NCBI GenBank assembly: GCA_012267425.1
Contig: JAAXGO010000012.1
Span: forward strand, 1-37,755
Reading direction: 5' to 3'
Source: Rhodothermales bacterium
GTDB taxonomy: Bacteria > Bacteroidota > Rhodothermia > Rhodothermales > Bin80
Length of the DNA stretch: 37,755 bases
Each line of letters starts with the position of its first letter. Position 1 is the stretch's first letter. Shown piece by piece: positions 1-37,755 of this stretch. Under the pieces are notes generated by a model. That model saw only the letters and a list, made by a program, of their open reading frames with translations. It did no database searches and was not told the origin of the DNA. The position numbers and the translations under genes are program-made.

Positions 1-469
1 GCGGAAGGCCGTTGACGAACAGGACGATGTCCGGCCGCCGCTCGTGCTCGCCCTCGACGACGGTGAACTGGTTGACCGCGAGCCAGTCGTTGTTCGCGTA
101 CTTCTCGTAGTCGAGGACCGAGACCTGCGCTCCGCGCAGGGCACCGCCGGCCCGGTATTCGATGGTCACTCCATGCACCAGCAAGCGATGGAACGCACGG
201 TTGCGGGCTTCCAGCGTCGAGCCTTCGGGCTGGATGAGCTTGCGCAACGCGTCGTCCAGAGCTTCGGCGGGCAGGCTGGGATTCAGCCGCTCCAAAGCGT
301 CCCGCAGCCGGTGTGCCAGAATGACTTCGCGGTAGTCCGTTCGTTCCGCGCCCGCCGTGTGCGGGGCGATGTCGGGACCGTGGGCCACCCTCCACCCGAG
401 GCTTTTCAGCCATTCGAGCGCCGCGGCTTCGACCTCCGACTCGGTGAAAGAAGAAGAGACGTGTGTCAT
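1..469 (-). CDS. hsdR: Type I restriction endonuclease R subunit, N-terminal part (runs off the window)
   Basis: This is the ATP-dependent cleavage/translocation subunit of a type I restriction-modification system; only the first ~156 residues are in the window. It is absent from the ORF track. I read it from the minus strand as [20 protein letters not shown]..., through [19 protein letters not shown] and [20 protein letters not shown] to [13 protein letters not shown]. This is the typical HSDR_N start of the family and ends in the PD part of the PD-(D/E)xK nuclease motif. The ATG overlaps the hsdS stop codon (ATGA), so the two genes are translationally coupled. The rest, including the helicase motor, lies beyond base 1. 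Whether the system works is doubtful because hsdS is truncated. Confidence 0.85.
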
Positions 470-1560
470 GTCACGGACTCCAATACCCTCTCCGCATCCG
501 GGACACGGATCTCGCCCGAAATGAGCTTGGGAAGGAGTGTGTCACGGAGCACGGCGAGCGTCTCCATCTCTCCAACATTTGCCACTAGCCGATCTCGCCA
601 AAGACCCACCACGCCAGCGAACACGCAGACGATAGCGGTGGGCGGAGCCACTATCGGAAATCGGCTCAAAACCTTCGCGTTCAGGCTCCGGCGTGTCGTT
701 CCGGTCGCACGCCCTCTTACGAGATGCCAGTAGGCGTCAGATCGCAGCCAATACTGCAAGAATCGTCCGGTGCCACTCGCAATTGGCCTGAAACGAATCA
801 AGTATGAAGCGAATACCGCCTCCAGGTCCTCCTCAACCACGACTCCATGCCCTGGATCTGCCATCCGAGCGATCAGCACATCCCCCCTGTTGAGCCGATA
901 CTTCGAGAACTCCTCGTCCGATGCCCTACAGTACGGGACACGCGACCACGACACCCACGATTCCTTGTTTATGTCAGTAATCCTCAGGAATCTCGGCCCG
1001 ACGGGCTCGTCCTGGGCGGATGCAGTGAATCCGTACTGCGGCTTGTGGCATAGGTCGCCCAACGTTCTTACCTTCCACCCCTCCGGAATCTCGCCCAATT
1101 CAGAATCCACCAGCCGGCCGGGGAACAGGTCGGCGATATCTCTCGGCAAGCCCGTGTCCCGGCCCGCCATCTTCGCGCGCACCGGATCAAAATCGATGAA
1201 CCATGACTTGAACAGCGCCCGAGCAATCTGCTCCAGCGTCGCGCTCATCCGACGGTTCACCTCGATCCTGTCGTCCAACGTGCCGAGGACATGGGCAATG
1301 GCGCGTTGCTCGGGGAAAGGGGGGAGCGGAACATCGAGTTCTGCCAATGCGTCCGTCGACACTCGTTGGCGTCCGGACGTGCCGGTCATCTGGCCAATCG
1401 CGTACTCCCGAACGAAATCTGACCGTGCAACGTAGAATGCGTACTCGGAATCGGTTACCCCGGGTCGACCGCGAACTACGATGAATTCCGTCGACCCATG
1501 GGCGACATCTCCTCCTAGGTCGGAGTTCGCGTAGTAGCGAGCAATCTTGCCGTTTTCCAA
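466..1560 (-). CDS. hsdS: Type I restriction specificity subunit HsdS, 5'-truncated (probable pseudogene)
   Basis: HsdS chooses the DNA sequence recognised by a type I restriction-modification complex through two target recognition domains (TRDs). The end of TRD1 is visible ([11 protein letters not shown] read through the junction, then STEFIVVRG). It is followed by the central conserved helix ([28 protein letters not shown]), the start of TRD2 ([17 protein letters not shown]) and the C-terminal conserved region ([14 protein letters not shown]). The annotated first codon is a TTG inside the conserved ITPCLENGK motif, so it is not a real start. The reading frame stays open to about 1764, but HsdS-like sequence stops near 1582 and continues as the antisense of a transposase C-terminus. 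Most of TRD1 and the true start are missing. A functional product is unlikely. Confidence 0.8.
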
Positions 1561-1584
1561 GCACGGCGTGATCCGGGCAAATTT

Positions 1585-1692
1585 GGCTTTCGACGATTCA
1601 GCTTCCGGGGGCTCGAGAAGGTCCAGGCCAAGTGGATCCTCGTGTGCCTGGCACTTAACGTGAAGCGGCTGTATACGCTTCAGGCGGCATGA
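1585..1692 (+). mobile_element. Transposase C-terminal remnant (IS1182/IS5-like) abutting hsdS
   Basis: The plus strand reads GFRRFSFRGLEKVQAKWILV then CLALNVKRLYTLQAA and a TGA stop at 1690-1692. The pattern RGLEKVxxxWxLVCLALNxKR is the C-terminus typical of DDE transposases of the IS1182/IS5 type. Only about 35 residues remain. To the left the sequence changes at once into antisense hsdS. No terminal inverted repeat or target duplication could be assigned. This is an IS scar, probably left by a deletion that also removed the hsdS 5' end. The family name is less certain than the transposase identity. Confidence 0.6.
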
Positions 1693-2038
1693 GCCCCTAA
1701 GGCGGGCCTTCCAATCGCAGGCCTGCGGGCTGCCACGGGTCCTCCGGCCAGCCCGATGCGATCATCTTTCCTTCTTGATCCGTCGGCGGAACCGTCTCGA
1801 ATCCGTCGTTACCGAATATCCAGCAAATGCGCCCACAACCGCCGCCTGCGTTTCTGCGGCGCAGGCTCCCAGGAAGAACGCACTCAGTACAATCGAACAG
1901 CGTGCGTCATCAAACACCTGCACCGGTCGCGGGCCCTAAGGACTATCGCTTGAGTTTCGGGGGGTAGGTATCTATTTTGCCCAGCGTGCGTATACGCGAA
2001 CCAGGCAGTGCGCAAACGCCAATTTCGCGGAGTTGGAC
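1693..2038. other. Intergenic stretch with no recognised gene
   Basis: The ORF calls here (for example 1756..1953) have no recognisable protein features and no ribosome binding site. The stretch probably includes the end of the decayed insertion sequence and the leader of the gene starting at 2039. I see no convincing promoter, repeat or RNA. Confidence 0.4.
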
Positions 2039-2494
2039 ATGCCTTTTAGATTTTCGGACGAGGACTTCGGCCGCATTGCAGACGTGCTGGGATCCCCGGT
2101 TACGAAGGATAGGTCGAATGCACGCTTCGTGCTGCAGGACACAGCCAGTGGACGGCAGATCACGCTAGAGATTGCCGTTGACCTAACATTGCCCGAGGCA
2201 CTCGAAAACGGGCAGTCGGCCACGCTTGTAACCGTCATGGCGCCGTGCTCACTGCTGCAACTGCAGGGTTGCACCGGTTTCATCGCTAGTAAGGAGTTGG
2301 GCGAAGTCATCTTTTTCGCTCGGCGTGCGGGAGTCACCAATGGACTCGTCGTCGAACGCGAGGCGGGTTGCTCGCTCTATGCCAACTTCGATCAGCGACT
2401 TTTGTCAACAGATTTTACGAAGCTTGCGCCGGAGCTCATCATGAGCACGGTGGCACTGTCGATGACTGAAACGCTCTTCGACGATTTCGGCTGA
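2039..2494 (+). CDS. Conserved-looking protein of unknown function, 151 aa
   Basis: I do not recognise this protein. It starts MPFRFSDEDFGRIADVLGSP, has no signal peptide or membrane segment, and has a mixed alpha/beta character with a single Cys-containing segment (APCSLLQLQGCTGF). The ORF track starts at a TTG two codons earlier. I chose the ATG at 2039 because GGAG lies about six bases upstream of it. Its TGA overlaps the ATG of ybeY by one base (TGATG), so the two are co-translated. That coupling suggests a housekeeping gene retained next to ybeY, but says nothing firm about function. Confidence 0.7.
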   Translation: MPFRFSDEDFGRIADVLGSPVTKDRSNARFVLQDTASGRQITLEIAVDLTLPEALENGQSATLVTVMAPCSLLQLQGCTGFIASKELGEVIFFARRAGVTNGLVVEREAGCSLYANFDQRLLSTDFTKLAPELIMSTVALSMTETLFDDFG

Positions 2495-2958
2495 TGATAG
2501 CCTTCACGGCGCACGGCGGCCCCGCGAAAGGAACCATCGAGATCCATCAAGTTCACCCGGCTCTGCGCCTGGACGACGCATCGCTTCGCCGCCTCGTTCG
2601 CTGCGTCCTCGAAGGAGAAGGCCGCCGTGTGCACGTCCTTAACATCATTTTGACGGATCACGCATCCGTTCGAGGCCTTCATGGACGCTGGCTGGGTGTC
2701 GACGAATCCACCGACGTGATTTCATTCTCACTCGGTGACGGCGAAGACATCGACGGAGAGATATACGTGGATCTGGATACTGCTATGGAGCGGCACACGC
2801 ATTTTTTCTCGACGTTCGAGGACGAAACGCGCCGCTACATAGTCCACGGCCTGCTACACCTTATCGGATATGATGACGACGACCCGCAGCGGCGTGAAGC
2901 CATGCGGCGGAAGGAGGATTACTACCTCACCACATGGAAGTCAGGCGCGGTTGCGTAG
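2494..2958 (+). CDS. ybeY: Endoribonuclease YbeY (rRNA maturation factor)
   Basis: YbeY is a metal-dependent endoribonuclease involved in 16S rRNA 3'-end maturation and ribosome quality control in the cytoplasm. The family signature is clear: DESTDVISFSLGDGEDIDGEIYV followed by HGLLHLIGYDDDDPQRREAMRRKED. The usual motif is H-x3-H-x5-H. Here the first two histidines are present and the third position is Asp (GYDD where most bacteria have GYDH), a substitution I associate with Bacteroidota homologues. The length of 154 residues is normal. The start overlaps the upstream stop codon, and the end overlaps the convergent metF by 18 bases. Confidence 0.92.
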   Translation: MIAFTAHGGPAKGTIEIHQVHPALRLDDASLRRLVRCVLEGEGRRVHVLNIILTDHASVRGLHGRWLGVDESTDVISFSLGDGEDIDGEIYVDLDTAMERHTHFFSTFEDETRRYIVHGLLHLIGYDDDDPQRREAMRRKEDYYLTTWKSGAVA

Positions 2959-3897
2959 GGGACCCGCAACACGGCGTACGACCGCGGTGCGCTGCATGAT
3001 ATAGAAGTGTAGGCACGGCACATTTGCCGACATGAGCTCATCGCACTGCTTCAGCGCCCACTCGACGCCCACGTCCGCCACGCTGTCCGGCTTCGCAGCC
3101 TCTATTTCGGCCGCCAGATCTTCGGGAATTTCGACGTGGAAGCGGCTGGGGATAAGTTCGAGCTGCCGCTTGTTCGTGAGGATCTTGACACCCGGAATGA
3201 TCGGCACCGTGATTCCTGCGTCCCTGCAACGCTCGACGAAGCTGAAATAATGCCGGTTATCAAAGAACATCTGCGTGGTGACGTAATGAGCTCCGGCGTC
3301 CAATTTTACCTTGAGTGCCTGAATGTCGCGCGTCAAGTTGGGTGACTTGTAGTGCTTTTCGGGATAGCCCGCCACGCCGACACAGAAATCCGACGGATCC
3401 GCCTGGATAAGCTCTCCGAGGTACGTGCCCTCGTTCATTGCGGCAATCTGGCGTACGAGCTCCACGGCGGACGAGTTGACCATGGTACCCGGCGGAACGG
3501 TCTTTTGGAACCCTGTGTCGTCTCCGTGGAGCGCCATCAGATTGTTGATACCGAGATATGACAGCTCGATGAGTGCGTCTTCGGTTTCGTTTCGAGTAAA
3601 CCCATGGCAAAGCAGGTGGGGAACTGTCTCAATGCCGTAGCGCCCTTTAATGGCGGCGCAGATCCCGATGGTACCGGGTCTCTTGCGCTTGACGCGACGG
3701 ATCCACGTACCGTCCGGCATTTCCTCGTACTGGGCCTCCGCACTGTGGCTCGTCACGTCGATGAATGGAGGATCGAATACCATCAGTTCCTCGACCACGG
3801 CCATCAGATGGGCAGCCGAGCTGCCCCGCTTCGGCGGAATGATCTCGTAGGATATCAGCGGCTCCGTCGCCCTATCCAAGAGCTCTGTAATTTTCAT
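2941..3897 (-). CDS. metF: Methylenetetrahydrofolate reductase (MetF)
   Basis: MetF reduces 5,10-methylene-THF to 5-methyl-THF with FAD, supplying the methyl group for methionine synthesis in the cytoplasm. The protein shows the family's (beta/alpha)8 barrel landmarks: an N-terminal SYEIIPPKRG (the FExxPPK-type catalytic glutamate motif), MALHGDD, VGVAGYPEKH in the folate-binding part, and HYVTTQMFFDN. The ORF track begins 29 residues earlier, in sequence that does not look coding. The start at 3897 (MKITELLDRATEPLISYEII) fits the family, giving 318 residues. It is downstream of the doxX-like gene on the same strand with about 110 bases between them, and convergent with ybeY. Confidence 0.92.
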   Translation of the reverse strand: MKITELLDRATEPLISYEIIPPKRGSSAAHLMAVVEELMVFDPPFIDVTSHSAEAQYEEMPDGTWIRRVKRKRPGTIGICAAIKGRYGIETVPHLLCHGFTRNETEDALIELSYLGINNLMALHGDDTGFQKTVPPGTMVNSSAVELVRQIAAMNEGTYLGELIQADPSDFCVGVAGYPEKHYKSPNLTRDIQALKVKLDAGAHYVTTQMFFDNRHYFSFVERCRDAGITVPIIPGVKILTNKRQLELIPSRFHVEIPEDLAAEIEAAKPDSVADVGVEWALKQCDELMSANVPCLHFYIMQRTAVVRRVAGPLRNRA

Positions 3898-4007
3898 CGG
3901 TCGCAGCGGACAATAGTGATTAGGTGTCGGCGACGGACACGGTGCAGAGTATACAGGGCGGTCTCTCGGTCCGGTGCCGTACACCGATGTTAGGGCGGCA
4001 TTGCTCC

Positions 4008-5171
4008 CTACATGTACCGGAATCGGTCCAGTACCTTGGGATCCTTGCTGCGTTTGACGACCTCACCCGTACGGACGTTGCGAAAAACGATCTCTTTCGG
4101 CCGGGGTGTGACGTTTGCAAGGAACAGGAACCATCCCAGAAACCCGTATCGCGCCTGTGTTACGATGCTCGGATTGGTATACAATTCCTCGACGGTCGAC
4201 TGAGTGCTATGCGCTTCAGGGACGACCAGCATGGTCACAGGATCGATGAACGGCCCTTCCGCCGGCACCGCGTGAAGGAGAATCTCCTCAGCGCGCTCCG
4301 TACGTGCCATCACGGCAGGCGTTGCAGGACGCTTAAAAAGAAAATGGTCGGAGGACCACTTGCCGGAGCCGTACAGGAAAATGAGAACCAAAAGAAACAG
4401 CGTGAGGGCTGCGAGTTCCAGGTTCTGTGAACTGGCAAGTAGACCTCCCTGCTGGCTAACGAATGTGGCTCCGATGAGGATCGGAATCTGAATGAGAGCC
4501 GCAATGCGGGTCAGTAGACCGGCCGTCATCATGAAGCCGCCGAAAATGTGTGCCAGGGCCACGTAGTGCAACAGTACGGTAGAGCGTAAAAACACTCCGG
4601 GATCTGGTCCAACCAGCTCGAAGAAATTTCCGGCATCCGAGATGAAGAGTATCCCGCGCAAAAACAGACCGATGCCGAGGTATATCCGCAGCGCGTCGAA
4701 GGCAACCGACCGGTACTCGTACAGTCCGTCAAGGAGGCGCTGGAAACCGTGCCGCTTCCGCTTCAATAGTTGATCCACCGACCACCGCCCAGACCCGTAT
4801 ACGAAGACCAACGCCAACAAGAACAGCACGAGCGTCGAGAGCTCGAATGACTCGTTGGGACCGAACAGGCCCGCGAGGCTCAGAAACACCGCGCCGAAGA
4901 GAACTGGTATCTGCAGCAGCGCCGCCAGGCGCGTATACACGCCCACGGCGATAGCAGCGCCGCCGCCGACATGAACACATGCCACGGCGACGAATAGGCC
5001 CGGTAACGAAACCCACGCCGGAGCGTCCGCCGGAACGAGTGCCGTGTAGGCCGCAGGGTCGTACGCAAAGAGTACGCCGCGCACGAACAGTCCAATCCCG
5101 AGATATATGCGGATCAGATCGAAGGCGATCTCGCGGTATGTGTCCAGCCACGAAATAAAGCGCTGCAGCAT
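4008..5171 (-). CDS. Tandem-DoxX membrane protein, 387 aa
   Basis: The protein contains two DoxX-type four-helix membrane modules in a row. Each begins with nearly the same sequence: YREIAFDLIRIYLGIGLFVRGVLF at residues ~12-35 and YRSVAFDALRIYLGIGLFLRGILF at ~152-175. Each ends in a LFLLxLxFxYGSG(R/K)WSxDxxL segment. This points to an internal gene duplication. A C-terminal ~100-residue tail follows (VEELYTNPSIVTQ, FRNVRTGEVVKRSKD) and is probably cytoplasmic or periplasmic. DoxX proteins occur in membrane complexes such as thiosulfate:quinone oxidoreductase and in redox-stress systems, but no specific substrate can be assigned here. It is divergently transcribed from the bd-like operon across ~250 bases, which may mean shared regulation. 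Confidence 0.75.
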   Translation of the reverse strand: MLQRFISWLDTYREIAFDLIRIYLGIGLFVRGVLFAYDPAAYTALVPADAPAWVSLPGLFVAVACVHVGGGAAIAVGVYTRLAALLQIPVLFGAVFLSLAGLFGPNESFELSTLVLFLLALVFVYGSGRWSVDQLLKRKRHGFQRLLDGLYEYRSVAFDALRIYLGIGLFLRGILFISDAGNFFELVGPDPGVFLRSTVLLHYVALAHIFGGFMMTAGLLTRIAALIQIPILIGATFVSQQGGLLASSQNLELAALTLFLLVLIFLYGSGKWSSDHFLFKRPATPAVMARTERAEEILLHAVPAEGPFIDPVTMLVVPEAHSTQSTVEELYTNPSIVTQARYGFLGWFLFLANVTPRPKEIVFRNVRTGEVVKRSKDPKVLDRFRYM

Positions 5172-5420
5172 TCGACTCGGTAGTCCGTCTGAAAGACAAG
5201 CAATCTACTTCAGAGAGTCGGAACCGACAAGTGGCGGGCCTTTGAGGCACCCTGGGCACCTCGCTTTGCGGATTCTCGTTCAAGAATGGCTGTACAGTCC
5301 GGTTTACGGCGTTCCTGGAAATAGCATGTCGCCGTCATCGCTTGACAATCTGTTTGACGATGGAGTTCTTTACGGGCGCTGACCACGAGATACTCCCTTC
5401 CTGCCGATTGTAGCCGGCCT

Positions 5421-7160
5421 ATGAACAGTTTCCGCTGCGCGGTTTTCCTTCGTGCTATCACCGTCGGAACCCTCGCCCTTCTTGTGGCCGTACTGACAGG
5501 CGACCCGGCGTTCGGTGCCCCCCAGGAGGCTGCCGGTGACTATCGGACGCTCCCGTTCGTTAGCAGCCGTGTGGTAATGTGGGTTGTCGCGGAGTTGCAC
5601 CTGATGTTCGCCGCATTTGTGCTCGCGGTTCCGATGTTTGCGCTCATCATCGAGTACATCGGATACAAGACCGGCGACAAGCGCTTCGATGAGCTGGCGC
5701 ATGACTTTACGAAGCTGCTGAGCGTGTCTTTTTCGTTCACGGCCACACTGGGCGCGCTGCTCACGTTTCTGCTCATTGTTCTCTACCCGACTCTGTCGCA
5801 GTATCTCGTCAAGATCTTCAGCTGGACGTTTCTGCCATACGTCTTGCTGTTTTTCCTGGAGGCCATCTTTCTCTACTCCTATTACTACGGATGGGGCAAG
5901 TTTTCGCCGCGCGTCCATTTGTTCTTGGGCCTCATGCTCAACATCGTCGGCACGGCCATCATGTTCATTGCAAACGCGTGGCTCACGTTCATGAACACGC
6001 CTAACGGCATCGACGAGTTGGGCAACTTGACGAGTATCTGGGACGCGATCAACAATTACATCTGGATGCCGATTAACATTCACCGGCTGATTGCCAACAT
6101 GGCTTTCGGCGGCGCGATCGGTGCAGCGTACGGAGCCTACAAGTTTCTGGGCGCCCGCACTATGGAAGAGAAGGCGCACTACGACTGGATGGGCTACATC
6201 GGCAATTTTATCGCCATCTGCGCGTTGCTCCCGCTGCCGTTTGCCGGCTATTGGCTGGGAGTGGAAATCTACGCCTACGACCAGAGCCTGGGCATTACAC
6301 TCATGGGCGGGACGTTTTCCTGGCTCTTCATAATCCAGGCGGTTCTCATCGGCAACCTGTTTTTGGCCGCGAACTACTACCTCTGGTTGAGTATGGGGAG
6401 GATCGAAGGCGCTGAGCGGTACCGAAAGTTTATCAAGTACCTCTTGGCGGTCATCACGCTCTGTTTCATCGTATGGGCGACTCCACATTCTCTGGTGGCG
6501 ACAGTTGAAGAGGCGCGCGCGATGGGTGGGTCGCACCACCCGATACTCAACGTTCTGGGCGTGATGTCGGCCAAGAACACGGCGGTCAACCTGCTCATTC
6601 TCACCACGTATGTCAGTTTCCTGCTGTACCGCCGTGCAAACAAGCAGGCAACGGTCTCATGGGCAAAGGCAGGCAACCTCGTGCAGTTTGGGATTTTTGC
6701 GGTCGTCGTGATCTTCGTCGTATTCCTTGGCGTGTACGGGTACTTCGTCGATGCGCAGACGAGAATCGGGCTGTCACAACCACAGGTGATAAGCGTGCTG
6801 TTTGCGATGGTCGCCGTGACGGTGATCGACATATTTCTTTTCCGAGGTGCCGAAAAGCGCGGAGAAATCGCATGGGGCACGATTCCGAAGCGGGCCCAGT
6901 ATTCGCTCTTCTTCTTGGCCATCACGTTTGCCTGGCTCATGGGCTTAATGGGATACGTCCGGGCGGGTATGCGGCAGCACTGGCACGTATACGGAGTCAT
7001 CCGCGATACATCCGTGGACGCATTCACGCCAACGCTCGGGTATGCCGGTCTTATCGTGTCGATTACGGTCATCATCTTTTTCTTATTTATCGCGATTGTC
7101 TTCTTCCTGTCGGGGCTCTCTGGTAGGAAAAAGTGGGTTCCCAAGATCGCCGAGGCGTAA
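5421..7160 (+). CDS. CydA-like membrane cytochrome (bd-like putative terminal oxidase subunit I)
   Basis: A 579-residue, highly hydrophobic protein with a signal-like N-terminus (AFGA at ~30-33) and about a dozen further membrane helices. Residues ~50-240 follow the cytochrome bd subunit I core. H60 in ELHLMFAAFVLAVP matches the b595-type ligand, FFLEAIF (E147) matches CydA E107, IANAWLTFMNTP matches the VANGWMQNP region, and H221 in INIHRLIANMAFGG matches the b558 ligand histidine. The equivalent of E. coli E99 appears to be proline. The Q-loop with the GRQPW motif is not visible, and there is no cydB next door. The next three genes are c-type cytochromes, so electrons probably come from cytochrome c rather than quinol. 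Similar bd-like proteins have been noted in nitrite-oxidising Nitrospira. Oxygen reduction is inferred, not shown. Confidence 0.75.
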   Translation: MNSFRCAVFLRAITVGTLALLVAVLTGDPAFGAPQEAAGDYRTLPFVSSRVVMWVVAELHLMFAAFVLAVPMFALIIEYIGYKTGDKRFDELAHDFTKLLSVSFSFTATLGALLTFLLIVLYPTLSQYLVKIFSWTFLPYVLLFFLEAIFLYSYYYGWGKFSPRVHLFLGLMLNIVGTAIMFIANAWLTFMNTPNGIDELGNLTSIWDAINNYIWMPINIHRLIANMAFGGAIGAAYGAYKFLGARTMEEKAHYDWMGYIGNFIAICALLPLPFAGYWLGVEIYAYDQSLGITLMGGTFSWLFIIQAVLIGNLFLAANYYLWLSMGRIEGAERYRKFIKYLLAVITLCFIVWATPHSLVATVEEARAMGGSHHPILNVLGVMSAKNTAVNLLILTTYVSFLLYRRANKQATVSWAKAGNLVQFGIFAVVVIFVVFLGVYGYFVDAQTRIGLSQPQVISVLFAMVAVTVIDIFLFRGAEKRGEIAWGTIPKRAQYSLFFLAITFAWLMGLMGYVRAGMRQHWHVYGVIRDTSVDAFTPTLGYAGLIVSITVIIFFLFIAIVFFLSGLSGRKKWVPKIAEA

Positions 7161-7182
7161 CCCATTCCAACGACACACCACC

Positions 7183-7989
7183 GTGAAACACGCGCTACAG
7201 ATTTTTGCCTTCACCATTTTGGTATCGGCCTTCTATTGGTACGTCAGTCTATGGGTACCGCAGAAGCGCACCGAGCCGCCTGAAGACATCATCATCGCGG
7301 CAGACCTCTCGGTCGAGCAAATGGTCGTGATCGGCGAAGAAATCGTGGCGGGCAAGGGCACCTGTCTAACGTGTCACACGATGGGCGAAAGCGGCACGGC
7401 GCTGCGGTTTCCGGATCTCGGTTCGATCGGTGCACTCGCCGGCATGCGCGTTGAGGGGATGAGTGACGTAGACTATCTTGCCGAGTCCCTCTACGACCCG
7501 AATGCTTACATCGTGGAAGGCTTCGTAGCAGGCATGCCCCCGGCAGCGAAGCCACCGGTAGCACTTGCCGACGACGAAATTTTGACGGTCATCGCCTACC
7601 TGCAGTCCCTGGGCGGCACACCGTCTGTGACGATGGATACGGAGTTCGAGTGGCAGGGAGCAGAGCCTGCTGTAGCGGCCACACCGTCCGCAGAACTTGC
7701 AGCCGCTGCGGCAGGCAGCAACCGTGACGCGGAAACTGTCTTTATGACCTACCTCTGTAATACCTGCCACACGCTTGACGGAACGCCGGGCGTGGGACCA
7801 AGTCTGCAGGGAGTCGGAAGCCGTCTCGATCGCGGCGAACTTTACGAATCGCTGATGGACCCGGATGCCACGATAGCCGACGGCTTCACACCGGGTGTGA
7901 TGACGGCAATGCTGACAGCAACCGCGTTTCACGAACAGGTATCTTCTGCCGAGCTGAAGACGTTGGTCGATTACCTGGCATCCCTCTAG
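7183..7989 (+). CDS. Membrane-anchored dihaem cytochrome c
   Basis: The protein has 268 residues, one N-terminal membrane helix (ALQIFAFTILVSAFYWYVSLW) and two periplasmic c-type haem domains, CLTCH at residues 61-65 and CNTCH at 192-196. Each domain has a later Met in a GMPP or GVM context that could be the distal ligand. The ORF track begins inside cydA; I chose the GTG at 7183, 22 bases after the cydA-like stop. The second haem domain (YLCNTCHTLDG...DPDATIADGFTPGVM) closely resembles the cytochrome domain fused to the subunit IV-like protein of the caa3 operon at 25209. Likely role: electron delivery to the CydA-like subunit as part of the same complex. Confidence 0.82.
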   Translation: MKHALQIFAFTILVSAFYWYVSLWVPQKRTEPPEDIIIAADLSVEQMVVIGEEIVAGKGTCLTCHTMGESGTALRFPDLGSIGALAGMRVEGMSDVDYLAESLYDPNAYIVEGFVAGMPPAAKPPVALADDEILTVIAYLQSLGGTPSVTMDTEFEWQGAEPAVAATPSAELAAAAAGSNRDAETVFMTYLCNTCHTLDGTPGVGPSLQGVGSRLDRGELYESLMDPDATIADGFTPGVMTAMLTATAFHEQVSSAELKTLVDYLASL

Positions 7990-8007
7990 CAGTTAGCACC
8001 TGCGGCA

Positions 8008-8835
8008 ATGAACATTCTAGTCCTTCTCGCCATTGTGGTCGGCTTGGTTGCCGTGCAGCTAGGGCTGACGCGATACGTGAAACTCAACCGGATGGCCTGG
8101 ATGGCAATCTGGTGGGTGGCCACGTGGCTGGCGCTGAGTTTCGGCATCAACCCGCCACTTCCGACCTCGATAATTGTCCTGTTCATGGCGATTGTGACTC
8201 TCGCGCTGGCTGCTTATCTGTCGGCAGACTCCGAAGAGCTGAAAGCAGCCGCGGACGTCAGCGTGAGCTTCATGGTGGACCCCAAATACAAGACGGCGTT
8301 GCTTGTAGTGGTCATCCTGATTCCTGCGCTGGTCTCCCTCAAGGTGTATTCGGATATGACGAAGCCGCCACAGCCTCCATCGAGTGGGCGCACGATCCAT
8401 CCGCCACCGCCGGCCACAATCGGTTTCGGAAATGTCACCATGCAGCTCGCGACGGCGAACAACCCGTACAGGGCGCTCGAGCATTCGGACCCCGACGCGT
8501 TCGCGCAGCACGTACAAAACGGGCGCAAGATTTATTTCCAGAATTGCTTCTGGTGTCACGGCGACAATATGCAGGGTGCTGGAATGTTTGCGCACGGATA
8601 CGACCCGATTCCGGCCAACTTCAATGATCCGACGACGATCGCCATGCTGCAGGAGTCGTATCTGTTCTGGCGTGTAGCGAAGGGTGCACCGGGGCTGCCA
8701 CCCGAATCGACACCGTGGGCGTCGGCGATGCCTGCATGGGAGAAATTCCTGACCGAAGAGGAGATCTGGGACGTGATCATCTTCCTCTACGAATACACCG
8801 GCTACGAACCACGCGCGCAGGGCATGCCGCACTGA
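8008..8835 (+). CDS. Four-helix membrane protein with C-terminal monohaem cytochrome c
   Basis: The 275-residue protein has four predicted membrane helices (residues ~2-20, 31-48, 52-70 and 96-113). A Pro-rich linker (HPPPPATIGFG) follows, and then a periplasmic cytochrome c domain with the single haem motif CFWCH at 180-184. A methionine-containing SAMPAWEKFLTEEEIWDVI segment resembles the distal part of class I cytochromes c. It lies 18 bases after the dihaem gene and 14 before the next cytochrome gene, so it is in the same operon. I do not recognise a named family for the membrane half. By position it could replace CydB as the partner of the CydA-like subunit, but that is inference. Confidence 0.78.
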   Translation: MNILVLLAIVVGLVAVQLGLTRYVKLNRMAWMAIWWVATWLALSFGINPPLPTSIIVLFMAIVTLALAAYLSADSEELKAAADVSVSFMVDPKYKTALLVVVILIPALVSLKVYSDMTKPPQPPSSGRTIHPPPPATIGFGNVTMQLATANNPYRALEHSDPDAFAQHVQNGRKIYFQNCFWCHGDNMQGAGMFAHGYDPIPANFNDPTTIAMLQESYLFWRVAKGAPGLPPESTPWASAMPAWEKFLTEEEIWDVIIFLYEYTGYEPRAQGMPH

Positions 8836-8849
8836 CGGGATTGTTAAGT

Positions 8850-10376
8850 ATGTTCCGACTCTTACTTATCGTCGCCACGTTGACACTCGCACAGCCGGGA
8901 CTGGCACAGGAGCCAGACCTTGGCACCGAGGGCCAGCGCGCCGAAGGTCAGGTGATTTACGATGCCAAGTGCGCTCACTGCCACGGCTTTAGTGGCGATG
9001 CCGAGAGCGTGGCTACGCCATTTTTGCGTCCGTCGCCGCGGGATTTTGTGTCCGGCAACTTCAAGTTTCGCTCTACGGCCAGCGGAGAGCTGCCGACCAC
9101 CGAAGACATAGAGCACAGCATCCGCGAAGGCATGCCGTACACGAGTATGCCCGCCTGGAAAGGCATTCTGTCAGAGGCAGAAATCTCAAGTCTGGCCTAC
9201 TACATCAAGTCATTCAACTCTGACTTTGCTGGACCCTATGGCACGCCGGACGTTATCGAGGTGCCCGACGCACCGGACTTCGACGAATCGAATCTGTCAC
9301 GCGGCCGCGAGGTCTTCGATGCAAATCAGTGTGCGGACTGCCACGGACAAAACGGACGCGGTAACGGGGAGTCGGCCACCGAGTTGATGGACGACTGGGG
9401 CTATCCGATCCGTCCGGCGGATATGACGAAGCGCTGGACCTTCCGCGGCGGCTCCACGCGCGAGGATATCTACCGCACCTTCACAACCGGGCTGAACGGT
9501 ACTCCGATGCCGTCTTATCAGCAGACGATCGACGAAGAGGATCGCTGGGCGCTTGTTGACTACGTGTATTCGCTTTCGCGCGACGAGCCGGACTACGGCA
9601 CCGTCGTTACGGCGCAGGGATTACTTGCTCCAATCGATGTCATTCAGGGAGCGGAACTCTTCGAGAATGCTCCTGCGACCTATTTCCCGATCGTGGGTCA
9701 GATCATCGAACCTGGGCGGTCATTCTATCCAGGCGTCAACGGCGTGGAAGTGCGCGCGGTCTACAACCAGCGTGACATTGCCGTGATGTTGTCGTGGAAC
9801 GACATGACTCAGGAAATAACTGGCTCGAACGGTCTCGCAATGGAGGTTCTACCGTTTGATTCTGACGTTCCCAGCACTGCTGATACTGTGTTTTCAGACG
9901 CTGCTGCGGTGCTACTTCCTTCCGCAGCCGTCGAGGGCATAGAGAAGCCGTACTTCATGTTTGGCGACTCTAAACGTCCGATGAGGATCTGGTATACAGA
10001 TCTTGCCACGGACAGTGCGGGCGTATTTACGAGCACGGGGTCGTCGTCGTTTGTCGCGGACGGTGAAGAGATCGAACGCTTTGCGAGCTACGAGGATGGC
10101 GTGTGGACTGTCATTTTCAAGGCCCGGCGGCAGGCAGAGAGCGGATTGTACTTCGAGGAAGCGGCATTTACGCCGATTTCATTCTCCATCTGGGACGGTT
10201 ACAGCCAAGAGCGCGGCAACAAGCGTGGACTATCGGCTTGGTACCACGTGTATCTGGAACCGCTCGAGACCATATCGCCGGTGGGCCCGATGGCAAAATG
10301 GGCGTTCATCGTCATCATTCTGGAGTTGGGCCTGATCGGAACCGTGCGCTATCGCCGGAGGAAGCAGAGAGCGTAG
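8850..10376 (+). CDS. Exported dihaem cytochrome c with ethylbenzene-dehydrogenase-type haem domain
   Basis: The protein has 508 residues. A signal peptide (MFRLLLIVATLTLAQPGLAQ) is followed by two cytochrome c domains (CAHCH at 41-45, CADCH at 161-165). Residues ~255-470 resemble the EB_dh / DMSO-reductase-like haem-b-binding domain found in gamma subunits of periplasmic molybdoenzymes (EVRAVYNQRDIAVMLSWND, MFGDSKRPMRIWY, WTVIFKARR). A C-terminal anchor helix (KWAFIVIILELGLIGTVRY) ends in a basic tail. The ORF track starts at 8715; the ATG at 8850 gives a proper signal peptide. No molybdopterin catalytic subunit is nearby, so this is probably an electron-transfer subunit of the bd-like complex. 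The EB_dh assignment is the less certain part. Confidence 0.78.
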   Translation: MFRLLLIVATLTLAQPGLAQEPDLGTEGQRAEGQVIYDAKCAHCHGFSGDAESVATPFLRPSPRDFVSGNFKFRSTASGELPTTEDIEHSIREGMPYTSMPAWKGILSEAEISSLAYYIKSFNSDFAGPYGTPDVIEVPDAPDFDESNLSRGREVFDANQCADCHGQNGRGNGESATELMDDWGYPIRPADMTKRWTFRGGSTREDIYRTFTTGLNGTPMPSYQQTIDEEDRWALVDYVYSLSRDEPDYGTVVTAQGLLAPIDVIQGAELFENAPATYFPIVGQIIEPGRSFYPGVNGVEVRAVYNQRDIAVMLSWNDMTQEITGSNGLAMEVLPFDSDVPSTADTVFSDAAAVLLPSAAVEGIEKPYFMFGDSKRPMRIWYTDLATDSAGVFTSTGSSSFVADGEEIERFASYEDGVWTVIFKARRQAESGLYFEEAAFTPISFSIWDGYSQERGNKRGLSAWYHVYLEPLETISPVGPMAKWAFIVIILELGLIGTVRYRRRKQRA

Positions 10377-10407
10377 ACGGGTCGAACAGACGTACTGAGA
10401 GAACGAC

Positions 10408-11622
10408 GTGGAGTACCGGCCTTCGCTAATTTCGTGGAACCTCACCAAGCGGTGCAATCTGCGCTGCCCACACTGTTATATGGAGGCGGGGCGCAAGGCG
10501 GACCGCGAGTTGACGACAGATGAGTGTCTGGCTCTTTTGAGTGAAATGGAAGCTCTAGGCACCGAAATGCTTATCCTCACCGGAGGCGAACCGCTTTTGA
10601 GGAAGGATATTTACGCGATTGCGGAGCGTTCGAGCTCTCTCGGTATCTGGGTCGTAATGGGGACCAATGGAGTGCTGATTACGGATCGCGTCGCACGGAG
10701 AATGGTCGACTGTGGCGTCAAGGGCGTCGGAATTAGCATTGATTCGGCCGATCCGGCGCGCCACAACCGGTTCCGGGGAGGCCCTAACGCGTGGGAGTAT
10801 TCCGTGCGGGCTCTCGACATCTGCACGAAGCATGGCTTGGAAGTACTCGTGCAGACAACGGTAATGGAAGAAAACGAGCACGAAATCCCTGAGCTCCTCG
10901 AGTTTGCACGCGACAAGGGTGCCTGGTCGTTCAATCTGTACTTTTTGGTGCAGACTGGGCGCGGCAAGGCCATGACCGAGCTTTCCGCGGTTCAGACCGA
11001 GGCGATGCTCGAGCGGTTGGTTGACGAACAGGATCGATACCGTCCGATGCTCGTGCGTTCGAAATGCGCTCCGCAATTCAAGCGAATTGCCTGGTCGAAA
11101 GGGCTCGGCGGCATGGAAAGCGGGGGCTGCATGGCGGCCACGCAGTACTGCCGGATCACGCCTGACGGTGAAGTCACACCATGCCCATACATGACGGTGT
11201 CCGGCGGAAACGTCCTCGAAATGTCCTTTACAGACATCTGGACAACGTCCCCGGTTTTCCGGAACCTGCGCGACCCCGCTCTACTCAAGGGCCGTTGCGG
11301 CGCCTGTGAATTCAAAGAGCTCTGCGGCGGTTGCCGCTGCCGTGCGTTTGCTCGGACCGGCGATTACCTGGACGAAGATCCGGCCTGCACGTACGAACCG
11401 AAGGGCTTGCATCTCGAGGATGTAGAATGCACGTGGTCGGACGATGCACTGCTCCGGCTCGAGAGGATTCCGATCCGGTTCATTCGTGAAAAAACCCGTA
11501 GTGGCGTCGAGGCCTACGCACGCCGGAAACGTGTCGTAACGATCACGCCGGAGGTGATGACGGGTGCGCTATCTGGAATGGATCGCCCGCGCGCGTTTAC
11601 GATGCCGAAACGCCACGCCTAA
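10408..11622 (+). CDS. Radical SAM/SPASM enzyme with C-terminal PCP_red-like domain
   Basis: The 404-residue protein starts at GTG. The radical SAM [4Fe-4S] motif is CNLRCPHC (C16, C20, C23), followed by ILTGGEPLLR (GGEP motif) and GISIDSADPARHN. A SPASM-type auxiliary-cluster region follows, with C241, C248 and C259 (TPCPYM) and CGACEFKELCGGCRCRA at 297-313. The overall plan is that of NirJ/AhbD-type enzymes, which modify haem precursors, and of PqqE-type peptide modifiers. Residues ~342-390 (TWSDDALLRLERIPIRFIREKTRSGVEAYARRK) match the PCP_red pattern at the end of protochlorophyllide reductase BchB. In this operon the likely job is modification of a tetrapyrrole cofactor, which is inference. 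It is five bases from the ferredoxin gene, its likely electron donor. Confidence 0.85.
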   Translation: MEYRPSLISWNLTKRCNLRCPHCYMEAGRKADRELTTDECLALLSEMEALGTEMLILTGGEPLLRKDIYAIAERSSSLGIWVVMGTNGVLITDRVARRMVDCGVKGVGISIDSADPARHNRFRGGPNAWEYSVRALDICTKHGLEVLVQTTVMEENEHEIPELLEFARDKGAWSFNLYFLVQTGRGKAMTELSAVQTEAMLERLVDEQDRYRPMLVRSKCAPQFKRIAWSKGLGGMESGGCMAATQYCRITPDGEVTPCPYMTVSGGNVLEMSFTDIWTTSPVFRNLRDPALLKGRCGACEFKELCGGCRCRAFARTGDYLDEDPACTYEPKGLHLEDVECTWSDDALLRLERIPIRFIREKTRSGVEAYARRKRVVTITPEVMTGALSGMDRPRAFTMPKRHA

Positions 11623-11627
11623 GCCGT

Positions 11628-11822
11628 ATGCCGTACACGATAACGGACGACTGCACGGCCTGTGACCTTTGCATCGATGTGTGCCCGATCGGTGCGATTG
11701 CGGAGGGCGACCCAATTTATGTCATTGATGACACATGCTGCGAATTCGAGGAATGCCTAGTGATGTGTGACGATAACGCCATCGTACCGAGCGAGGACGT
11801 AGAAGACGCCAAAGGTGGTTGA
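11628..11822 (+). CDS. Small ferredoxin with atypical second cluster motif
   Basis: A 64-residue 2[4Fe-4S]-type ferredoxin, cytoplasmic. The first motif is canonical: CTACDLCIDVCP (C9, C12, C15, C19). The second is unusual: CCEFEECLVMC gives C37, C38, C43 and C47, so the central cysteine expected at 40 is replaced by Phe and a cysteine sits at 38 instead. The second cluster may therefore be 4Fe-4S with shifted ligation, 3Fe-4S, or unstable. The gene sits between the radical SAM gene (five-base gap) and a gene whose GTG overlaps its end by eight bases. It probably supplies electrons to the radical SAM enzyme or to a downstream reductase. Confidence 0.85.
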   Translation: MPYTITDDCTACDLCIDVCPIGAIAEGDPIYVIDDTCCEFEECLVMCDDNAIVPSEDVEDAKGG

Positions 11823-12150
11823 AAACGAAGTCTACTTCCTAAGTTTTCAGGAATTCCGGCAGATGGCGCCGGCGATCCTGGATCTCGAGGTCAAGCGGTT
11901 GGCTGGTCTCATCGACGATGTCAGCGCTGCTGAACGGAACGATCTCGTGTGGGCGCGACACAACGTAATGGAAAGCGTGGCCGCGATTGAACAACTGGAC
12001 AAGGACAGACTGGAAAGCGACTGCGCCCCGCTTCTAGAAGCCGCGATGATTACTATCGGTCTATTGACCGACAGAGTAGACCGTGTAACACTTCAGTACG
12101 TTCTTAACCGGCTCACGTACGTTCGCGAGCGTATACCATATGTCGTATGA
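11815..12150 (+). CDS. Unknown 111-aa helical protein in the bd-like operon
   Basis: I do not recognise this protein. It starts at a GTG overlapping the ferredoxin stop and reads ENEVYFLSFQEFRQMAPAIL, then mostly amphipathic helix (LEVKRLAGLIDDVSAAERND, LVWARHNVMESVAAIEQLDK), with no signal peptide or membrane helix. It has one Cys (ESDCAPLLEA) and two His-poor helical repeats. It is likely a soluble helical-bundle accessory protein of the cofactor or assembly cassette, judged only by operon position. An 82-base gap with a short hairpin separates it from the next gene. Confidence 0.65.
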   Translation: MVENEVYFLSFQEFRQMAPAILDLEVKRLAGLIDDVSAAERNDLVWARHNVMESVAAIEQLDKDRLESDCAPLLEAAMITIGLLTDRVDRVTLQYVLNRLTYVRERIPYVV

Positions 12151-12158
12151 CCACGGCC

Positions 12159-12174
12159 AGGGTCTAAGGACCCT
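12159..12174 (+). other. Short perfect hairpin between operon halves
   Basis: AGGGTC-TAAG-GACCCT forms a six-base-pair perfect stem with a four-base loop in the 82-base gap after the 111-aa gene. There is no T-run after it, so it is not a standard intrinsic terminator. It could be an mRNA processing or stability element within the operon. Confidence 0.35.
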
Positions 12175-12232
12175 CACTCCATACTGCCCAGTTCCTTAAG
12201 CGGTCTGGCATTCTTTCCACAGACTGAGCGTC

Positions 12233-14143
12233 ATGTACAAGAAGATCTTCGTTCCCGTAGACAATTCGGAGCATTCCATCGCCGCTGTCGACCTGGCCGT
12301 TGACTTTGCCAAGCGGTTCGACGCCGATGTAGTGGGGAGTCATGCCTACGCTGCACGCATGCACGACTACCGTTTCAAACAGATGGAATTCACGCTGCCG
12401 GAGGAGTATCTGATCGAGGATCAGATGGAGAAGCAGCGAAAGATCCACGACACGCTCATCACGATGGGGCTCGAGCTGATTTCGGATTCCTACCTGGTAG
12501 TAGCGGACGCGCGATGCAAGGAGGCGGGTGTGCGGTTTACCCCCAAGATGTACGACGGCAAGAACTGGAAAGTGATTGTCAAGGACATCGAAGATAGCGG
12601 CTACGATCTCGTGATAATCGGTGCCTTGGGGCTCGGCGCCGTCAAGGACAGCGTCCTGGGCAGCGTTTGCGAGCGTGTCACGCGTCGGGTTAGAACGGAC
12701 ACGCTCGTCATCAAACATCTGGAGTCAGTCAGTGCTGGTGGCGATGGAACGGCACCGACGGGCAGTATCGTGGTCGGTGTAGACGGCAGCCCCGAGTCGT
12801 TCGCGGGACTTAAGACGGCGCTTTTGCTCGGTCGTGAAACCGGCCGCCAGGTCGAAGCCGTGTCAGTATACGATCCGTATCTGCACTACGCGATGTTCAA
12901 TAGCATCGTCAACGTGTTGACCGAAAAGGCGTCCAAGGTGTTTCGGTTCAAAGAGCAGGAGCAGCTCCACGAAGAAGTGATTGACACGGGGCTGGCGAAG
13001 ATCTACCAGTCGCACCTCGAAGTTGCACGACGTATTGCCGAAGAGGAAGGGGTGGATCTTAAGATCACACTTCTGGACGGCAAGGCCTTCGAGAAGCTCT
13101 TGCAATACGTGCGTCGGGAAGAGCCGTGGTTGTTGGTTCTCGGCCGGATCGGTGTCCACAGCGACAGCGAAATGGACATCGGTAGCAACACGGAGAATCT
13201 GCTGCGAACCGTTTCCTGCAACGTTTTGCTGTCAAGCCAACGATACACGCCGCCGATCGACGTAAGTGCTGAAGAGTCGATGCTCTGGACTGAACCTGCC
13301 ACGCGCATTCTCAATACCGCGCCTGATTTCGCGCGCGGTATTGCACGCACCACAATCCACCGGTGGGCGACGGAACGCGGGCATTCGGTAATAACAAGAG
13401 GGATCGTAGAACAGGCCATGGGAAACATCCTGCCCAGGTCGTCGATGGTCAAAATGGGTATCGTCGCGGCAGATGCGGCGGTAGAGGAAATAGAGGCGGT
13501 GGATTCCGCCACGTACGTGTGCAGCAATTGTGGGTATGCAGCTCGCGGCTTCGAGCCGGTTACATGTGCCGTATGCGGCAAGGACGCAGCAGTCTTCCAT
13601 AAACTCGACAAGGAGACCATCGAGCGTCTCATTCCGCTCGAAGGAGGCATTGAAGAGGAATCAACATTCGACGACGTGAAGCTCAGGTGGTCGAAAGAGG
13701 CCCGTGCCCGTCTCCGCGAGGTTCCGGACGGTTACCAGATGCGCCGCGCAAAGGCTCAGATTGAAAAGCGCGCCCGCGTGCAGCGCGTCCCGATGATCAC
13801 GCTTGACATGGTGAGGGCCGTGGTTGACGACCATGCGGTGGATACGCAGTTCCTTGCCGAGCGCGGGCAGCTCAAAAGAGACGCCGACGGTGTCGAGCGC
13901 CCTGCAGCCTCAAAGCCCGTCATGGAAGACCTCGTGCAAGACGGAGGTTTTCTTTGGACCAAGCGCGCTGTTGCACGCATTGACCGCGTTCCGGAAGGAT
14001 TCATGCGGACGCGGACGAAAGAGCGCGTCGAAGGTGTGGCACGCCAGCGCTCGACGACGCTGATAACGCTCGAGATCACCGAAGAGGGCATCAAGGAAAG
14101 CCTTAAGCTGATGGAGGAGATGATCCAGCAGCAGGCGAGGTAA
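12233..14143 (+). CDS. Tandem universal stress protein fused to rubredoxin-like and three PCP_red-like domains
   Basis: The protein has 636 residues and is cytoplasmic. Residues 1-165 and ~178-335 are two UspA-type alpha/beta domains (KIFVPVDNSEHSIAAVDLA; SIVVGVDGSPESFAGLKTAL). The first keeps a G-x2-G-x9-GS-like nucleotide motif (GALGLGAVKDSVLGSV). Residues ~350-397, 485-535 and 573-622 are three copies of a W-(T/S)-(E/K)-x-A-x-x(I/L)-x-x-(A/V)P-x-(F/Y) unit with R-E/R-A and IT segments, matching PCP_red of BchB. A rubredoxin-like CSNCGYAARGFEPVTCAVCG lies at 430-449. USP domains bind ATP or AMP; the added domains suggest a scaffold or sensor in cofactor handling. I know of no characterised protein with this architecture. 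Confidence 0.82.
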   Translation: MYKKIFVPVDNSEHSIAAVDLAVDFAKRFDADVVGSHAYAARMHDYRFKQMEFTLPEEYLIEDQMEKQRKIHDTLITMGLELISDSYLVVADARCKEAGVRFTPKMYDGKNWKVIVKDIEDSGYDLVIIGALGLGAVKDSVLGSVCERVTRRVRTDTLVIKHLESVSAGGDGTAPTGSIVVGVDGSPESFAGLKTALLLGRETGRQVEAVSVYDPYLHYAMFNSIVNVLTEKASKVFRFKEQEQLHEEVIDTGLAKIYQSHLEVARRIAEEEGVDLKITLLDGKAFEKLLQYVRREEPWLLVLGRIGVHSDSEMDIGSNTENLLRTVSCNVLLSSQRYTPPIDVSAEESMLWTEPATRILNTAPDFARGIARTTIHRWATERGHSVITRGIVEQAMGNILPRSSMVKMGIVAADAAVEEIEAVDSATYVCSNCGYAARGFEPVTCAVCGKDAAVFHKLDKETIERLIPLEGGIEEESTFDDVKLRWSKEARARLREVPDGYQMRRAKAQIEKRARVQRVPMITLDMVRAVVDDHAVDTQFLAERGQLKRDADGVERPAASKPVMEDLVQDGGFLWTKRAVARIDRVPEGFMRTRTKERVEGVARQRSTTLITLEITEEGIKESLKLMEEMIQQQAR

Positions 14144-14146
14144 GTT

Positions 14147-15067
14147 GTGAAGAGGTACCGTGACATTGCCTCCGACGGGGGCTCCGACATCGCACAGCAG
14201 GTGGCTGCTCAGGCGCAGCGAGCATCAGCGCGTCTCGCCCAAGTACACCATGTTGTGGCCGTCATGAGCGGTAAGGGCGGCGTGGGTAAGAGTACGCTGA
14301 CCGTAAACCTGGCAGCGGTACTTGCACGCAAGAGTCATGCTGTCGGAATTCTGGACGGTGACATCAACGGCGGGTCCGTCGCCAAGATGATGGGCGTCCG
14401 TGCTTGGACGCCGAGGGCGACGTCCCAGGGGATGCTGCCGGCCGAAGCGGAGTTTGGCATTCGCGTGATGTCGATCGATCTCTTCCTGCCCCAGGACGCG
14501 ACGCCTGTGCTCTGGCGTGCTCCGAGCCAGGAAGGTGCCTATCACTGGCGCACGATGATGGACGTGGCGGCACTTAGGGAAATGCTCTCGGACACGAAGT
14601 GGGGCGCACTCGACATCCTTTTCATCGATCTGCCTCCGGGCGCGGACAAGCTGCCGAACGCCTCCGACGTCGTCCCGAAGCTGTCCGGGACTGTTGTTGT
14701 AACCGGCCCATCCGACGTGTCGAGGCTTGTGGTCGGGCGCTCGATGACCATGGCACGTGACGTCGTACACACCCCCGTGATCGGGTTGATCGAAAACATG
14801 GGCCCATACACGTGCAGCCGGTGCGGACACGAAGAGGAACTGTTTCCGTCGGGGCATGCCCGCCGACTGGCTGAGGAGCACGACGTCGAGTATCTGGGCT
14901 GCGTGCCGTTCGACCCACGACTTTCCCGTGCCATGGACGACGGCGGACTTTTTGCCACGCGGTTTCCCGACCGCCCGGCTTCCCGTGCACTGAGCAGCGC
15001 TGCCGATCGGGTCGCGGAGTTTTTGGGCCTTTTGCCTCAATCATCAATGAACGGACATACCTCATGA
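14147..15067 (+). CDS. Mrp/NBP35-family P-loop ATPase (Fe-S or cofactor carrier)
   Basis: The 306-residue protein starts at GTG three bases after the upstream stop. The deviant Walker A is SGKGGVGKST (residues 41-50), followed by GILDGDINGGSVAKMMG (switch/Walker A' region) and DILFIDLPPGADKL (Walker B-like). CSRC at 223-226 matches the CPxC bridging-cluster ligand pair of Mrp/ApbC/Nbp35 proteins. Such proteins carry and transfer [4Fe-4S] clusters. A ~30-residue N-terminal extension precedes the ATPase. Its place in a radical SAM/ferredoxin operon suggests it loads clusters or metal onto the cassette's enzymes. Its end overlaps the next ATG (ATGA). Confidence 0.87.
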   Translation: MKRYRDIASDGGSDIAQQVAAQAQRASARLAQVHHVVAVMSGKGGVGKSTLTVNLAAVLARKSHAVGILDGDINGGSVAKMMGVRAWTPRATSQGMLPAEAEFGIRVMSIDLFLPQDATPVLWRAPSQEGAYHWRTMMDVAALREMLSDTKWGALDILFIDLPPGADKLPNASDVVPKLSGTVVVTGPSDVSRLVVGRSMTMARDVVHTPVIGLIENMGPYTCSRCGHEEELFPSGHARRLAEEHDVEYLGCVPFDPRLSRAMDDGGLFATRFPDRPASRALSSAADRVAEFLGLLPQSSMNGHTS

Positions 15068-15546
15068 AATTTCTCTGCGTCCCCTGCGACGAGCCGATGA
15101 AGATTCACCAGGCGCAGGGTCCCGACCGCGGCTCGATGGCCATCGTCTACCGATGTGGCACGTGTGGACACGACATAGCCATGCTGACAAACAGCATGGA
15201 GACGCAGATGGTGCGCTCACTCGGTGTCACTATCGGTGGGCGAAGCGAGCCGGAAGAGCCCATGGATATGCTGCGGTCTTCGCTCGCCGCTGCGCGCTCC
15301 GACGTAGCGACCGAGAAGCGGGCGAGTAGCTCGAAATGCCCCTTTACCGGCGTCGTCGAGGAGGCGTACAGCCAAAAGCCAAGTGAGCTGGTATGGACGG
15401 CAGAGGCGCGAGACCGAATCGGGCGGGTTCCAGACTTCGTGCGCCCCATGGTCAAGAAGGGCGTCGAGGAGTACGCCCGATCGCGCGGGTACGCGGAAAT
15501 CAGTTCCGCGGTGATGGACGAAGCGAAGGGACGTGTCGGGGCGTAG
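15064..15546 (+). CDS. Zinc-ribbon protein with C-terminal PCP_red-like domain
   Basis: The 160-residue protein has two CxxC pairs forming a probable zinc ribbon (CVPC at 5-8, CGTC at 31-34). A low-complexity linker with a KCPFTG motif near 92-97 follows. The C-terminal ~50 residues (VWTAEARDRIGRVPDFVRPM, VKKGVEEYARSRGYAEISSA) are the best match in the window to PCP_red, the C-terminal domain of BchB/ChlB. No nitrogenase-like catalytic domain is present. It is translationally coupled to the Mrp-like gene and is the last gene of the operon. The 3' end overlaps a convergent gene by 47 bases. Confidence 0.8.
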   Translation: MKFLCVPCDEPMKIHQAQGPDRGSMAIVYRCGTCGHDIAMLTNSMETQMVRSLGVTIGGRSEPEEPMDMLRSSLAAARSDVATEKRASSSKCPFTGVVEEAYSQKPSELVWTAEARDRIGRVPDFVRPMVKKGVEEYARSRGYAEISSAVMDEAKGRVGA

Positions 15547-16066
15547 GGTGATTCAATAGTTTCGGCTTCTCAAGTGCTTCGCGCAGTGCGATCGCCGGCG
15601 TAAGCGCACGCGTAACATAGGCGGCGAGCGCATCCTGAATCCGCTTGGCGTCTGGTTCCAGCTCGGCCAAAACGTATTCGGCGTGTTTGATGAGCCCGCG
15701 CCAGGAGTCGTTCTCGGGAAAAAAGGCGCGTCCGCCAGCACTGTTGGTCACGAAACCAAGACGGAGTTCCCAGAATCCATGGAAGCGTGCCAGTGCCGCG
15801 AGTTCGCCTTCCGTAAAGCAGGCATCGAAGCGGGCGAGGTCAAGATCGCAGGGGTGCCCCTTAAACTCGTCGAGATACTTCTCGGCCGGTACGTAGACCT
15901 CGTCGAACCAAAGGCGGGAGATCGCCGCCGCAAGCTCTTCAGGTCGTGCATACTGCCGGCATGCGGCCTGACATTCGGGGCTTGTCAGAAACGCCAACAG
16001 CACCGTGACGCGGTCGCGGTCGTCCGCGCGAGAAAAAACGGAATCCTGTGGCGGGGTGTCAGTCAC
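15500..16066 (-). CDS. Unknown 188-aa protein
   Basis: I do not recognise this protein. The ORF track extends it to 16153, but the upstream part overlaps the preceding gene. The GTG at 16066 (VTDTPPQDSVFSRADDRDRV) lies seven bases beyond that gene's stop and seems the better start. It is soluble, with two cysteines (PECQAACRQY), a LWFDEVYVPAEKYLDEF segment and helical content. It looks like a full-length cytoplasmic protein co-transcribed with the 121-aa gene. Its C-terminus runs 47 bases into the convergent PCP_red gene. Confidence 0.6.
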   Translation of the reverse strand: MTDTPPQDSVFSRADDRDRVTVLLAFLTSPECQAACRQYARPEELAAAISRLWFDEVYVPAEKYLDEFKGHPCDLDLARFDACFTEGELAALARFHGFWELRLGFVTNSAGGRAFFPENDSWRGLIKHAEYVLAELEPDAKRIQDALAAYVTRALTPAIALREALEKPKLLNHPTPRHVPSLRPSPRN

Positions 16067-16070
16067 GAAT

Positions 16071-16436
16071 TCAGAATTCGATTTCGGGCAACTCCTTCCA
16101 ACGCGGCTGACCCGGTGGTTTGAAGTTCTGCGTCGCGACGAAATGCCAGCCACGGTGGAAGTTCAGCTTGAACTTGCCGCCGCCGTAGTGCGTGGAGAGA
16201 TAGCCCATCGGGTCGTGGACGAGGTCCATCATCGCCGCAAATCTCCCGCGTGCAAGGCCTTTGAAGCGGACCGAATTCATGTACGGCTCCTGCACGAGAA
16301 TTGTGATGAAAGATTCGCCGAGCGCTTCGAAGAAGGCACGCTCCATTTCGTCTTCCGTCGGCTCGGCATCACCTGCCTTGGCAAGCAGCTTCGTGACGTA
16401 CTGTTTGTAGAGGGCCCACACCCAGTCCATGGCCAT
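16071..16436 (-). CDS. Unknown 121-aa protein
   Basis: I do not recognise this protein. It begins MAMDWVWALYKQYVTKLLAKAGD, has an acidic helical stretch (TEDEMERAFFEALGESFITILV), and ends in an aromatic-rich segment (THYGGGKFKLNFHRGWHFVATQNFKPP). It has no membrane helix and no Cys. The ATG six bases inside the first (MAM) is an equally possible start. It is divergent from the cupredoxin lipoprotein gene and upstream of the 188-aa gene; the four-base gap between them suggests coupling. Confidence 0.6.
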   Translation of the reverse strand: MAMDWVWALYKQYVTKLLAKAGDAEPTEDEMERAFFEALGESFITILVQEPYMNSVRFKGLARGRFAAMMDLVHDPMGYLSTHYGGGKFKLNFHRGWHFVATQNFKPPGQPRWKELPEIEF

Positions 16437-16478
16437 CCTGGTCGTCCTTAAAGAATCAGCGAACCATGCCGTGACATG

Positions 16479-16507
16479 TTGACATTCATGGATATATTCG
16501 ATAATTC
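16479..16507 (+). promoter_or_regulatory. Candidate promoter for the cupredoxin lipoprotein gene
   Basis: TTGACA, a 17-base spacer and TAATTC lie about 70 bases before the lipoprotein ATG. The overlapping TTCGTTTG partly fits the Bacteroidota -7 element TAnnTTTG. The region is A/T-rich compared with its surroundings. No operator was identified. Confidence 0.4.
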
Positions 16508-16577
16508 GTTTGCGATTTCACGTGGGGTTGCCCCGCATTCCGATCCACGCAGGATCTACCCAAAATAGGAGAGAATC

Positions 16578-17351
16578 ATGCGACTGACTGCACTTTTGGT
16601 TGCCTTTCTGCTGTTGGCCACAGGTTGTGGTGGCGGCGGAGATACGACAGCTCCGGCACCCGAACCGGACGCCGATGAGGGAGGGACCGTGGAAGAGGGC
16701 ACGGCAATGGGAGCGGCCTCGATTACCGGTACCATTTCATTTGCTGGCGATGCGCCGGCAAGAACCCCTGTGCGGATGAAGCCGGAGTGTATGGACGAGC
16801 ACGATTCGACTCCGCTTTCCGAGAGCGCTCTTGTTAGCGAGAGTGGTGGACTGAAGTCTGTCTTCGTTCACGTGACCATGGGTCTGCCTGATGGCTATTC
16901 GTACCCGGCGCCAAGTGAGCCTGCTATTCTTGATCAGGAAGGCTGCCAGTACGTGCCGCATGTCATGGGCGTGCAGGCGGGGCAGACGATCCGCATCGAA
17001 AACAGCGACCCGTTCCAGCATAACATCCACCCGGTTCCCGAAAAAAATCGCGGCTTCAACGAGTCGACTCCGAACGAGGGCGACTACTTGGAAAAGAGAT
17101 TTCTTGTCCCGGAAGTCATGGTTTCGGTCAAGTGCGACGTCCACAGCTGGATGCAGGCGTACATTGGCGTGCTCGATCATCCTTATTTTAGCGTATCGGA
17201 CGCAGACGGTAGCTTCTCAATCGAGGGGCTCCCGGCAGGTGACTACACGATCGATGCTTGGCACGAGGAATTCGGCTCGCAGCAAATGCAGGTGACTGTC
17301 GGAGACGGCGAAGCGGCAACTGCCGACTTTTCTTTCTCGGCTAGCAGCTAG
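16578..17351 (+). CDS. Cupredoxin-type lipoprotein
   Basis: The 257-residue exported lipoprotein has a signal peptide with lipobox LATGC (Cys17), then an acidic linker. A cupredoxin-like domain has candidate type 1 copper ligands: His in FQHNIHP (148/151), then C186, H189 and M192 in CDVHSWM. The C-terminal part (GSFSIEGLPAGDYTIDAWHE) resembles carboxypeptidase-regulatory-like beta domains. AGGAGAG five bases before the ATG is a strong ribosome binding site. The gene sits directly before the A1-type oxidase operon but has its own promoter candidate and terminator. It may be a membrane-tethered electron donor to that oxidase; this is inference. Confidence 0.8.
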   Translation: MRLTALLVAFLLLATGCGGGGDTTAPAPEPDADEGGTVEEGTAMGAASITGTISFAGDAPARTPVRMKPECMDEHDSTPLSESALVSESGGLKSVFVHVTMGLPDGYSYPAPSEPAILDQEGCQYVPHVMGVQAGQTIRIENSDPFQHNIHPVPEKNRGFNESTPNEGDYLEKRFLVPEVMVSVKCDVHSWMQAYIGVLDHPYFSVSDADGSFSIEGLPAGDYTIDAWHEEFGSQQMQVTVGDGEAATADFSFSASS

Positions 17352-17365
17352 GGGCATAGTCGGAG

Positions 17366-17399
17366 GCGCTCGGGACTACGGACCGAGCGCTTCTTTTTT
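17366..17399 (+). terminator. Rho-independent terminator after the cupredoxin gene
   Basis: The stem GCGCTCGG / CCGAGCGC (17366-17373 with 17383-17390) has a nine-base loop and is followed directly by TTCTTTTTT. It lies 15 bases after the stop codon and separates this gene from the oxidase operon that starts at 17437. Confidence 0.85.
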
Positions 17400-17436
17400 G
17401 GCTTGATGCCGCCGAATCAAGATTTGCACGCACAAT

Positions 17437-19209
17437 ATGGCAGAGTCGACCAACGGGGAGGTTGTCCTAACTAACGGGCACCACGAGTCTAATCACTCCG
17501 CTGGGTTTTGGCGGACGTATTGGTTTTCCACCGACCACAAGATGATCGGGCTGCAGTACGGGATCACCGCACTGTTTTTCCTGCTTTTCGGTTTTGGCCT
17601 GATGCTGCTTATGCGGTGGCAGCTCGCTACGCCGGGTGTAGAGATTCCGCTACTGGGGGCGCTCACTCCGGAACTCTACAACCAATTCGGAGCCATGCAC
17701 GGCACCATTATGGTGTTCATGGGCATCGTTCCGCTCGCCGTAGGGGCGTTTGGCAACTACGTCGTTCCGCTGCAGATCGGGGCTGTAGACATGGCCTTCC
17801 CGCGGATCAACATGGCCAGCTATCACTTCTTCTTCTGGGGAGGTGTGGTCATGCTTGCGAGCTTCTTCGTACCGGAAGGAGCAGCGAAGGCAGGCTGGAC
17901 GTCATATCCACCGTTGGCGGACATCGAGACGATGGGCCAGACGATGTGGCTCTTAGGGATGGTTCTTTTGATCACTTCGTCGCTCCTTGGTGCCATCAAT
18001 TTCATTACGACGATCATCCAGCTACGGGCAGACGGAATGACGTTTTTCCGCATGCCATTTTTTGTCTGGGCGCAGTTCATTACGGCGTTCCTTTTGCTCC
18101 TTGCGTTTCCGCCCCTCGAGGCGGCGGCCATTTTGCAGCTTGCTGACAGGCTGCTCGATACGAGTTTTTTCTTGCCGAGTGGTCTCGTGACGGCGGACGG
18201 TCCGCTGGAGGTCTCTGGCGGCGGAAGCCCGCTGCTTTGGCAGCATTTGTTCTGGTTCCTGGCGCATCCGGAGGTGTATGTTCTCATTCTGCCCGCGATG
18301 GGCATCGTTGCCGAAATCATAGCAAACAATACGCGCAAGCCGTTGTGGGGCTACCGCCTCATGGTGTATTCCCTGATCTTCCTCGGCTTCATGTCCTTCA
18401 TCGTGTGGGCACATCACATGTTCATCACGGGCATGGGCACGGCGATTAGCGCCTTCTTCCAGGTTACCACGATGATCATTTCGATTCCTTCGGTGGTCAT
18501 CTTGTCGGCGCTGTTTCTGTCGCTCTGGGGTGCTTCGATGCGATTCTCGGTACCTATGCTGTTTGCGCTGGGCTTTCTGCCCATGTTCGGCATCGGTGGG
18601 CTTACGGGGCTACCGCTCGGCCTTGCGCCGACGGACATTCCGCTTCACGACACGTACTACGTGATCGGCCATTTCCACTACGTTGTGGCGCCCGGGAGCA
18701 TCTTGGCACTGTTTGCCGGAATCTACTATTGGTTTCCTAAGGTGACCGGCCGGGAAATGAATGACACCCTGGGACGGATTCACTTCTGGGGATCGTTAAT
18801 TACCATGAACGGGATCTTCTTCCCGATGCTCATTCAGGGGATGGCGGGTGTTTCCAGGCGCCTTTTTGACGGCGGGTTGGCATATAGTTTTTCCGAGCCG
18901 GTACTCCACTACAACACGTTCATGTCAGTATCTGCATTCGCTTTGGCGATTGTGCAGATACCTTTCATCTGGAACTTCTTCTGGAGCATCCGCAACGGCA
19001 AGGCGGTCGTGAAGGACAATCACTGGGATGCGACTACGCTCGAATGGTCGGCTGCGCCGACGCCTCCGGTGGGTCACGGCAATTTCGTCACCGTTCCGCG
19101 CGTCTATCACGACCCGTACGAATACAATATGCCGGGTGCCGGCAAAGAATTTGTCGCGCAGAACGATCCGCTTTCTGCGCGGTCCATGCCCGAAACTGTA
19201 GAAGTCTGA
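17437..19209 (+). CDS. ctaD: Cytochrome c oxidase subunit I, A1-type, without the K-channel lysine
   Basis: The 590-residue subunit has 12 or more membrane helices. Visible ligands are H88 (MHGTIMVF) and H414 of GHFHYV for the low-spin haem, H412 for the high-spin haem, and CuB ligands H277, H326 and H327 (HPEVY, WAHHMF) with the cross-linked Y281. D118 (GAVDMAFPR) and E279 in HPEVY mark the D-channel and A1 subtype. The usual IPTGIK reads IPSVVI here, so the K-channel lysine is replaced by Ile355. It is the first gene of the order I-III-IV-x-x-II. No ribosome binding site is obvious; translation starts in NNNACAATATGGC context. Confidence 0.93.
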   Translation: MAESTNGEVVLTNGHHESNHSAGFWRTYWFSTDHKMIGLQYGITALFFLLFGFGLMLLMRWQLATPGVEIPLLGALTPELYNQFGAMHGTIMVFMGIVPLAVGAFGNYVVPLQIGAVDMAFPRINMASYHFFFWGGVVMLASFFVPEGAAKAGWTSYPPLADIETMGQTMWLLGMVLLITSSLLGAINFITTIIQLRADGMTFFRMPFFVWAQFITAFLLLLAFPPLEAAAILQLADRLLDTSFFLPSGLVTADGPLEVSGGGSPLLWQHLFWFLAHPEVYVLILPAMGIVAEIIANNTRKPLWGYRLMVYSLIFLGFMSFIVWAHHMFITGMGTAISAFFQVTTMIISIPSVVILSALFLSLWGASMRFSVPMLFALGFLPMFGIGGLTGLPLGLAPTDIPLHDTYYVIGHFHYVVAPGSILALFAGIYYWFPKVTGREMNDTLGRIHFWGSLITMNGIFFPMLIQGMAGVSRRLFDGGLAYSFSEPVLHYNTFMSVSAFALAIVQIPFIWNFFWSIRNGKAVVKDNHWDATTLEWSAAPTPPVGHGNFVTVPRVYHDPYEYNMPGAGKEFVAQNDPLSARSMPETVEV

Positions 19210-19213
19210 CTAC

Positions 19214-19858
19214 ATGGAATTACAGATTCCCTACGAGGTAGTGCCGCGCCGGGACACGGGCGTTAACAATGCCAAGCTCGGCATCTGGCTGTTCCTCGCG
19301 TCTGAAGTAATGCTCTTCGGCGGTCTGTTCGCTGCCTATGTGTTTCTGCGCATGGGTGCAGAGGCCTGGCCTGGAATGATGATTCCGGACACCACGGAAA
19401 TGGCAGCGCGGGCAGATCAGATTCTGAGCGTGCCGCTTGCGACGCTGAACACCTTGGTTCTGATCGCCTCGTCGGTCACAATGGTGATGTCGTGGGCATC
19501 ACTGAAAATGAAGGATCTTGGTAAGTACAAAATCTACATGGGGCTGACGATTGTTCTGGCCTTTGTCTTCCTTGTTGTAAAGTATTTCGAGTACGGGTCC
19601 AAGTTTGGCCACCACCTGTACCCGGAAACGAACATGTTTCTGGCAGTCTACTTCGTGCTCACGGGACTGCACGCGCTTCACGTGACAGGCGGCATCATCG
19701 TAAACGCGTACTTCTGGGGCCCCGGCACAAAGATGTGGACGCAGGGCAATGACCACGATAAAGAACACTTCACTAACCGAGTCGAAGTAGCCGGGCTCTA
19801 TTGGCACTTCGTGGATCTCGTGTGGATCTTCCTTTTTCCGACGATCTACCTCCTATAG
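19214..19858 (+). CDS. ctaE: Cytochrome c oxidase subunit III
   Basis: A 214-residue membrane protein of the COX3 family. Landmarks are KLGIWLFLASEVMLFGGLFAAYV, VKYFEYGSKF and the C-terminal EVAGLYWHFVDLVWIFLFPTIYLL, which carries the family's conserved WHFVDxVWxxLF motif. It is of the short (five-helix) bacterial type. It starts five bases after ctaD and forms one oxidase with it. COX3 binds no metal but supports the D-channel entry and complex stability. Confidence 0.95.
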   Translation: MELQIPYEVVPRRDTGVNNAKLGIWLFLASEVMLFGGLFAAYVFLRMGAEAWPGMMIPDTTEMAARADQILSVPLATLNTLVLIASSVTMVMSWASLKMKDLGKYKIYMGLTIVLAFVFLVVKYFEYGSKFGHHLYPETNMFLAVYFVLTGLHALHVTGGIIVNAYFWGPGTKMWTQGNDHDKEHFTNRVEVAGLYWHFVDLVWIFLFPTIYLL

Positions 19859-19890
19859 TCACGTTTCCAAGCGAAAAGCGAACAGGTTCA

Positions 19891-20226
19891 ATGGCCGAGA
19901 ACATGACGGTGGAAGACATCCGTAAACATGTCCGGGTGTATGTGATGGTTTTCGCAGCGTTGGCTGTACTGACGGTGGTGACCGTTCTGGTGTCCTGGCT
20001 GGACATGACCATAGTGCCGGCTCTCGTCGTGGCGCTCGTGATCGCTCTTGTCAAGGGATCACTTGTCGCCGCGTACTTCATGCACCTGGTCAGCGAAAAG
20101 CAAGTGATCATGTGGGTGCTGCTCGTAACGGCGGCTTTCCTCGTGTGCATGTTCATTCTGTTCGTCGCCGCGCTTGCGGATCAGGAATACGTGTCGTTAC
20201 TCTTCGAGGCGATGCATGTCGCTTAG
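19891..20226 (+). CDS. Cytochrome c oxidase subunit IV-like protein
   Basis: A 111-residue protein with three membrane helices, of the prokaryotic COX4 type: VRVYVMVFAALAVLTVVTVL, then VALVIALVKGSLVAAYFMHLV, which holds the typical K-x-x-LVxxYFMHL signature. The ORF track start at 19801 lies within ctaE; the ATG at 19891 (MAENMTVEDIRKH) fits the family. It is a small accessory subunit of the A1-type oxidase. The next gene overlaps its 3' end. Confidence 0.85.
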   Translation: MAENMTVEDIRKHVRVYVMVFAALAVLTVVTVLVSWLDMTIVPALVVALVIALVKGSLVAAYFMHLVSEKQVIMWVLLVTAAFLVCMFILFVAALADQEYVSLLFEAMHVA

Positions 20227-20422
20227 GGTCTTTCACCTCGTTTTCATCGTCTGCTCGACGCTCTTGGCATTCGGCTTCGGAGTGTGGGGAGTTTACATGC
20301 ACATGGCCTTCGACCGGATCGGGCTATTCCTCACGGGCGTATGCTCGCTTGCAGCCGGGATCGCACTCGTGTTCTACGGGCTGGGTATTGCGAAGAAATT
20401 CAAGGAGCTGCGGCTTAGATAG
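20216..20422 (+). CDS. Small two-helix membrane protein in the oxidase operon
   Basis: 68 residues: MSLRVFHLVFIVCSTLLAFG, then a second helix (IGLFLTGVCSLAAGIALVFYGLGIAKKF). The start I chose overlaps the COX4 stop codon by 11 bases and has GAGG about seven bases upstream. I do not recognise a named family. Position and hydrophobicity suggest an oxidase accessory or assembly protein. Confidence 0.65.
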   Translation: MSLRVFHLVFIVCSTLLAFGFGVWGVYMHMAFDRIGLFLTGVCSLAAGIALVFYGLGIAKKFKELRLR

Positions 20423-20431
20423 AAAGACGTC

Positions 20432-20707
20432 ATGACTTGGGCTCGGAAGGTAGTTTCGGTTCTCGTGCTCATTGTGCTCTCGCCCGCCGCTGCGTTGGCC
20501 TGTGAGCAGTGTCTCGGCATCGGTGGTGCCAACGGGCCCACCATTCGTGCGCTCGTGTTGTCGATGGCGTCATTGCTGGCAATCGTAGGCTTCGTGTGCA
20601 CCGGGATCAGCATGTTCTTCGTGAGGGTGCACCGACGGTCCAAGATGCTCGAGCCGGGTGATTTAGCGGTCAACCAGTACGGTGATCTCCGCCCGAACAC
20701 TCGGTAG
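20432..20707 (+). CDS. Small exported or membrane protein in the oxidase operon
   Basis: 91 residues: a signal-like N-terminus ending SPAAALA, a short exported CEQCLGIGG segment with a CxxC pair, one membrane helix (LVLSMASLLAIVGFVCTGISMFF), and a basic cytoplasmic tail. I do not recognise the family. It lies nine bases after the 68-aa gene and 29 before ctaC. The exposed CxxC next to the CuA-subunit gene could hint at copper handling, but that is speculative. Confidence 0.62.
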   Translation: MTWARKVVSVLVLIVLSPAAALACEQCLGIGGANGPTIRALVLSMASLLAIVGFVCTGISMFFVRVHRRSKMLEPGDLAVNQYGDLRPNTR

Positions 20708-20736
20708 AATTCTCTTCTTCAATCAAGGACCAAGAC

Positions 20737-21672
20737 ATGTTCGATCTGGCCGAATTTATGGGTATGCCGCTGGACGCGTCAGGCCACGGGGCGCCCATCG
20801 ATTCCATGATGGGGTGGGTCCACTGGCTCATGGTGGCGCTATTTGTCATCTGGGCTCCGTTTTTCCTCTACACGCTGTACCGGTTCAGGGCCACGAAGAA
20901 TCCGAAGGCGAGCTATCATGGCGTTAAGAGCAAGTTTTCTTCGTACCTCGAAGGCGGTGTCGTCGTAGCGGAAGGCGTCCTCCTGGTGGGGTTTGCTTTC
21001 CCCATCTGGGGTGATATCAAGAATGATTTTCCGCCGGAAGAGGCGTCGACGGTCGTCAACGTCATTGCAGAGCAGTTTGCCTGGAATATCATCTATCCCG
21101 GTGCCGACGGTGAATTTGGACGCACGACGCTCACCAAGCCGATCGAGATCGATGCTACTGATCCAAGGGGTGCCGACGACATCATTGTAGCCGACGAGCT
21201 ACACGTCGTCAAGGGCAAGCCCGTTATCGTCCATCTGATGTCGCGGGACGTCATTCACAGTTTCGGTCTGCCGAACATGCGCGTAAAGCAGGATCTGATT
21301 CCGGGGCTTACGATTCCGGTTTGGTTCGTACCGGAGATGTCGACGGCGGAGTTTCATCAGGAAATGAAAAAGCGGTTGCCGATTTCTGACGAGCAGCAGC
21401 GTCGCCGCCAATGGCCGCCCTACCGCTGGATTGCGATGGAGGAGGTCGCGGGAGCAGGTGGTGAGGTACTAGTCGGAATGAATCAACGTCTTTCGACGCG
21501 TGTCCTGGATCGGCTGCACGAAGCTGGCGTCGCGGATATATTAGCGGCTCCCGACATGGAAATCAGCTGTGCACAGCTCTGCGGTGGTGGCCACTACAGC
21601 ATGCGGGGAACCGTCATCGTCCACGAGACCGAAGAGGATTTCGACGCGGCATTGCAGACGTACGTGTATTAG
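20737..21672 (+). CDS. ctaC: Cytochrome c oxidase subunit II (CuA), no haem domain, with an insertion
   Basis: A 311-residue protein with two membrane helices (~27-48 and 75-92) followed by a periplasmic CuA domain. CuA ligands are H174 (DVIHSF), C278 and C282 (CAQLCGGGHYSM), H286 and M289. The backbone Glu position of the CuA site is Gln (CAQLC). Between RVKQDLIPG and CAQLC there are about 85 residues, clearly more than usual, including a charged stretch (MKKRLPISDEQQRRR). There is no C-terminal cytochrome c, so electrons must come from a separate carrier. It is the last gene of the A1-type operon. Confidence 0.93.
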   Translation: MFDLAEFMGMPLDASGHGAPIDSMMGWVHWLMVALFVIWAPFFLYTLYRFRATKNPKASYHGVKSKFSSYLEGGVVVAEGVLLVGFAFPIWGDIKNDFPPEEASTVVNVIAEQFAWNIIYPGADGEFGRTTLTKPIEIDATDPRGADDIIVADELHVVKGKPVIVHLMSRDVIHSFGLPNMRVKQDLIPGLTIPVWFVPEMSTAEFHQEMKKRLPISDEQQRRRQWPPYRWIAMEEVAGAGGEVLVGMNQRLSTRVLDRLHEAGVADILAAPDMEISCAQLCGGGHYSMRGTVIVHETEEDFDAALQTYVY

Positions 21673-21928
21673 CGTGCCGGGGTCTTGCGGCAGATCAGTG
21701 ACATTAGGGGCGGAGCCGTAGCCGTGCGGACGCGGGGAGGTTGATTTTGCAACTGGAGGGCTATCGTATCAGCGCGTACTGAATTCGATACGTGTTTACC
21801 GAGAGCTCTGTTGAATGTCACACTGGTTGGGCGTCCTAGGTCTGCGAAGATACCGTTGATTTTGTAGAGCAGAGCCGCTATGTTGATGTCGTTAAGCTGG
21901 GCCGGTGCTCCCCTGACCAAACAACACG

Positions 21929-24220
21929 ATGCGGATCACGGACCTCCTACTGACCGCTTTCCTATCTCTGACGATTGGCACTGCATTTTTGGTCGACGCC
22001 TCGGCTCAACAGATCTCTGGATCGACCCCGATTGAACGCAGCGGCTTCGTCGCCTCTTATACGGATGCTACGCCAAGTGCGTCTGCGACGTCTCTCGTTG
22101 CGACTGACAATGCTCTTGGGCACGACTACTTTGGAGAAGGTGCCCAGCTGGGTCGACGTGGTACGGAATCGTGGCAGGTGATGTCTGACCAGTCGATCCT
22201 ACCCTCTGGCAGTAATCGGCGTGGCGCTGCAATGAAGCTACGGCAGAACAGTTTGTCAGAGCACCGTACCGACAATTCAGTCAGTAATGAGCATCATGAG
22301 CCGCTAGAGCATAGTTCTACGTGGTCGGAACTTAGTGATCTGACAACTGAACTAACTATTTACTGTGGACGAGGTTTTTATTATCAGCCCGTTCTTTTCT
22401 TGCGCGCTGGGCAACACAAATTGGTCTTCGAGATCGGTACTGTTTTCTTGCAGATGGACGTATCCTGGGACAATGGTGAAACGTGGATCACTGTAAGTAG
22501 CGGCGTCAACATTTTTCCGGTCACAGTCACTCCTCCATCTGCTTGGGCAACCCCTGGAAAATACAATCTGAAGATGCGCTGGCTAGACCTATCTGACTGG
22601 GAGCTGTGTAATTACACGGTCTACGTCGTTCCTGCAGCGAGTCGCATGTTCAGCGATACGGATGGGAATTACATGGTCCTCTGGCAGGGAGGCACTCAGT
22701 CACTCGATGAGCCATTGCTGCTGGTGGAAGGCTTTGATCCCGATAAAGGTAATTATGCTAACGAGAACTTCCCTGAGCGATACTATGCAGGCGGGTCAGA
22801 TTTTCTTGGTAAAGCGCGGGCACTTGGCGCTGATGTCTTGATCTTTAACTTTGAAGACGGAGGAGCCGACCTATTGACCAATGCAGGGCATGTGCAGGCA
22901 GCGATTCGGTATATTAATACGATAAAGACCGGAAGCGTCCAAACGCGCGTGGCTGGCATGAGTATGGGTGGAGTCATTGCTCGCTATGCGTTGGCGCAGG
23001 CTGAAGAAGCTCAAGATGCGCTGAACGTATCCCATTTTGCTTCCTTGGATGCCCCCCAACAGGGCGCAGTGGTTGACAATGCACTGCAGGACTATGTTCT
23101 GGAAAAGACTCCGGGAGCAAGTTTGGGGGCGACTGCAGCACAGCAAATGCTGCAGTATAGCGCATGGGATACGGACGGCAGCGCGCACGATAGTGTTTAT
23201 GCAGTCATTAATGATGCGAATGGAAGTGGCTATCCTACTCTCACCCGAAATATTGGTGTCGCCTTTTCGACGAACAATCCAAATTCAGTGACTGGCAAAT
23301 GGATGAGGGTAAAGCTTGAGTGGTGGCTACCCTTCAACCCATGGCCCACGGCAGCCAATTTCTATATAAATGAAGACGATGGTACAGCGGATGCCGGCAG
23401 CTATCTGCCCAAGTCATCAACACTGCTACTCGGCGCCGGTGTTTGGGGTGTGTCGCTTTTTTCGTATGTGTGGGTCGCAACACGGTGGGATGATCCCACG
23501 TTTGTTCCGCACGAGAGTGCGCTCGACACAGTTGATGGAGAATCCAATTTTGATGTGACGATCGTGCCAGTCCGTACCTATTATCATGACGAGTTTCCCA
23601 AAGAAATCACTGTCCCACTGCTCTGTCAGATGGACCTCTATTCCTCCACACTCGATGTGACTATATCTGGTCCAGAGAGTGTCGAGCCAGGAGGCTCGAT
23701 ACTCTCGAGAGCCTCAGTGTCTGGCGGTTCATCATCGTATCAATACGATTGGCAATACATGCCACAGTGTCCTCATGAATCATCCGTCGTTGATCTGGAG
23801 GTACACTGTGGAGAATGGAGGCATGGGGGTACTGCTTCCAGTTTCGAGTTTACGCCGGATAGAAAATACACGCCCATAGACATCAAGGTGTCAGTGAAGG
23901 ACACCGAGTGTTCCCGGGTAGCGAGCCAAACGGCAAGCAAGCGTGTTTACGTTGAGCCCGACCTGGATCTTGAAGGCGCCTATCCAAATCCGTTCAATCC
24001 AACAACCACGATACGCTTTAGCGTACCGGATCCGACTGCGGTGACGATAACGGTGTATGATATTTCGGGCCGTGAGGTTCGACGGCTTGCAAATCGTGTT
24101 TTCGCTGCTGGCGTCCACGAAGTGCGTTTCGATGCGTCGGGCGTTCCCAGCGGCGTATACTATTATGTCGTCCGCACGAAAGAGCATAGTGTGACTCGCT
24201 CCGTATTGCTACTGAAATAG
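21929..24220 (+). CDS. T9SS-exported lipase/esterase-like protein
   Basis: The protein has 763 residues. A signal peptide (MRITDLLLTAFLSLTIGTAF...ASA) is followed by a beta-rich N-terminal region. An alpha/beta-hydrolase-like segment contains the nucleophile elbow GMSMGG (Ser near 343), preceded by AIRYINTIKTGSVQTRVA and followed by VIARYALAQAEE and SLDAPQQGA. A PKD/Ig-like region lies around 585-660. The last ~80 residues are a type IX secretion sorting domain (YPNPFNPTTTIRFSVPD, VYDISGREVRRL, GVPSGVYYYVVR, SVTRSVLLLK). It is likely surface-exposed or secreted and hydrolyses an ester or lipid; the substrate is unknown. The coding sequence looks more A/T-rich than its neighbours. Confidence 0.8.
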   Translation: MRITDLLLTAFLSLTIGTAFLVDASAQQISGSTPIERSGFVASYTDATPSASATSLVATDNALGHDYFGEGAQLGRRGTESWQVMSDQSILPSGSNRRGAAMKLRQNSLSEHRTDNSVSNEHHEPLEHSSTWSELSDLTTELTIYCGRGFYYQPVLFLRAGQHKLVFEIGTVFLQMDVSWDNGETWITVSSGVNIFPVTVTPPSAWATPGKYNLKMRWLDLSDWELCNYTVYVVPAASRMFSDTDGNYMVLWQGGTQSLDEPLLLVEGFDPDKGNYANENFPERYYAGGSDFLGKARALGADVLIFNFEDGGADLLTNAGHVQAAIRYINTIKTGSVQTRVAGMSMGGVIARYALAQAEEAQDALNVSHFASLDAPQQGAVVDNALQDYVLEKTPGASLGATAAQQMLQYSAWDTDGSAHDSVYAVINDANGSGYPTLTRNIGVAFSTNNPNSVTGKWMRVKLEWWLPFNPWPTAANFYINEDDGTADAGSYLPKSSTLLLGAGVWGVSLFSYVWVATRWDDPTFVPHESALDTVDGESNFDVTIVPVRTYYHDEFPKEITVPLLCQMDLYSSTLDVTISGPESVEPGGSILSRASVSGGSSSYQYDWQYMPQCPHESSVVDLEVHCGEWRHGGTASSFEFTPDRKYTPIDIKVSVKDTECSRVASQTASKRVYVEPDLDLEGAYPNPFNPTTTIRFSVPDPTAVTITVYDISGREVRRLANRVFAAGVHEVRFDASGVPSGVYYYVVRTKEHSVTRSVLLLK

Positions 24221-24254
24221 GTGGTATCCAGTTGACTACTCGACCTAATTCGAT

Positions 24255-24758
24255 ATGAGCAGCCTGCGAATCATCACACTCGGGTCAGTAGTGCTTGCGC
24301 TATCGGCAGCTGGATATGCCCACGCGCAGGAGCAAAAACCGCTCAAGCCAAATTTGTGGTGGAGTGTTCATGTGGGGCCTTCTGTTACGCCTGGAACGAT
24401 GGTCAGCGGAGGTTTAAGTGTCAGCAGGGGTCGTAGTATAATATATCAACTATCAACCAATGCACTCATGAAGGACCTAACGGAGGGTCTTTGGGTCCAC
24501 AGTATTTCGATAGGAATCGCTCAGTTGCGAAGGTATACTATGCTGTCAGTATTTATAGGACCTTCGCTAGTCGGCTATTCGGACACCGCACCCCAACGTA
24601 CAAAGATCAGTCGTACAACAGCCGGGCTGTCTTTGAATGCACAAGCTGCATTCTTGCCTCTTGAGGGACTTGGCCTCGGCATCGATCTACTTGGCGTTGT
24701 CAGTCCAGAAGGGAGTTCTGTTACTATCCGAACAGCATTTGTCTTCGGCAGAATGTAA
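24255..24758 (+). CDS. Exported barrel-like protein of unknown function
   Basis: 167 residues. The signal peptide is MSSLRIITLGSVVLALSAAG ending YAHAQ. The mature part is a series of alternating beta strands (WWSVHVGPSVTP, MVSGGLSVSRGRSIIYQLS, TMLSVFIGPSLVGYS, TIRTAFVFGRM) ending in an aromatic-Arg-Met C-terminus. This suggests a small outer-membrane barrel or barrel-like protein. It starts 34 bases after the T9SS protein and may be co-transcribed. No specific family is recognised. Confidence 0.65.
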   Translation: MSSLRIITLGSVVLALSAAGYAHAQEQKPLKPNLWWSVHVGPSVTPGTMVSGGLSVSRGRSIIYQLSTNALMKDLTEGLWVHSISIGIAQLRRYTMLSVFIGPSLVGYSDTAPQRTKISRTTAGLSLNAQAAFLPLEGLGLGIDLLGVVSPEGSSVTIRTAFVFGRM

Positions 24759-24948
24759 ATTGCTGGTGATCGAAGCAGTTATTGTGTTCCGGTCAGGATT
24801 ACGCACTCTGGCGAACGAATACGACGTACCTTGAAGAGTCTTAGTAGAGTCAGGGGGGTGGCGCGGTAGGGTACGGTGCATTCTCCATCGCTTTCGTTAT
24901 GGTGCTCAGCTCGGTTCCTATAGGTCCGTTGCCACTTCGTTGCTCGTC

Positions 24949-24982
24949 GAACCGGACGTGTGGATTTTCCCGCATCCGGCTC
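24949..24982 (-). mobile_element. Degenerate group II intron domain V
   Basis: The minus strand reads GAGCCGGATGCGGGAAAATC, then CACACGTCCGGTTC: 34 bases, the exact length of domain V, with the catalytic AGC triad near the start and outer helix GAGCCGGA/UCCGGUUC intact. In the inner helix one pair is lost (C11 faces A22 where a G is expected), which points to decay. About 200 bases upstream and 100 downstream on that strand carry no maturase gene, so this is a remnant. Confidence 0.6.
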
Positions 24983-25096
24983 TCAGTCGGATCATGCTTT
25001 CGCCCTCGTAAGATTCTTCGTCGTCGACCCAAGACGTATCAGACCGTATTCACCATACAGCCTTGCGTAAGGAAAGCGCACTTGGCCTCCTGAGGG

Positions 25097-25149
25097 ACAT
25101 CTGATCAAGTGCGCGTAGCACGTAGAGGGTGTCGGATCTGATCAGATGT
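25097..25149. repeat. 11-base inverted repeat pair
   Basis: ACATCTGATCA at 25097-25107 and its exact reverse complement TGATCAGATGT at 25139-25149 flank 31 bases. The right arm also belongs to a 12-base palindrome ATCTGATCAGAT. There is no T-run. It could be part of the decayed intron RNA, a protein-binding site, or a processing hairpin beyond the caa3 operon end at 25209. Confidence 0.45.
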
Positions 25150-25208
25150 TCCCAAAGTTTTTTCATCGCTGTGCTCCTTGAGCACTCGCAAATCGCCGCC
25201 AGCGAGGG

Positions 25209-25913
25209 CTACTGTCGTACGATCCAGTCAACGAGTGCCTCGAATTCCTCTGATGTCACGGTTGCATCAAACTGCAGTGCGTTGAGCGTAGCCGCCATGA
25301 CACCGGGAGTGTAGCCTTCAACGACTATGGCGTCAGGCTCCTTGATTGAGGCGATAATCTCGTCCCGTGTCTGCCGCTCACCGATGGTCTGCAGTGTAGG
25401 CCCCGCAAGCGGCGAGCCGTCGAAGGAATGGCATGTATTGCAGAGATACTTGGTGAAAATCGCCTCGCCGTCAAGACTCGAGGTAGCCTGCACCAAACTA
25501 GCCACAGAATCGTCTAACTCGGGGGCGACAGTGACCGGCTCGGCTTCGATCTTGGGTTCCAGAGTAAACACATCAGCGTCCACGGCGACTTCGACGGGCG
25601 AAACCACCCCCGCAGGCTGGATGCCGAGAATGCCGCGCAGTGCGGTATCGCTGAGGGTTAAGGCCAAAAAGACGAGCACGAAGACGCCGCCGATAGACAA
25701 GATGAGCGCATTGACCCTGTTGTCCCAGCGAAGTGCCATGAAGACCATAACGACGAGCAACGTCTTCGCTGATGCGATCGCAAGGGCCAGCGGCATGTTG
25801 AGGACGCCGAGATCAACTTGCGCAGTAACCACGGTAATTACCGTCAAGAGCACGAGCGCGCCGAAGACTCTGCCCAGAACCCGGATCGGGATAACGTGAT
25901 GATGCGCGGACAT
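25209..25913 (-). CDS. caa3 oxidase subunit IV-like protein fused to cytochrome c
   Basis: The 234-residue protein starts MSAHHHVIPIRVLGRVFGAL. Three COX4-type membrane helices include IASAKTLLVVMVFMALRW (the K-x-LVVxxFMxL signature). An acidic linker (EVAVDADVFTLEPKIEAEPV) follows, then a periplasmic cytochrome c domain with CNTCH and a GYTPGVM distal-Met candidate. The ORF track start at 26051 lies inside the subunit III gene; the ATG at 25913 gives a five-base gap. The cytochrome domain is very close to the second haem domain of the protein at 7183. A subunit IV carrying its own haem c is unusual and adds a second cytochrome to this caa3 complex. Confidence 0.85.
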   Translation of the reverse strand: MSAHHHVIPIRVLGRVFGALVLLTVITVVTAQVDLGVLNMPLALAIASAKTLLVVMVFMALRWDNRVNALILSIGGVFVLVFLALTLSDTALRGILGIQPAGVVSPVEVAVDADVFTLEPKIEAEPVTVAPELDDSVASLVQATSSLDGEAIFTKYLCNTCHSFDGSPLAGPTLQTIGERQTRDEIIASIKEPDAIVVEGYTPGVMAATLNALQFDATVTSEEFEALVDWIVRQ

Positions 25914-25918
25914 GTCGG

Positions 25919-26581
25919 TCAGATCAGATACAAGAGCGGAAAAAGAAAAATCCAAATGATGTCCACCAGGTGCCAATACAGTCCGGTCAGCTCGATCGGC
26001 GTGTAGTAAGCGGACGAAAAATGGCCGCGCACGACGCGCGTGACGAGCCACACAAACAATCCCATACCTACAAGTACGTGAAACCCGTGAATGCCGGTCA
26101 TCACGAAGTAAATGCTGAAGAACTGGGCTGCATAGGGGACGTCGTAGGCGACATAATCCAGTCCGTGGGATTCGCCGTGTGGCGAGAATCCGGCTCCCGG
26201 AAAAACGCCGTGGGCAAACTTACCCGAGTACTCGAAATACTTGACGACCATAAAGGCCGCAGCACAGAGGAGCGTCAGAATCAGGAGCACGGCCACCTTT
26301 TCCCTCTCGTCGCGCTGCGCAAAGTGGATTGACAGCGCAACGGTGAACGAGCTCGCAAGAAGTACGAGCGTGTTCAGCCCTCCCAGACGCCAGTCCAACA
26401 ACTCGCTAGACTGCGCAAAGACCTCTGGGTGTCCGATCCTGTATACCGTATAGGCCACGAACATGCCGCTGAAAAGGAGCACCTCTGTGACCAGAAACAG
26501 CCACATACCTGTCTTCGCTGAGTCGAACTGCTGTTCGCTCGAAACGAAATGCGCATGAACGTGGGAGGCAGTAGCTGCCAT
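25919..26581 (-). CDS. caa3 oxidase subunit III
   Basis: A 220-residue COX3-family membrane protein: KTGMWLFLVTEVLLFSGMFVAY near the N-terminus, VKYFEYSGKFAHG, TGIHGFHVLVGMGLFVWL and the C-terminal ELTGLYWHLVDIIWIFLFPL motif. It is in the same reading order as in Rhodothermus-type caa3 operons (II, I, III, IV). Six bases separate it from the subunit I gene. It is a paralogue of the subunit III at 19214, not a recent copy. Confidence 0.95.
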   Translation of the reverse strand: MAATASHVHAHFVSSEQQFDSAKTGMWLFLVTEVLLFSGMFVAYTVYRIGHPEVFAQSSELLDWRLGGLNTLVLLASSFTVALSIHFAQRDEREKVAVLLILTLLCAAAFMVVKYFEYSGKFAHGVFPGAGFSPHGESHGLDYVAYDVPYAAQFFSIYFVMTGIHGFHVLVGMGLFVWLVTRVVRGHFSSAYYTPIELTGLYWHLVDIIWIFLFPLLYLI

Positions 26582-26587
26582 GCGTCG

Positions 26588-28261
26588 CTAGGGTGTGGCG
26601 ATCTCTTCCGGTGATGCAACGTCGGCCGCGGAATCGCCGCCGAAGACGTCGTCCGCGAGGTGAAAATCATACGGCCCCCGCACGACCTGTGGCACGCGGT
26701 AGAAGTTGTGCGGACTCGGCGGTGTCGCCGCATGTGTCCACTCCAGCGTCACGGCGCCCCAAGGATTTCGTCCCGCACGTTTGCCGCGCACGAGCGAGTG
26801 CATGCCATAAAGGAGGATTAGAAAGAGCCCGGCGGCGAGTATGTACGATCCAATGGTTGACGCAAGGTGCAGCCCAGCAAATTCGGGAAAACGCTCAAGG
26901 AGCAATTCGTAGTCGTGGTACCGCCGCGGCATGCCGCGGCTTCCGAGGATGAATTGCGTAAAAAATGTGAGATTGAATCCCACGAAGACCAAGCCCGCGG
27001 CAATCTGCGCTAGCTTTTCGTTGTACATGCGCCCGGTGATCTTCGGCCACCAGTAATGAAGCCCGCCGATAAGCGCAATGAGCGCACCGCCCATCATCAC
27101 GTAGTGGAAATGCGCGACGATGAAATAAGTATCGTGCAGGTGCACGTCAACGGCGAGGACGCCAACCATGATGCCGGTGAAGCCGCCGATCGTAAACAAA
27201 AACAGGAACATAAGGGCGTAAATCATCGGCGTCTTGAGCCACACCGAGCCACGGTACATGGTCGCTACCCAGTTGAAGACCTTGATCCCAGTAGGGATGC
27301 CGATCAAAAACGTGAGCATCGAAAAGATGATCGAGGAAATCGCGCTTTGCCCGGACACGAACATATGGTGCCCCCACACCAGAAAGCCCAGAAACGCGAT
27401 TGCTACCGACGAAAGCGCAATGAACGTGTAGCCGGACACCTGCTGGCGCGAAAAAGTGCCCATCAGATCGCTAATGATTCCCATCGCCGGCAGGATCATG
27501 ATGTAGACCGCAGGGTGGCTGTAGAACCAGAAGAAGTGTTGGAACAACACGGGGTCGCCGCCCAGGGCAGGATCGAAGATGCCGATCTGCAGGAAGCGCT
27601 CAAGAAAAAGCAGGATCATGGTGATGCCGATCACGGGCGTGGCCAGAACCTGCACCAACGCCGTGGCATAGATGGCCCAGACGAACAGAGGGAGGCGATT
27701 CCACGTCATGCCCGGCGCGCGCATCTTGTGCACCGTAACAATGAAGTTGAGTCCCGTGAATATGGACGCAAAACCGGCTATGAAGACCGCCGAGGTCAGC
27801 CACAATACCGCAGCCGAGGATTCACTTGAATACGGCGTATAGAACGTCCAGCCCGTATCGACTTGCCCGACGACCAGCCAGCCACTTAGGGCCAAGAGCG
27901 CACCCAGAATGAAAATGTACCAGCTCGCCAGATTGAGCCGCGGGAAGGCCACGTCCTTTGCACCGATCTGGAGCGGCAACACAAAATTGCCGAGAATGCC
28001 TGGGATGGCCGGGATAATGACCAGAAAGACCATCACGACGCCGTGCAGCGTGAAACTCTGGTTGAACTGGTCCTGGTCCATGATCGTCTCGCCCGGCGCG
28101 GCGAGCTCTGCCCTGACGAGTAAGGCGAATATGCCGCCCAAGAGGAAAAACGCCGCAATGGCCACCGCATACAGTATTCCGATGCGCTTGTGATCATGCG
28201 TCAGGAGCCAGGACTTGATCAGACCCGTATCCGCTTGCAAGTAGCTACGGGTGTGGCTCAT
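26588..28261 (-). CDS. caa3 oxidase subunit I, A2-type
   Basis: A 557-residue haem-copper oxidase core subunit. Ligands seen are H73 (TLHGVVMVF), H249 with Y253 (YSHPAVY), the HH pair in VWGHHMF, and AHFHYV. The YSHPxVY motif, with no Glu after the Pro, is the A2 subtype signature first defined for the Rhodothermus marinus caa3 enzyme; the K-channel IPTGIK is intact. D-channel region GAKDVAFPR is present. It overlaps the subunit II stop by four bases (ATGA). This is the proton-pumping terminal oxidase fed by the ACIII upstream. Confidence 0.95.
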
Positions 28262-29205
28262 TGCGTACTCTCCTGTTCCTGTATGAAGGCAATGAGCGCG
28301 TCGATTTCCGCAGATGAGAGCGTGGCACCATACTGGCCGGGCATGACTGCCTCGTAGCCGTCAACAATCACGGCGGAGGGATTGATGATCGCTTCACGGA
28401 GATAGTTTTCGTCAGCAGTTGCCGAGGTTCCGTCCGTAAACGATCGCACGGCGCCTGCCAGGTCTAGAAAGGTAGGGCCGACCGAAGCAGCACCGTCAAG
28501 CGAATGGCAGGTCTGGCATCCTTGCTGCACATAGAGCAGTTCGCCATGGCGAGCCGGCGGCAACGACTCGTCGATCATACTTTCAGCAAGCCACCGTGTG
28601 AAGTCGTCTTCGGACGCGACGACGACCTTGGCGAGCATCGTAGAATGTTGCTGCCCGCAATACTCCGTGCAAAGGACCCTGAACGTATCCCGTTGCGTGG
28701 CTTCGAACCAGACGTACGTATATCGATTCGGGACGACGTCCTGCTTGACACGAAAGGCAGGGACGAAAAAGCTGTGGATGACGTCGCTGCTGCTCATCTT
28801 CAGCCTCACCGGGCGGTGCACCGGCACATGGAGCTCGTTGGATCGCACGCCGTTCGGATACTCGAATAGCCAGCTCCATTTGGCGGCGCGGACGGTGATC
28901 TCGTACGCGTTGGGCGGCGCGATGCTCATCTTGATAAAAAGCTTGAAACCCCACGTAAAGACGATCACGACAAGAAGCGTGGGGATGATGATCCAAGATG
29001 CTTCAACCCACTTGCTTTCCTTGAAGGGTTGGGGCCGATCTGCGTCCGAGCGTCTGCGGAACTTGTAAGCGAACCACGCGGCAACTCCGATGACGCCGAC
29101 AAACAGCACGAGGCTCGTGTTGAGGATGAAATAGAACAGGCCGTCAACGTCCGAGGCGACCGTTGAGGCCGCTTCCGGAAGCCACAATGTCGATCCATCA
29201 CCCAT
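28258..29205 (-). CDS. caa3 oxidase subunit II with fused cytochrome c
   Basis: A 315-residue protein with two membrane helices, then a CuA domain ([28 protein letters not shown] supplies Cys, Cys, His and Met), then a C-terminal cytochrome c domain with CQTCH and a later PGQYG segment. This domain order defines caa3 enzymes. Unlike the subunit II at 20737 it has its own haem c and no insertion between the CuA His and the CxxxC pair. It is translationally coupled to subunit I and follows sco1 by three bases. Confidence 0.95.
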
Positions 29206-29208
29206 CGT

Positions 29209-30027
29209 CTATGGCCGTCTTTTTCGTCTCAATTCCCGCCCCCAAAGCGTGCACAATCCCGCGGCCAGGAGCAAGACCGTCAGGAGCCCGCCGATCCGCA
29301 TTGCGACAGTGGCGCTCATGACGTACGAGTTGCGCTCGGGATCGAATCGAAAACAGTACAGGAAAGCCCTATCCAATGCGTTCCCGACGGATCCACGGGA
29401 CGCCTCAACGAGCGCTACCTTGACATCGCGCGCCGGAGGCGTAAGATCCGCCAGGTACCGCGTGATAGTGCCGTCCGCCGCAATGAACACCACCGCGGCA
29501 GGATGTGCGTATTCGCCTTGATCTTCTACCCATCGGTACCGAAAGCCCACCGCGTTGGTAAGAGTCGCGATCGAGGAATCGCCGCCGGTCAAGAAATGCC
29601 ATTCTGCGTCAGGTTTGCCGAGCTGCTTCAGCGTGCGTTCCCGTTGGTTCCGTGCCGTTTCAGGCGTGTCATTCGGGTGAATGCTGACCGACAGCATTTC
29701 GAATTCCCGCCCCGGCAGGACATTCAGCTTGCGCAGTGAAGCGACCACGCCGTCAGTAAGCGACGGACACAACATAGGGCACGTGTGGTAGACGAACGTC
29801 ATCACGACCGGTCGTTCTCCGTCGAAATACGTTCCAAGATCCACGGCATGCCCGTCGTAGCTCAACAGTGGCAGCTCGAACGGAACCCGCTCTCCGAGGC
29901 GTTGCTCAAGACCGACACCCTTGAAAGCGCGGGCGGCCTGTAAGGATACTTGAGCGGCCACGGGTATCGACATGCACGCTGCCAGCGTCGCAATGGCACA
30001 TGTCGAACGGACGTGCATGGCTGTCAT
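29209..30027 (-). CDS. sco1: SCO1/SenC copper chaperone
   Basis: The 272-residue protein inserts copper into the CuA site of cytochrome oxidase. It has a signal peptide (CAIATLAACMSIPVAAQ) and a thioredoxin-like domain with copper-binding VYHTCPMLCPSL (CxxxC) and the later conserved His in EYAHPAAVVFIAADG. A C-terminal membrane helix (GGLLTVLLLAAGLCTLWGRE) anchors it, a common variant in Bacteroidota. Its ATG overlaps the upstream TGA and it lies directly before the CuA subunit gene, its target. Confidence 0.93.
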   Translation of the reverse strand: MTAMHVRSTCAIATLAACMSIPVAAQVSLQAARAFKGVGLEQRLGERVPFELPLLSYDGHAVDLGTYFDGERPVVMTFVYHTCPMLCPSLTDGVVASLRKLNVLPGREFEMLSVSIHPNDTPETARNQRERTLKQLGKPDAEWHFLTGGDSSIATLTNAVGFRYRWVEDQGEYAHPAAVVFIAADGTITRYLADLTPPARDVKVALVEASRGSVGNALDRAFLYCFRFDPERNSYVMSATVAMRIGGLLTVLLLAAGLCTLWGRELRRKRRP

Positions 30028-30401
30028 TCCCAGATGGGGTGAATAATGGCTGAATCCGGCATGGCCTGGCGAGCAACAACTTCCATGGCACGCTCGATCG
30101 GTATCCGATATATGCCCTGGTCACGGTCCAGCACCTCGTAGCGCGAAAGGACCCGCTCAGCCTCGAGGTCCATCAGACGCCGGTCTGGGTACTCCGCCTC
30201 GGCTGCCACCGATGCACGTACCGCATCCGCTTCAGCGGCGAACCATCCGGTGCTCGCCCATACGACGACAGCAATGGCGACGAACAAAACCAGTATGAAC
30301 GCGGCGATGCGGCCTGCTTCAAGCCCTTCGCGTTGCACCGCCACCTGCCCCTCTTCGAGGAAAAGGGGACCGATACGGGCCATATCGGAACGATCGCTCA
30401 T
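30024..30401 (-). CDS. Small membrane protein between actF and sco1
   Basis: 125 residues: a short cytoplasmic N-terminus, one membrane helix (AGRIAAFILVLFVAIAVVVWAS), and a periplasmic tail ending ERAMEVVARQAMPDSAIIHP. I do not recognise a named family. The position, coupled to sco1, is typical for a conserved small gene in ACIII-caa3 clusters. A role in assembly or as a minor subunit is likely but unproven. Confidence 0.75.
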   Translation of the reverse strand: MSDRSDMARIGPLFLEEGQVAVQREGLEAGRIAAFILVLFVAIAVVVWASTGWFAAEADAVRASVAAEAEYPDRRLMDLEAERVLSRYEVLDRDQGIYRIPIERAMEVVARQAMPDSAIIHPIWE

Positions 30402-30464
30402 CCGGTTTGCGGTTCAGTGTTCGAAGGGCCGATCCGCACAAACCTTGCCCGAGTCGGGCTGCAA

Positions 30465-31748
30465 TCAATAGTTTTCGAATCGTAACGATCGTTCTAGAAA
30501 AGGATCCCGCTGCGGCACGAGTGGATGACGGCTCAATCGCCACACGAACGCACCAAAGAACACGCAGCTCAGGCCGATCCAGCAGCTTATATCCAACCAG
30601 TGAATCGTCGCGTGGTCCGCGTGAAGAACCGGCATCGCCATCCAATGATGATCGAACCACTGCATCACAAGAAGCCACACCGCCATCCCGCCGAGTAGAG
30701 GCAGGAACCGCTTGGAGGCGCGAGGCAAGAGAATTAAGAACGGAAGAATGAAGTGAAAAACGAGCAGCACCCCACTGTGTTTTTCCCACCCGTGCTCCAG
30801 TCGGTGCTTGAACCAGGCCGTTTCTTCCGGAATGCCGCCGTACCAGTAGAGCATGTACTGGCTAAAGGCAATGTAGGCCCAGAAGACCACGAACCCGAAC
30901 ATGAGTTTGCCGAGGTCCTGGTAGTGTTCCTTCGTGACCAGTCCGCGTAGCATCCCCGTTCGCTGGAGACCCATTGCCACAAGGGCGGTGACCGAAAATG
31001 CCGCGAGAATGGAGCCGCTGAAGAAGTAAACGCCGAAGATCGTAGAGAACCAGTGCGGGTCCAGCGACATAAGTATGTCGTAGCTGGCGAATGCCGTCGT
31101 CAGAGCGACCAAGGGCAGCCCCCACGCGCTTACGCGGCGCTGCAGTACCGGTGTGGCGTGATCGGCGTCTACGTCCTGCCTGAGCGACAGGCGGTACAGC
31201 CGGTGCGAAATGAGAATCCAGATCGAAAAATAGACCGCGATCCGGGCAACGAAGAATTCAACGTTAAGATACGCGACCTTACCGGCTAAGATTTCGTCGA
31301 AGTGCGGATCAGCTGGATCGGCAATACCTGCTTGTGTCCAGTGGTGGTAGAGCCCGTGGCTTTGGTCGAACAGCCCGATCAGTACGGGAATGAAGAGTAC
31401 GGCCAGAAGCGGGAAAGACCACGCGAGAGCTTCCGGAATGCGGCGCACGGCAACGATCCAGTGTGCTTTCGTGAGGTGCTTGATCAGTACAAGGAACAGC
31501 GCCCCTAAGGAGAGCGACAGGCAGAACGACCAGCCGACTAACCACGAAAAATAAAACTGCTCTCGTACGGTCTCGGACCACCCGACCACGATGCTGACGG
31601 CCAAGAGCGCAACGCCGACCAGCGTCGGCACCATGTACGACATCGGCCCGGCCGTAAACCGGAAGCGTGGATCGGCATGGCCAGCGGTCGACTCGAGGCA
31701 GTCGATAAGCCACGTGATCGGGGAGCTACGCTTGACCGATCCAGCCAT
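30465..31748 (-). CDS. actF: Alternative complex III quinone-binding subunit ActF
   Basis: A 427-residue NrfD/PsrC-like membrane protein with about ten helices. Landmarks are FYFSWLVGWSFCLSLSLGAL, WIVAVRRIPEALAWSFPLLA and SQYMLYWYGGIPEETAWFKHR, all typical of ActF. In ACIII it forms a membrane subunit paralogous to ActC. It is followed after 63 bases by the small membrane gene and preceded by actE. It works with ActABCDE to oxidise quinol and reduce cytochrome c. Confidence 0.9.
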   Translation of the reverse strand: MAGSVKRSSPITWLIDCLESTAGHADPRFRFTAGPMSYMVPTLVGVALLAVSIVVGWSETVREQFYFSWLVGWSFCLSLSLGALFLVLIKHLTKAHWIVAVRRIPEALAWSFPLLAVLFIPVLIGLFDQSHGLYHHWTQAGIADPADPHFDEILAGKVAYLNVEFFVARIAVYFSIWILISHRLYRLSLRQDVDADHATPVLQRRVSAWGLPLVALTTAFASYDILMSLDPHWFSTIFGVYFFSGSILAAFSVTALVAMGLQRTGMLRGLVTKEHYQDLGKLMFGFVVFWAYIAFSQYMLYWYGGIPEETAWFKHRLEHGWEKHSGVLLVFHFILPFLILLPRASKRFLPLLGGMAVWLLVMQWFDHHWMAMPVLHADHATIHWLDISCWIGLSCVFFGAFVWRLSRHPLVPQRDPFLERSLRFENY

Positions 31749-31762
31749 TTGAGCGGGTGATT

Positions 31763-32362
31763 TCAGCGGAGTTCGGAGAGGATGTCGTCGGGGATATCAC
31801 CCTGCGACGCATTCTGGCTCAGCTGCAGCGCGCGTATATAGGTGACAATGGCCCATCGGTCAGCCACCGGGATCTGCTTCGTGTACGCAGGCATTGTCCG
31901 TATGCCGTCGGCAATGACCTCATACAAGTATCCGTCTTCGATCTCGCGTAGCCGGTCGTTGTGGTAGCTGATGGGGGCGAAACCGTATCCGCCCGTCATG
32001 ACGGGGCCCAGCCCGTCGCCGGCCTTGCCGTGACAGACGGCACAGTAGATGTCGTAGCGCTCACGCCCGCGAAACACCACCCTTCGAGATACGCCTAGCG
32101 GTGAGGATTCCACATACCTGCCGTCAGCTTCGCGCCCTTCGTAATAGCGCGTGTCGCTCTTGAGCATCCCGCGTGCGACCGTACCGGGCACCGGTGGGCG
32201 CATCGCGCGGCCGTCCGCAAAGAAGTCGTTCGCTTCCTGGGCCTCAAAACGCTCCATGTAGTCCATGTTCAGATTTACATGGACCGGCGGTTTCTCAGAA
32301 ACTTCTCCCCGACAGCCGCCGAGCACGAGACACGCAAATAGCATGGACAACATTGATCGCAT
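31763..32362 (-). CDS. actE: ActE, monohaem cytochrome c lipoprotein of ACIII
   Basis: 199 residues. The ORF track start at 32479 is too early. The start MRSMLSMLFACLVLGGCRG gives a lipoprotein signal with lipobox LGGC. One c-type haem site is YCAVCHGKAGDG, with RTMPAYTKQIP as a probable distal-Met segment. Family landmarks include NMDYMERFEAQEANDFFADGRAMRPPVPGTVARG. It is four bases after actD and 14 before actF. It carries electrons from the complex to the acceptor cytochrome domain of the caa3 oxidase. Confidence 0.92.
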   Translation of the reverse strand: MRSMLSMLFACLVLGGCRGEVSEKPPVHVNLNMDYMERFEAQEANDFFADGRAMRPPVPGTVARGMLKSDTRYYEGREADGRYVESSPLGVSRRVVFRGRERYDIYCAVCHGKAGDGLGPVMTGGYGFAPISYHNDRLREIEDGYLYEVIADGIRTMPAYTKQIPVADRWAIVTYIRALQLSQNASQGDIPDDILSELR

Positions 32363-32366
32363 GCGC

Positions 32367-32984
32367 TTACGTCGTAGAATGGATTTCCGAAAAACCCTTG
32401 TCCTTGATGACTTCGACGTGGGTCGCGTGAGCGGAAAGCAACAGTTCTTCCGTCCGCTCGAGATCGAAGCGGTCGTCACTGGCCGCGATGTGGAGGAAGA
32501 AGGCGTTGTCGGTCACACTGGCGAACCGCCGGGAGTAGAAAAGCGGATTGTATGGGCGGGGCAATCCGTTGAGTGCCAGCATTCCGCCAGCTGCGGCGAA
32601 GGCAGCAAACAGCACTGTCAGCTCAAACATAATCGGGATCGCCGGCTCGAAAGCGAAAAACGGCTTGCCACTGATGTTGATTGGATAGTCTACCGCCGAC
32701 GTCCACCACTGAAGCCAGGTGGCGAGCGCGAGACCTGCCGCGCCGCCTATGAACGTGATATACCCGACCTTGGACTGCCCGAGTCCCATCGCGCGGTCCA
32801 TGCCGTGAATGGGAAACGGACTGTGCGTGTCGAAGTGTCTGTATCCCGCCTCCCGGACGACCTGTGCGGCATGGAAGAGCCTGCCGGGATCCGAAAACTC
32901 GGCGAGGAGGCCGTACGTAGAGTCCTCGCGAGCCTGGTAGATGCCCATCGACGCCTTTATGACCAGAATGAATTCCTTGAGCAT
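32367..32984 (-). CDS. actD: ActD subunit of alternative complex III
   Basis: A 205-residue, two-helix protein with the ActD pattern (DUF3341): an N-terminal soluble domain (YGLLAEFSDPGRLFHAAQVV, YRHFDTHSPFPIHGMDRAMG), two helices (VGYITFIGGAAGLALATWL, FELTVLFAAFAAAGGMLALN) and a C-terminal domain with NAFFLHIAASD. It has no cofactor. It lies between actC and actE with gaps of six and four bases. Confidence 0.93.
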   Translation of the reverse strand: MLKEFILVIKASMGIYQAREDSTYGLLAEFSDPGRLFHAAQVVREAGYRHFDTHSPFPIHGMDRAMGLGQSKVGYITFIGGAAGLALATWLQWWTSAVDYPINISGKPFFAFEPAIPIMFELTVLFAAFAAAGGMLALNGLPRPYNPLFYSRRFASVTDNAFFLHIAASDDRFDLERTEELLLSAHATHVEVIKDKGFSEIHSTT

Positions 32985-32990
32985 CGGCCT

Positions 32991-34418
32991 CTAGCTGCTT
33001 TTGGCGTGGTCGTCCCAATAGTGAGGATCGGACTCGGGGAGCACCATCTTGACTTCCGCCATTGCTATCATGGGAAAGAAGCGCAAAAAAATCAGAAACA
33101 GCGTCAGAAACAGCCCGAAAGATCCAACGAGTGTCAAAACGTCCACGATCGTGGGATTGAAGTAGTCCCAACTGGACGGCAGAAAATCGCGGTGCAACGA
33201 CGTGACCGTGATCACAAAGCGCTCGAACCACATACCGACGTTGACGACGATAGAGGTTACGAATAAGAAGGGGATGCTGCGGCGGAGCCGCTTTATCCAG
33301 AAAAACTGCGGGAACAACAGGTTGCACGACATCATCGTCCAGTACGCCCATGCGTACGGACCCGTCGACCGGTTGAGGAAGGCGTACTGCTCGTATTCGA
33401 CCTGGGAATACCACGCCATGAAGAATTCCGTGATGTACGCGAAGCCTACCATCGTTCCGGTCACCAAGATGATGATCGCCATCTTTTCTAGGTGATCCAT
33501 CGTGATGATATTCCTGATACCGTAGACCTTGCGGGCGACGATAAGCAGCGTCATCACCATGGCGAAGCCCGAAAAAATGGCTCCGGCCACGAAATAGGGC
33601 GGAAAGATGGTCGTATGCCACCCCGGGACAATTGACACCGCGAAGTCGAACGACACGACACTGTGCACCGAAAGTACAAGCGGCGTGGCGAGTGCGGCGA
33701 GGAGCAGGTAGGCTTTTTCGTAATTGCGCCAGTGGCGGTTGGCACCCGTCCAACCGAGCGCGAAAAACGCCGTGACGCGCCGCCGAACGGCCGTTCGGGC
33801 GCGATCGCGTAACGTACCGATGTCGGGAATTAGGCCGACGTACCAAAATATGAGCGATACGGTGAAATAGACGCTAACAGCGAAGACGTCCCAGAGGAGC
33901 GGGCTTTTAAACTGTGGCCACATTTCCATCTGGTTTGGAATCGGCAGCGTCCAGTAAATGACCCATACTCTGCCCACGTGGATCGTCGGAAAGAGCAGCG
34001 CGCAGATCACCGCAAATAGTGTCATCGCTTCTGCCGACCGGTTGATGGCCGTGCGCCATTTCTGGCGGAACAGAAACAGGATGGCAGAAATCAACGTCCC
34101 TGCGTGTCCAATACCGACCCAAAACACGAAGTTAACAATCGGCCAGCCCCAGCCCACCGGGTTGTTGTTGCCCCATACGCCGACCCCGTTCCAGAACAGG
34201 TACGCGATCATCGCCAGCAGCATGACGAGCGCCGTCGACGAGACGGCGAATACCATGTACCACATCGCTGGCGGCTTCTTCTCCGTATGGTAGGAGACGA
34301 GCTGCGTGATCTCGTGGAACCCGAGATTTCCGGTTACGAGCGGTGGCTCACCTGCAGTGTGTGAGGCCGTGTCCACCTTCGTACGGGTCTCGTGGTCAGC
34401 CAAGGTCAGGGCCTCCAT
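32991..34418 (-). CDS. actC: ActC, quinone-binding membrane subunit of ACIII
   Basis: A 475-residue NrfD-like protein with ten membrane helices: [40 protein letters not shown] and [20 protein letters not shown] are landmark segments. It holds the quinol-oxidising site in the ACIII structures known from this group. The start overlaps actB by 23 bases, which suggests coupled translation. It has no cofactor motif itself. Confidence 0.95.
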
Positions 34419-37400
34419 TCCTCACGCGCGCCAGATATGACACGCGCGGCTTGACATTCAGCTCGGCGAGCATTGTGTAGCTGCGCTCGTTCCGGCGCTC
34501 AGCACTGACACGGCTGCCCGGATCGTTGATGTCTCCGAAGACGATAGCATCCGCCGAGCAGGCGTCCTGGCATGCCGTCGTCACCTCATCGGTCAATAGA
34601 GGCCTATCTTCGAGCCGAGCACGCTTCTGCGCGTCGCGGATGCGGTGAATGCAAAACGAGCATTTTTCCATCACGCCGCGGAATCGGATCGACACCGTCG
34701 GATTCTGTGCCATCTGGACGGTTTCCGGAATAGTCTTCGACCAGTTGTAAAAATTGAAGCGGCGCACCTTGTACGGGCAGTTGTTCGCGCAATACCGCGT
34801 ACCGATGCACCGGTTGTAGATCATCTGGTTGGTGCCGTCGGGAGAGTGGACAGTTGCAGCCACTGGGCATACTGCCTCACACGGTGCGTTCTCGCAATGC
34901 TGGCACGGAATCGGCTGGAGTACCATCTCTGGCTCGTCGGTCAGAGCGCCGTCGCCACGCGTGACGAAATATCTGTCTACGCGCAGCCAATGGAGTTCAC
35001 GGCCATTACCTACTTCTTCCTTGCCGACGACCTGTACGTTGTTTTCCGCTTGGCATGCCACGATGCACGCTCCACATCCAGTACACGTGTTGAGGTCGAT
35101 CGTCATGCCCCACTGGTTACGGAAGTACCCGCTGTCGCGGAAGGCCGCAGCCTTTTCAGGGTGGTCATCCTCCCACAGCATCGGGTACGTCTCGAATGAC
35201 GTCTTTTCGTCCGACCCAGGCGTGGGTACCTCGCTCTTGAGCGCAAACCGGGGGTTGTCGCGATATTCTTTCAGTGACCCGATTCGCAGCAGCGGGCGTG
35301 CCTCCAGATCGAGCGTGCCGTGGTCTTGTGTCGTAACGATACGGTACGTTTCTCCAGTTGCCTCGACGCGTGCGCCCGTGACGACTGCCCGTCCAGCCTC
35401 GCCCCGCAGTACGGCTACGTTTTGCCCCACGCCCGTCCCTAGTGCTCCGTGCCCGTACACGTCCGTGCGATCGTCGGTATCCCAGAAGGGGGTGTGACGC
35501 TCTTGACGGTCAGAAGAAATGTCGCACCCGTAGCCGAGCGTAAGGGATATCGAATCATCGGCGTGCCCAGGAAGAATCCACGCGGGAATGTCCACGTGGC
35601 GCCCGTTCGCCGAGATGGTCACGACATCCACGTAGTAGCGACCCTTCCGATACGTCACGGCAACGCCCAGATCGGAGGCCGTCTTCGGACTCATCACCGC
35701 AACGTTGTCCCACACGATTTTGGTGACCGGGTCAGGCAGCTCTTGGCACCAGGCGTTGTTGGCGAAGCTGCCGCCGAGCACCGTGGAATCTAGCCTGAAA
35801 ACGAGCTCGAGTCCTTCGGGAGCCATCGTCATTGCGCGCGTTTTGACGGCAACGACCTCAGGTTGCACTTCGGCGTATTCGGAACCAGGTAGGAATCCGT
35901 CGTGGAGAACCTTGCGGAAGGCGCTTTCAAAATTGCCAACCAACAATTCTCTCCACGTGTCGCGCACAAGTTCGTACCCGGAGCCACTTTCTCCGGTCAA
36001 CACGGCGTGGAGTACTTCAATGTCAGACTTAGCATCCTCGTAGAGGGGCGCGATAAGCGGTTGGATAACCGATCGGATGCCGCTCGTGGAGCGCCCGTCG
36101 CCCCATGCTTCGAGGTAATGCGCAGACGGCACGTGCCAGCGCGCGGCCCTGGCTGTCTCATCCACGTGGAGTCCGACGTGGATCGTGTTTACCACGGTAC
36201 GCAGGGCCTCGGCAAATTCCAGGTGCGCCGGTGCATCGTACACCGGATTGACACCGAGAAAAAGGATAGCATCTACCGAGCCTGCCTTCATGTCAGCTGC
36301 GAGCGCCTCCATGGCATCTGTCTGCGGCGAGGCGGCCTCTTCGTCCGTGTCGAGGAGCGTCATTGTCGTGCCGATACTACCGAGCGCGGCGTTGACCGCC
36401 GCACAGGCGGCATGGACGTCGGCATCCTGCGATTCACCGGCGAGTACAATGCCTTGCGGTCCGGCGGCCAAGAGGTCGCGCGCCATTGCGGCGATGAAGG
36501 GATCGCTGTCGTCGGTGTCCGCATCCCCGACTCCGAAGTAGGCCGCGAGGCGGGCGGCCAGGACCGCGATGTCCGACGAGCGCATGCGCTTGCGCCGGTC
36601 AGCCATGCTGCCGGTTACCGAATACGTGCTTTCGACGACGTACAGGCGGCTCATCCGGTCAGCAGGACCATTCAGTCGGCGGCCCCGCGCGAACGACGCG
36701 GTTGCTCCCGTCACATTGCGGGCATGAGGCCCGAGAAAGTCGGCGCTAAGGCTTACAATCACGTCCGCCGACCCGAAATCGTATACTGCGCGGTAGGGCT
36801 TGCCGAAGATCGCCTGATGTCCTAGCGCGGCGTTGTCGTCACCTTCAGGGCGGTATGTAATCCAGGTCAGGCTGCCGTACGTGTCGGCAAGGCGCTGTCT
36901 GAGTACCCGTACAGTTGGCGAAGTCGTTTCGCGACTGACGACGACAATCCGCTTGCCGGCGCTGCCTTCGCGCAGGCTCCGGCAGAACGCCAGAAAATCG
37001 TCCCATGTCGATGCCTGAGAGCCGTGTCGTACGTGCCGCGAGCGGTCCGGGTCGTAGAGATTCAAGAGCGAGGCCTGTTCGAACAAACCCGCCTTTCCGA
37101 GGGAGTCCGGGTGCTGTGGATTGCCTTCGATTTTTGTGGGTCGCCCGTCGTTACTCTTGACAAGTAGAGGGCTCAGCGCTCCGCGATGCGGCATGGCCGT
37201 GGCGTAGCGCAGCGGAACGCCCGGGGTGAGGTCGTCCGGGCGATCGGCGAACGGCATGACTTTCTCAATCGGGCGGCGGCAGCCGACGACACCCGCCATG
37301 GCCATCGACGCGCCCAGTATCTGTAGAAAATGGCGCCTGGACGTTCCCGTCGGCGGATCTGAAGCCCCCGGCAAGAACTCCTGCCGGTTGGTCTCGGCGA

Positions 37401-37479
37401 AGGCCGGGTTTTTCGAGAGGTGGGCGGAGCTGCGCCACTGCCGCTCTTGTATGCCCTCAACAACGGGAAGGGGAATCAT
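34396..37479 (-). CDS. actB: ActB, molybdopterin-like and Fe-S subunit of ACIII
   Basis: 1027 residues from the start I chose ([20 protein letters not shown]); the ORF track extends 57 residues further into actA. A twin-arginine signal [21 protein letters not shown] with a lipobox-like Cys marks Tat export and possible lipidation. A molybdopterin oxidoreductase-like fold without an obvious Mo ligand region fills the first ~700 residues. The C-terminal part binds several Fe-S clusters: [46 protein letters not shown] and KCSFCIHR with [10 protein letters not shown]. It links the periplasmic haems to the quinol site. Confidence 0.95.
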
Positions 37480-37487
37480 CGCCTCGC

Positions 37488-37755
37488 CTAGTAGTGACAC
37501 GCAGAGCAGTTGGTCGGCGGCCGGATACCTGCACTCTGAATCCGGTCCAGATTTCGTTCCACAAAGTCTGGCGGCTGCACGTAGTCCATGTTTGTGACCT
37601 GGCCAGGAGGCCTCAGGTACAGCTCCGGCTGCCTGTGGCAGTCGAGACACCAGCCCATCGAGAGCGGCTCGACCTGCCGGATGACATCCATTTCGTTAAC
37701 CGGGCCGTGGCAGGTTTCGCAGCCGACACCAACGTTGAGGTGCACGGCGTGGCTA
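37488..37755 (-). CDS. actA: ActA, multihaem cytochrome c subunit of ACIII, C-terminal part
   Basis: Only the last ~88 residues are in the window; the gene continues past base 37755. Three haem c motifs are visible: CETCH, CLDCH and CSACH, the last two residues before the stop. ActA of this family carries five. The coding frame is open to the window edge, reading SHAVHLNVGVGCETCHGPVN. Its TAG is eight bases before the actB start. The ORF track's Met is an internal GTG, not a real start. Confidence 0.92.
   Translation of the reverse strand, partial: SHAVHLNVGVGCETCHGPVNEMDVIRQVEPLSMGWCLDCHRQPELYLRPPGQVTNMDYVQPPDFVERNLDRIQSAGIRPPTNCSACHY

Follow-up and report, generated by a model that had tools for sequence, protein, structure and literature searches.

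The window analysed here, a 37,755-nucleotide stretch from a Rhodothermales bacterium, contains a block of ten genes on the + strand (5421-15546) separated by gaps of -4 to 82 bases, in which the gene for a radical SAM enzyme is the fifth. The features of this block are:

5421-7160, + strand: CydA-like membrane protein, 579 aa, cytochrome bd subunit I-like, with a Pfam match to residues 49-286 only
7183-7989, + strand: dihaem c-type cytochrome, two CxxCH motifs
8008-8835, + strand: monohaem c-type cytochrome, membrane-anchored
8850-10376, + strand: NxrC-like protein with two CxxCH cytochrome domains, an EB_dh haem b domain and a C-terminal transmembrane segment
10408-11622, + strand: radical SAM/SPASM/PCP_red protein, GTG start, 404 aa (radical SAM, residues 11-167; SPASM, 241-327; PCP_red, 343-385)
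11434-11562, + strand: PCP_red domain of the radical SAM protein, 41.2 bits, over the cut-off
11628-11816, + strand: small 4Fe-4S dicluster-type ferredoxin, 62 aa, starting 5 bases past the radical SAM gene
11815-12150, + strand: conserved protein of 111 aa (orf111) without Pfam or NCBIfam match
12233-14143, + strand: universal-stress-protein (USP) tandem with three PCP_red domains and a rubredoxin-like CxxC...CxxC, 636 aa
14147-15067, + strand: Mrp/ApbC (NUBPL-type) P-loop NTPase, putative Fe-S carrier
15064-15546, + strand: small Cys-rich protein, 160 aa, with N-terminal CxxC pairs and a C-terminal PCP_red domain

The host genome, in an assembly about 90% complete, encodes exactly five PCP_red domains, all inside this block: one in the radical SAM enzyme, three in the USP protein, which retains 69-78% identity throughout the order, and one in the small protein, whose PDB relatives are the C-terminal domains of BchB/ChlB and Asr4154. 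The PCP_red domains of these two neighbours (12233-14143 and 15064-15546) did not figure in the original prediction for this locus. The ferredoxin gene, which falls under the usual ORF-size cut, separates orf111 from the radical SAM gene and is conserved in relatives; its product is likely the electron donor of the radical SAM enzyme. Elsewhere in the window are a carboxypeptidase-regulatory/cupredoxin-like protein and a CoxA/C/IV/B oxidase set (16578-21672), located behind the block and found near it in many relatives, a second cytochrome c oxidase set accompanied by genes for alternative complex III and a SCO-like protein (25209-37650, - strand), and, at the window edge, an ORF resembling a type I restriction specificity subunit (466-1560, - strand).

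Domain searches, invariant cysteines and structure modelling all bore out the predicted fusion of a radical SAM enzyme with a full SPASM and a PCP_red domain. Pfam detected Radical_SAM at residues 11-167 (E 6.6e-34), SPASM at residues 241-300 (E 2.1e-10) and PCP_red (PF08369) at residues 343-385 (E 2.5e-09; 37.5 bits, over the gathering score of 32.5). Across 47 relatives, 11 cysteines are invariant, namely the three of the C16-X3-C20-X2-C23 cluster motif and the auxiliary cysteines C220, C241, C259, C297, C300, C306, C309 and C327. Four of the latter (C297/C300/C306/C327) form an exact C-terminal CX2CX5CX20C, a motif known from AhbD and NirJ (PMC3942049, PMC10548856). An AlphaFold model built from the 47-sequence alignment was confident except for the final ten residues (mean pLDDT 92, pTM 0.89; single-sequence prediction gave a pLDDT of only 38.8) and showed PCP_red as a folded helical module at the C-terminus. 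Given this model and the presence of the domain in all 80 loci listed (see below), the fusion is not a product of chance. The top matches in a fold search were SkfB, PqqE and SuiB, which are only general radical SAM/SPASM relatives; NirJ or AhbD structures were absent from the fold and sequence matches listed, so that peptide enzymes would lead that list anyway.

In trees built with PCP_red trimmed off, the radical SAM-PCP_red enzymes formed one clade (99/97), recovered at 99/99 and in 100% of bootstraps once long branches were removed. This clade is sister to AhbD plus TIGR04053 (support of 96/94 for that group, but no more than 82/44 for the join), AhbC/NirJ form a separate clade further out (100/99), and PqqE and MftC, the only two peptide-modifying families sampled (the first tree had three, with GDL), fall outside the tetrapyrrole superclade (99/88). 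NCBIfam scores ranked the haem families first (NirJ2 339 bits, AhbD 302, TIGR04053 272, NirJ 212 and AhbC 187), the best peptide-system or other model reaching 161 bits. The enzyme, originally described as NirJ/AhbD/PqqE-like, hence belongs to the haem-precursor superclade of AhbC/NirJ, AhbD and TIGR04053, apart from PqqE and MftC. When we searched the interval from the radical SAM gene to orf111 for the precursor peptide of a RiPP system, we found the ferredoxin instead, the sole small conserved ORF alongside the enzyme; no precursor peptide was found, and no PqqD-type domain (RRE partner) is encoded by the neighbours of the radical SAM gene. The tree and the missing precursor peptide were outcomes by which the original prediction could have been refuted, and both speak for it.

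A scan covering the genomes of 84,980 species identified at least 80 loci with the fusion, and all 80 loci listed retain the C-terminal PCP_red. They are spread over about ten phyla: Rhodothermota/Bacteroidota, Calditrichota, Myxococcota, Acidobacteriota, Chloroflexota, Marinimicrobia, Gemmatimonadota, Nitrospinota, Nitrospirota and Planctomycetota (an Anammoxibacter), along with one Pseudomonadota record. Closer to the window, the PCP_red set is patchy, being present in 16 of 39 relatives, most of which keep the gene order. The gene is met in three layouts: within a CydA-like block resembling that of the window, among haem genes, or, in Nitrospina, on its own, with neither CydA-like nor hem genes adjoining the copies. 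Two of the layouts merge in a myxococcotal locus (L082) that combines ctaB, hemY, the radical SAM gene with the small PCP_red gene, Mrp, USP, NxrC, cytochromes and the CydA-like gene. In Acidobacteriota such as that of G322, haem genes surround the radical SAM gene, and the CydA-like, USP, Mrp and small PCP_red genes lie together on another contig. One clade member that apparently lacked PCP_red (L218, 863-2169, - strand) proved to be frameshifted, the remainder of its SPASM and its PCP_red being in the next frame; this gene lies immediately behind a USP-PCP_red gene.

The proposal that the enzyme acts on a tetrapyrrole gained support from genes of haem synthesis next to it in several phyla and from a further PCP_red fusion. 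At nine loci, distributed over Myxococcota, Acidobacteriota, Pseudomonadota and Nitrospirota, hemY is no more than about 5 kb away from the radical SAM gene (five tested and identified as NCBIfam protoporphyrinogen oxidase, the others called by tblastn), a proximity expected by chance at <1% of loci by an estimate rather than a computed control. A tenth locus (L087) is weaker, with hemY 8-9 kb away. hemH and hemQ join hemY in L090/L226 and L091, the order in L226 being rSAM-hemQ-hemH-hemY, and ctaB does so in Myxococcota. Moreover, PCP_red is fused N-terminally to HemQ in two Nitrospina genomes and one Nitrospirota genome, as confirmed with Pfam:

L153, 1462-2418, - strand: HemQ with N-terminal PCP_red
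L155, 1462-2409, - strand: HemQ with N-terminal PCP_red
L156, 1159-2115, + strand: HemQ with N-terminal PCP_red

In a fourth genome (G326), PCP_red and HemQ matches share one open frame. Among solved structures, the best relatives of this HemQ portion are coproheme decarboxylases. As PCP_red is also fused to BchB, its partners include three tetrapyrrole enzymes unrelated to one another (BchB, HemQ and the radical SAM enzyme), which suggests a unifying role for this orphan domain; in the literature on PCP_red/PF08369, we found no paper describing such a distribution. Other architectures were encountered as well, including a Kutchimonas denitrificans HemQ that carries a Rieske domain at its C-terminus (L154, 1117-2181, - strand), a flavodoxin-like protein with a C-terminal PCP_red in a Chlorobiota-like genome (L246, 700-1362, identified by eye and HMM), a second PCP_red protein (L245, 23-1105), and two Nitrospirota proteins consisting almost wholly of three PCP_red domains (L105, 3293-4222, - strand; L110, 11579-12580, - strand).

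The radical SAM-PCP_red gene is accompanied by the CydA-like protein well beyond the block itself. Within Rhodothermales, CydA-like proteins were found in 14/14 gene-positive and 0/16 gene-negative genomes, the latter showing only weak matches to ordinary CydA. Because the two genes are linked in this order, Nitrospirota, in which they are mostly on separate contigs, provide the better test, and there CydA-like proteins were detected in 20 of 22 positive genomes (mostly identified from score plus ORF length, PCP_red having been verified in a subset) vs 4 of 58 negative ones (Fisher 6e-13, a p-value that is too small since related genomes are not independent, in a set of mostly MAGs whose absences are uncertain). 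AhbD shows the opposite trend in Nitrospirota. CydA-like matches were missing from three gene-positive genomes, two from Nitrospirota (G334 and G340) and one outside both counted sets (G315), and a few Nitrospirota, mostly MAGs, have the CydA-like protein and no intact radical SAM-PCP_red gene. The suggested link to the CydA-like protein is thus upheld even for unlinked genes, and this near-constant company suggests that the radical SAM enzyme probably prepares the haem of the bd-like complex.

The haem pathways of the hosts bear on which step this might be. Elsewhere in its genome, the window host carries a separate hemC-D-B-Q-E-H-Y-L operon (HemC, D, B and E named by eye; domains of HemQ, HemH, HemY type and HemL type confirmed, the HemQ match being weak but significant), which indicates a coproporphyrin-type route. 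Overall, fusion hosts span coproporphyrin, protoporphyrin and sirohaem pathways. Some hosts of the fusion have HemF (or HemN) but lack HemQ (G029, G314, G315, G320, G321, G322 and G328), and in these coproheme would not be expected to arise; others, an anammox bacterium and Nitrospirota, encode AhbD paralogues as well (G324, G332 and G334). We rejected a simple replacement of HemQ, as HemQ presence fails to separate cassette-positive from cassette-negative relatives, and negative members of the same family share the same HemQ. Coproheme decarboxylation as the exclusive role explains the HemQ-less and AhbD-bearing hosts poorly, and a step on haem itself, or supply dedicated to one complex, explains them better. 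Taken together, the three pathways favour dedicated haem tailoring or supply over ordinary coproheme decarboxylation.

We therefore consider it probable that the enzyme belongs to the haem-precursor side-chain family (AhbC/NirJ/AhbD), as a PCP_red-fused clade of its own, and delivers its product to the adjacent CydA-like/cytochrome c/NxrC-like complex. For such an enzyme, the ferredoxin (11628-11816) would reduce the CX3CX2C cluster, SAM would be cleaved, and the resulting 5'-deoxyadenosyl radical would attack a side chain of an iron-porphyrin, most likely a propionate, with the AhbD-type auxiliary clusters accepting the electron. The PCP_red domain of the enzyme may hold or pass on the tetrapyrrole, the USP fusion and the small Cys-rich PCP_red protein could have a carrier or chaperone role, and Mrp may assist Fe-S cluster loading, before the product goes, as we envisage it, to the neighbouring respiratory complex. 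A more speculative extension, which we put forward only tentatively, is an undescribed haem-tailoring pathway in which the radical SAM-PCP_red enzyme, ferredoxin and PCP_red carriers would yield a chemically new haem for bd-like/NxrC complexes only, with PCP_red as a general tetrapyrrole presenter. If true, this haem would be exclusive to the bd-like/NxrC complexes of nitrite oxidisers, anammox bacteria and other bacteria. Irrespective of this extension, the tight co-occurrence of a haem-type radical SAM enzyme with these complexes points to a cofactor, or a route of its insertion, that is special.

The most serious competitor is the function of AhbD itself, i.e. O2-independent coproheme decarboxylation that yields ordinary haem b at low oxygen in parallel to HemQ, with PCP_red handling the substrate and the CydA-like link reflecting a low-oxygen lifestyle. 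The cysteine set is the same as in AhbD, hemQ-hemH-hemY follow the radical SAM gene in L090/L226 and L091, with L226 showing the expected place, and PCP_red is also found on HemQ, an enzyme of this very reaction; a review likewise places ahbD with hemY/hemH/hemQ or ahbABC (PMC10548856). However, the enzymes form a separate clade, score 302 bits against a cut-off of 500 and have AhbD-invariant residues replaced, the fusion is found in HemF/HemN hosts without HemQ and alongside AhbD paralogues, and cassette-negative relatives manage with the same HemQ. We regard this function as rather unlikely and lean slightly towards a modified haem for the CydA-like complex over plain decarboxylation of coproheme.

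Peptide modification is common among SPASM enzymes, and PCP_red might alternatively be a docking module only, such that the radical SAM enzyme, USP protein, small protein and Mrp would form a DPOR-like machine for ATP-driven electron or cluster delivery, with a protein, e.g. a subunit of the CydA-like complex, as the target of modification. The PCP_red domains of three neighbouring proteins, the Mrp NTPase and the top solved folds (SkfB, PqqE and SuiB) would all fit, but tree and model scores side with the haem enzymes, and the hemY/hemH/ctaB linkage and the HemQ-PCP_red fusion would be left unexplained, making this scenario improbable. Even less probable, to the point of being very hard to sustain, is an enzyme of haem d1 type (NirJ) serving a denitrification cofactor. 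Although NirJ2 is the top NCBIfam name, its 339 bits fall below the cut-off of 500, NirJ and AhbC form their separate clade (100/99) without four cysteines of the window enzyme, and neither nirS, nirF and nirDLGH-like genes nor ahbAB were recognised, by family scans and by eye, in the window or the syntenic loci. On the strength of tree and cysteines, we rejected the NirJ/haem d1 reading.

Among known systems, the enzyme most resembles AhbD (TIGR04545), with which it shares the radical SAM and SPASM domains, identical catalytic and auxiliary cysteines, a sister-clade position and a haem context. It differs from AhbD in its score (301.8 bits, below the curated cut-off), its placement outside the AhbD clade, its PCP_red domain and the lack of adjacent ahbABC, and it can share a genome with AhbD. 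AhbD-invariant positions are replaced in the radical SAM-PCP_red enzymes (E11->N, R24->Y, A85->G and G113->S, and in most of them F249->R and H252->P). NirJ2 (TIGR04055; e.g. on a Paenibacillus plasmid), the best-scoring family name, has the same cysteine set but no PCP_red; in one tree, the Paenibacillus protein attaches basally to the clade, but its long branch makes this placement unsure. NirJ/AhbC are related by superclade, by tetrapyrrole side-chain chemistry and by N11 and Y24, but are devoid of C220, C241, C259, C309 and PCP_red and are linked to nir or ahb genes, and TIGR04053 lacks four of the AhbD-type cysteines which the window enzyme has. PCP_red itself is the same small helical domain as at the C-terminus of BchB/ChlB (PF08369; 2kru, 2l09, 2ynm), where it is part of a protochlorophyllide enzyme, whereas in the window it is fused to a radical SAM enzyme and a USP tandem, and light-independent protochlorophyllide reductase (BchLNB) is not represented by any BchB among the host's five PCP_red copies.

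The neighbouring complex likewise has known counterparts. A CydA type named OR-N/OR-C has been defined (PMC10839748, PMC12342949), and a later survey states that experimental confirmation for bd-like complexes is lacking (PMC10839748). In the sections of two papers that describe the bd-like_3/alt_NxrC_2 cluster, its role is given as undetermined (PMC6606698, PMC3578206), with the function of the bd-like oxidase termed "enigmatic" in the Nitrospina genome paper (PMC3578206). This cluster, from Nitrospira, Nitrospina and anammox bacteria, has the same core as the block in the window, composed of a CydA-like protein, two cytochromes c and an NxrC-like protein; PCP_red proteins are not discussed in those sections (PMC6606698, PMC3578206), whereas in the window they are encoded directly behind that core.
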